Below, in pieces: positions 1-51,941 of a stretch of 51,941 nucleotides of DNA; the first letter of the stretch is position 1; each line of letters opens with the position of its first letter. The notes beneath the pieces were generated by a model that was given only the letters and a program-made list of their open reading frames with translations, had not been told where the DNA came from and ran no database searches. The DNA is from Thermoplasmata archaeon (GTDB lineage: Archaea > Thermoplasmatota > Thermoplasmata > Thermoplasmatales > Thermoplasmataceae). The stretch is taken from assembly GCA_021792655.1 (NCBI GenBank), contig JAJYUG010000003.1, forward strand, positions 1-51,941, read 5' to 3'. The position numbers and the translations under genes were made by a program.

Positions 1-2
1 GA

Positions 3-1067
3 CTGGTGCTTGGTCCTGCAGTCCTCAATGTTCTGCAACCCAATGCTGTATTGCATGGGCTATCCGAAATAGCCCTATTCTTCATAGTGCTCCTGATAGG
101 AGTTGATGTTACTTCAGATCTTCTGACCAAGTATTCTGCCAAGGGCTGGGTTCTTACCATTTCAAGTTTTGTCATTCCTCTCATTACCATGGTTGCAATG
201 GCAGTTTTCGTGTTTCATGTTGGGCTCACTGAATCCATAGCCGTATCGATCGGCATTGGAGTTCCATCAATCTCCATCATCTCTGTTCTTGTAAACAGGT
301 ATTCACTACTCAAGAGCCCGAGTGGAAATCACATCCTTGCCAGCGTCGTTATAACAGATGTAATGGCGTTCGTGCTTCTTTCTGCAATAATTGACCCTCA
401 GAGGATAGTAGAAAAGATGGTCGGAATTTCCATCCTCATAATTATAATCCTGCTGCTTGACAGGATAATAAAGAAGCATTCTACAGAGATTGTCGACTTC
501 TTCATGAGACTGCATGCCACAGAGAGAGGAGAAGAGATAATTTTCGGCCTTATCATAATATGGGGACTCCTTGTTTCCGCTATTCTGGACATCATAGGGA
601 TTTCTTATGTTCTGGGAGCCCTGTTTTCAGGCTTAATCGTCAGCGAGGTCATAGTTGGAAAAGATCTCATCGGGATAATCAGGAGAACGCTGAACAGGCT
701 AAATGAGAGTTTTTTCATTCCCATATTTTTCACCATCGCCGGCCTGGACGCCACTATTCCTAAACTTTCATATTTCCCCATCTTAATTGCCCTGGTTGCG
801 ATCAGTGGAGCCGTTGGGGGGACACTTACTTATTATTCGAGCAGAAAGTTGATGAATGACATAAATCCAAGAACAACCATGGCGATTTTAGGAGGGAGGG
901 GAGCCGTAGGAATAATCATTGGCGCTGTTGCATTTCAGGATGGTGTCATTGGAAGTGACCTCTACTCTCTTGTTATCTTTGGATCCATCATACTTTCCCT
1001 GATTATGCCATTGCTTGCGGACAAGAGAGACAAGCTCGGCAAACTGGACAAATCAGCTGAATACTAG
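3..1067 (+). CDS. Kef/NhaP-type cation:proton antiporter, 5' truncated by window edge
   Basis: Polytopic protein with GALFSGLIVSE, IFFTIAGLDA and ILGGRGAVGIIIG motifs typical of CPA2 antiporters; frame open to window start. Confidence 0.8.
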   Translation: MVLGPAVLNVLQPNAVLHGLSEIALFFIVLLIGVDVTSDLLTKYSAKGWVLTISSFVIPLITMVAMAVFVFHVGLTESIAVSIGIGVPSISIISVLVNRYSLLKSPSGNHILASVVITDVMAFVLLSAIIDPQRIVEKMVGISILIIIILLLDRIIKKHSTEIVDFFMRLHATERGEEIIFGLIIIWGLLVSAILDIIGISYVLGALFSGLIVSEVIVGKDLIGIIRRTLNRLNESFFIPIFFTIAGLDATIPKLSYFPILIALVAISGAVGGTLTYYSSRKLMNDINPRTTMAILGGRGAVGIIIGAVAFQDGVIGSDLYSLVIFGSIILSLIMPLLADKRDKLGKLDKSAEY

Positions 1068-1180
1068 AACCCCTGACAGCAATCAAGAAATATTGTATGC
1101 CCGCAAACGGGACAGGCAGGATTGTGCCTGAATGAATAGCACGCATTACAGCCACATTCCGACGAACAATCGCTGCACAT
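1064..1180 (-). CDS. 38-aa Cys-rich microprotein (MCSDCSSECGCNACYSFRHNPACPVCGHTIFLDCCQGF), putative zinc/metal binding
   Basis: Manual translation; ATG to TAG, 9 Cys and 2 His including CPVCGH; starts 12 nt after the nrdJ stop on the same strand. Below the ORF-track length cutoff. Confidence 0.55.
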   Translation of the reverse strand: MCSDCSSECGCNACYSFRHNPACPVCGHTIFLDCCQGF

Positions 1181-1192
1181 AAAAATATTGAA

Positions 1193-4100
1193 TTATTTGT
1201 CACATTTTCCGGTGGGGCATGCAGGGTCAAAGGTTGAGTCGAGCTTGAGATATTTATCCGGAACCTTTGCTATGAGTTCCATGACACTTTCCTCCTCAGT
1301 TACCTTTTTCTCAGCCTTCTTCTTCTCGACCTTCTGCTCCGGCTCCTTCCTGCTGGCGGTGCCTGTGTACAAAACCTGCTGTGTCTTGCTCTGATCCCTG
1401 TAGACGGTTATTCCCTTGCAGTGAAGATCCTTTGCCATCCTGTATGCTTTTCCGATGTCGTCTGGGGATGCATCCGACGGGAGATTAATTGTCTTGGATA
1501 CGCCGGAGTCACAGTATCTCTGGAATGTAGCCTGCATGAGCACATGCCACTCTGGTTCTATCTCGTGCGCAGTTACGAACAGCCTCTTTATTTCAGGGTC
1601 GATGTCAATGTCATGTAAATTTCCGGTTTTGGCGACTTCTCTCATCAGTTCTTCAGAATACAGGTTTTTCGCCCTGAGCATTTCCTCGAAGAGTGGGTTT
1701 ACCTCTATGAGTTCCTGCCCGTTAAGCACATGTCTTACGAATGCAATAGCGAACAGGGGCTCTATTGATGAAGAGCAACCCGCTATTATTGATATGGTTC
1801 CAGTTGGAGCAATGGTTGTAGTGGTTGAATTCCTCATCTTTATTCCCTGCTCTTCCCATTTCGACCCATACCATCCCGGAAACACTCCTCTCTCCTCTGC
1901 AAGTATCTTTGATTCTTCGTGAGACTCGTCCTGAAGGAATGCCATCATCCTTTCGCCCATAACAAGCGCATCACCGCTGTTATATGGTATACCAAGCTTG
2001 ATTAGCATGTCCGCAAATCCCATCACTCCAAGGCCAATTTTCCTTGTCTTCCGGGTCATGTTCTTTATCTGTACGACAGGGAACTTGTTCGCATCGACGA
2101 CATTGTCAAGGAATCTGGTCGATAATCTTATGATCTTCCTCAACCTCTCGTAATCAATGTCGCCGTCCTTTACAAACTTAGCAAGGTTAATCGATCCAAG
2201 ATTGCAGGATTCGTAGGGCATAAGCGGCTGTTCGCCACAGTTATGAACTACCAAACCATTGCCTAAAAAGGAGTGGGAAACAGGTTCTATCATATCGAAC
2301 ACTTCTTCCATTCCATCATAAGTAATTGATTCGACAGTAGCGATCCATTTAACTTCCAGCGCACCTTGGGTATACAGGGTCGAAATAGAGCGCAGCTTAT
2401 TACTCTTTCGCTCGGAAAGCATTCCTATTTCATCAGCATATTTTTGCATGTTCTTACCGCTTATGACTAATTCATGGAACGGTTGACAAGAATAGACCTT
2501 TGGTTTTCTGTCAGGACCAGGTAAATTCGCCATTCTAGCTGGTTTTCTGCTAAGGTAGACTCTACTATATATTCCGAAGTTAAGCAGGAGTAATTGAATT
2601 TCGTTAAGAAGGTCTTCGCTGTTTGACGCGAGTCTAACACTACGTGTTGAAGTACTCACAGGAGACACAGTACCATCTGCCTCGAAGAGACCCTGTAGAA
2701 ACCCTCTTTGCATTTCCCTGCTTCCGGTCATTACAGAGTCAGGAACACGGAGCTTATTTTCTCCGAGACCAACCTGTATCGCATACTCTTTTAGCCTTTC
2801 GGATGCGACTGAAGATAGGTTTCTGCTTTCAATATTGACAACGCCAACTTCGTATTCACGATTGTTAGAGGATTTTCTGACTATCTTGTTGACGTATTCC
2901 GCAAATTGTGGAGCAAGGGGGCGGTCTGTATTGTAAAATGACAGCACTGCTCTCTTGTTTCCTGGTCCTTTATTTATGTGACCATCACCCACAAGCCATC
3001 CAAGTACACGTCCTTCCTCAAGGTTACCCTCATCTCCGAAGGCTCCTCCATTGTTCATGATACGGATCTTTTCCCCGATGTTCAGATCTCCTGCCTTCAC
3101 CCAGCCTCTCTCGTCACTGTATACAAGGTGATCGCTTGTCAACCTGATTTTGAAACCTTCCTTGGTCTTGAGTTTCATGACAGGTTTCACCCCGGTCATG
3201 AAAACATTGGAAGCGTGCTGTATCTTTCTTTTGGAATTCCTGCTATCGGTGATGACATCCACAGGATTTCCTTCCAGATACAGATCTCTTGCTCTTCTTA
3301 TCCCACTTGAGGTATATATGAACGTATCACCAGTTATACACGGGTTTGTAGCCTCTATCTCGCTTATGTGAGAGACAGGGTTCTTCCTGTTTATTTCGTC
3401 AAGGAATATGAGGCCAGGATCAGCCGTCTTCCATGCCTGGTTTATTATGGTATCCCACATGGTGCTTGCCTTGATCCTGCCGGTGACCCTGCCATCCCTC
3501 GGGTTCTTGAGTTCTACGTAGCCATCAGAATCAAGCTTCTCGAAGAACTCATCTGTCATGCCAACAGATATGTTGAAATTGCTGAGTATGGTGTTCTCCG
3601 CGTCCTTGCTCAGGATGAAATCCATGATATCCGGATGATCATACCTGAGTATCCCCATATTGGCGCCCCTTCTTTTTCCGCCCTGCTTTATAACATCGGT
3701 AGTCGTATCGAATATCCTCATGAAAGATACCGGGCCGGATGCAACGCCCTTTGTCGAACCAACAATGTCATCCTTTCCGCGAAGCCTGGAGAATGAGAAC
3801 CCGGTTCCACCGCCGGATTTGTGTATCTCTGCTGTGTATTTCAGTGCGCTGAAAATTCCATCGACACTGTCATCAACGGGCAGCACGAAGCATGCCGAAA
3901 GCTGGCCGAGTCTTGCCCCGGCATTCATCATGGTAGGTGAATTGGGAACGTATTCGAGGTTGAGCATCATTTCTTCATATTCATTGATCATTTCCTCGAA
4001 GCTTGTTGGCTTGGTGTAAATGAAATTCAGGAACTCGTCAAATGTCCCCTTGAGCTGACCCTCCTTGGCCAGTTCATCGAATCCCCTGTTGAGCACCTCT

Positions 4101-4642
4101 ATCTGAGTCTTTGAAAGGGCAGAAATCTTCTTCCCGTTTTCCGGTAGCTTTCCGGTGAGCTGATAGGTTCTGTACTCATAGAGAGCGTCTATGATCCCTA
4201 CATGGCTGGCAACTCTCCTGAACATCTGCCTGGGCGTTTCTATTATCTTCCCTTCCTCGTCCTTGAGAAGGTACCTGGCCTCAAGCACCTTGATTGCGTT
4301 TATTGACAGTTTAAGGTCATCTTTTACACCTATGGATGCCTTCTCGTCGCGGATGATTCTCCTCCTTTCCCTGTACAGTATGTAGGCCTTTGCCACTTCC
4401 ACAAACGACTGGTCATTGCTTGAGTATCCCATGAGGGCACTTTCTACCTTGTCCTGTATCTGTTCCACCGTTGGTTTCTGAGTTATTTTTGAAATTTCAC
4501 TTACTGCTCTCTTTGCTACTTCTTCGGCATCCTTCATTGTGCCTACTTTGACTGAAAGCATTGCCTTGTATATTGCCCTGATAATCTTCCCTTCGTCGAA
4601 GGAAGCCTCCGTCCCATCTCTTTTGATAATAGTCTTAATCAT
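1193..4642 (-). CDS. nrdJ: adenosylcobalamin-dependent (class II) ribonucleoside-diphosphate reductase with intein
   Basis: N-terminal ATP-cone, [42 protein letters not shown], and C-terminal ACPTGKCDK motifs. Confidence 0.95.
2240..3340 (-). mobile_element. In-frame intein (367 aa) with LAGLIDADG homing endonuclease domain inserted in NrdJ
   Basis: Begins [10 protein letters not shown] after ATNP, ends GNGLVVHN before [14 protein letters not shown] and [11 protein letters not shown] dodecapeptide motifs. Confidence 0.93.
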
Positions 4643-4755
4643 TGGTTCACCCGGAAGATCGCGAAAACATTCTCTTCCTTACACATAAACATCTTAACGG
4701 TATATTTTACTTTATTCACTGGATTAACTACTTTGATTCAGTTCGTAAACATATT

Positions 4756-4812
4756 TGATCAAACCAGTGATCAATATCTGTGATCATATCTATTTCTATG
4801 TTGGTGACCAAC
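4756..4812. promoter_or_regulatory. Cluster of palindromes between nrdJ and ftcD: TGATCA at 4756, 4768, 4781 and GTTGGTGACCAAC at 4800-4812
   Basis: Direct reading; three TGATCA copies spaced 12-13 nt and a perfect odd palindrome in a divergent intergenic region. Confidence 0.4.
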
Positions 4813-4923
4813 TAGCATTCGAAGGTCACTGTTCCAGAATATGTCGCAATTCCCGCCAGTTAATTTCTAACGCTTATATAAGTATATAAAGATGTAACAG
4901 ACCTGCACCGATAAGGAGAGCAT

Positions 4924-5028
4924 ATGGGTAAGGCATCTCGTGGCTGCTTACCCATGAAGGCACTGATCATCCGGGTTTTGCGTAGATTCATTAAATCAGA
5001 GCGGATTCTGATGCATGAAAACCGTTGA
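4924..5028 (+). CDS. 34-aa small ORF / possible leader peptide upstream of and overlapping ftcD (MGKASRGCLPMKALIIRVLRRFIKSERILMHENR)
   Basis: TATA-like cttatataag at 4873-4882, SD-like AAGGAGAG just before ATG, stop TGA overlaps the ftcD start. Confidence 0.45.
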   Translation: MGKASRGCLPMKALIIRVLRRFIKSERILMHENR

Positions 5029-5914
5029 ATGTGTTCCAAACTTCAGCGAAGGCAAAAACAGGGCGCTCGTTGACCAGATCGTTTCTGAGATAACTAAGGT
5101 CGATACTGTGAAACTTCTTGACGTGGAACTTGATCCAAACCATAACAGGTCAGTAGTTTCGTTTGTAGTATCATATGAAAATGCAGTAAAAGCCGCATTT
5201 GCAGGGATAAGGAAGGCCTCTGAGCTGATAGACATGACGAAGCATAGCGGGGAACACCCAAGATTCGGCGCCTCAGATGTGATTCCGTTCATACCGATTT
5301 CCGGAACGACGCTGGAGGATTGCGTTAAACTTGCCCTGGATCTGGGAAAAATGGTGGGGGAACAGCTTAATATTCCAGTCTACCTGTATGGATCTGCCGC
5401 AAGATCTGAGGCAAGAAGGAATCTGGAGGACATCAGGAACAAGAGCTTCCAGTATGAACAGCTCTCGGTTGCCATCAGCAGTGAAGAATGGAAGCCTGAC
5501 TTCGGACCCTCAAAGATGGGCACCGCAGGAGCCTCAATAATTGGCGCCAGGGATTTCCTGATCGCCTACAACGTTAACCTGAACAGCAGGGACATATCGG
5601 TGGGCAAGAAGATCGCAAGGGCGCTGAGAGCAAGGGATGGTGGACTCACCTTCGTAAAGGCGCTTGCATTTAACCTCGAGGATAAAGGGATGGTACAGAT
5701 ATCCATGAACCTCACCAGCTTCAGGAAGACTCCAATATACCGTGCGTTTGAGATGGTGAAACTTGAAGCGTCCAGATACGGGATCAGTGTTGCTGAATCT
5801 GAGATTGTAGGTCTAGTTCCCATGGATGCCATAACGGAGACAGCTCAGTTCTACCTTCAGCTGAATGGCTTCAGTACGGCTCAGATTTTTGAGAAGAAAA
5901 TGTGGGGTGATTAA
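5015..5914 (+). CDS. ftcD: glutamate formimidoyltransferase
   Basis: MKTVECVPNFSEGKN, HPRFGASDVIPFIPI, KPDFGP signature of the formiminotransferase domain. Confidence 0.92.
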   Translation: MKTVECVPNFSEGKNRALVDQIVSEITKVDTVKLLDVELDPNHNRSVVSFVVSYENAVKAAFAGIRKASELIDMTKHSGEHPRFGASDVIPFIPISGTTLEDCVKLALDLGKMVGEQLNIPVYLYGSAARSEARRNLEDIRNKSFQYEQLSVAISSEEWKPDFGPSKMGTAGASIIGARDFLIAYNVNLNSRDISVGKKIARALRARDGGLTFVKALAFNLEDKGMVQISMNLTSFRKTPIYRAFEMVKLEASRYGISVAESEIVGLVPMDAITETAQFYLQLNGFSTAQIFEKKMWGD

Positions 5915-6533
5915 TCTGGAAGATCTTGATAGTTTCATGAACAGGTTGGCCAGCGGATCTCCTGCTCCGGGAGGTGGCGCGGCAAGTGCACTGGTGTCTG
6001 TTGTAGCGTCTTCTCTTGCCTCAATGGTTTCCGCTTTGACCATTAACAAAAAAGGTTACGAGGCTGAAAAGGCAAGGATGCAGGAAATTGAAAAGACTGC
6101 AGCCGACACATCCACAAGGTTGCGGAACCTGATGAAAGAGGATGAGGCAGCCTTCAACCTTATAGTAACTGCATGGGGACTGCCAAAGGGATCAGACGCG
6201 GAAAAGGCAAGGAGGAAGGAGGAGATAGAAAAGGCTACGCTTGTTGCCATAAACGTTCCAATCAAGATTGCCAGGGAATCACTCGCCATACTGGAAATGG
6301 CTTCCTATCTCACTGCAAGGGGCAACAAAAACGCAATCACGGACAGTGCGTGCGCTTCAGAGTTCGCAATGGCTGCCCTGAGAGGATCACTATACAATGC
6401 ACGGATAAACCTCAAATCCATATCCAACCCGGATATGAGAACAGAAATTGACGCCAAGATACGCATGATACTTGATACCGGGCTCGATCTGTACAGGGAT
6501 AATGAAGGCACAGTAAGAAAGATGCTGGCCTGA
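5907..6533 (+). CDS. fchA: formimidoyltetrahydrofolate cyclodeaminase (FTCD_C)
   Basis: LASGSPAPGGGAASALVSVVASSLASMV motif; likely GTG start at 5907 overlapping the upstream gene. Confidence 0.88.
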   Translation: MINLEDLDSFMNRLASGSPAPGGGAASALVSVVASSLASMVSALTINKKGYEAEKARMQEIEKTAADTSTRLRNLMKEDEAAFNLIVTAWGLPKGSDAEKARRKEEIEKATLVAINVPIKIARESLAILEMASYLTARGNKNAITDSACASEFAMAALRGSLYNARINLKSISNPDMRTEIDAKIRMILDTGLDLYRDNEGTVRKMLA

Positions 6534-6577
6534 TCAGGCTACAGCAATATTTTTAGCCAACCAGGCATAACTCAGCC

Positions 6578-7807
6578 ATGGAAGATGAACTGCTGGTTCA
6601 GCCTACCATGGACGATTTCCTGGCTGCAAAGAAGGAACTGGATGGGAAGATAAACAGGACGCCACTGAACTATTCCTCGACGTTCAGCAGGATTTACGGC
6701 GCCGACATTTTCTTCAAGATGGAGAATATCCAGAAAACCGGGTCATTCAAGGCAAGGGGTGCCATATTCAAAGTATCCAGGCTCACGAGCGACCAGAAAA
6801 AGAGAGGAGTAATAACCGCGAGTGCCGGAAACCATGCCCAGGGAGTGGCATATGCAGCTATGATCAACGAGATAAATGCAAAGATCGTCATGCCGGAGTA
6901 CACAGTCCCGGCAAAGGTCAATGCAGTGATGGACTACAAGGCGCAGGTGGTGCTCTCTGGCGCTGATTACAATGAAGCCCACATAAGGGCAGATGAGATA
7001 TGCAAAGCTGAGAACAGGACGTTCATAGACGCATTCAATGACCGGTGGATCATATCTGGCCAGGGTACCATAGGTCTCGAGATACTAGAGGATCAACCAG
7101 ACATCGATATCATACTCGTTCCAATCGGAGGCGGCGGACTAATATCAGGCATAGCACTGGCTGCCAAGATGTTAAAGCCCGGCATCAGGATTATCGGGAT
7201 TCAGTCAGAACAGGCAGATTCCATGAAGCAATCTGTTGCCGCAGGAAAGATAGTCCCCTATACAAGCACAAACACCATTGCAGACGGCATTTCAGTTAAA
7301 TATCCAGGAGAGCTTAATCTGCGTATCGTCCAGAAATATGTTGACGACATAGTTACCGTCAGTGACGAAAGCATTGCAATGGCGCTTTACAAGTTGCTTG
7401 AGAGAAACAAGGTTCTTGTAGAGCCTTCTGGTGCTGTAGGACTTGCAGCACTGATGGAAGGAAAGATCGAGGTAAGGGGAAAGAAAGTGGCAATAGTCCT
7501 CTCAGGAGGAAATGCCAACCTTCTGCTTCTTTCCAAGATAATATACAAGGCTATGGAGATTGAAAACCGGCTTGTAAGGATTAATTTTCAGATACCGGAC
7601 AGACCCGGTACGCTGATGAAGATAGCCACGACAATTTCATCGATAGGTGGCAATATATACCACGCGCAGGTAGACAACATGGAGAGGAGCACACCAGTCG
7701 GTTTCCAGAGTGTGAAGTTCACAGTCAATGTTAGGGGAAAAGCCCATGCCGACGAACTTATAGACAAGCTAAGGACCCTGGGCTATTCATTTGAGGTTGA
7801 AACGTGA
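6578..7807 (+). CDS. ilvA: threonine ammonia-lyase with C-terminal ACT domain
   Basis: KMENIQKTGSFKARGA PLP-lysine motif, GGGGLISG, C-terminal IPDRPGTLMKIA ACT-type segment. Confidence 0.93.
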   Translation: MEDELLVQPTMDDFLAAKKELDGKINRTPLNYSSTFSRIYGADIFFKMENIQKTGSFKARGAIFKVSRLTSDQKKRGVITASAGNHAQGVAYAAMINEINAKIVMPEYTVPAKVNAVMDYKAQVVLSGADYNEAHIRADEICKAENRTFIDAFNDRWIISGQGTIGLEILEDQPDIDIILVPIGGGGLISGIALAAKMLKPGIRIIGIQSEQADSMKQSVAAGKIVPYTSTNTIADGISVKYPGELNLRIVQKYVDDIVTVSDESIAMALYKLLERNKVLVEPSGAVGLAALMEGKIEVRGKKVAIVLSGGNANLLLLSKIIYKAMEIENRLVRINFQIPDRPGTLMKIATTISSIGGNIYHAQVDNMERSTPVGFQSVKFTVNVRGKAHADELIDKLRTLGYSFEVET

Positions 7808-7808
7808 C

Positions 7809-8087
7809 TCAATACCTGATGGAAAAACCCACATAATCAACATGCGGCAGGAGTCTCATTTCTCTTCCAGTCACCGTTGCGCCCGGAAGATCCGTACATT
7901 CATTGATTACCGCCATCACGGTCGGTTCCGGACCGCTGAAGCAAGCCTCCACTGATCCGTCCTCTGCATTCCTTATCCAGCCTGAAACTCCCTTGCTGTT
8001 AGCGACAACGGAGGCATTTCTCCTGAAATTAACACCCTGAACCTTTCCCTTGAACCTGACCTCTGCGGTTATCAGCTGCGATTCCAC
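7809..8087 (-). CDS. acyP: acylphosphatase
   Basis: KVQGVNFRRNASVVANSKGVSGWIRNAEDGSVEA matches the acylphosphatase signature. Confidence 0.93.
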   Translation of the reverse strand: MESQLITAEVRFKGKVQGVNFRRNASVVANSKGVSGWIRNAEDGSVEACFSGPEPTVMAVINECTDLPGATVTGREMRLLPHVDYVGFSIRY

Positions 8088-8091
8088 TGTT

Positions 8092-8649
8092 TCAGCTCCC
8101 TGGACGAATTGTTTCTTTACTCTTCCTGCCTATGATTCTTCCAATCTCTGCCATCTCCGCGACTCTGGTGGAGTTTGGACCCCGTATTGGAAAGCTGGCT
8201 ACATAAACCAGGGATTCATGAATGCGGGAATCCTGGAGGCCAATGCTGAATTCTTTCTTGCCGGAGAACGTGGCGTACGTAACCTTGCCGATGAAGCATA
8301 CTATCCTGGGCTTCATCGTCATGATTGCGTTATGAATCCTTGCTACCCCGTCACGCTCCTCACCCTTCAGGAGGCCAGCAGTATTGATTGTCGGCCTGTC
8401 CACAAGATTCATAAAGCCATATCTGTAAACGCCGGGGAAGTCCACTGAATACACCTTCCTGAGGTTGTCTTCATTCCTCAGATCCTCCACAGGGTTGTCG
8501 ATCAATCCCGCCCTTGAAAGAATATACCAGAAATTCTTGTTGTTTGAGAAAGGGATGCCCCTCCTGAAAGATCCGGGATGAGGGTTGATGCCAACAAAGA
8601 GTATCAAAGCATTCTCAGGCACGTTGTAAACTATCATTCTTTCCCCCAT
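8092..8649 (-). CDS. Mug/TDG-type mismatch-specific uracil-DNA glycosylase superfamily protein
   Basis: ILFVGINPHPGSFRRGIPFSNNKNFWYILSRAGL and IVCFIGKVTYATFSG. Confidence 0.82.
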   Translation of the reverse strand: MGERMIVYNVPENALILFVGINPHPGSFRRGIPFSNNKNFWYILSRAGLIDNPVEDLRNEDNLRKVYSVDFPGVYRYGFMNLVDRPTINTAGLLKGEERDGVARIHNAIMTMKPRIVCFIGKVTYATFSGKKEFSIGLQDSRIHESLVYVASFPIRGPNSTRVAEMAEIGRIIGRKSKETIRPGS

Positions 8650-9202
8650 AGGTTATATTTTCTCCGCTGACCTCTGCAAATGGCGTTAATTTATGGATGG
8701 AAAGCCTGGTCCCGCCCGTGATCTCATACACATGGTATCCCCTGACAAGCATTGCGTCCGCAATCAGCGAGCGGTGGCAGCTGAATGGGTTTCCTTCGGC
8801 GCACATTATGGCTACCCTGTTCTTTCCGGTCAGGTTCTGCAGATCCGCAAGGGCATTCCTGAACTGATCAGTCTGCATATAGTCAGCGAACCCCCTGAAG
8901 CTTTCATTGATCCATCCGCTGTTTACGGAATTTACCAGCGGTTTACGCAGTCCTCCCAGCCCTTTCATGTGAATGTACGATATGCCTGCAGCTTCAAGTT
9001 CTGTCGGCAGGGAATCTATATTGAACTCCGGCCTGTGCCGGGATTTCGGGATTGTGCGCACATCCACAAGAATATCAATACGGTTGACCTTGAGCAGCGT
9101 GAGAAATTGATCAAATGGCCTGTTTGAATAACCCACTGTGAAGAGGATTCTTTCGCTTTTACCGGTAACTGCTGAATCATCCTGCAAATCTGTCATAATC
9201 AC
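8615..9202 (-). CDS. DUF488 family protein
   Basis: FTVGYSNRPFDQFLTLLKVNRIDILVDVRTIPKSRHRPEFN and CAEGNPFSCHRSLIADAM. Confidence 0.88.
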   Translation of the reverse strand: MIMTDLQDDSAVTGKSERILFTVGYSNRPFDQFLTLLKVNRIDILVDVRTIPKSRHRPEFNIDSLPTELEAAGISYIHMKGLGGLRKPLVNSVNSGWINESFRGFADYMQTDQFRNALADLQNLTGKNRVAIMCAEGNPFSCHRSLIADAMLVRGYHVYEITGGTRLSIHKLTPFAEVSGENITYGGKNDSLQRA

Positions 9203-9245
9203 ATTGCTTTTTGTAATAAAAATAATTGTAAAAATATTGATATTG

Positions 9246-10334
9246 CTAATTCCTGCTTACAACCGTGACTATGTCCTGGTCCTTGAGGTCGTAGTCCAGG
9301 CCTGCCCTGATTTCACCCATTTTCCTGTTAGGGCCAGTCATTATGGCATACCTGAATGAGGACATCATTTCCCTGCTTATCTTCCTGCAGACATCACGTA
9401 CCTTGGAACCCTGAGTTAGAACCAGCGGCCTTTCAAAGTCCACCCTGCCTGCCTTGTCCTTTAGATAAATTCTCACGAACTGCAGGGATTCAAAAATGGC
9501 GTCCTTGAGCTTCTCGATCCCTATTCCCTTTGACGCTGAAACCTCCACAACCGCACCCCATTGCTTCTTGAGGGCTTCTATCCTGGACTCATCGTGTGGT
9601 ATGTCTATCTTGTTAACAGCCACTATTGATGGCACATAAACAACATTCCCCTTAAGAAAGTCGATGAGGTCATCTGCCGTTATCCGTTCCCTGATGTACA
9701 GTTCCGCGTTGGTAATCTTGAATTCCTTGAGTATCTCCCGGATAGAATCCTCGTCAAGCAGCGTTCCCTTAGGCCTGTACACCTTAAGACCACCACTGTT
9801 GGTCTTCTTCAGTGAAACATTTTTCCTCTTCCTGTTGAGAACGATACCCGCTTTGTATAGCTCATTCTGTATCTTATCGACTCCCTGCGTCTGGACATCC
9901 ACGACTATGACTATGAGATCAGCGCTTCTTACCGTACTCAGAATTTCCCTGCCTCGCCCGGAGCCTGAAGCTGCATTTTCTATTATGCCTGGAAGATCAA
10001 GGATCTGCACCCTTGCACCGTTGATCTCCAAAATTCCTGGAATCACACGGAGTGTTGTGAATGCAAAGTTACCCACTTCACTGTCAGAATCCGTAAGCTT
10101 GTTCAGGAGGCTGCTCTTTCCGACATTTGGAAAGCCTACAAGTGCAACTGTGGCATCACCACTCTTTGGTATGGAAAACCCGGTTCCACCGTGACCCTTG
10201 TGCGACTCTGCTTCCATCTGAAGCTTGGAGATCCTTGCCTTCAGTAACCCAATATGCCTTTCAGTCGCCTTGTTGTACTGGGTTTTCTTGATCTCTTCCT
10301 CTATCTCGTGAATCCTGTCCTCTATGCCGGCCAT
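9246..10334 (-). CDS. Drg/Rbg-type GTPase with TGS domain
   Basis: GFPNVGKSSLLNKLT, LDLPGIIENAASGSGRGREIL, NKID, C-terminal TGS segment. Confidence 0.95.
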   Translation of the reverse strand: MAGIEDRIHEIEEEIKKTQYNKATERHIGLLKARISKLQMEAESHKGHGGTGFSIPKSGDATVALVGFPNVGKSSLLNKLTDSDSEVGNFAFTTLRVIPGILEINGARVQILDLPGIIENAASGSGRGREILSTVRSADLIVIVVDVQTQGVDKIQNELYKAGIVLNRKRKNVSLKKTNSGGLKVYRPKGTLLDEDSIREILKEFKITNAELYIRERITADDLIDFLKGNVVYVPSIVAVNKIDIPHDESRIEALKKQWGAVVEVSASKGIGIEKLKDAIFESLQFVRIYLKDKAGRVDFERPLVLTQGSKVRDVCRKISREMMSSFRYAIMTGPNRKMGEIRAGLDYDLKDQDIVTVVSRN

Positions 10335-10411
10335 TTGCTGTACAACGATACCATCGAATTACTTTAAGTTGACTGATTCACACATGGGAGGCTTGGTTTT
10401 TCCATCAGGCT

Positions 10412-11614
10412 TCAATGTACGGTCTCCTTCTTGAATGCCCCTAGGAACGGAACAGACAGTGCGCATGCGGATATCACGATGCCTATGATCATGAAGAGCG
10501 ATCTGTCAGAACTGAGCTCAATTATCACCCCGCCGATTGCTCCGGAGAGAAAGGTCATTGAGAGGGCAAGCGTATTGAACAGCCCCATGATCCGCGCCAT
10601 CATATCTGAAGGTATGTGCCTGTTGAGCACCGAAAACATCGGAGGATTTATCATTCCTATCATCGCGCCCATCGCGAACACAGGGATGTAGAGTAAATAT
10701 GCTGACCTGATGAAAGTGACAGAAGCGAATGCTAGGCCGACCACCAGAAGCAGGGGCATGGCTATGCGATCCAGCCTCCCTTTCAGCCTTGCACCAGGGA
10801 TTGACCCTGCAGCTATCCCTGCGGATATCGCTATGAATATGAAACTCAGATATATTGCCGGCAGCTGGAATACATCCTGGATCATTACAGTGAATGCTAT
10901 TCCTATCATGGCAACAGCCATGTTTGCTACAAGCGTAAGAAAGAGTCCTTCCTGCAGAAATCTATCTCCTGCGAGGAACCTGAGACCTCCACGCAGTCCG
11001 TCAGCAACTGATGAAGAGTGCAGGTCTGCTTCGCGATGCCTGATAAGGAAGAGCGGTATTGCCGCAATAAGGAAGACCGCTGCCAGTGCCGTTTCGCCAG
11101 CCATAACACCAATGAACAGAAACACTCCGGACAGGATGTAACCAAAAACCTCAGCGATTGATCCGATACCGTTCATCACGGACGATCCTTTCTGATATTC
11201 CTCTTCCTTCAGAAAGATCTTGAACCATACTGCCCTCACTGCATTTGTTACATCCGAAGTAAAGCCTACTGCCACCACAGACACATATATAAAGAGGACA
11301 GCAAGTCCATAAACATGCAGGACTGCTGCAGCCATCAGCAGTAGAACTGCTGCCGACCTTGCGACTACTGCTGTTATTGCTATTGCTTTCTTGTGCCGAG
11401 ACCTGTCAATGAAAGCTCCCACTATGAAGGAGAAAAGGAGAGGAATTGAGAAGAGGCCATCTGCCAGTCCGGAAATTATTGGCGATCCGGTGATCCTGAG
11501 CGTGATCCAGATGACCATTAGGGAGAAAGCTGATATACCGGTTCTTGACACGGAGAAACTTGCCATTACCATTCGGAAATTTGTCTTCATTTCATATAAA
11601 TCATCACTTGTCAT
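10412..11614 (-). CDS. MFS transporter
   Basis: 400-aa, about 12 TM protein; GAFIDRSRHKKAIAI and repeated MFS-type helices; divergent from a wHTH regulator. Confidence 0.8.
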   Translation of the reverse strand: MTSDDLYEMKTNFRMVMASFSVSRTGISAFSLMVIWITLRITGSPIISGLADGLFSIPLLFSFIVGAFIDRSRHKKAIAITAVVARSAAVLLLMAAAVLHVYGLAVLFIYVSVVAVGFTSDVTNAVRAVWFKIFLKEEEYQKGSSVMNGIGSIAEVFGYILSGVFLFIGVMAGETALAAVFLIAAIPLFLIRHREADLHSSSVADGLRGGLRFLAGDRFLQEGLFLTLVANMAVAMIGIAFTVMIQDVFQLPAIYLSFIFIAISAGIAAGSIPGARLKGRLDRIAMPLLLVVGLAFASVTFIRSAYLLYIPVFAMGAMIGMINPPMFSVLNRHIPSDMMARIMGLFNTLALSMTFLSGAIGGVIIELSSDRSLFMIIGIVISACALSVPFLGAFKKETVH

Positions 11615-11637
11615 ATAACTTAATACCTACCTATAAC

Positions 11638-11658
11638 AATATCTTATACGTAGATATT
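11638..11658. promoter_or_regulatory. Perfect inverted repeat AATATCT-TATACGT-AGATATT between MFS gene and divergent regulator
   Basis: Direct reading, 7-7-7 inverted repeat in a 70-bp divergent intergenic region. Confidence 0.55.
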
Positions 11659-11684
11659 TAATTGATATATAAATGTAGGGTCAT

Positions 11685-12296
11685 ATGAACTCAAAGGACA
11701 GGGGGATGACCCTGGCGAATTCGTTCAAGAACCCGACAAAACTGGAAATTGTAACTGTACTCATTCAGAAAGGAAAGATGACCGTAACACAGATGTCGAG
11801 AATTATAGGAACGACAAAATCGAATCTCTACCAGGCAATAGCGGAACTCGTATCAGATGGCCTGGTGAATCCCCCTGAAGTGAAGGTTACAAAGAATTAT
11901 GTGGAAAAGTTCTACACCATAAACGAGCAGGCTTTTTCGGAGGTATCTGCGGAAGAATGGAAAGAAAGGATGTTGTCACTCAGCACAGATGACCTGAGGG
12001 ATCTTGTTGTCTCTTTTCTCCTCACCCAGTCCGTGATAATGAAGATAATGGCGGAGGAGTTCAACATGTCGGGTGATCCAGCAATGGAGAACTTCAGGGA
12101 GATTTTCAAACGCGGTTTCCTTTTTCTTTCCTATTCGAAACTTTCCAACGATTCGTATATCAAGGCCGCATCTATTTTGAAGACCGTTGAAAGCACACTC
12201 AGTGAATCGGAAAAGCAAGACAGCACGAAGAACCCAAAGAACATGCTGCTTATCGTTGGTATTCCCTCCCTGGACATTCTAAGGTTTATGAAATAA
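11685..12296 (+). CDS. winged-helix (ArsR/MarR-like) transcriptional regulator
   Basis: FKNPTKLEIVTVLIQKGKMTVTQMSRIIGTTKSNLYQAIAELVSDGLV wHTH; divergent from MFS gene. Confidence 0.75.
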   Translation: MNSKDRGMTLANSFKNPTKLEIVTVLIQKGKMTVTQMSRIIGTTKSNLYQAIAELVSDGLVNPPEVKVTKNYVEKFYTINEQAFSEVSAEEWKERMLSLSTDDLRDLVVSFLLTQSVIMKIMAEEFNMSGDPAMENFREIFKRGFLFLSYSKLSNDSYIKAASILKTVESTLSESEKQDSTKNPKNMLLIVGIPSLDILRFMK

Positions 12297-12349
12297 TTTA
12301 TTTACCGCTAAATTTCCCCGTGAGCTTTTCGCGACAAAGATCTGAGGGA

Positions 12350-13615
12350 TCAACCAGAGTTTCCTGTCGCCATTTTTTTAGCACTTGCCTTGTCCTTTAT
12401 TCTCATTATGTTGAAGAAGAAAAGGAATATAGCTATCATCAGGACATATACCGAGGAATAGGCCATTACATTGCCAGCTTCGCTTTGCTTTGATATCAGG
12501 TCTCCTCCAACGCGCAAGAAAACAGCAAGATTCAGCGCGTATATGGGTGATTTGGTGACTCTTGTGGTATCGACTTTCAATTTAAGTGTTAACGGGAAGA
12601 TAATTGGGCTATGCGCTATTATGAATAACCCGATAAAGCCGATGGCAATTGAGTGTGTTGCAGGGTCCATGAACCCGCTTTCCACGTTCATCTGTACCAG
12701 ATAAAGCGCGATTCCAACTAGTAGCCATGCATATGAGGAAATAATGCTGAATTGCATGAATGACTGGAGTTTTCCTGGACTCCTAAGTTTCCTTGTTGTA
12801 GGATCATACCTTATCGAAGTTAACACCAAGATTAAGAGGAATATTTCTGAGCTATCAAAAAGTAGCCGGTCTATGAGCATGTAGTGCCCCAGCGTTGCGA
12901 AAAACAATAAAACCGGGATCATTATTGAAGAAAAGACAAGAATACCCATTGTGACTTTTCCAATGCTCCGTATTTGTCCGAGTTCGATGCGTTCACCGAG
13001 AATATATATGATCGGAAACGACAGGAGAAGAAAGGCTACAATAGGGGATTCAATTGCTGAAGTTATAGATTCAGCGATTGAAGAAAACGACAACGCCACC
13101 AATGCAGAACCCATGATCAATTTAACTCCAAAGTTTCCAGGATTCCGCAGGGAAACCATAAACCACGTGAGAAGAAGGCCGGTAATTGCAATTAAAACAG
13201 AGCCAGTATATCTCAAAATAGCGTATTCAGAGGCATATCCTATAGAAAGGAGAAGAATACCTGGCAACATAATTACTATTATAAGATAAGAAATAGGGAG
13301 CCTCTTAAAGATAAGAAACTTGTTCATTATTTCAATTTTTTCCGCAATAAGAAGACCACCAATAACGCCGAAAACCATTAGAACGGGATGTACAGATATG
13401 TATGTTCCCAGAATGCTATTCGAGAAAAAACGATCCTGTTCTCCTAGTTTCGCCATGCCAATTGAGAAACCGATAACTAAAAACGAAATGGATGCGACGA
13501 GATAGAATAGAGTTAATTTCGAACGATTTACTGATAAAACTTGAGTCAATTGGTCACCTGCTGTAAGTAGTTGTGATCCCCTTTTCCTCTGGGCCTCTCT
13601 TGGGTCTAAATCCAA
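12350..13615 (-). CDS. NnrS-like polytopic membrane protein (large partner)
   Basis: About 12 TM; HPVLMVFGVIGGLLIAEK and THSIAIGFIGLFIIAHSPIIFPLTL resemble NnrS helices. A TTG start near 13549 would remove the overlap with the neighbour. Confidence 0.5.
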   Translation of the reverse strand: MDLDPREAQRKRGSQLLTAGDQLTQVLSVNRSKLTLFYLVASISFLVIGFSIGMAKLGEQDRFFSNSILGTYISVHPVLMVFGVIGGLLIAEKIEIMNKFLIFKRLPISYLIIVIMLPGILLLSIGYASEYAILRYTGSVLIAITGLLLTWFMVSLRNPGNFGVKLIMGSALVALSFSSIAESITSAIESPIVAFLLLSFPIIYILGERIELGQIRSIGKVTMGILVFSSIMIPVLLFFATLGHYMLIDRLLFDSSEIFLLILVLTSIRYDPTTRKLRSPGKLQSFMQFSIISSYAWLLVGIALYLVQMNVESGFMDPATHSIAIGFIGLFIIAHSPIIFPLTLKLKVDTTRVTKSPIYALNLAVFLRVGGDLISKQSEAGNVMAYSSVYVLMIAIFLFFFNIMRIKDKASAKKMATGNSG

Positions 13616-13988
13616 CCGTCATCAAGTTATAAGTATGTATTACCATGGACAGAAGTAGAGCCAAAACTGCCGGAGCGAACAATATTTTCAGCTGATAGAC
13701 ATTCATCGCCACTCCGAGTAATATAATCGCAATATTCAGAAGACTTATTTCTATTTTTATTGTGTTCACATTAAATGGTATTCGCCTAGCATATGATGGT
13801 ACCATTATGTTTGTGACTCCGAATATCATGGAAGTAACGAAACCAAACAGCCAGATAAGCGAAATGCTTTCAGATGTCACTGGTATTTCGAATACGCCCC
13901 TTAACAGAAATAACGTGGTACCGGCAAGAAGATAAATAAAAGCCTGACCAAAATACCTCATGTTTATCGAAATATACTCGTTATCCAT
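13554..13988 (-). CDS. small 4-TM membrane protein, possibly NnrS-like partner
   Basis: WLFGFVTSMIFGVTNIMVPSYARR; overlaps/abuts the 12350..13615 gene on the same strand. Confidence 0.5.
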   Translation of the reverse strand: MDNEYISINMRYFGQAFIYLLAGTTLFLLRGVFEIPVTSESISLIWLFGFVTSMIFGVTNIMVPSYARRIPFNVNTIKIEISLLNIAIILLGVAMNVYQLKILFAPAVLALLLSMVIHTYNLMTVGFRPKRGPEEKGITTTYSR

Positions 13989-14049
13989 GATTTCACACCG
14001 GACCCTATCCTATACCTGACCATCATCTCTGCATAAGGATAACATTGAC

Positions 14050-14065
14050 CCCTAATTTTTTAGGG
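14050..14065. promoter_or_regulatory. Palindrome site A: CCCTAA-TTTT-TTAGGG
   Basis: Perfect 6-4-6 inverted repeat, 62 nt upstream of ORF 13554..13988. Confidence 0.6.
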
Positions 14066-14239
14066 ATTATACAAATGTTTTTCAACCTACCATCTAATTG
14101 AACAAAAATTCTTAACAAAGTGTTACGCCCACCATACAAATGTTAAGGTAATACGTATATCAAAACTCGTGAGATATATCAAGGTTACCAAGTTTGCCGC
14201 TGAACTTAATCGTTAAGTACACGCTGAACCTGCGTAAAT

Positions 14240-14722
14240 ATGGACACAAAGAGATTTAAAAGACTGAATTACACCGCAATTTCTCCTGATCTGTATAAAG
14301 CACTTTCTGGATTAGAAATGTATGTGCATTCCTCGAAACTAGAAGATCCGCTTCTCGAACTCATCAAACTGAGAGCTTCGCAGATAAATCAATGCGGATG
14401 GTGCATTGATATGCACACAAAGGACGCTTTGATAAATGGTGAATCATCCCAGAGGCTGTTTCTTGTCAGTTCTTGGAGAGATGCACCACAGTTCAGCCAA
14501 AGAGAGAAACTAGCTCTGGAGTGGTGTGAAGCCATAACAAATATATCAAAGAGTGATATCGATGATGTCTTATACCAGAAAATGTTAAATGAATTCGGAG
14601 AAAAGGAACTTGTTGCTTTGACGGCATCAGTCGTCGCCATCAATGCTTGGAATCGTTTTAACATAGCATTCCGAGCAATCCCCGGAACCTACGAGCCAAA
14701 GAACGATACAATAAAGAAATGA
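14240..14722 (+). CDS. AhpD-like carboxymuconolactone decarboxylase family protein
   Basis: LLELIKLRASQINQCGWCIDMHTKDA CxxC motif of the AhpD/CMD family. Confidence 0.88.
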   Translation: MDTKRFKRLNYTAISPDLYKALSGLEMYVHSSKLEDPLLELIKLRASQINQCGWCIDMHTKDALINGESSQRLFLVSSWRDAPQFSQREKLALEWCEAITNISKSDIDDVLYQKMLNEFGEKELVALTASVVAINAWNRFNIAFRAIPGTYEPKNDTIKK

Positions 14723-14766
14723 ATTATAGGTTTCATAAAAAGTGGCCGTCAACTCTTTTGCTTATT

Positions 14767-15414
14767 TCAAGCGTATTTTCCCGATGCGAGTTTTCGTTCA
14801 ACCTCTTCGTGATCTCCTTCGCTGGGAAATGGGACCACTATATGGAGGCCTTCGATATCGGTAGTCGCTTTTATTCCTCTTTTCTTCCCTCGTGGAACTA
14901 TTATTAAGCTACCGGGTTTCAACATAACTTCTGTCTCGTCAACAGTGGCGGTTCCCGTACCTTTGAAAACATGGAAAATCAAGTCAACATCTGGGGAGTG
15001 AACTGGTATAAACTGACCAGCTTTAATATAGGTGACAAGCACACCATACTTATCGTTTGAAAACACCGGGACTGCAGTAAACCTGCGCTCATTATAGGAT
15101 CTGCTTCTGTCATAGTCCGTGATAATAACAGATTCGCCCTTATCATTTTCCGCGGATTTGACGAAATGACCAACCCAAACCCCATCCTTGCGCTGTTCTG
15201 CATAGTATTTTTCAATATTCACAGGTAGACCGACATGTTCCATTTGCATGAGAAGGTGATCGGGTTCATGATCCACGACTACATCCAGAGTCTCTCCTTC
15301 ATTCAATTTTTTAAACTCATTAAAAATAGTTTCATGTCTGATTCGCTGGTCTAGCTTTCTGGCATCGATGGTTCTTCTTTCCTGACTTTCTACAGTCATA
15401 TGTTTCGAATCCAA
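14767..15414 (-). CDS. DUF2249-cupin fusion protein
   Basis: N-term TIDARKLDQRIRHETIFNEFKKLNEGETLDVVVDHEPDHLLMQM (DUF2249-like) then cupin HSPDVDLIFHVFKGTGTATVDETEVMLKPGSLIIVPRG. ATG at 15399 is the likelier start than TTG at 15414. Confidence 0.75.
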   Translation of the reverse strand: MDSKHMTVESQERRTIDARKLDQRIRHETIFNEFKKLNEGETLDVVVDHEPDHLLMQMEHVGLPVNIEKYYAEQRKDGVWVGHFVKSAENDKGESVIITDYDRSRSYNERRFTAVPVFSNDKYGVLVTYIKAGQFIPVHSPDVDLIFHVFKGTGTATVDETEVMLKPGSLIIVPRGKKRGIKATTDIEGLHIVVPFPSEGDHEEVERKLASGKYA

Positions 15415-15433
15415 ACAGATATTTGATCTTGGT

Positions 15434-15449
15434 CCCTAAGTATTTAGGC
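15434..15449. promoter_or_regulatory. Palindrome site B: CCCTAA-GTAT-TTAGGC
   Basis: 35 nt upstream of ATG 15399 of the DUF2249-cupin gene. Confidence 0.65.
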
Positions 15450-15549
15450 ACCCCCTTATTTGTCCTGAAACTACAATGATCAACCCAAACTCAGTCCGAG
15501 AATCGGGGAGTCACCACAAATGAATACTATTATTAAATATGGATATAAA

Positions 15550-15566
15550 GGAGGGTTTAATCCTCC
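15550..15566 (-). terminator. Hairpin GGAGG-N7-CCTCC followed by TTTATAT on the minus strand, downstream of pyruvate oxidase
   Basis: Direct reading of an inverted repeat just past the poxB stop. Confidence 0.4.
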
Positions 15567-15570
15567 AGAA

Positions 15571-17259
15571 TCATTGCTTTAATTCTACCTCTGGTTTGTA
15601 TCCAATTCTCTCCTTCACACCAGCTACGATATATCCCTTGGCCTGATCAAAACTGATTTTCGGAGGTACAGGTTTCGCGTTCTGATCTACTAAGGCCTCT
15701 AGGAGAAATGGTCCCTGGCTTTTCAGCATAGCGTCTACTGCCGCTTCAATTTCGACATCGTTGGCGATCCTTTGTGTGTCTATTCCATAAGCGGAAGCCA
15801 ATGACGAGAATTCTGGGTTGACAAGATCGACTCCCCACTGTGGGTAACCCATCACTTCCTGTTCGAATTTGATCATTGCCAATTTACTGTTGTTGAAAAC
15901 CACAATCTTAACCGGTATGTTGTATTTCTTAATTGTGGCAAGTTCCATTATTGTCATGGTCATTCCTCCATCTCCGACGATAGAAATCACCTGTCTATCT
16001 GTTGATAATGAAACACCAATCCCCCCAGGCAATGAACACCCCATGGAAGCCAGACCACCAGAGAAGAGAAATCTCTGTCCCGATCTCGCTCCAAAGTGAC
16101 GAGCTATCCAGACTGTTGTATTTCCGGTGTCCCCAACGATTACAGCATTGGGATCAGCTTTTTGAGAGATTACCCTCGCTAGTCTAGCAGGATTAATGAA
16201 TCCGTAATTTCTGGATTCTAATTCCTGTAGTTCCCGGTTCCATGATTTTATCTCTGAAGCAAATTGTAACCCGAACTTTTTCTTCTTTTCCGAGACGCTT
16301 TTTATGATTGAGGTCAGGAACGTGTGAGAATCCGACAGAACAGCAAAATCGACAGGAAATTCTCTTCCGATGTTGCCACCATCTATATCCACCTGGATAA
16401 TCTTCGCTTTTTCTGAAATGAATCGCTGATATGGATAAGTAGTACCGATTGCGATAATCAGATCAGTTTTGGCCATTGCTTCCATGGATGGCTTTGATCC
16501 TAGAAGACCAAGAGCACCCAGAACTCTTGGATTATCGTCTGAAAAGATTCCCTTGCCAAGCAACGCATATATAATCGGAGCACCTATTTTCTCGGATAGA
16601 TCTGTTATCCATTGCTGCTCGTTAATCGAGCCAGAGCCGACAAGCAATACCGGAGATTTGCTTTCATCTATTGCTTTTGAGATTTCCGAAAGGTCTGGAT
16701 TGAAAACTGGAATCGGACTATACGTGCTCAAAGTCTTTGGAACCTCTATGTTCTCGGTAAGTATGTCGACAGGTATGTCGAGATGTGCTACACCGCTATT
16801 TCTTTTCGATTCCCTGATAGCCCTGGAAATCAGATACGGTGCGGATTTCGCCTCGACTACTATTCTGTTAAAAATGCTCACGTCATCAAACAGTTTAGTC
16901 ATGTTGACTTCCTGATGGTAATCGTGACCTATCATCTCCATGCCCACCTGACCGGTGATCGCTATGACAGGAGCCTTGTCCATTTTAGCATCGTATAAAC
17001 CGTTTAACAGATGTATAGAGCCGGGACCGGAAGTCCCAAAACATGCCGCCGGGCTCCTATTCAGTTTTGCGTCAAAGGAGGCAGCAAAGGCTCCTCCTTC
17101 CTCGTGTCTAACCTGGATGTACTTAAGTGAACCTTTTTTCCTGATAGCTTCCACGAGTGGATCAATAGAATCGCCTGGAACTCCGTATATTCTGCGCACA
17201 CCTCCATCAACTAAATAATCTACAATGATTTCTGCTACTGACTTTTGCATCATTATCAC
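15571..17259 (-). CDS. poxB: thiamine-diphosphate enzyme, pyruvate oxidase / pyruvate:quinone oxidoreductase type
   Basis: YGVPGDSIDPLVEAI, VRHEEGGAFAASFDAKLNRSPAACFGTSGPG, GDGGMTMTIMELATIKKYNIPVKIVVFNN (ThDP motif). Confidence 0.8.
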   Translation of the reverse strand: MIMMQKSVAEIIVDYLVDGGVRRIYGVPGDSIDPLVEAIRKKGSLKYIQVRHEEGGAFAASFDAKLNRSPAACFGTSGPGSIHLLNGLYDAKMDKAPVIAITGQVGMEMIGHDYHQEVNMTKLFDDVSIFNRIVVEAKSAPYLISRAIRESKRNSGVAHLDIPVDILTENIEVPKTLSTYSPIPVFNPDLSEISKAIDESKSPVLLVGSGSINEQQWITDLSEKIGAPIIYALLGKGIFSDDNPRVLGALGLLGSKPSMEAMAKTDLIIAIGTTYPYQRFISEKAKIIQVDIDGGNIGREFPVDFAVLSDSHTFLTSIIKSVSEKKKKFGLQFASEIKSWNRELQELESRNYGFINPARLARVISQKADPNAVIVGDTGNTTVWIARHFGARSGQRFLFSGGLASMGCSLPGGIGVSLSTDRQVISIVGDGGMTMTIMELATIKKYNIPVKIVVFNNSKLAMIKFEQEVMGYPQWGVDLVNPEFSSLASAYGIDTQRIANDVEIEAAVDAMLKSQGPFLLEALVDQNAKPVPPKISFDQAKGYIVAGVKERIGYKPEVELKQ

Positions 17260-17294
17260 TAACGAGATATCATTCCGATGGTTTCATTGTTAAT

Positions 17295-17310
17295 CCCTTT
17301 GTTTTTAGGG
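17295..17310. promoter_or_regulatory. Palindrome site C (degenerate): CCCTTT-GTTT-TTAGGG
   Basis: 36 nt upstream of the GTG start (17259) of poxB. Confidence 0.5.
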
Positions 17311-17479
17311 GCTACATCTCTAAAAGTAATGTTACCTCCAATTTTACCGGATACCAGTGCTAGAGTCACGCCTCTCGTAAAATAGAGGGGCATTGTGCAG
17401 AGGCAATGACAGCCATGGGTTGTGTAATCAAGCCCACTGCTGCTACGTCACTTTTAAGTAATAGGGGTCAATAATAAAC

Positions 17480-18115
17480 ATGATCTCTTTGATAGAAGCT
17501 GAACTGGAATTTGAATCACCCATGAACTGGATCAAATCAATAGTAAAAAAACATTCAGCTATGATTAAGATCAGAGATATACGCAGAAGCGAGGAAGGCG
17601 TTAAAGACCTTGTTGATTTTTTTGTTCCTCTTAATACTGCCGATGGTTCACAGAAGGAAATCTTTAAGCTCGTTGGAAATCAAAATAACAGCATGGTCAT
17701 GATCGACGATAACCACACAACTGCTATTGTTGATGCAGACAAATGTGCTATATGTAAAACGATGCTGAACTGGGACCTATTTCTCATAGAGGCACACACG
17801 AATGGTGTAGGTGACATTATCATGCGTTTGCTTGCGCCAGATGAAGAAACAGTGTCAGGGTTTCTCGGTAGGCTTGAAGCTGATGGTGTCAAATTTAAAT
17901 TAATTAAAAAGCATAACCTGAACAAGAAAAAAGAAATAACCGCCAGACAGGAATTCGTGGTAAGAACTGCTCTCGATCTTGGATTTTTCGATTATCCGAA
18001 AAAAGTTAACTTAGAAGGACTCTCAAAGCGATTGAACGTTTCCTATGTTACTCTGGCCGAAATCTTGAGACGGGCGGAGAAAAATATAATATCCTTATAC
18101 TTGAAGAAAAACTAG
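17480..18115 (+). CDS. HTH-10 (bacterio-opsin activator/NarO-like) transcriptional regulator with CxxC
   Basis: C-terminal TARQEFVVRTALDLGFFDYPKKVNLEGLSKRLNVSYVTLAEILRRAEKNII is an HTH-10 domain; KCAICKTML Cys pair in the sensor part. Confidence 0.85.
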   Translation: MISLIEAELEFESPMNWIKSIVKKHSAMIKIRDIRRSEEGVKDLVDFFVPLNTADGSQKEIFKLVGNQNNSMVMIDDNHTTAIVDADKCAICKTMLNWDLFLIEAHTNGVGDIIMRLLAPDEETVSGFLGRLEADGVKFKLIKKHNLNKKKEITARQEFVVRTALDLGFFDYPKKVNLEGLSKRLNVSYVTLAEILRRAEKNIISLYLKKN

Positions 18116-18176
18116 ATTCTAAAATAGAGATGAGTAATTCAGTGCCTCAGGCAGTGCTTATCGAACTATTGCATTT

Positions 18177-18635
18177 TTATACTTTGATCGCAGCATCCGT
18201 TTGAGAACGGATAAGATCACTTGCGGCTAAAGCGGCGGGGTATAAGACCTCTTCTTCCAGTGAAATATGGTGTATCAGTTCGTCGGCTATACCACTGATT
18301 TCATCGCTTGAAAAAGAACTGAATTGTTTTCTCGCATGGTCGACGACGTTAACCATGGACCTGTGTTCCTCCAGCATTTCTCCGTAATTTTCCCTAAAAT
18401 TATTGCTGGCGTCGATAAACTCCTTGCTTTCACTTCCGACTGATTCGCTTGTCCTGCCCTTAAGGAACTTTAACAAAGGTACCACAGACACGTTTTCGCG
18501 TTCCATATGGCATTTGAAAGAACAGAGTATATCGGAGAACGCGCTTCCCAATGGATTTTCTTCCTTAGAAACGCTTTCCAGTTTCCTGACCAGTTCCTCA
18601 TGCTCTTCATCCAATAACGACCTACTATCTGTCAT
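18177..18635 (-). CDS. hemerythrin (HHE cation-binding) domain protein
   Basis: DEEHEELVRKL, HMERENVSVVPLL, EEHRSMV, HHISLEEEVLYPAAL pattern. Confidence 0.85.
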   Translation of the reverse strand: MTDSRSLLDEEHEELVRKLESVSKEENPLGSAFSDILCSFKCHMERENVSVVPLLKFLKGRTSESVGSESKEFIDASNNFRENYGEMLEEHRSMVNVVDHARKQFSSFSSDEISGIADELIHHISLEEEVLYPAALAASDLIRSQTDAAIKV

Positions 18636-18669
18636 AACTTATTATTTGTCTCATGTTAATCTGATTTCT

Positions 18670-18685
18670 CCCGAAAAGTTTAGGG
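18670..18685. promoter_or_regulatory. Palindrome site D: CCCGAA-AAGT-TTAGGG
   Basis: 35 nt upstream of the hemerythrin ATG at 18635. Confidence 0.65.
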
Positions 18686-18818
18686 ATACTTGCTAATAGT
18701 ATCTGGCTTAAAGGGCCATTTTAAGCATTCTCTGCGTTGCCTATCAATAGAAAGCCTAAGTATTCATTCAACAGGTGAATGGTAATAATCACTCTAGAGC
18801 CTTTAAGGCGTAACTTCT

Positions 18819-19166
18819 TCAGCTCTTGCTAAGAATACTTTTTAATGCCACCGCATTGTTGTGTTCTTCATTCCTTGAGGAAAAAATTAACGTGACTATA
18901 GGATGTGTAGAGATTATCTGCTGGAGTAGAGTTACTGAGTTGTTACCTGATAATTCCTGGCTATATTTTTCCACGAATGTGTCCCATTTACTGTCTTCAT
19001 GATTAAACCATTTTCTTAGCTCAGTTGATGGCCCGATCTCTCTTAGCCAAAGATCAACATGTGCTTTTTCTTTTGCAATGCCTCTCGGCCAGAGGCGTTC
19101 CACAAGAACCCGATATCCATCACTTTCGGAATAAGGCGCGTAGATTCTTTTCAAATTCACGGTCAT
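18819..19166 (-). CDS. DUF488 family protein (short YeaO-like type)
   Basis: VNLKRIYAPYSESDGYRVLVERLWPRGIAKEKAHVDLWLREIGPSTELRKWF. Confidence 0.92.
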   Translation of the reverse strand: MTVNLKRIYAPYSESDGYRVLVERLWPRGIAKEKAHVDLWLREIGPSTELRKWFNHEDSKWDTFVEKYSQELSGNNSVTLLQQIISTHPIVTLIFSSRNEEHNNAVALKSILSKS

Positions 19167-19325
19167 ATGGACGGATTTAACTCCAGACTATAACATTTAT
19201 TATTTAGACACTTATCTTTATGGATTCGCATGTCTGTCGAGAATCTTTGTGAGTGGCCGATCCTGAACTTTTTGCCGTTGAATGCCCAAACAGTTTCGGC
19301 TTAACATAAACCACCCATCTGTATT

Positions 19326-19451
19326 CTATTTATCCTGTTTAACAGAGATATCGGCAAACGCAGGCGATTCCCATTCCCATACATCGGCGAGATAATCGTC
19401 GAGTCCGAATGATGAATTTATTTTGGAAACATCCGTAGTTTTGTCTCTCAT
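19326..19451 (-). CDS. 41-aa small ORF (MRDKTTDVSKINSSFGLDDYLADVWEWESPAFADISVKQDK)
   Basis: Manual translation; ATG to TAG, acidic, GAAGGATAAGG just upstream; isolated in a gene-poor gap. Confidence 0.3.
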   Translation of the reverse strand: MRDKTTDVSKINSSFGLDDYLADVWEWESPAFADISVKQDK

Positions 19452-20086
19452 CCTTATCCTTCTCTCGTTAACCAGTACAAAACAACTATTGAAAGTTACC
19501 CACAAATTATTAGGGGATATAAAAATAATCCAGCGCCATTTTAACGCGATCGTTTGGCCTCATGGTTTACAATTGACAAGGTTAGGCAATCCCTGGGCAA
19601 ATTTGGTATATAGTAAAGGAGAGTTCTCTTGTGAAACCTTGCCTAGATATAGACGATAGAAGGTGATGAGAAGCAATGTCAATCCCCAGTGGAAACTTGG
19701 AGTCAAATAGTTTCAAGTTTGATCCATATCCCCAGGATGCAAAAATTTTGGGAGAACATCAGAGACACCTTCCCTTGCACTCGTATTAAAGCCAGAAAAA
19801 TCCTGATATCCGTAAAAATGTTCCTAAACGCTGTTAACATGCCTCATGGTATTTTCTTTCCTAATATTCCGTGAATTTTTTCGATGAGTAGCCACCAATA
19901 ACACTGCAAGACAAGCAGATGCACTGCCTCATCAGCACTTCCATATATTACAGGTCAGAATGATCCCGTTGTGATCAGATGTTTTACGTGTGTAAAGGAT
20001 TTCTTGAGGGTTGTTTTTTTGATTTCCAGTCCATACATATCTATGGAGACGGGCCATCTTCAACCCATTCCTGATTGAGAAAAAGA

Positions 20087-21379
20087 TTATGCCAGTTTTC
20101 TACCAAATGCAATTTGATTCTTGAGAAGCGGTACATGGATCCAGTCCCACAGGACGCCCAACCTGTTCCGCATTGGACGTACTTTTACCAAGTGCACGAA
20201 ACGCCATAATAACCATCCAGCAAAACCAGTGAGCACAATTCCATTGGATAGTTTGCAAACACCATTGAATTTTCCAAGAGATACCATTATTCCTGAATTT
20301 CTAAAGCGAAAATCTGGAAATCCAGTGAGATTACCGTTAAGCAGCAGGTGCCCTAAAGCCATGGCCGCGTATCTCCCTTCCTGTACAGCAACTGCGGCGG
20401 TTTGAGGCACGCTCAGTGATCTACCATTGAATGTGGGAAGGGCATTGTCACCCAGAACAAATACACTTTCGGAACCTAGTGCTCGTAAATTTCCATTTAC
20501 CAATATCCGACCAGATTGGAGCGCTAAACCTTGTTCCCGAAGATCAGTAACAATTTTACTGTTCTGGACACCAGCTGCCCAGAAAACATGAGAAGTTTTT
20601 ATAGTCGCTCCGTTAGAAAGCCTTACTTCGTCTCCAGTAATTTCTTCAACCTTGCTGGATAGACGCACCTTAACTCCGGACTTTACTAATTCATCTGAGA
20701 TTATATTTGATAGTTTTATGTCGTTTTCACCCACAAGATTGTCTTTCGCTTCTATGAGTTCCACTCTGAAATTATCTCTTGATCTTCCGCTTCTTGCGTT
20801 AGCATACTCAGCAATCGAACCTGCAAGTTCAACACCAGAAGCCCCTCCACCCACTACGACAAAAGTATCCCGAGGTTCTTCCTGTTCATCCAACCCTATC
20901 AGCAACTGATCTTTTTTTACAGAATCTTGAAGAATAAGCCTGATCTCCAGACCGTCTCTGAGAGATTTTAGCGGAATTGCATGTTCCCGCACCCCTTTTA
21001 CTCCAAAATCATTATTTTCCGTGCCCAGTGAGATTATAAGATAATCATAGGGAATTTCTCCTTCAGATGTGATTATTTTATTAGATTTCAGATCGATTTC
21101 CATGATATTAGCAGTGATGAAATTGAACCCCATATCCTGGATTCTTTCCGATGCATGGATCGAAATATGTTTATCACTTACCTGTGCGGTGGCGACCTGG
21201 TAAAGCAATGGTGAAAACAGCATAAAATCCGTTGCATTAATGGCCGTTACATCTATCCCGCTCAATTTATTTTCCCGGATTCTGCTATGCAAATTTTCCA
21301 GGAAAGATATCCCTGCGAATCCTGTTCCAAGCACTACGACCCTCAGTCCAAGATGCTGTTTTAATTGTTTTTCGTTCAT
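20087..21379 (-). CDS. ndh: type II NADH dehydrogenase (NDH-2) / FAD-dependent pyridine nucleotide oxidoreductase
   Basis: RVVVLGTGFAGISFLENL, VVVGGGASGVELAGSIAEYA, VFVLGDNALPTFNGRSLSVPQTAAVAVQEGRYAA. Confidence 0.9.
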   Translation of the reverse strand: MNEKQLKQHLGLRVVVLGTGFAGISFLENLHSRIRENKLSGIDVTAINATDFMLFSPLLYQVATAQVSDKHISIHASERIQDMGFNFITANIMEIDLKSNKIITSEGEIPYDYLIISLGTENNDFGVKGVREHAIPLKSLRDGLEIRLILQDSVKKDQLLIGLDEQEEPRDTFVVVGGGASGVELAGSIAEYANARSGRSRDNFRVELIEAKDNLVGENDIKLSNIISDELVKSGVKVRLSSKVEEITGDEVRLSNGATIKTSHVFWAAGVQNSKIVTDLREQGLALQSGRILVNGNLRALGSESVFVLGDNALPTFNGRSLSVPQTAAVAVQEGRYAAMALGHLLLNGNLTGFPDFRFRNSGIMVSLGKFNGVCKLSNGIVLTGFAGWLLWRFVHLVKVRPMRNRLGVLWDWIHVPLLKNQIAFGRKLA

Positions 21380-21409
21380 AGAATCACTCCCTATAATCTC
21401 ATTCTAGAG

Positions 21410-21952
21410 TCATTGACTAGCTGTTTTAGCGAGTGCGCTCCCCGCAGAGTTAAAGGTTCCGGAAAGGATATGCTCGGCAGCCTGGCAGGCTATCTTAAGT
21501 GAGGCTTTCTCAAGTTTTTCGTGTGCTTCAACACTCCGCCATAATCTTTCTCCTCTATAATTTCCTGTTTCCTTCGAGAGCTCTAACATCCTGTGCGCAG
21601 CAATTCTTGTGCTTTCATGTTCCTCTTCCATGTCTTTATATTCCATCGAAAATTCCTCTGCAATTCTCTTAAGCTGATCCTTATTATTCATGAACGCATA
21701 AGACTCCTCTGTTATGTAATTGAGAAGTGGCACAACCAATTCCTCTTCCTTCGCTACATGATCCGCAAAAATAGATTGAAATTCGAGAAAACTCGGTGCC
21801 GAATCCGGTCCCTTGTTGTCGTAAATCGTCTCGAACTTCCAGTTCTTATGATTTGATACATTTTCCATTCTGATCATCAAAGTTAGTAATGCGCGTGTGC
21901 CCTTATCATTAATCCCGAAGGATTTAGGGCTAGAGTGAAAACCCATAGACAA
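21410..21952 (-). CDS. hemerythrin-like HHE domain protein (start probably 21877 or 21868)
   Basis: FADHVAKEEELVVPLLNYI, EEEHESTRIAAHRML; palindrome site E lies inside the annotated N-terminus, favouring a downstream start. Confidence 0.75.
   Translation of the reverse strand: MSMGFHSSPKSFGINDKGTRALLTLMIRMENVSNHKNWKFETIYDNKGPDSAPSFLEFQSIFADHVAKEEELVVPLLNYITEESYAFMNNKDQLKRIAEEFSMEYKDMEEEHESTRIAAHRMLELSKETGNYRGERLWRSVEAHEKLEKASLKIACQAAEHILSGTFNSAGSALAKTASQ
21914..21929. promoter_or_regulatory. Palindrome site E: CCCGAA-GGAT-TTAGGG
   Basis: 37 nt upstream of ATG 21877. Confidence 0.6.
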
Positions 21953-22058
21953 GTCCGTTGTTCATGTATCAATTGATAAGATATGAAGTCCAAACAACAC
22001 GAGGAAACAATCTAACGCTCCATAGGTGTAAAACCAAAAATAAGACGCTTCCAGTCAT

Positions 22059-22496
22059 CTATCCGGTTCCCTCTATTCTGGTCTCTAAATGCTCTAAGAC
22101 CTCAATCTCTTCCTTGGAATGAATTTTCAGTATATTTAACATAGTGTGGCTTAACATACTTATCTGATGGTAATCCATTGTTGATCTAACTAATACTGTT
22201 TCCTCAAATGTAAGTTTCCTTAGCAGATCGTGATCTCTTGATAATCGTTGAAGAATACCGTTAATTCCTGGATCGGCTTTGAGAAGATCCCTATATAAGC
22301 CATCTTCCTCTTCTTGTGCATGGGCCAAGACTTTATCATTCCACAGACTTTCCAGGGTCTCTGTAGCCATTTTGTTTATAGCCTCCGTGTTAGAATCGTG
22401 GGCATCCAGTATTGCAAGTGCCTCCTCTATTTCGCCCTGGACAGCGTAGTGAATCATTTTGTGCGATTCTTTTTTTCTTAGCGCCGGACCGGACAT
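22059..22496 (-). CDS. hemerythrin-like HHE domain protein, last gene of nar operon
   Basis: VLAHAQEEEDGLYRDLL, SRDHDLLRKL, IHSKEEIEVLEHLE; 18 nt after the TDT gene. Confidence 0.75.
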   Translation of the reverse strand: MSGPALRKKESHKMIHYAVQGEIEEALAILDAHDSNTEAINKMATETLESLWNDKVLAHAQEEEDGLYRDLLKADPGINGILQRLSRDHDLLRKLTFEETVLVRSTMDYHQISMLSHTMLNILKIHSKEEIEVLEHLETRIEGTG

Positions 22497-22514
22497 ATTT
22501 TTCCTCCACTTTTA

Positions 22515-23603
22515 TCAACTTACGGAATCGTTCCTCACTGTATTTTCCTCACTCAAACGATCACCCGAAACAACACTGTGGATCAGACCGATGAATTCAT
22601 AGAGCCAGGCTGCAATTGCAATATAAATAAATAACTCCGGAATCACAAGGAATGCCTTGAAACCCGAAGCTTTTGCAAGAAAGTAGGTGGAGACAGTATA
22701 CATCCCCATGGGGAATACGCCTCCCCAGAAAAGAGGATCATAATTCAGCAGGCTTTCTCTTCCCTTCGTATACTTCAATATGCCTACGATAAGAAGCCAT
22801 GGTATCCACCAGCTTCCATACGCCCACATGAGGAGAGCAGAGCCTAACAGAAATTGCCTCAAGATATCGGATTGAGATGCGAAACCCGATGCGTTACCAT
22901 TTAAAAATATTAATACTCCAGCCAATGTCGTGATAGCCGTTGCTCCCATATTGATCCAATATGGCCCGGTAAGATCATTTGTGTTAAGCTTCATGAATAG
23001 AAGCCTGTAATTAATGAGGGACATCACTAATACGTATGTTAACCAGCCAATCATATAGAAAACGAGCGAGAATATATACATCCAGCTGTGGATAGGAGAC
23101 AATTGGGCTGCAAGAACTGCTACCGACTGAGTGGAGACAATCGCTATTAGCCACGCACCATTTATACCATTCTCCAATGATGGTTTATTTTTACTCAGAG
23201 AAAGGGAGACGAAAATAAAATACTGATAAAAGAACCAAAGTATTAAACCGAATAACCACAAGTCAAATGCTGCCGTGTAGTTCTTTTCCACTACAAAAAA
23301 TACGGAACCTAGCGTATTGGTTCCCGCAATTACAGTAAAGAACCCAGGAGCGCGGGAATGATCCTCCAGATCCCTTAGATAATATCCACTATACACAATT
23401 ACCCTGTAAATAGAAAGGATCCAGAGTACAATGTAACCTATGAAATCCACATAGAACAGGAATTGTGAAAGTATGTATATGCTGTAAATATAAGCTGCAA
23501 TTGAAACGATTCCAGTAGCCATGACCATTGCAAAATATGCAGGTAAAAGGTTTTTTGCTGTGTTATCCCATCTCATAGAGATTGTGGCCACGAAGTGGTT
23601 CAT
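22515..23603 (-). CDS. TDT/SLAC1 (TehA-like) family transporter/anion channel
   Basis: LLPAYFAMVMATGIVSIAAY and GINGAWLIAIVSTQSVAVLAAQL; overlaps narI stop by ATGA. Confidence 0.85.
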   Translation of the reverse strand: MNHFVATISMRWDNTAKNLLPAYFAMVMATGIVSIAAYIYSIYILSQFLFYVDFIGYIVLWILSIYRVIVYSGYYLRDLEDHSRAPGFFTVIAGTNTLGSVFFVVEKNYTAAFDLWLFGLILWFFYQYFIFVSLSLSKNKPSLENGINGAWLIAIVSTQSVAVLAAQLSPIHSWMYIFSLVFYMIGWLTYVLVMSLINYRLLFMKLNTNDLTGPYWINMGATAITTLAGVLIFLNGNASGFASQSDILRQFLLGSALLMWAYGSWWIPWLLIVGILKYTKGRESLLNYDPLFWGGVFPMGMYTVSTYFLAKASGFKAFLVIPELFIYIAIAAWLYEFIGLIHSVVSGDRLSEENTVRNDSVS

Positions 23604-24337
23604 CTTATCTCCTGTGACTTTATATCCTGTGAAATGCCATCTTCACTTCCAAATTTTCTGAACAGAATCGGCTTCCGGAAAAGATATCTAACAGGCGTAG
23701 TAAATATATGAACCAGTCTAGTAAACGGAATAGATGGGTACAAGAGGAATGAAACCAATATATGAATTTTGAATATCAAGGGCACATTGTTCATCAAAGA
23801 CGCATTTGGCTGGAACGTAAAAAAGCCAGTCATCCATTGACCCACATTGGCCATGACTGCATTATAAGCGGCTGATCCGTTGATTACGTCATAACCAAGC
23901 GGAAGTGTTAGCCCCAGTGACATTATAACTAGAAGCAGGAATAGCACGTAGGTATCTCCAAGGCTTGAATTTACGCGCACTCTTTTCACAAAGACCCTCC
24001 TACCAATCAGAATTGCAAGCCCTATCCATGCCATAATTCCAAAGATCGCTCCGAGAACGACTGAGGCAATAAAATTCATATAATCCGAAACACCGAACCT
24101 ATTAAGTAGCTGGATAGGAACAAAAAGGCCTGCGAAATGCCCAAGAATAACAAATATAAGCCCATAATGAAAGAATCTCGCGCCCCACTGTAGGCGTTCT
24201 TTTTCAAACAACTCACTTGACTTCGACGTGATGCTAAGTGGTTTAAATCTGAACCTGTAGACGATTCCAATTATCATAACGGCAAACGAGAGATATGGAT
24301 AAATTACCCATTCCAGCTGATCTATATAGCTCATCAA
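23600..24337 (-). CDS. narI: respiratory nitrate reductase gamma subunit
   Basis: Five-TM b-type subunit, RFFHYGLIFVILGHFAGLFVP, HILVSFLLYPSIPFTRLVHIFTTPVRYLFRKP; located after narJ. Confidence 0.93.
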   Translation of the reverse strand: MMSYIDQLEWVIYPYLSFAVMIIGIVYRFRFKPLSITSKSSELFEKERLQWGARFFHYGLIFVILGHFAGLFVPIQLLNRFGVSDYMNFIASVVLGAIFGIMAWIGLAILIGRRVFVKRVRVNSSLGDTYVLFLLLVIMSLGLTLPLGYDVINGSAAYNAVMANVGQWMTGFFTFQPNASLMNNVPLIFKIHILVSFLLYPSIPFTRLVHIFTTPVRYLFRKPILFRKFGSEDGISQDIKSQEIR

Positions 24338-24918
24338 TACTCCCCCCCATCATATTTCATCGGGAACGGCAGTTCCCCTGTATCTACATCACCCGGAATT
24401 ATCTCCCTTACATGTCCAGATTCTTCCAATACCCTGCCAAGGAGCGCGAATATATTACGATACATATCCGAATTAACCTTATCGACCGTTTTTGAAAAAT
24501 ATCTGTGGAGTCGCGTTTCAATATCTGCTGGTACTTCTCCGGGATCAAGGGAAGACATGAATTCCAAAAGAATTGGTATATAGTCAGGTGTTTCTTTACC
24601 GATAATCTTAAAATGTTTTTCTTCGATCATTTGTTTGATTTCAATCAACGCGTTTCCTCTCTCCCTGCTGTCTCCATACTCAAATGCTGTCAGGTAAAGA
24701 TATGAGCTTCCCGCCATTTCGAAGCACCTTACGTACTCCATCTGAATGTCCAGAATATCTCTAGACTTCACGTATTCCAGAAAGTCCACTGTTTCGCTTT
24801 CGATCATCTCTCCTGTTCGTGGCGATATTGATTCAATGTAAAGACCGGTTGAATCGTATTCCGGATAATCCAGAATCTTGGAAGCAATGCTCAGTGTAGG
24901 CCTTGACTCGGCTTTCAG
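24334..24918 (-). CDS. narJ: nitrate reductase molybdenum cofactor assembly chaperone (NarJ), extended upstream to a probable CTG start
   Basis: ATG ORF is 24334..24807; in-frame upstream codons encode LKAESRPTLSIASKILDYPEYDSTGLYIESISPRTGE, matching the usual NarJ N-terminus. No ATG/GTG/TTG lies between the upstream stop and 24807. Confidence 0.8.
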   Translation of the reverse strand: MKAESRPTLSIASKILDYPEYDSTGLYIESISPRTGEMIESETVDFLEYVKSRDILDIQMEYVRCFEMAGSSYLYLTAFEYGDSRERGNALIEIKQMIEEKHFKIIGKETPDYIPILLEFMSSLDPGEVPADIETRLHRYFSKTVDKVNSDMYRNIFALLGRVLEESGHVREIIPGDVDTGELPFPMKYDGGEY

Positions 24919-26408
24919 TATGTACCACCCCTTTTAAGTTTTGGCTGAACGATTCCTTCTGGCGGAGCAATACCCTCAAGGCTGCATGCTCCTTGAAGGT
25001 AAGAAGCATCGGCTGCGTTATCTCTCCTAGCTGTCGGAATCACGAAGCGATCCTCGTATTTTGCAACTCCAAAGAGTCTGGCCATGTCCGTAACCTCCTG
25101 TTCGTCCATACCTGATTCATTGAGAAGTTTTGAATTTCCTGGCTCCCCGAGACCGATCGATCTCATATAAGATCGCATGGCACTCATTTTAAGCAGAACC
25201 TTCCTAATGACCCGGGTGTCCCCAGCGGAAAGGATCGAAGCGAGATATTCCATAGGTATTCTCATGGAATCCACAAGTGAGACATAGTCCTCGGCTGCAA
25301 ATTCATCCTCATTACTGACATTGCTCAATATGGGACTCAAAGGCGGGACATACCAAACCATTGGGAGTGTCCTGAACTCAGGGTGTAGCGGAAGTGCTAC
25401 TTTCCACTTTATAGCCATTTTATAGACGGGAGATGCCTGTGCCGCTTCAATCCATGCGTCATTTATTCCTTCCTCGTGCGCTAGCCTAATAACCTCTGGG
25501 TCAAAAGGGTCAAGGAAGATAGAAAGCTGACTCTCGTACAGTTTCTTCGGGTCTTGTACTGCAGCAGCCGACTCTATCCTATCCGCATCATACAGAATCG
25601 GTCCCAGATAGCGAATACGTCCTACGCAGGTCTCTGAACATACCGTTGGGAGACCAGCTTCAATGCGTGGATAACAAAAGGTGCATTTCTCTGATTTATG
25701 GGTATTCCAGTTAAAGTAAACCTTCTTGTACGGACATGCAGAGACACAGAATCTCCATCCCCTGCATGATTCTTCGTCCACAAGCACGATCCCGTCTTCG
25801 TCTCTCTTATATATGGCACCCGCCGGGCAAGCGGCTACACAAGCAGGGTTTAAGCAGTGTTCACATATACGCGGAAGATAAATCATGAAGGCTTTCTCAT
25901 ATTCAAAGGCGATCGCGTTCTCCAAATTTTCCAGGTTTGGGTCCATGGAGGATGTTTGACTTCCTCCTGCAAGATCGTCATTCCAGTTTGGTCCCCATTT
26001 TGGTTTATCTATCATGTCACCAGTAATTGCCGAATAGGGCCGGGCTACAGGTTGATGCTCTTTCTTACCGCTTTCCAACAAGTTATTGAATGTATAATCC
26101 CAAGGCTCATAATAGTCATCGATATTTGGAAGATCCGGGTTATAGAATATGTTCAGAAGTTTCTGGAGAGGACCTCCAGATCGCAGGCGCAGTTTGTTCT
26201 TGTGCAGCACCCAGCCGCCATTATACCGATCTTGATCTTCCCATCTTGTCGGATACCCCGGGCCAGGTCTACTTTCCACATTGTTAAACCACATGTATTC
26301 AGTTCCGGGGCGGTTTGTCCAAACATTCTTGCAAGTTACACTGCAGGTGTGGCAGCCTATACACTTGTCGAGATTCATGACCATTGCTATTTGTGACTTA
26401 ACTTTCAA
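24915..26408 (-). CDS. narH: respiratory nitrate reductase beta subunit (4 Fe-S clusters)
   Basis: DKCIGCHTCSVTCKNVWTNRPGTEYMWFNNVE, RICEHCLNPACVAACPAGAIYKRDEDGIVLVDEESCRGWRFCVSACPYKK. Confidence 0.97.
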   Translation of the reverse strand: MKVKSQIAMVMNLDKCIGCHTCSVTCKNVWTNRPGTEYMWFNNVESRPGPGYPTRWEDQDRYNGGWVLHKNKLRLRSGGPLQKLLNIFYNPDLPNIDDYYEPWDYTFNNLLESGKKEHQPVARPYSAITGDMIDKPKWGPNWNDDLAGGSQTSSMDPNLENLENAIAFEYEKAFMIYLPRICEHCLNPACVAACPAGAIYKRDEDGIVLVDEESCRGWRFCVSACPYKKVYFNWNTHKSEKCTFCYPRIEAGLPTVCSETCVGRIRYLGPILYDADRIESAAAVQDPKKLYESQLSIFLDPFDPEVIRLAHEEGINDAWIEAAQASPVYKMAIKWKVALPLHPEFRTLPMVWYVPPLSPILSNVSNEDEFAAEDYVSLVDSMRIPMEYLASILSAGDTRVIRKVLLKMSAMRSYMRSIGLGEPGNSKLLNESGMDEQEVTDMARLFGVAKYEDRFVIPTARRDNAADASYLQGACSLEGIAPPEGIVQPKLKRGGTY

Positions 26409-29400
26409 GCCAATTCACCTTCGTAAGTTTCCTGATAAATGCAGTTGCATCTCTCTGATGCCCTGTTGGTCCATAATAATTAAAAAAGAACGACAGCTGA
26501 GCGTATCCACCAATCATGTGGGTCGGCTTCAGGATTATTTTTGTCACGCTGTTGTGGGTTCCGCCCCTATCATCTGTGATTTCACTACCGGGAGTGCCCA
26601 CTGTGCGATCCTGCGCATGATACATTATTGCGTCTCCCCTTGAAATTCTGTATGTAAGCACCGCCCTGGCAACCACAACGCCATTCATGTTATATACCTC
26701 CACCCAGTCATTGTCCTTCACATCTATCTCCTTCGCGTCCTCCTCATTAATCCATACGCACTGGCCCCCCCGGAAAAGAGTCAACATAATCGGGGTATCC
26801 GCATAGGTCGAGTGTATTCCCCACTTTTGGTGCGGTGTTAGATACCTAACTGTCAGGTGCTTTCCTGAAGCAAATTTTGAGCCGTCACCTTCTTGGGTAT
26901 AGAACGCCGGGCCCAGAGGCGGCTTATGGATTGGCAGGCATTCCGCCATTTCAATCATTAACTGGTGATCCAAATAGAACGATTGTCTTCCTGTTAGCGT
27001 TCTCCACGGAATGGAATAATCAACGTTTATGGTAAAAGGCGAATACCTCCTACCGTTTTCTTCGTTTCCACTCCAGGAGGGTGCAGCTATTGCCCTTCGC
27101 GGCTGTATCACTAGATCGTCAAAGCTATAGTCCGTGTCGGCATTTCCTAAAAACTCTTTTGAAAGTGAAACCCCAGTCTTTTTGGAAAGGAATTCCCATT
27201 CCTCCTGCGATCTCTTTCCATTCGTTGCGCCGGATAAGGCAAGTATTGCATCCACAACATGCCGCTCATCAAGAAGCGATGGAAAACCAAATGCTATACC
27301 AGGTTTGTCGTAGGCAGGTAGTTTCTCGAGTAAATTGGAATAAGCCTTCTCGCCGTCGATTGTAATTCCCTTGGCAGTGATTCTCTTTTTTTCCAAAGGT
27401 CCTAGTGTAACCATTTTGTCAAAGACATGAGCAAAATCACGCCTCAGAATAGATACCTTTGGAAAATTTTTTCCTGCAATAGGCATCTCTCCGGTCTCTA
27501 GCCAGTCATCAATGACTCCCATTGGCTGAGCCATTTCGTCCAATGAATCGTGCTGCATCGAGTTCAGCATAAGGTCCTCCGCTTCTGGAAGTTCCTTTTC
27601 AGCTAGGTCTGAGAATTTTCTGGCTATGATTTTAAATGTTTCCCAGTCGGACTTAGCTTGCCATGGGGGAGAAATCGCGGCACTGAAGGGATGCACAAAT
27701 GGATGCATGTCAGTGCTGCTCACATCGTATTTCTCGTACCATGTAGCAGCAGGAAGAACAATATCAGAATAAAGGGCAGAACTGGCCATCCTAAAATCAA
27801 TATCAACCATCAAGTCTAACTTTCCCTCAGGTATAGGATCCGGAACCCTGACCTCATTTGGCTTCCAGCTATCGTTATGGTCTCCGAGGGGGTGGCCGCT
27901 TGATCCGAGTAAATGTTTTATGAAATACTCATGTCCTTTCCCGCTTGCACCAAGCAAATTCGATCTCCAGAGAAATAAAACTCTAGGGAAATTCAATGGA
28001 TTATCCGGGTCCTCTGTAGAAAACTTCAGTTCCCCCTTCATGAACTTGTCGGCCAGGAATTTCCCTGCATCAACATCCGTCTCACATTTTGCATCCCTTA
28101 TCTCTTTTGCAAGTTCAACAGGGTTTCTGTTTGTCTGTGGATAGCTTGACTGCCAACCTAGTCTTACCGCCATAGAAAGTAAATCTGCGGGATGTTTCCC
28201 GGAATACTTGCCCTTGAATGGGGTCATTTGTGAGGAATCGTATTTTTGTTCATATCTGAACTGATCTGTGGCAAGATAGAAAAACGATGTCCCATTCTGA
28301 AGTCTTGCATTTGGGTACCAGTCTAGCGCAAAAGCAATGTTACTCCACCCTTCAAATGGCCTGACCTTTTCCTGCCCGACGTAATGTGCCCACCCACCAC
28401 CATTAACTCCCTGGCTGCCTGTAAGCATAACCAGGCTGATGATGCTTCTGTAAATAACGTCGCTATTATACCAGTGGTTAGTTCCCGCCCCCATAGCGAT
28501 CATGGATTTTCCCTTGGTCTTCGCTGCATTTTCCGCAAATTCCCTTGCAACTTTAATGGCGAGTTTCCTATCAACTCCAGTTATCTTTTCTTGCCATGCC
28601 GGTGTATACGCGGAATCTGATTCATAATCTTTTGGATACTCTCCATCCATACCTCTTGGCACACCGAGGCTAGCAGCGAAAAGGTCGAAAACTGTAACTA
28701 CTGATGCGGTTTTACCGGATGAGAGTTTAAGCTTCTTCACCGGAACTTCCCTTTTTGATATTTTTGTTCCAGAACTATCGAACTGGGGAAATTGAACTAA
28801 TTCACGGCCGTCTTCTATATCTAAAAAGGAAAGCACTGGATCAACATAATCACCATCAGTACTTTTTAGATCTAGATTCCATCTTGACGAACCATCCCAT
28901 CGAAATCCTAGGCTACCGCCCGGAACAATAGGTACTTGTGCATTTCCGTCCCACATAACGGTTTTCCATTCCGAATATTTTTCTGAATTGCCCAGATCGC
29001 TTGACCTGAGGAACCTGCCTGATTTGTACGAATCCCCATCTTTGTCAAGTATCACCAGAAACGGGAGATCGGTGAATTTTTTGGCGTATTTCGTGAAGTA
29101 TGGTTCTTCCCTTTCAACGTAGAACTCCTTAACGATAACATGCGCCATCGATAAAGCTAGAGCCGCGTCTGTACCAGCTTTTGCAGGTAACCATACATCA
29201 CTGAACTTTATGTATTCAGCATAGTCAGGGCTCACACCAACAACCTTAGTGCCATTGTACCTAGCTTCGACCATAAAATGTGCGTCCGGAGTTCTTGTCT
29301 GTGGAAGGTTAGTACCCCAAATGATGAAGTACTTTGCATTGTACCAATCTGCACTTTCAGGTACATCAGTCTGTTCTCCCCAGATTTGTGGAGATGCGGG

Positions 29401-30111
29401 AGGTAGGTCGGCGTACCAGTCATAAAAACTGAGCATGCTGCCTCCTATCAGCGAAAGAAATCTCGATCCTGCAGAGTAACTCACCATCGACATCGCTGGG
29501 ATAGGAGTGAAGCCCATCACTCGATCCGGTCCGAATTTTTTAATGGTTGAGATTAGAGAAGCGGCTATAATTTCCGAAACTTCCTCCCACGTGCTTCTGA
29601 CGAATCCACCCTTACCGCGTTCCTTAACATATTTGTCTTTGTATTCTGAATTTCCGGAGATTTTTTCCCACGCCGTGACTGGGTTTCCTGTCTCTTTTCT
29701 TAATTCCCTCCATAGTTTCATCAGTGTTCCTCTAATGTAAGGATACTTCACTCTCATTGGACTGTAGGTGTACCAAGAAAAAGTAGCCCCTCTTGGACAT
29801 CCCCTGGGCTCATATTCCGGAAAATCCTTTCCGTTGGATGGGTAATCAGTCTGCTGGGTTTCCCATGTTATTATTCCGTCCTTTACATATACCTGCCAAC
29901 TGCACGAACCTGTACAGTTCACTCCGTGAGTAGATCTCACTATCTTAGTATGATCCCATCTGGATCTATACATATTTTCCCAAGCACGGCTTCTTCCATC
30001 ATACTGTAACCATTTGTTTGTTAGATTATTATATTCCACAGTTTTATTCTTGCTTTCTTGTTCGGTCATTTTTGTCTGTTCCTCCGATGGGATCGAATTT
30101 ATTTCCAACAA
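26398..30111 (-). CDS. narG: respiratory nitrate reductase alpha subunit; likely start MTEQESK at 30069
   Basis: [70 protein letters not shown]; 1237 aa. Confidence 0.97.
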   Translation of the reverse strand: [1237 protein letters not shown]

Positions 30112-30499
30112 TTTTGAAAGTTGCCGAATCAGTCAACTCGAAAAGGAAATCCTCAAATGAGTTAACATTCGCAGCTACGAGTATCAGCCTGTTAATCTTG
30201 TTGAAATCTTTTATCTCAAAAATCTTTTCCTCAACATTGCGTTCGATGTTTCCGAATCTAGTTCGCAGTACATACAAAAGGTCTTCAACATCGGAATCTT
30301 CATCTGAAGATTCTTTCATGTATTGAACAATAACCGACGGTATTAGACTATTTTCAGATAGTCGCATGCCTGTCCAGCATATGTTATTCGCACAGTGGGA
30401 ACTGCCATCGACGACATTGCCGATGGACTCATTTTTCCGAAGATTTGGGTCCAAGTCATGCGGCCTTTTCAAACGAGCACTGCTAGAAACCTCTAACAC
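30044..30499 (-). CDS. uncharacterised protein with DUF4351-like C-terminal segment, first gene of nar operon (GTG start)
   Basis: DLLYVLRTRFGNIERNVEEKIFEIKDFNKINRLILVAANVNSFEDFLFEL resembles DUF4351; stop overlaps the narG start. Confidence 0.5.
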   Translation of the reverse strand: MLEVSSSARLKRPHDLDPNLRKNESIGNVVDGSSHCANNICWTGMRLSENSLIPSVIVQYMKESSDEDSDVEDLLYVLRTRFGNIERNVEEKIFEIKDFNKINRLILVAANVNSFEDFLFELTDSATFKIVGNKFDPIGGTDKNDRTRKQE

Positions 30500-30533
30500 A
30501 AAATTATTAATTTTTTGCAGGCTTTAATTTAAT

Positions 30534-30549
30534 CCCTAAATACTTAGGT
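30534..30549. promoter_or_regulatory. Palindrome site F: CCCTAA-ATAC-TTAGGT
   Basis: 35 nt upstream of the GTG start (30499) of the first nar operon gene. Confidence 0.65.
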
Positions 30550-30973
30550 CAAGGGAATTGTCGTATTCGTTATTGGTATGCGCGTAAACAGCCCGACACA
30601 AAGATTATTTCGCTTTCAACCATAAAACTAAAGAAAAGTTGGGAAGAGCTCATTCAAGTGAAAATTGAGAAATGCATCGTCTATTGAAATAAAGAAGGAT
30701 TAACGCGAAGAACAAAAACGTGATTTATGTCATGGTTTTTAACTTTTACTATATTGCGCTTTCGTGAAAATTTTGTACTTCTAAATATCTCAGAGTCTTA
30801 CTGGAGTGATCTAAAATCCGCGAGGAACCATAATCTCACTTTAATGGTCAACGTAAATATTCATAAAACGAGTTGTGTGAGAGCAAGAGTTTCTAAGAAT
30901 GACCTATTGTCCACGGAATTCACCAGGCAAAATTAATATTTGATCCGGGAATGCTAACTTTACTCGCCTAAAG

Positions 30974-31918
30974 GTGATTTGCATAGTCAATTCATTGGAA
31001 AACGTTATAATTATTGGCTCGGGACCCGCGGGTCTCACTGCTGCATTATATATGGCTAGGGAAGATTTTACCCCCCTCGTAATAACGGGCACCAGTTCAG
31101 GCGGGCAACTCCTAATGACTTCCTCTATTGAAAATTTTCCAGCTTTTCCAAATGGAATAAATGGAGCGGACCTTGTTGATCTAATGAAGAAGCAGGCGGA
31201 GAGATTCGGCTCTAGGTTTGTCGAAAGGGATGTAACTTCCGTAGACTTTAACACGGACCCTCTACGAGTAATGGTGGACTCTGATGAATATCTGGCCAAG
31301 AGCGTAATTGTAGCATCCGGAGCTTCCAGCAAATGGCTTAATATTCCCTCGGAGCGTAAATTTATAGGAAGGGGTGTCAGCAGCTGTGCCACTTGTGATG
31401 CCCCCTTTTTTAAGAACAAGAACGTGCTGGTTGTCGGGGGGGGCGACACTGCCATGGAAGACTCTATCTTCCTGGCGAAGTTTGCAAAGAGCGTAACGAT
31501 TGTGCACAGAAAATCCAGGTTCAGGGCTAGTAAGATAATGCAGGAGAGGGTGATGTCTGAACCGAAAATCAGTATCATATGGAACTCAATCGTAGAAGAA
31601 ATACTGGGAAATTCTAAGGTGACTGGCGTAAAACTGCTAGACTCAGAGACCGGGGTGACTGCGGTGAAAGAGGTTGAAGGGATATTCCTCGCTATTGGCA
31701 ATATCCCAAATACAAAATATCTTGTAGGCAGCCTAGCTCTTGACACTCAGGGATATGTACTTACGAAAAACGAAGTCAAGACCGACATTGAAGGTGTCTT
31801 CGTCGCTGGAGACGTCGGAGATCGGAGATATAGACAAGCTGTAACAGCAGCAGCTAGCGGAGCGAAGGCAGCGTTGGAAGACAGGGAGTATCTGCAGAGC
31901 CTGAAATTTATTCGGTGA
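30974..31918 (+). CDS. trxB: thioredoxin-disulfide reductase
   Basis: IIGSGPAGLTAALYMARE, CATCDAPFFKNKNVLVVGGGDTAMEDSIFLAKFA, VFVAGDVGDRRYRQAVTAAASG. Confidence 0.95.
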   Translation: MICIVNSLENVIIIGSGPAGLTAALYMAREDFTPLVITGTSSGGQLLMTSSIENFPAFPNGINGADLVDLMKKQAERFGSRFVERDVTSVDFNTDPLRVMVDSDEYLAKSVIVASGASSKWLNIPSERKFIGRGVSSCATCDAPFFKNKNVLVVGGGDTAMEDSIFLAKFAKSVTIVHRKSRFRASKIMQERVMSEPKISIIWNSIVEEILGNSKVTGVKLLDSETGVTAVKEVEGIFLAIGNIPNTKYLVGSLALDTQGYVLTKNEVKTDIEGVFVAGDVGDRRYRQAVTAAASGAKAALEDREYLQSLKFIR

Positions 31919-32047
31919 AAGCTGGAATGAGTTAAAAAATAATAATTCCATGAACAATGTCTGCGCTAATCTTCGCTAAGCAGAAATAAGGTGATTCCAG
32001 ACAGGAAAACGTCAGGATCTTCCCTAGCAAAAATGTGGATTTTCTCT

Positions 32048-32473
32048 CTAACGATCTGCCAATGCCCTACATTTCCATTGTTTTGGAGGACTTACGAATT
32101 CTGTTAATGTCGATGCTTCTTCATTTTGGTAATAATCATAAATGAAGGATTCCTCATAGGAATTATGTTCAAGCAGTAGGTCTAGCAGCTCTCTCAAGAG
32201 CTTCTGTAGTTGTCTTTCATCTACGCAACTTGATATAGAATCTAGCACCTTGAATACTTCCCCGTGTTCCTTTTCAAGATATTGCACATCCTCAACCATT
32301 TCAGGAGGTAACTTAGGGAACAATATAGTCTCTTCAATAAATATGTGTCTCCTGAGCATTGAATCTATAGAGTTAAGCATAGTATTGCTCGACTGACGCG
32401 GCTGCGATATTAGTTTTTCAATCAGTTCATTAGTTTCCTGATGGTCGTTCATCATGTAATATCTAACGTCCAT
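32048..32473 (-). CDS. hemerythrin-like HHE domain protein
   Basis: RRHIFIEETILFPKL, EKEHGEVFKVL, HNSYEESFIYDYY. Confidence 0.85.
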   Translation of the reverse strand: MDVRYYMMNDHQETNELIEKLISQPRQSSNTMLNSIDSMLRRHIFIEETILFPKLPPEMVEDVQYLEKEHGEVFKVLDSISSCVDERQLQKLLRELLDLLLEHNSYEESFIYDYYQNEEASTLTEFVSPPKQWKCRALADR

Positions 32474-32624
32474 TCTTCCCGTGATCCGTTAGCGCCATGT
32501 GGTGGATAAAGTTAACCACGATAGCGTAGACACTAATCACTGCTTACGACACAAGAATAAGCGACCATAACTTCCTAGATCAGGAAGCAAGAAAACTTTA
32601 ACTATGGTCTAACATTGTTTAAGT

Positions 32625-33137
32625 ATGAGCCTGAAAGACTCACTTTCCTTCAAGGGATCGATCGCTACGCAGCTGCTCAGGGATCAGCATATTATAACTG
32701 TAGAATTTGCTGAGGGTTACCTGGATAACAGCATTGACACCAAGAAATTCCTGGAACACGTTGATTACTCCATAAGCGTGCATTTTCCGCTTGAGGACAA
32801 TTTTCTTATACCCATATTCCGGCCATACCTGAAAAAATACCTTGATTTTGAGGAACCCATCAGGGTGATTTCCGGGGAACACCAGACAATCAGGCGGGAG
32901 AGGCAGCTTATTTACAGGCCCAGCTTGAATGAGGCCGATGAGGAAGTTGAGATCACGCCGGATGAGTTGTTCGGGAAATGCGGAGTTATTGCAAGAACAC
33001 TGCTGCAGCATATATACAAGGAGGAGAATGGGCTTTTTGGACTAGTGGAAGCATACCTGCCGGAACCTGAAAAGAAGGAAGTTTCGGTGAAGCTTGAGGA
33101 AAACCTTCCCATTCTTGAAAAAAATTTCAGGAAATAG
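32625..33137 (+). CDS. hemerythrin-like HHE domain protein
   Basis: LLRDQHIITVEFAEGYL, HFPLEDNFLIPIF, SGEHQTIRRERQL, HIYKEENGLFGLVE. Confidence 0.8.
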   Translation: MSLKDSLSFKGSIATQLLRDQHIITVEFAEGYLDNSIDTKKFLEHVDYSISVHFPLEDNFLIPIFRPYLKKYLDFEEPIRVISGEHQTIRRERQLIYRPSLNEADEEVEITPDELFGKCGVIARTLLQHIYKEENGLFGLVEAYLPEPEKKEVSVKLEENLPILEKNFRK

Positions 33138-33143
33138 TCCCGC

Positions 33144-33746
33144 TTAAACGCCATGTCTGAAAAGATAGTTGAAAGCACATTCATTAATGCCGACAGCGGT
33201 CATGTATTCTTTAACGCCAAATGATTCGATTATTGACCGGGCATCCCTGACGGATGACTTCATTTCCGGGCTATCGATGCTGTCCCACCTCGGGAACAGA
33301 TCCGTTTCTTCACTGGCGTTATGATCAACCAGAAGCCTGAGGAAGAGTGGTAACCTCTCAGAAATCAGATGGGCGTTTCCGCTTTCACCCCATCGTATTA
33401 TGTTCAGCGCCAGCGTATCAATGAGCTTATGATCGGCCTTTATTCTTTCTGCTTTCTCCCTGAACTGCTTTGCATCAGGAAACGAATAAGATTCAAGAAT
33501 TGGAAAACATATTTTCTCTTCCACTTCTATGTGGCAAGCCTTCAAGTAGGAGCGAAAACGTGTGAATGCCTCTGCATCGTAAGGTTTATCGACTATCCAT
33601 CTGGCATTCTTTATAGCAAGATGCTCCATGATCAATATCTCTGCTAGATCAGCCATACGCACCCAGTGCATTATCATTGTACATGCAATAAACTTTATTG
33701 CACACAAATATGCGTACTTATCTGAGACTAGGTACAACCAATGCAA
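33144..33746 (-). CDS. hemerythrin-like HHE domain protein (start probably MADLAEIL near 33656)
   Basis: MEHLAIKNARW, HIEVEEKICFPIL, KADHKLIDTLA, DHNASEETDLFPRW. Confidence 0.82.
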   Translation of the reverse strand: MHWLYLVSDKYAYLCAIKFIACTMIMHWVRMADLAEILIMEHLAIKNARWIVDKPYDAEAFTRFRSYLKACHIEVEEKICFPILESYSFPDAKQFREKAERIKADHKLIDTLALNIIRWGESGNAHLISERLPLFLRLLVDHNASEETDLFPRWDSIDSPEMKSSVRDARSIIESFGVKEYMTAVGINECAFNYLFRHGV

Positions 33747-33778
33747 ATCTCTGGAACAGCATTATCAAGGATATTTTT

Positions 33779-34345
33779 CTATTTGGATCTGAGCGAGAAG
33801 AGCTGAATCCTCTCAAAGAAAAATGACTCGGATGCCACGAGATCGAATGAATAATTCGAATATTCAGATATCAACCCCTGACAGTCAGTCAGCGATGACA
33901 GTATAATGAAAATGTTCCCTTCATTGTTCAGAAACCGGTGAGCGGAATCAAGGAAGGGCCGGACAACCGCAAAACCATCCCTGCCTCCGTTCCACTGGAT
34001 TGCATCCTCGACCTCATCAGTGGCAGGCAGATATGGCGGGTTGAAAATTACGGTGTCGTATTTTCCCTGGATTCCGGCGAAAAGATCAGAAACAAAAGCA
34101 TTGATATGAGTGTTGTTCCGGTCGGCGTTTGCCATTGTGCACGCAACGGCAGCAGGATTGATGTCACTTGCTGTAACGTACCTCCCCATTTTTGAGTAAT
34201 AGATTGATATGAAACCTGATCCGGACCCGATCTCCAGGAGCGTGGATCCAACGGTTGCGTGATCCACGACAAGAAATGTGTCCTCGGCAGGCGGGTAAAC
34301 TCCGGGGCAGACTTCTATATTTATGCCATGAGATGATATTTCCAT
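33779..34345 (-). CDS. HemK/PrmC-like class I methyltransferase
   Basis: CPGVYPPAEDTFLVVDHATVGSTLLEIGSGSGFISIYYSK and FNPPYLP (NPPY motif). Confidence 0.9.
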   Translation of the reverse strand: MEISSHGINIEVCPGVYPPAEDTFLVVDHATVGSTLLEIGSGSGFISIYYSKMGRYVTASDINPAAVACTMANADRNNTHINAFVSDLFAGIQGKYDTVIFNPPYLPATDEVEDAIQWNGGRDGFAVVRPFLDSAHRFLNNEGNIFIILSSLTDCQGLISEYSNYSFDLVASESFFFERIQLFSLRSK

Positions 34346-34430
34346 TGTGTTTTATCTCCTATTCATTCCAAGTACCTATTTAGAGCTTGCAGAACACTCC
34401 TGGACAGAATGTAAAAGTTAATATACTCGG

Positions 34431-34464
34431 TATCGATTATCCGATATCGATAAAACGATATCGA
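34431..34464. promoter_or_regulatory. Three TATCGA repeats at exact 14-nt spacing (34431, 34445, 34459), putative PadR operator
   Basis: Direct reading of tatcgattatccgatatcgataaaacgatatcga just before ATG 34474. Confidence 0.6.
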
Positions 34465-34473
34465 GGTGTAAAA

Positions 34474-34902
34474 ATGTATCAAGGAATGAGAGGAATGCAT
34501 AGAGCAAGGGGCGGGTTGAGATACTGGGTGTTTTATCTTCTCAGGGATCGACCCATGAACGGAGCAGAGATAATGAATGAGATCGAGTCGAGCAGCATGG
34601 GGTTCTGGAAGCCATCTCCGGGGTCCATATACCCGCTACTGGAGAGCCTTTCTGATGAGGGACTCATCGTAAAAAAAGAGGACGGAAGGTACGAACTCAC
34701 AAAGGAAGGAAAGGCAAACGCCGGGTTTAGTGGAATGTTCGGTGGTCACAACCCGAGAAGCGTCGAAGACATAGTAACCGAGATAGGAAGCTACCTGTCT
34801 TACATGGAAGACCTGAAAACCTCCGATGCCGAGAAGATCAAGCCGTTCTCCGATAAGCTCAAGGAACTTTCCGAGAGGCTCAAGAAAATTGCAGGGCAGT
34901 AG
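34474..34902 (+). CDS. PadR family transcriptional regulator
   Basis: GGLRYWVFYLLRDRPMNGAEIMNEIESSSMGFWKPSPGSIYPLLESLSDEGLIVKKEDGRYELTKEG. Track start 34387 includes the operator repeats. Confidence 0.9.
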   Translation: MYQGMRGMHRARGGLRYWVFYLLRDRPMNGAEIMNEIESSSMGFWKPSPGSIYPLLESLSDEGLIVKKEDGRYELTKEGKANAGFSGMFGGHNPRSVEDIVTEIGSYLSYMEDLKTSDAEKIKPFSDKLKELSERLKKIAGQ

Positions 34903-35134
34903 CCCTCATTTTTCACAAACAATTTTTTTTCGATCCGCCAAAAATAGCGAAACCGTTATATTGACAGCAAAAATGCTGAGGTTATAGGGTTCGCGTGATC
35001 CAAGTTAATGCCTGTACTAGCAAATAACAGTGGGCTTTAGATGTGCACCAACTTCAGTTCCGCTGGGTATTGCAGAGTAAAACGGGAAGCTGCTGCCGTG
35101 TGGCCATGCATTTGATAATCTGGAGTGCTGAGTT

Positions 35135-37438
35135 TTGTCTTTAACACTGATAATAGCAGAAAAGGCGGATGCCGCCAGGAGAATTTCATATTTCCTCTCT
35201 GATGGCGGTTCGAAACAGAAAAAAGCAAAGGGTCTCAGTTACATAGAATTCGGAGAAGGAGACCGCACAGTGGTCATACCATTGAGCGGGCATATAATAG
35301 AGATAGACTTCCCGAAGGAGTTGAACGACTGGAAGTCTGTGAATCTCTCAACGCTGGTAGATTCTAAGATATTGAAGAACGTGAAGAACAGGACGGCTTA
35401 CAACACACTGAAACACTTTGCGCCAGAAGCTGACAGGATAATAATCGCCACTGACTATGACCGTGAGGGGGAACTCATAGGCGTTGAAGCTCTCGATATA
35501 ATACTCAGTGAGATCAGGCATCTGGATCGCAAGCCGCAGATTCTCAGGGCAAAATTCAGTGCACTTACCGGGGAGGAGATAAGGCAGGCTTTCTCTGATC
35601 CCATAACAGTTGATTACAACCTGGCGGACTCAGCAGAGGCAAGAGAGGAGATCGATCTTATATGGGGTGCTGTTCTGACAAGGTTTTTTTCCCTGGCTGC
35701 CCACAGGTATGGAAAAAATTTCCTTTCTATCGGCAGGGTGCAGACTCCCACACTAGCACTAATAGTCAAGAGGGAGAAAGAGATAATGGAGTTCAAGCCT
35801 GAACCCTACTGGAGGATACTTGTGACTTTCTTCAAGAAAGGGGCATTCCAGGGGGAGTACGAAGGCGGCAACATCAGGGAAGAGGAGACTGCAAGGAATA
35901 TATTCAATGAAATAAACGGAAAGGATGGCGTTACAAAGGAATTTGAAAAACACCTGGAAAGAATCGGCAAACCTTCCCCGTTCAACACTACAGACTTTCT
36001 TAGGGAAGCGTCAAGGATAGGAGTCCCACCAGCCAAGGCCATGTCAATAGCGGAACTACTTTACACCAGAGGTTACATAAGTTACCCAAGAACAGACAAC
36101 ACGGTCTACCAGAGATCCATCTCACTAAGGTCAGTCCTTAACAAGCTGGTGGGTTCCGAGTTTTCCGAGGATGTGAAGAAGGTCCTTTCCCAGGAAAAAA
36201 TCGTGCCATCCAGAGGAAGAACCGAAGCCATGGATCACCCTCCGATATATCCTGTCAATGCTGTGAAGAAGGGTGTTCTGAAGGGCGATTACGCGAAGAT
36301 ATACGAGCTTATCCTCAGGCGTTTCCTTGCCACTCTTTACATCGCGGGTGAGAGGGAGATCAAGGAAGCACTGATCACCATCGGGGAGCATAATTTCAAA
36401 ACAAGGGGTGTAAGGATAACCAATCCTGGATGGCTTGAACTATATCCATACAGGAGGATAGAGGAATTCTACCACCCCGACCTTGAAAAGGGAGAGGCTG
36501 TGAAAGCAACAGAGTGGAATATGGTAAAGGAGGAGACAAAGCCACCAAGGCGATATGACATGGCCTCACTCCTGAAAACCATGGAAGAACTCTCCCTCGG
36601 CACCAAGAGCACAAGACACGACATTATCGGCAAACTTCAAGACAGGGGGTTCATAGAAGGCAATCCAGTGAAGCCGACAAATCTGGGAATCGGTCTCATA
36701 GATTCTGTAACGACGGTAAAGTCCAGGATATCAGAACCGGAGATGACTGCCGAACTTGAGGGGGAAATGGACAGGATCGCTGGAAAGGAGATGAAGAAGG
36801 AAGACGTGGTTGCACAATCCAGGACAATGCTTCACTCGGTGCTGTCAGATTTCAAGAACAGGGAAAGTGACATTAAGGATACCATAAACGTGTCTCTGAA
36901 AAGGGGAGAGATACTGGGAAAATGCCCATTCCATGACAGAAATATCATTCTACTGAAGAACCGGGATTTCTACACAGTAAAGTGCGAGGATGAGAGCTGC
37001 AGGATAAACTTCAACATGCCCGGAAGGTCCCTCATACAGCTGCTGGAAGACTGGTGCCCGATCTGTTCGCTTCCCAAGATAAAGGTCATAAGGAAAGGGC
37101 AGTCACCGGATATCAGGTGCATCAACCCGAAGTGTGATTTCAACAGGACAAAGGATTCCTTTGGGGAATGCCCCTCTGACGGGGGAAGCCTTGTTGTCAG
37201 GCAGTCTAGATACGGGAAGCGGTTCCTTGGATGCTCCAACTACCCTGACTGCAAGGTTACTTACGCCCTTCCCCAGATGGGCGTTCTTTCGTTGACCGGG
37301 GAAAAATGCCCATATTGCTCAGCTCCACTGATAATAATGACAGGAAAGGGAAGGAAATGGAAATTCTGCCCAAAGATTGACTGCGAATATAATGGAAAAA
37401 AGAAAAAGGGTGAGAAAAATAAGAAGAATAGTGCCTGA
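35135..37438 (+). CDS. topA: DNA topoisomerase I (type IA) with C-terminal zinc fingers, TTG start
   Basis: LIIAEKADAARRI, ATDYDREGELIGVEAL, RVQTPTLALIVKRE, YISYPRTDN, CysX2Cys fingers. Confidence 0.95.
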   Translation: MSLTLIIAEKADAARRISYFLSDGGSKQKKAKGLSYIEFGEGDRTVVIPLSGHIIEIDFPKELNDWKSVNLSTLVDSKILKNVKNRTAYNTLKHFAPEADRIIIATDYDREGELIGVEALDIILSEIRHLDRKPQILRAKFSALTGEEIRQAFSDPITVDYNLADSAEAREEIDLIWGAVLTRFFSLAAHRYGKNFLSIGRVQTPTLALIVKREKEIMEFKPEPYWRILVTFFKKGAFQGEYEGGNIREEETARNIFNEINGKDGVTKEFEKHLERIGKPSPFNTTDFLREASRIGVPPAKAMSIAELLYTRGYISYPRTDNTVYQRSISLRSVLNKLVGSEFSEDVKKVLSQEKIVPSRGRTEAMDHPPIYPVNAVKKGVLKGDYAKIYELILRRFLATLYIAGEREIKEALITIGEHNFKTRGVRITNPGWLELYPYRRIEEFYHPDLEKGEAVKATEWNMVKEETKPPRRYDMASLLKTMEELSLGTKSTRHDIIGKLQDRGFIEGNPVKPTNLGIGLIDSVTTVKSRISEPEMTAELEGEMDRIAGKEMKKEDVVAQSRTMLHSVLSDFKNRESDIKDTINVSLKRGEILGKCPFHDRNIILLKNRDFYTVKCEDESCRINFNMPGRSLIQLLEDWCPICSLPKIKVIRKGQSPDIRCINPKCDFNRTKDSFGECPSDGGSLVVRQSRYGKRFLGCSNYPDCKVTYALPQMGVLSLTGEKCPYCSAPLIIMTGKGRKWKFCPKIDCEYNGKKKKGEKNKKNSA

Positions 37439-38309
37439 GATCTCGGCGATGATCATATTCGTTACGTCTTCCCTGTTCGCGATATATGTCTCTGAACAGC
37501 TTATAATACAGGATGCTGGAATCAAGGCGACCAGCACAACCGGCGGCATAGGCAATGTTCTGATTTTCATACCGCTAATAATAGTGTTTTCATTTGCAGT
37601 TATATTTCTTGCAAGAAAGAGAAAAGTGCGGTTCCTGAAGTGGATATTCATACTCATGGTAACGTATGTTGTCTTCTATGTATCCCTCATAATTTCAGTG
37701 CCCATTGCAGCCTACATCGCTGACACACTGTTTGAATTCAACGTGATTTCTCTTGCAATCGTCATAGTTCTTCCGCTCCTGTTTCTTTACCTGCTTGCGT
37801 TCAGGAATGAATGGTATGTTGTCGACGCCTCAGGCATCATGCTTGTTGCCGGAGTTTCATCCGTATGGGGAGTGATTGTTGGCATATGGGCGGCTGTGGC
37901 ACTCCTTATAATATTCGCAGTGTATGACTACATATCTGTCTATAAGACCAAGCATATGATAGCTCTAGCCGAGGCTGCGGTTGACGAAAACCTGCCGCTG
38001 CTCTTCGTCATACCTTCGAGGAGGGGTACAAAACTCAACGACATAACATTCGCAGGAAGGGAAGAGCATGGCGCGATGATGCTTGGATTTGGCGATATAG
38101 CAATGCCGAGCATACTTGTCGTATCAGCTTTCACATACAGCTATCCTGTCAACTGGTTCTACTTTGTGCTCTTCACGATGATTGGGGTGCTGGCTGCGAT
38201 GTTCCTGTTATTTTTCACCAATGTTGAGAAGCCTGCGCCTGGCTTGCCATATATAAACACCGGGGCAATACTTGGATTCCTGGCTGCTTTCATACTCTTT
38301 TCTCACTGA
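37392..38309 (+). CDS. presenilin-like intramembrane aspartyl protease (archaeal SPP/presenilin homolog)
   Basis: Polytopic; FAVYDYISVYKTKHM (YD) and MLGFGDIAMPS (GxGD) catalytic motifs; 5' end overlaps topA 3' end. Confidence 0.85.
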   Translation: MEKRKRVRKIRRIVPEISAMIIFVTSSLFAIYVSEQLIIQDAGIKATSTTGGIGNVLIFIPLIIVFSFAVIFLARKRKVRFLKWIFILMVTYVVFYVSLIISVPIAAYIADTLFEFNVISLAIVIVLPLLFLYLLAFRNEWYVVDASGIMLVAGVSSVWGVIVGIWAAVALLIIFAVYDYISVYKTKHMIALAEAAVDENLPLLFVIPSRRGTKLNDITFAGREEHGAMMLGFGDIAMPSILVVSAFTYSYPVNWFYFVLFTMIGVLAAMFLLFFTNVEKPAPGLPYINTGAILGFLAAFILFSH

Positions 38310-38351
38310 AAGTGATAGTTTAGAAAAAAGAATAATGTTTCAAGCTTCAGA

Positions 38352-39287
38352 TCAATCACTTGAAGTTGCCAGCTTTTTTATTTCGGAAATTTCAGTTCCG
38401 TTAAGCCTCCACCCTGATGCACCTATATTCTCAAGAGCCTGGGCAGCATTCTTTGCTCCAGGTATAACCTCTGCACCCATGCAAAGCAGATAATTCAGCG
38501 AAACCTGAGAAACGGTCTTGCCCCTGAGGTCTGCTATTTTGCGCAGATAGTCCAGAATAGGATTAATTTTAGCCAGTGTCTCCTTTGTAAACAGCCGGTC
38601 ACGACTTCTTATGTCATCCTTTGGCAGATTTTCAGCCGTGTATTTTCCGGACAAAAGACCCTTTGCAATTGGGCTCCACGCTACAAGTGTCATCCTCCTG
38701 CTTGCAAGAAACTGCATGAGCCCATTTTCCGGGTCACGGTCTATGATGTTATATTTTACCTGGTCAGATACTATTTCATGCCTTTTCATCAGTGAGATCA
38801 TATTCTCAAGCTCTTCCGCGTTGTAGTTGCACACTCCAATGTACCTTACCTTCCCCTGATCAACGAGTTCTTCCATTGCTGAAAGCGTTTCCTTGACGGG
38901 AACTGAAGCATCCGGCCAGTGAAGCTGGTAATGGTCAATATATTTGACTCCGAGACGCCTCATGCTCTCATTGGCAGATTTAATCACTCCATCGTGCGTA
39001 AAATGCGGAGGCTTGACCTTTGTGGCGATAATGATATCTTCTCTGGGTAATGACGATATGGCCCTGCCAACAACCTCCTCAGAATGCCCGTCTCCGTAGG
39101 TTTCAGCTGTATCTATGTAGTTCAGCCCTGCATCCACAGACCTGCGTATGGCTTCTATTATACTTTCATCGTCATAGTCAGTTCCCCAGCCCTTCCTTCC
39201 GGCCTGCCATGCCCCAAATCCGACCTCTGAAACCTTCATGTCGGATTTACCTATCACTCTATAGTTCATGAAATGACATGCGGTCAT
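38352..39287 (-). CDS. aldo/keto reductase
   Basis: VSEVGFGAWQ, NYIDTAETYGDGHSEEVVGRAI, YIDHYQLHWPD. Confidence 0.95.
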   Translation of the reverse strand: MTACHFMNYRVIGKSDMKVSEVGFGAWQAGRKGWGTDYDDESIIEAIRRSVDAGLNYIDTAETYGDGHSEEVVGRAISSLPREDIIIATKVKPPHFTHDGVIKSANESMRRLGVKYIDHYQLHWPDASVPVKETLSAMEELVDQGKVRYIGVCNYNAEELENMISLMKRHEIVSDQVKYNIIDRDPENGLMQFLASRRMTLVAWSPIAKGLLSGKYTAENLPKDDIRSRDRLFTKETLAKINPILDYLRKIADLRGKTVSQVSLNYLLCMGAEVIPGAKNAAQALENIGASGWRLNGTEISEIKKLATSSD

Positions 39288-39347
39288 GCGATAAAATACC
39301 CTGACAAAGAGCGATTATTTAATAGCAGGATTTTTTTCTCCATGTAG

Positions 39348-40559
39348 ATGTTCAGGCAATCAGGCGACATTATTCTCTCAAGCGGAGAGGTCTATGAGAA
39401 GCAGGTTGTAGAGGGAAACCTCTATCTCAAGGGGGGAAAAATATCACCATCTGTGATTTCCCTCACCGTGAAGGGCGATCTGCTGGTTGAAGCCAGGAGT
39501 CAGATTCCTGGAAATATAGCATGCCACAAAGCCACTTTGAAGGCAGATATGGAGGTAGCGGGAAACCTTGAGTCAATTGAAGGAATAACTGCATCCAGAA
39601 GCACACTTTCCGTTAAGGGGAACATAAAAGCGAGGACCCTGGACGCTGACAGAACAGTTGAGGCAGATGCAATATCCTGTGAGAAAGCCATAGCTGGAAA
39701 TGACATCATATTTGGCAAAAGGATGGAATGCAGGACCGTCTCTGTCGGAGGAATGATCAAGGGTAGCGATCTCAAGTGCGATGATATACAGGCAGATTCG
39801 GTCAAGCTGGATCACGTCGAATGCCGGAACCTGAGGATCGGAATCAGTGCACAAATTACAGGAGGAACATTTGACTCAGCAAGCGTGGATGGGGATCTGG
39901 AAAGCACCGGGCATATAGAGGGGTCACTTATCACGACCGGCAAGAATGCCGAATTCAACAGCGTGAAATGCGACACGATGAATATCGGAGGAAATATGCT
40001 TGCCAGGGGATTGGTTGAAGTTGACGAACTGAAAACGGGAAGGTCACTGGAGTGTTCAGACATGATCGCAAATGAGATAATAGTGGCCGATTCCATCAAA
40101 TCCTCCGGCAATATAACGGCTACCGGAGACATCAGGGCAGGTGAGCTTGTCAGTGTCGACGGCGACATAGAATGCAATACCCTTGAAGCGGGAGGCGAAA
40201 TTCATGCCAGAAGGGTACTGTGCAGGATGAATATAGAAGCTGGCAAGGTTCTGCAAACCATAAAAGGCGCGAAGGCAAATATGATCATGCTTGGAAGGAA
40301 CTGCTCGGTCACAGGACCGATATATGGTGACCAGGTGATCTTTTCGAGGGGTGCGACTGCAGAGGACGTTTATGCAATCATACTCCATATGAAGAACGAC
40401 ACTTCAGCAAAGAACGTCTATGCCGACGAAATTACAATGTGGAAAAATTCATCAATAAGAGGGAAGTGCCTGTACAGGCACTGGATAAGAAGCATGAATG
40501 GTCTGAAAATTGAAGATATTGGAAAGAAGGTTGAGAAACTACCGGAGTTTCCATTCTAG
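39348..40559 (+). CDS. repetitive beta-solenoid protein, bactofilin/polymer-forming-like
   Basis: Repeated G(D/N)(I/L)xxxx beta-strand units over about 350 aa (VKGDLLVEA, VKGNIKARTL, VDGDLESTG, SSGNITATGDIRAG, VDGDIECNTL). Confidence 0.55.
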   Translation: MFRQSGDIILSSGEVYEKQVVEGNLYLKGGKISPSVISLTVKGDLLVEARSQIPGNIACHKATLKADMEVAGNLESIEGITASRSTLSVKGNIKARTLDADRTVEADAISCEKAIAGNDIIFGKRMECRTVSVGGMIKGSDLKCDDIQADSVKLDHVECRNLRIGISAQITGGTFDSASVDGDLESTGHIEGSLITTGKNAEFNSVKCDTMNIGGNMLARGLVEVDELKTGRSLECSDMIANEIIVADSIKSSGNITATGDIRAGELVSVDGDIECNTLEAGGEIHARRVLCRMNIEAGKVLQTIKGAKANMIMLGRNCSVTGPIYGDQVIFSRGATAEDVYAIILHMKNDTSAKNVYADEITMWKNSSIRGKCLYRHWIRSMNGLKIEDIGKKVEKLPEFPF

Positions 40560-40561
40560 AA

Positions 40562-42055
40562 TCAGTGCAGGAACACTCTTTTTCCAGTAAAATACATTGG
40601 AATACCCTTCTGTTCTGCCATGGCCACAACTTCACTGTCCCTTATGGATCCGCCGGGCTGGATTATGGCTGCTATTCCGTTTTCACCGGCGAGTTCAACA
40701 CTGTCGGAGAATGGGAAGAAGGCATCGGAAGCAAGCACTGAGCTCTCGCATTTCTTTCCACCCTTGGCTATGGCAATCCTCAGCGCTTCCACCCTGGACG
40801 TCTGGCCGGCGCCAATGGCAACTGCGGCACCGTTCCTGGCCAGGACTATCGCATTGCTTCTGCAGTGTGTTACCACCTTCCAGGCGAAATCCAGATCCTC
40901 CATCTGTTCCGGAGAGGCATGTTTCGTCGTCTTCAATTCCAGTTTCCCGAAATGCGAAGTAAGCTCATCCTGGAGAAGATAACCACCGGATATTGACCGG
41001 ACCCTCATGCCTCTCCCCTGTTCTGGCTTGGTTTCCAGTATTCTCAGGTTTTTCTTTTTCTTCATTATATCGAGCGCCCTCTCTCCGTATGAAGGTGCAA
41101 CCATCACTTCCACAAACAGTTGTGAAAGGACAGAAGCAGTTTCTTCATCAACCTCCCTGTTGAATGCTATAACAGATCCGTATGCAGATTCCCTATCTGT
41201 TTCCAGGGCTTTCGTATATGCTTCCAGAAGATCTTTGCCGACTGCAGCACCGCATGGGGTATTATGCTTCACTATTACGCAGGCCGGCTTCTCGAATTCC
41301 ATGACGGCAGCAAAGGCTGAATCCGAATCCATGAGGTTATTGTAGGATAGTTCTTTTCCTCCCAATTTTCTGCAGTTGGCGATGCCAAATGCAGATCCAT
41401 CTGAATACAGATACCCCCTCTGATCTGGATTTTCTCCGTATCTTAGCTTCTCGCCATTGATCCCGCTGATAAGCAGGCTCTGAGAAATTCCTCCGTCAAT
41501 AACCCTGAACAGGGAGTTGTAGATCAGGATGTCATAATCCGACACCCTCTGGAAAGATCTCAGGGCAAGTTCTTCCCGGATCTTTTCCGGCACCTCGTTA
41601 TCGTTCCTCAGTGAATCTGCAACCACCCCATAATCTGATGGATCCGAGAGAACTATTACGTTCCGGTAGTTTTTTGCCGCTGCCCTGACGAGGGAGACAC
41701 CGCCAATGTCAATGTTTTCCACCATTGCCTCTATGCTATTTCCGCTGGAGACATGCCTGAAGGGATAGAAGTTACAGACAACCATGTCGAAGTCCGGGTA
41801 ATCTCTGTCCTCCATTGACCGAGCTTTGCCATCGGCAAGTATGCCTGCAAAGATTTTTGGATGAAGAGTTTTCACCCTCCCTCCCAGAAGTTCGTCAAAC
41901 CCAGTCAGCTCTGATGTGCTTCGTGCATTGATATCGTTCTTCCTCAGATGGTCCCCCGTGCTGCCTGTGGCATATATTTCGCTTATGGAATTTCCGCATT
42001 CCCTTATGAACTCGACCAGCCCTGATTTATCACTGACGCTGACAAGTGCTCTCAT
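40562..42055 (-). CDS. purH: bifunctional AICAR transformylase / IMP cyclohydrolase
   Basis: ALVSVSDKSGLVEF, GRVKTLHPKIFAGIL, LRYGENPDQRGYLY, VIVKHNTPCGAAVG. Confidence 0.96.
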   Translation of the reverse strand: MRALVSVSDKSGLVEFIRECGNSISEIYATGSTGDHLRKNDINARSTSELTGFDELLGGRVKTLHPKIFAGILADGKARSMEDRDYPDFDMVVCNFYPFRHVSSGNSIEAMVENIDIGGVSLVRAAAKNYRNVIVLSDPSDYGVVADSLRNDNEVPEKIREELALRSFQRVSDYDILIYNSLFRVIDGGISQSLLISGINGEKLRYGENPDQRGYLYSDGSAFGIANCRKLGGKELSYNNLMDSDSAFAAVMEFEKPACVIVKHNTPCGAAVGKDLLEAYTKALETDRESAYGSVIAFNREVDEETASVLSQLFVEVMVAPSYGERALDIMKKKKNLRILETKPEQGRGMRVRSISGGYLLQDELTSHFGKLELKTTKHASPEQMEDLDFAWKVVTHCRSNAIVLARNGAAVAIGAGQTSRVEALRIAIAKGGKKCESSVLASDAFFPFSDSVELAGENGIAAIIQPGGSIRDSEVVAMAEQKGIPMYFTGKRVFLH

Positions 42056-42185
42056 CCTGTATACCTAAGGGAAAAAGCGATAAAACGTTTTGGCTGCAAT
42101 CAAATGAAATATTACGTTTAGTAATAATAATAGAATCAGGGTAATTTATCCCTGCCGCTGACAAAATGTTTAATATAATTTATAT

Positions 42186-43439
42186 ATGGCATCAGCAGAG
42201 GATAAATCAATGGAAACAACTGTAGTCAAGCAAAAACAGGGAACTGACAGGAACATTTCAATTGAGGAACTGAACCAGACACCGGTTTACCAGAGGGAAG
42301 TGGAACTTGTTGAAAGGAAGGGCGTTGGCCATCCTGACAGCGTTTGCGATGGAATAGCAGAAGCTGTGAGCAGAGGACTGAGCAGGTATTACCTGAAGGA
42401 ATATGGCAGGATACTCCACCACAATACAGATCAGGTTGAGGTAGTCGGCGGGCAGTCAGCACCGAAATTCGGTGGAGGCAGGGTTCTTGAACCAGTTTAT
42501 ATCCTGCTGAGCGGAAGGGCGACAACAACGATTGATGGAGAGAGAATTCCTTACAAGTCCATATCGGTCAAAGCGACCAAAGAATTCCTTGCAACCAATT
42601 TCAAGCATCTGGACCTTGATGCTGACGTGATGATAGATTCGAGGATAGGGCATGGCTCTATAGATCTGAGGGGACTGTACGACACAAGGAAACACAAAGC
42701 CAATGACACTTCTTTCGGTGTAGGCTTTGCACCATTCACTGACACGGAGAACCTTGTCCTGAAGACAGAAAGATACCTGAATGGAGAAATCAAGAAGAAA
42801 CTCCCGGCCATAGGTTATGATATAAAGGTCATGGGATTCAGGCAGAAAGATACGATCAATCTCACTATCGCTGCTGCATACGTGGATAAATTCGTCAAGG
42901 ACAAGGAAGAGTATTTCTCCATAAAGGAAGAACTGACAAGCCTTGTGACCGATTTTGTCAGGAAGCAGACCGAACTGAACGTCAAGATATTCATAAACAC
43001 GGGCGATCTGAAGGATGACAACGTTTACTACCTCACAGTTACGGGACTTTCAATGGAAAACGGGGATGATGGTTCCGTCGGAAGGGGAAACAGGGTAAAC
43101 GGAATAATCACCCCTTACAGACCAATGAGCATGGAAGCGGCCGCCGGAAAGAACCCGGTTACCCATGTGGGGAAGCTGTATAACGTGCTTTCGAACCTCA
43201 TAGCTGCCGACGTTATCAAGGAAAGCGGCGGAGATGTTGAGGAGGCCATGGTCAGGATAGTTTCGCAGATAGGAAGACCAATAGACGAACCTCACGTCGC
43301 CAGCATACAGCTGATTTACGCACCCGGTGCTGACAGGTCGAAGCACAGGACTAATATTAGAAGGATCGCAGATCAGAGGCTGGAAAACATATCTGACCTC
43401 ACAAACAAGTTTGTAAACGGGGAAATTTCAGTCTTCTAA
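42186..43439 (+). CDS. mat: archaeal S-adenosylmethionine synthetase
   Basis: VELVERKGVGHPDSVCDGIAEAVSR, HNTDQVEVVGGQSAPKFGGG, GDDGSVGRGNRVNGIITPYRPMSMEAAAGKNPVTHVGK. Confidence 0.97.
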   Translation: MASAEDKSMETTVVKQKQGTDRNISIEELNQTPVYQREVELVERKGVGHPDSVCDGIAEAVSRGLSRYYLKEYGRILHHNTDQVEVVGGQSAPKFGGGRVLEPVYILLSGRATTTIDGERIPYKSISVKATKEFLATNFKHLDLDADVMIDSRIGHGSIDLRGLYDTRKHKANDTSFGVGFAPFTDTENLVLKTERYLNGEIKKKLPAIGYDIKVMGFRQKDTINLTIAAAYVDKFVKDKEEYFSIKEELTSLVTDFVRKQTELNVKIFINTGDLKDDNVYYLTVTGLSMENGDDGSVGRGNRVNGIITPYRPMSMEAAAGKNPVTHVGKLYNVLSNLIAADVIKESGGDVEEAMVRIVSQIGRPIDEPHVASIQLIYAPGADRSKHRTNIRRIADQRLENISDLTNKFVNGEISVF

Positions 43440-43451
43440 TCCCCATCTTTT

Positions 43452-43913
43452 TTATAGGAGTTTCCACATCAGATATGCGTCAGAAGCGTCGCTGTAATAT
43501 GCCCTTATTATAGAGATAATCGAGAAACCGAATGCCTTGTAGAAACCTATTGCCTGGTCATTGTCCGTCCTGACCTCGAGTCTCACTGAGAGAAGGTTTT
43601 CACGGTTGCACACTTCCACAAAGTTATTCATCAGGGCCATACCTATCCCCTTTCTCCTGAAGCTGGCGTCCACCGCCAGAAGAAGAATCCTCGCCTCGGT
43701 TCTGGAGAATTTTGATCCTACGATGAATCCCACTATGCGATCATTTACGGTATATACAATGAAGGAGTTTGGCCATGCTTCATAAAGATCCAGAAGCAGC
43801 GTATCGGTATAATATTCAGTCAGGGAACTGTTTCCTATTTCCACTACCTTCCTGATATCTTCAGGCCTGAATTTTCTCGTCCCTGCAACCAGTGCATCTC
43901 TCACTGCAGGCAT
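43452..43913 (-). CDS. rimI: GNAT N-acetyltransferase (RimI-like)
   Basis: ILLLAVDASFRRKGIGMALMNNFVEVC and RLEVRTDNDQAIGFYKAFGF. Confidence 0.9.
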   Translation of the reverse strand: MPAVRDALVAGTRKFRPEDIRKVVEIGNSSLTEYYTDTLLLDLYEAWPNSFIVYTVNDRIVGFIVGSKFSRTEARILLLAVDASFRRKGIGMALMNNFVEVCNRENLLSVRLEVRTDNDQAIGFYKAFGFSIISIIRAYYSDASDAYLMWKLL

Positions 43914-44067
43914 ATTTTATTTACTCCTGGAAAATGGCATTCCGCACATGATGGGACATCTTCTCAACCTGCATTTATTTGCGCAATCCATTCCAGGTCT
44001 TGCCATTTCCAAGTCATGTGTTAGGGATATATATGCTTTGGAATTGATTGACATGAACACTTTCCCC

Positions 44068-45720
44068 TTATCCAATCTTTGATTGCTCCAATTTTATTTT
44101 TCTTATCTCCCTGTTGTAAGCGTCTGCAATATCTGCCAGTCCTATCGTACCTCTTACGATCTGCGGGTTTGCATCGTCAACGACAACCACCTTTCCAGTA
44201 GTTGTTGTAGTAAGGAGATCAAGGGCAGTATGCATGGTTGCGGTGGCCTTCACGTATTTGACATCCGTATCCATGATGTCCCTGACCCTGGTACTGTCTA
44301 TGTCCATTGACGGCTTAACAGCCTCAACCGACAGGAAGCCTTTAAGCATACCATTCTCCTGGACCACTACACCTTTCGTTCTGCTCTCTCTCATTGTCTG
44401 TAGAGCCTCCCGCAGGGGAGCATCCGGAGAAACCCAGTAATAATCCTTCTTCATTGATTCGTAAGCAGTTATGTCATCCAGTATCGGTCTTTCATACTCC
44501 AGCCTGTGTGCAGGGGAACTTTGCCTGTTGGGCAACTGCTTGCTGTAGATTGAGTACTTCTGGCCAGATATATAGTACGAGATCACCGTAGCTATCATAA
44601 GAGGCAGGAAGAGGGTATAACCGCCGGTCATCTCTGTCCCCATTATGATGACAGAAATCGGCGCCTTAGAGATACCGCCAAAAAACGAGATCATTCCTAT
44701 GATAGTCACCTCGATTACGTTCAAGTACGGGAAGAATGGCACAAAAAGCACCCCCATCAATGCCCCTACAAGGGCGCCAGTTACCATGCCCGGGGCGAAC
44801 ACTCCTCCTGAACCGCCAGATCCTATTGTGAACGATGTTGCTATTATCTTTGCTATTATGAGCGCCAGCAGGAGCCAGACGGGAAAGAGAGAGAGCCGGT
44901 CATAAAATATGAGCTGCACCCACCCATATCCAAGGCCGAGGATTTCCGGGAAGAAGATTCCTATAAGACCCACGATTAGCCCTCCAATAGCGGGTTTCAC
45001 GAATTTCGGAAGCTTCCTGATCCTGCGGAACATACCCTGTATCCCATAGAATGAGATTACGTAAAACACACCAAACAGGCCAGCCACAACACCTACCAGA
45101 GAATACAGGAGAAGGGACTCCGGATGAGCGAAACCGAGCACACCTGCACCAGGTATATCAAATAGTGGCCTGTAACCGAAGTTATATCCAAAAATAATGT
45201 ACCCAGTGACTGAAGCTATTATCGAAGGTATCAGGGCATCCACCTCAAAATCCCTCCTGTAAAGAATTTCTGTGCTCAGCAAGGCGCCGCCAAGGGGCGC
45301 CAGGAATATGCTTCCAATCCCTGCCCCTATTCCGGCTGCCATGGCTATCCTCCGATCGTGATCGTCCATCCTGAATGCATCAGCAATAAATGACCCAAAA
45401 CCTGCAGCGATCTGGGCTGTGGGGCCCTCCCTCCCGGCACTTCCTCCAGATCCTATGGTTATAGCCGACGCAACCGTCTTGACCAGAGGAACGCGTCTCC
45501 TGATTTTCCCGTTCTTATTGTGAAATGCGTCAATTGCAGCATCTGTGCCGTGGCCCTCGGCCTCAGGAGCGAAACGGAAGACAATTATCCCTGAAATCAG
45601 CCCGCCCAACGTGGTTGAGACTGGAATGAGAATTCTGTCAAAAGTCCCGATAACATATGTGGGCGATCCGCCTGATGCAGCTGTCACAGGAGGCGTAAAA
45701 CCCGTTATGCCTGTCAGCAT
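44068..45720 (-). CDS. ClC-type chloride channel/antiporter with C-terminal CBS domains; N-terminus likely extends upstream
   Basis: GSGGSAGREGPTAQIAAGFGS, GIGSIFLAPLGGALLSTEILYRRD, GSGGSGGVFAPGMVTGA; CBS pair at C-terminus. Confidence 0.93.
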   Translation of the reverse strand: MLTGITGFTPPVTAASGGSPTYVIGTFDRILIPVSTTLGGLISGIIVFRFAPEAEGHGTDAAIDAFHNKNGKIRRRVPLVKTVASAITIGSGGSAGREGPTAQIAAGFGSFIADAFRMDDHDRRIAMAAGIGAGIGSIFLAPLGGALLSTEILYRRDFEVDALIPSIIASVTGYIIFGYNFGYRPLFDIPGAGVLGFAHPESLLLYSLVGVVAGLFGVFYVISFYGIQGMFRRIRKLPKFVKPAIGGLIVGLIGIFFPEILGLGYGWVQLIFYDRLSLFPVWLLLALIIAKIIATSFTIGSGGSGGVFAPGMVTGALVGALMGVLFVPFFPYLNVIEVTIIGMISFFGGISKAPISVIIMGTEMTGGYTLFLPLMIATVISYYISGQKYSIYSKQLPNRQSSPAHRLEYERPILDDITAYESMKKDYYWVSPDAPLREALQTMRESRTKGVVVQENGMLKGFLSVEAVKPSMDIDSTRVRDIMDTDVKYVKATATMHTALDLLTTTTTGKVVVVDDANPQIVRGTIGLADIADAYNREIRKIKLEQSKIG

Positions 45721-45943
45721 AAGTACAGTGACCAGCTTTATTCCGTAATAGAGCGCATATGACCCAAGGCCAGCAGCTATTCCTATGAGGATCCCAACAA
45801 TAACCCATTTCCTTATCTGTCCTTTCGCTATGAAATCATCAAGCTTTCTGGCAAAATCGCTAATGTTGTTTTCCGTGGCGTTACACTATAAGTGCATGCT
45901 ATATAATTTTTAAAGCCCTCATTTGCAGGATTGCGAAATCATT

Positions 45944-47803
45944 TTACTTATTTTTCATAAAGAAGTCCGATACTGCCTTATCAGGATCGGTGGACAGCTC
46001 AAGACCCTGAACGTATTTCATGAACGATGCTGCTCTCCTGTCAAGTATTACTGCCATACCCCTGTCTTTCTCGTTTCTAATGAGCCTCCCGATCGCCTGC
46101 TTCATTCTTATGGCCGTTGGAAAGATTACAGAATATAGCCAGCCGTTCCCGTACTTCCTCTCATAATATTCCATGATCGCCTTCTGCTTTGCATCCGGCC
46201 TCGGGTACGGAATGCCTGCAATTATGACCATCTCCAGCTCTACGCCCGGAAAATTCATGCCCTCTGATATTCTGCCTCCGGACACCGCGAAAATGGCGGA
46301 CTTCCCCTTTCGGAACTTCCTCACCATTTCCATGAGAGAACCCTGATCTATGTCCCTGCGCTCTGAAAAGTACCGGAAGCTGAATCCTTGAATTGAGACC
46401 TTGTCCATGGTGCTGTATGATGGAAAAAATACTATTGTGTTCCTTCCCGCGGTGGTGATGAGCTTCTCTATCATGTCATGCATCCTGGCAGCTTCTTGAT
46501 CATCGAATTCATCGTATTTTGTTGTAATGCTGCCATCATATACTATTTTCCTGTTCTCCACTGGAAAAATATAAGGGACAATCATGTGATTCGTGTCCGT
46601 AAACCCGGTCACATTCTTGTATACCTCAAACGGGTCCAGTGTACCAGACATATGTATTGTCCACGATTCCCTCAATGGATCAAGTATTTTGGATGGGTCC
46701 ATGCAGACTGCCTCAATTGTTCCTAGACGATCACGTGAGACAATAGCTGCGTATATTTCATCTTCAAGGGTTTCCCATGCCCGAAGCCGATCCGCAATGG
46801 AAAGTATCAATGTTCTTGGTACCCTCCCTTCCTTTTCCCGTTTCTCTGCGATGTAGTCCCCGAATATGCTCATATAGTCGATAAGGCTGCTGTATTTCTC
46901 GGAGTTCATGGAATTCTCAATCATCATGTATTCACGAAATTCATCGAACCTTATGCGGGCTTCTCCACTCTCCCCTATCTTGTCCCTGACAAGATCGGTA
47001 ATCGCATTCCTGATCATCTCTATGAAATCAGATGTCCTTACCCGCTGCATTAGCTCAAAATCCCCGAATTCAGTGCTCTCCCTTTCTGCAAGGTTCAGCT
47101 GGTTCACACTTATGGAGAATGAAGAGAATTCCCTCGCTATGTCCGGAAGATTATGCGCCTCGTCCAGGATAACTATAAGCTTGTCCCGCGCAACGCCCCA
47201 GTTATAGATTAGCCTTCCTGAAGTGACAGGGTTGAGAAAGATTGCGTATGGAGCTATTACAAGATTTGCATCCTTCATTGAGAACTTGAGGCTCTCGTAT
47301 GCACAGAAGCCATTTTCCTTTGCGTATACGAAGAATTCCTCTGCAGTTGGATTATTGCTGAATAGATAATTCTGGACATCCTTTGACCTGACCTTGTCGT
47401 TGAAGTATCTGCAGGAACTTGGGTCTCCAGACATTACTTTCCTCTTTCTCAGGGAACAGAACCTTGACAGGGATTCAGCGGTGAAATCAGCAGAATCCTC
47501 GACTTCCCTGTAGAGAGCACAGAGGTTTGTCCGGCCCTGCAGGGGTATCGCCTTTACTCCGAAATCTTTACCGATCTTCCGTATCTCGCTTATGATCTGT
47601 TCCTGCTGTGAGTTTGTTCTTGTGAGGTAGAGTATCTTCCTTGTGCCATTATCCGATAGATCAAGGGCCGAGAGCAGTCCCATCAGTGTCTTGCCGGATC
47701 CTGTGGGCGACTCTACCGCAGCCGATCCATGCTTCCTGACGTTTACGGTTATGAAGTCGATGACGGCCTTCTGGTAGCTCCTTAGTTCTACGGCGCTTCG
47801 CAC
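45944..47803 (-). CDS. XPD/Rad3-like superfamily 2 DNA helicase
   Basis: AAVESPTGSGKTLMGLLSAL, VILDEAHNLPDIAREF, GGRISEGMNFPG, AIGRLIRNEKDRG. Confidence 0.93.
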   Translation of the reverse strand: MRSAVELRSYQKAVIDFITVNVRKHGSAAVESPTGSGKTLMGLLSALDLSDNGTRKILYLTRTNSQQEQIISEIRKIGKDFGVKAIPLQGRTNLCALYREVEDSADFTAESLSRFCSLRKRKVMSGDPSSCRYFNDKVRSKDVQNYLFSNNPTAEEFFVYAKENGFCAYESLKFSMKDANLVIAPYAIFLNPVTSGRLIYNWGVARDKLIVILDEAHNLPDIAREFSSFSISVNQLNLAERESTEFGDFELMQRVRTSDFIEMIRNAITDLVRDKIGESGEARIRFDEFREYMMIENSMNSEKYSSLIDYMSIFGDYIAEKREKEGRVPRTLILSIADRLRAWETLEDEIYAAIVSRDRLGTIEAVCMDPSKILDPLRESWTIHMSGTLDPFEVYKNVTGFTDTNHMIVPYIFPVENRKIVYDGSITTKYDEFDDQEAARMHDMIEKLITTAGRNTIVFFPSYSTMDKVSIQGFSFRYFSERRDIDQGSLMEMVRKFRKGKSAIFAVSGGRISEGMNFPGVELEMVIIAGIPYPRPDAKQKAIMEYYERKYGNGWLYSVIFPTAIRMKQAIGRLIRNEKDRGMAVILDRRAASFMKYVQGLELSTDPDKAVSDFFMKNK

Positions 47804-47915
47804 AAAATCACTTCTTCTTTATTATTCTTCCTCGTAATAACATTGCCCTTTCTGATCCCACTATAATTATGGGCAACATTTAATTATTCTTCTCGACATT
47901 AATACCCGTGGAATA

Positions 47916-48671
47916 ATGGCAGGAAAGGATGAACTATTTTCAACCGCGGTGGTGGAGATCGAGAAGCGCGAGTATGATCACCCGATCATTATCGGAGGGT
48001 TCGCAGGCAGCACCATGGCCGGACTGCTATCCGTAGGATACCTCATTGAACAGCTTGGAATGCACCAGGTTGCCCATGTGAAATCCCCATACATTCCCCC
48101 TGTGGCAGTGTTTGTTGGAAACAAGCTCAGGCACCCTTTCAGGATATACAGCAACAAGAAAGGCGACGTTATGGCCATAATAAGCGAAGTCCCCATCAGC
48201 GACCTGGGACTTTATGAGATATCCGCCTCGATCATAGAATGGGCTAAGGGTATCGGAGCTTCAGAAATCGTGATTCTAGACGGAATACCTGTTGACGAGG
48301 TGCTGGAGACAAGGAAATCCTACTGCATAGCTGAAAGTGATGAACTGGCAAAGTGCATAAAAAACGGTATTCCCGGAGCACAGTCAGCCATAATAACAGG
48401 AATTGGCGGAAGCCTTCTGAACGAATGCCTCGTCAAGGGTTTCAAGGGGAGCTCACTCATAACCCCATGCTCTGTGGAGATTCCAGATCCGGGATCTGCG
48501 CTTTCCCTGATCCAGGCAATAACACTGAAGACCGGATTGAGGATAGATACAAAACTTCTTCAGGACAGCGTCAACAAGATGCATGAAGAGATGGCTACGG
48601 TCATAAAGCAATACACAGACGCGCAGAGCAAAAAGGGAGGGAGGATTTCAGAGGAAACGATGTACAGGTAG
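47916..48671 (+). CDS. PAC2 / proteasome assembly chaperone family protein
   Basis: PIIIGGFAGSTMAGLLSVGYLIEQL, IITGIGGSLLNECL, LKTGLRIDTKLL. Confidence 0.85.
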   Translation: MAGKDELFSTAVVEIEKREYDHPIIIGGFAGSTMAGLLSVGYLIEQLGMHQVAHVKSPYIPPVAVFVGNKLRHPFRIYSNKKGDVMAIISEVPISDLGLYEISASIIEWAKGIGASEIVILDGIPVDEVLETRKSYCIAESDELAKCIKNGIPGAQSAIITGIGGSLLNECLVKGFKGSSLITPCSVEIPDPGSALSLIQAITLKTGLRIDTKLLQDSVNKMHEEMATVIKQYTDAQSKKGGRISEETMYR

Positions 48672-48673
48672 AA

Positions 48674-49372
48674 TCATTGCTTATTTGCCCTGATTTCGTC
48701 TATCCTGTCCTGAATGACGGTTGCGTCCGGAGCCTTATCCTTTATTGATTCAAGAATTTCAATAGCCTCGTTCCTTCGGGACAGTTTCACGAGAAGGTTT
48801 GCTTTCTCCATCTTATAAAGATAACCTTCCGGTACAAGCTTCAGGGCAGAGTCGATATCAAGAAGGGCTTTCTCGTAGTTTTTCAGTTCCATGTATGCCT
48901 GATATCGCTTGTAGATGAAAATCTGGTCAGCAGAATTCAGATCCACTGCCTTGCTATAGTCCTTCAGGGCTTCGTCATAATTCTTCATCTTCCAGAATAC
49001 GTTTCCCCTGTTGTAATAATAATCCGGAACATCGTTTTCAATCTTGATTGCTTCATTGAATTCTGCCATGGCCTCGTCCATTTTACCGAGATCTTCAAGT
49101 GCGGATCCAAGAGCGTTGTGGTAGTCCGAATGCTCCCCGAAGAGTTCGATGGCCTTTTTATAATCAGCTATGGACTGCTCAAGCATCTTCATCGAGTAAT
49201 ATGTGAGTCCCCTGTTGAAATAGTAGTCTGGATCCTTGCCGTTAATCTTTATAGCTTTAGTGAACTGCTGAATAGCTTCAGGATACTTCATCAGGTTGAA
49301 ATATGATATTCCCCGTTCATTGTAGTCGTCAGCCTGCTCTGTTTTATCCTGCAATATGAAATCGTTTGCCAC
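48674..49372 (-). CDS. TPR repeat protein
   Basis: Repeated NERGISYFNLMKYPEAIQQFTKAIKINGKDPDYYFNRGLTYY-type 34-residue units. Confidence 0.9.
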   Translation of the reverse strand: MANDFILQDKTEQADDYNERGISYFNLMKYPEAIQQFTKAIKINGKDPDYYFNRGLTYYSMKMLEQSIADYKKAIELFGEHSDYHNALGSALEDLGKMDEAMAEFNEAIKIENDVPDYYYNRGNVFWKMKNYDEALKDYSKAVDLNSADQIFIYKRYQAYMELKNYEKALLDIDSALKLVPEGYLYKMEKANLLVKLSRRNEAIEILESIKDKAPDATVIQDRIDEIRANKQ

Positions 49373-49437
49373 TCTGGTTGATCCCCATACCCTATTTTAA
49401 ATCTTTTTCACTGGAGTAATAACAGAACCCATGGCTC

Positions 49438-50064
49438 TCAGATCAGGCGCCTGTTGCCAGCTTCACTCCTGATACGCCTGAACGTAGCCCACTCCGTTCT
49501 TACAATGCCGGAAATGTCTGTGCCTCTGGATATCTCCCGTTTCAGAAAATCTATTGTGCGTGGATCTGAGGGATAACCTGACCCCACTTCTCCATATTGT
49601 TCCTTTATCTTCTCAATCTCCCTGTCTCTCGTAACCTTGGCAATTATGGATGCCGCTGAAACTGCAGGATATTTTGCATCCGCCTTGTGCTCGCATACCA
49701 CGCTTTTACCGGTTTCAGATTTGAACCTCCGTTCTGCCCTTTCTGTTAACGTGTCAAAGCAGTCTAGGAAGATATCACCTTCTGCCTGGGTGATGAGTTT
49801 TGAATAGTGAATATATTCAATTTCATTGAGGGACATCTGCCTCATCATTTCATTTAATGTGGAGGAGTTTATTATATCGACAGACACCTTACAGGCAGAT
49901 TGCTCAATGAGATGGAAAAGCCTCTCTCTCCCATTTGGAGAAAGCAGTTTTGAGTCCTTCACGCCCATGGATCTTAGCGTCTCCACCTCTCCACACACCA
50001 GTGCTATGACCATGGGTCCTATCACCGGGCCTCTGCCCGCTTCATCTATACCGCACTGAATCAT
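49438..50064 (-). CDS. rnhB: ribonuclease HII
   Basis: CGIDEAGRGPVIGPMVIA, CEHKADAKYPAVSAASIIAKVTRDREI, GSGYPSDPRT. Confidence 0.96.
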   Translation of the reverse strand: MIQCGIDEAGRGPVIGPMVIALVCGEVETLRSMGVKDSKLLSPNGRERLFHLIEQSACKVSVDIINSSTLNEMMRQMSLNEIEYIHYSKLITQAEGDIFLDCFDTLTERAERRFKSETGKSVVCEHKADAKYPAVSAASIIAKVTRDREIEKIKEQYGEVGSGYPSDPRTIDFLKREISRGTDISGIVRTEWATFRRIRSEAGNRRLI

Positions 50065-50353
50065 TTCCAGTTGATGCCAGAGGAACAGTGTTAATCAAAC
50101 TTTCTCATTGTCTTGTTTCGGGGCTAAAAAGGAAATTATCAACAGGCGAGATGTCATCAAATAAGACTGAAATTCTCCTGAGCTTATTGTACTACCTTTT
50201 CACTGGCCACATGTGAAGGAAAAGTCTTGTCACATCCCTCATTTCCATCCTGGAACGGCAATTATGGAAAAATCAAGTAGATTGTCCCAATATTGAAAGT
50301 GCAAAAGTGTTATATGAAAAAATACAATGATAGTGGAACTAGAGTGATAGGGT

Positions 50354-51406
50354 TTGGCAGATTATAGCACCATAATGCTGGAAAAAAAGAAGATGGTTGA
50401 GGATTCACTTTCGGAATTCTTCCGCAACAAGCTTGCCGAAATAGCCGATCCCTTTATCCTGGACATTGTGACAAAGATAAGGGATTTTACACTGAATGGC
50501 GGAAAGAGGGTCAGACCGATCCTTATTCAGATGGGGCACGATCTTTATAGCAGGGATCAGGAGGGTGTGGTGATGGCATCAGCGAGCATCGAAATTTTGC
50601 AGACCTACCTTCTCATACACGACGACATCATAGACCAGAGTGACTACAGGAGAGGAAGACCAAGTTATCACAAGCAGGTTGAGGCCTCGCTTGCAGGAAA
50701 GACAAGGGATGCCAGTAGAATTGCAGAGAACCTTGCAATAGTTGCAGGAGACCTTGCAGAGAGCTACGCTCACCAGGTGATACTTGAGTCCGGAGTTCCA
50801 TTCAGACAGGCTTACCTTGCATCCCTGGAGCTTACAAACATCATCGAGAAAACCGGATACGGGCAGCTCATTGATATAGAATCGCCGATTAACGACGCTT
50901 TCAATGAGGAAAGCCTGATGAATCTACATCTCTGGAAAACTGCGAAATATACGGTAGAAGGCCCACTCCGGATTGGTGCCATACTGAGTGGAACTGATGA
51001 TGACATAAGCGACCTGCTTGCATATGGCGACTCCCTGGGGGTTGCTTTCCAGCTGCATGATGACATAATAGGCCTTTTTGGCGAGGAGTCCGTCACCGGA
51101 AAGTCCGTGAAGAGTGACGTCAACGAGGGGAAGAAGACCCTGCTCATGCTGAAAGCCATTGAAAGATCGACTGCTGCCGATGCTGGATTTCTTAAGGAGT
51201 GCCTTAAAAACGGGAGCGTATCAGACACGGATTTTGAGAGGCTGAGGAATATCGTAGTCAGCACCGGGTCTCTCGATTATTCAACGGAAATGGCCGCGAA
51301 GCTCGTAAGGGAGGCAAAGAACCACTTGCACAGGATAAGAGGGGATCCTGACGTGAAAAAATTTCTCGACTGGTTTGCTGACTATCTGGTCAGCAGAAAG
51401 AACTAG
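50354..51406 (+). CDS. idsA: polyprenyl (farnesyl/geranylgeranyl) diphosphate synthase, TTG start
   Basis: GGKRVRPILIQMG, LLIHDDIIDQSDYRRGRPSYHK, FQLHDDIIGLFGEESVTGKSVKSDVNEGKKTLL (two Asp-rich motifs). Confidence 0.95.
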   Translation: MADYSTIMLEKKKMVEDSLSEFFRNKLAEIADPFILDIVTKIRDFTLNGGKRVRPILIQMGHDLYSRDQEGVVMASASIEILQTYLLIHDDIIDQSDYRRGRPSYHKQVEASLAGKTRDASRIAENLAIVAGDLAESYAHQVILESGVPFRQAYLASLELTNIIEKTGYGQLIDIESPINDAFNEESLMNLHLWKTAKYTVEGPLRIGAILSGTDDDISDLLAYGDSLGVAFQLHDDIIGLFGEESVTGKSVKSDVNEGKKTLLMLKAIERSTAADAGFLKECLKNGSVSDTDFERLRNIVVSTGSLDYSTEMAAKLVREAKNHLHRIRGDPDVKKFLDWFADYLVSRKN

Positions 51407-51941
51407 AACTTCGGGCCGAATTTATTATACATTTCTTTCAGCACGGTTTCATCAATGTGCGTATATATCTGGGTGGTGGCGAGACTTGAATGCCCGAGTA
51501 TCTGCTGGATGAACCTTATGTCTCCGCCATTCCTGAGAACGGAAGTTGCGAATGTGTGCCTCAGGACATGCGGCGTTACCTTCTTCGCGATTCCTGCTCC
51601 TTCTCCGGCATTCCGTATTATCCTCTCCACTGATGATGTGTCAAACCTTCCCTTCCTCCCGCTGATGAATAATGCCTTGGATTCTGTTTCCACCGCCAGC
51701 CTTGAACTGATGTAGCTGTCCAGAAGCTGCGAAAGCTCCCTTGAGATAATAACAATGCGGTCCCTGTCTCCCTTGCCTGCCATGATCCTTACGATGCCGG
51801 AGTCTGTATCGACGTCATCAATATCCAGTTTGCACAACTCGCCTACTCTCATTCCGGTATAGAGCAGCAGAGATACAATTGCCAGGTTCCTGCCATTATT
51901 GCTGACCTGTTTCAGGAGCTGCCCAGCGTCCGCTTCACTCA
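51403..51941 (-). CDS. xerA: tyrosine recombinase (XerA-like), N-terminus beyond window
   Basis: GMRVGELCKLDIDDV, HVLRHTFATSVLRNGGDIRFIQQILGHSSLATTQIYTHI; frame stays open to window end. Confidence 0.9.
   Translation of the reverse strand, partial: SEADAGQLLKQVSNNGRNLAIVSLLLYTGMRVGELCKLDIDDVDTDSGIVRIMAGKGDRDRIVIISRELSQLLDSYISSRLAVETESKALFISGRKGRFDTSSVERIIRNAGEGAGIAKKVTPHVLRHTFATSVLRNGGDIRFIQQILGHSSLATTQIYTHIDETVLKEMYNKFGPKF

Follow-up and report, generated by a model that had tools for sequence, protein, structure and literature searches.

Little is known about nitrogen-oxide regulation in archaea beyond the haloarchaea, and our literature search found no published operator for an HTH_10 regulator of the Thermoplasmatales. 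In Haloferax mediterranei, the motif CGAAYATDKTYG is located upstream of denitrification genes, DUF2249 genes and an HTH_10 gene (PMC10062603, PMC11218638), and point changes in this motif lower the activity of the nos and nor promoters (PMC10062603). DmsR of Halobacterium is a small HTH_10 protein that acts as a positive regulator of an anaerobic respiration operon (PMC1447603), and in the founding HTH_10 system, Bat at bop, an HTH_10 activator is paired with a motif upstream of the co-regulated genes (PMC1502140). In bacteria, the NO regulons of NsrR, DNR/NnrR, HcpR and NorR contain nnrS, dnrN/ytfE, hemerythrin-like genes, nar and ndh (PMC1274295).

Here, we examined a stretch of 51,941 nucleotides from a Thermoplasmata archaeon (the window) that encodes an HTH_10 protein, called REG below. 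We find that REG and its orthologues form a new group within a regulator family that is already known, and the regulon predicted for them is new as well. The outcome is a predicted regulator-operator pair with its promoter geometry and a list of predicted target genes, including the uncharacterised DUF2249-cupin, TM13554 and ORF30044 (Table 1).

Table 1. Regulator, predicted operator copies and neighbouring genes, in window positions
Feature	Position	Strand	Remarks
NnrS-like membrane protein, conserved partner	12350..13615	-	PF05940, E 4.7e-6, just below cut-off
Small membrane protein TM13554, conserved partner	13554..13988	-	conserved in relatives' neighbourhoods
Operator, exact CCTAA-TTTT-TTAGG	14051..14064	.	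centre 69.5 nt before ATG 13988 (minus strand: TM13554 and NnrS-like)
CMD/AhpD-like protein	14240..14722	+	PF02627
DUF2249-cupin protein, conserved partner	14767..15399	-	PF10006 and PF07883
Operator, exact	15435..15448	-	centre 42.5 nt before ATG 15399 of DUF2249-cupin
Pyruvate oxidase-like ThDP enzyme	15571..17259	-	sequence similarity
Degenerate operator, 2 mismatches	17296..17309	-	centre 43.5 nt before GTG 17259, pyruvate oxidase-like gene
HTH_10 regulator REG	17480..18115	+	two predicted ferredoxin-like sensor domains, CxxC C89/C92, C-terminal HTH_10
Hemerythrin HHE1	18177..18635	-	weak match to FeS-repair RIC/YtfE
Operator, 1 mismatch	18671..18684	-	centre 42.5 nt before ATG 18635 of HHE1
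Hemerythrin-like HHE2	21410..21952	-	relatives' homologues overlap HHE1 matches
Operator, 1 mismatch	21915..21928	-	centre 41.5-44.5 nt before in-frame starts of HHE2
Apparent operon ORF30044-narG-narH-narJ-narI-SLAC1/TDT-hemerythrin HHE3	22059..30499	-	Nar subunits named from sequence
Operator, exact	30535..30548	-	centre 42.5 nt before GTG 30499 of ORF30044, first gene of apparent narGHJI operon

The regulator and its sensor region

The HTH_10 domain that a preliminary description had assigned to the 211-residue product was borne out. Residues 153-204 match PF04967 with an E value of 5.7e-17 and 61.7 bits, above the curated cut-off of 23.1, and this C-terminal match, which places REG in the family, was the sole Pfam domain found at E values up to 10. 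By the same search REG is a small HTH_10 protein without PAS or GAF domains and in this respect fits the NarO/DmsR subgroup; we claim membership of the HTH_10 family and not orthology to NarO. The true start of REG may be TTG 17489, nine bases downstream of ATG 17480, because the orthologues begin at that position in the alignment. The source genome (G000, 1.36 Mb) has three HTH_10 genes, REG and two others. The other regulator among the window ORFs scanned with Pfam was an MFS-linked ArsR/MarR-like ORF (11685-12296), and the ORF at 34387 is a PadR-like regulator by the label given to it in the preliminary description.

The AlphaFold model of REG (11 sequences) has a mean pLDDT of 71, which is moderate confidence, and contains two successive beta-alpha-beta-beta-alpha-beta units, at about residues 4-76 and 79-147, followed by a helical C-terminus. 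The KCAIC motif is present as described, with C89-x-x-C92 at the first loop/helix of the second unit and invariant in 11 orthologues. Its cysteines are the only two conserved ones in REG, and both are common to nearly all of the compared full-length paralogues. The suggestion that the CxxC points to a sensor of the NarO/DmsR type was not supported. The motif was common to all full-length Thermoplasmatales HTH_10 paralogues with the sensor domain in our comparison, L035 excepted and short sequences left out, and a haloarchaeal HTH_10-like protein encoded beside DUF2249 genes and nirK (L080) has no cysteine at all. We therefore rejected the CxxC as a mark of special sensor function, and since nearly all full-length paralogues have it, it cannot alone support nitrate or oxygen sensing.

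A Foldseek comparison of the model with the PDB gave no convincing match: the top scorers superpose poorly (rmsd around 13 A), and Ta1207 (5m86) reached a query TM of only 0.48. For this reason we assign REG to no sensor family. A sequence search of the PDB with REG gave no match. We also dropped a copper/HMA-like reading of the CxxC, placed as it is at the first loop of a ferredoxin-like domain, since no HMA domain was among the 50 listed Foldseek matches.

The palindrome and its promoter geometry

The palindrome of the preliminary description is real. An exact CCTAA-N4-TTAGG is found at only three places in the 1.36-Mb genome, all of them inside the window together with two one-mismatch copies (Table 1), and when the longer form CCCTAA-N4-TTAGGG is searched with up to one mismatch, five out of five genome-wide copies are found in the island at 14.0 to 30.5 kb of the window. 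The operator consensus is TCCCTAA-N4-TTAGGGA. Counting the motif with up to three mismatches across the window gave no enrichment, this criterion being too loose; the signal resides in the near-perfect copies. The copy at 14051 is also upstream of the CMD/AhpD-like gene, and its spacing of about 70 nt to the start codon on the other side is repeated in a relative (L087). The degenerate copy at 17296 has its centre 177 nt before REG, and the pyruvate oxidase gene that it precedes has better operator copies in two relatives (L050 and L086). At the usual distance from REG itself there is no operator and hence no sign of autoregulation. The true start of HHE2 is downstream of the listed 21952. A stretch of 920 bases (19167-20086) lacks a clear ORF and includes a weak palindrome, CACAAATTATTAGG, at 19501.

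The same palindrome came first in an unbiased scan of 52 upstream regions of the relatives' neighbourhood genes, window excluded, that covered all 5-base half-sites and spacers of 0-12 with one mismatch allowed. CCTAA with a spacer of 4 was found in 15 regions versus 0.28 expected from Markov shuffles, a comparison whose p value is optimistic because the sequences are related. Ranks 2-5 were register shifts of the same extended palindrome, and no other motif came close. Within the regulator loci there were 33 copies at spacer 4 versus 0-9 at other spacers, a count set against the other spacers since the non-regulator loci include many picked for holding the motif and their density is an unfair background.

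At 17 of the 35 sites in regulator loci a start codon follows 41-45 nt from the palindrome centre, ten of them at 42.5, while random positions gave a mean of 1.9 and a maximum of 6 at the same distance. The aligned promoters read TCCCTAA-N4-TTnGGGA followed by a TATA-like element, the best conserved A of which is 25 nt before the start codon in 16 of 17 promoters. Since archaeal messages are often leaderless, the operator would be expected to adjoin the BRE, at about -49 to -36. A site directly upstream of the TATA box fits an activator-like geometry.

The strongest alternative is that REG represses from the palindrome, keeping TFB/TBP off the promoter until NO or nitrogen oxides cause its release. 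Occlusion is conceivable because the 3' half-site TTnGGGA lies immediately beside, or overlaps, the position expected for the BRE. The bacterial NsrR regulon is under repressor control (PMC1274295). However, the site is upstream of the TATA box and not over the transcription start, the known family members DmsR (PMC1447603) and NarO (PMC11218638) are described as activators, and the activity of the nos and nor promoters fell when the comparable motif was mutated in haloarchaea (PMC10062603). We consider repression unlikely and activation by REG most likely.

Partner genes, regulator and operator in relatives

The conserved partners of REG are the NnrS-like protein, TM13554, the DUF2249-cupin and the hemerythrins. 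PF05940 also matches the NnrS-like homologues of two relatives, one just under the cut-off like the window protein and the second with an E value of 4e-5, while TM13554 and HHE2 have no Pfam match. The core content of an NO regulon, NnrS and DnrN/YtfE-like or hemerythrin genes under one operator, is thus found here, with NnrS just below its Pfam cut-off and the hemerythrins weakly RIC-like. The homology of NarG is supported by a sequence search against bacterial NarG. The protein (26398-30111, minus strand) is about 52-54% identical to bacterial NarG, e.g., that of Rhodococcus, which suggests acquisition by transfer from bacteria. Among the window genes we noticed neither nirK nor a nor gene. 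Elsewhere in the window, at 1193-4642 (minus strand), is a ribonucleotide reductase-like ORF, apparently with an intein (CITGDTF...VVHNCGEQP).

Read as mainly a regulator of nitrate respiration, REG would be a nitrate or anaerobiosis regulator like NarO, with the defence genes incidental. It is true that the nar operon has a perfect site at the canonical distance and that the haloarchaeal relatives control denitrification, but NarG was found in only 3 of the 61 genomes searched (own and relatives) versus 11 of 61 with REG or a remnant of it, and the conserved partners are NnrS, DUF2249 and hemerythrins. NarG is also present in G094. We regard this reading as improbable. Because the partners are NnrS-like, DUF2249-cupin and hemerythrin proteins and most of the orthologue genomes searched have no NarG, the core regulon most likely serves to protect the cell from NO or related species, and nitrate reductase would have joined it in some lineages.

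Clear REG orthologues with 57-71% identity were found in 9 of 60 relatives, along with a pseudogene in G026; G014 has a second copy with 47% identity, and a family-wide search added six further genomes with REG. In the nine relatives with an intact gene, whose genomes are 1.3-2.3 Mb in size, 8 of 12 exact palindromes are no more than 13 kb away from the regulator (binomial p about 9e-13). Of the six further genomes and the divergent G074, five have CCCTAA-N4-TTAGGG with 0-1 mismatch on the same contig as REG, 1-11 kb off: about 3 kb in G084, G085 and G089, about 10 kb in G094 and about 1 kb in G074. In G083, CCGAA-N4-TTCGG is 42.5 nt before the hemerythrin gene adjoining REG, and for the G065 orthologue no operator was seen on a contig of only 4.2 kb. 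Genomes without REG have 0-2 exact palindromes, away from the partner genes in the loci checked. Where the gene has decayed through several stop codons, in G026 (L053, C1:500000-519900), both partner genes and operator are absent around it. In one genome without REG (L088, G034:C3), an NnrS-like gene with stop codons stands beside hemerythrins with no operator, as if the regulon had decayed.

The DUF2249-cupin follows the regulator as well. Of 77 family genomes, 15 encode it, and in 14 of these the regulator is intact or, in G089, interrupted by a single in-frame stop (Fisher p about 1e-11). In the remaining one (G100), the small contig that encodes the DUF2249-cupin also holds a fragment of the regulator, and a second contig shows perfect palindromes upstream of the pyruvate oxidase gene and close to the homologues of NnrS and ORF30044.

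REG-like proteins are found at E values of 1e-25 to 1e-42 in other families and orders of the phylum. The DUF2249/NnrS/hemerythrin cluster was present at 1 of 20 such distant loci (L102, another family, 33% identity), and there a perfect CCCTAA-N4-TTAGGG, CCCTAA-TGCG-TTAGGG, is located 45.5 nt before the DUF2249 start codon. At the other 19 the cluster was absent, with at most scattered degenerate copies of the palindrome. At one distant locus (L103), CCGAA-N4-TTCGG directly follows the REG-like gene. A Halobaculum plasmid gene that matched REG was set aside, as its neighbourhood is unrelated.

The comparative evidence thus gives good support to the proposed link between regulator and motif. 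Across a family of acid-loving archaea and in one more distant lineage, REG goes together with this palindrome, and nearly all relatives checked have the operator next to an intact orthologue. The link withstood the refuting condition set in the preliminary description, a regulator in genomes that lack the motif: each intact orthologue with adequate flanks has an operator nearby, and distant HTH_10 genes without the cluster do not. Co-occurrence supports and does not prove binding by REG, as neighbouring genes are inherited together. The palindrome could have another reader, such as either of the two further HTH_10 proteins that the genome encodes, with REG just travelling with the cluster. 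Related palindromes do occur near HTH_10 paralogues in other genomes (L078 952-965, G085:C78, 58.5 nt before the paralogue's own start; L059 7827, G006:C36; L057/L058), and these paralogues may use the same operator class. However, paralogues occur in most of the family genomes that lack the operator cluster, so that the paralogue distribution does not track the operator while that of REG does, and REG is the only DNA-binding protein seen conserved across the relatives' neighbourhoods. We regard another reader as improbable. A further reading, in which a dedicated TFB uses the palindrome as an extended part of the core promoter, could draw on the fixed position of the site beside BRE/TATA. We consider this very unlikely given the dyad symmetry of the palindrome, its reach well upstream of the TATA box, its near-absence elsewhere in the genome and its tracking of one HTH protein.

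Predicted regulon and comparison with known systems

Family membership, the operator, its fixed spacing and the co-occurrence of REG, operator and gene set are shown by sequence, and on these grounds REG very probably reads the palindrome TCCCTAA-N4-TTAGGGA. A REG dimer would bind this site, occupying about -49 to -36 of mostly leaderless messages and abutting the BRE/TATA box, and would most likely recruit the basal factors through contact with TBP/TFB. The activated regulon would comprise the NnrS-like protein, the DUF2249-cupin, the hemerythrins, the AhpD-like protein and pyruvate oxidase, to which narGHJI would be a later addition in the source genome and a few others. The signal would be NO or another nitrogen oxide, sensed by the N-terminal domains, perhaps with C89/C92. 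Taken as a whole, we consider this explanation, a dimer that most likely activates a regulon of NO/nitrosative defence, to be likely.

Compared with bacterial NO regulons, the predicted REG regulon has overlapping gene content, but the bacterial regulators and operators are unrelated. REG resembles DmsR as a small HTH_10 protein, whereas the target of DmsR, a DMSO/TMAO reductase, is unlike those predicted for REG. The Bat UAS at bop has the form ACC-N7-TTnG and is located just upstream of the TATA box; its spacing of CC and TTnG (CC-N7-TTnG) is one that we take to match the REG operator. Bat differs from REG in having PAS and GAF domains and in its target, bacteriorhodopsin.

A further likeness is to the haloarchaeal denitrification system. 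Like NarO of Haloferax volcanii, REG is a small protein of the HTH_10 family without PAS or GAF domains, and like the Haloferax motif, its operator is a semi-palindrome with an AA-N4-TT core (CGAA-N4-TTCG in Haloferax) and DUF2249 genes downstream. In contrast to the Haloferax motif, the REG operator has T/A and not G/C at the third half-site position and the host belongs to a different phylum, and in contrast to the NarO/Haloferax system the core set is NnrS/DUF2249/hemerythrin, often without nar. On one haloarchaeal plasmid (L080), CCGAA-N4-TTCGG is found near an HTH_10-like gene, DUF2249 genes and nirK, with 8 copies at up to one mismatch versus 1.5 expected; another (L081) has two exact copies, before a cupin gene and ric, a count that is not significant alone. 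This haloarchaeal palindrome and the REG operator share the same CCnAA-N4-TTnGG architecture. It is possible, and we put it forward tentatively, that CCnAA-N4-TTnGG and HTH_10 together represent an ancient NO-defence regulon of Thermoplasmatota and Halobacteriota, in which REG would be a direct NO sensor, possibly via a metal or thiol at C89/C92 in the second ferredoxin-like domain, and the archaeal counterpart of NsrR/DNR. The resemblance of the REG operator, in both sequence and spacing, to the denitrification motif of haloarchaea suggests a single class of operator in two archaeal phyla.
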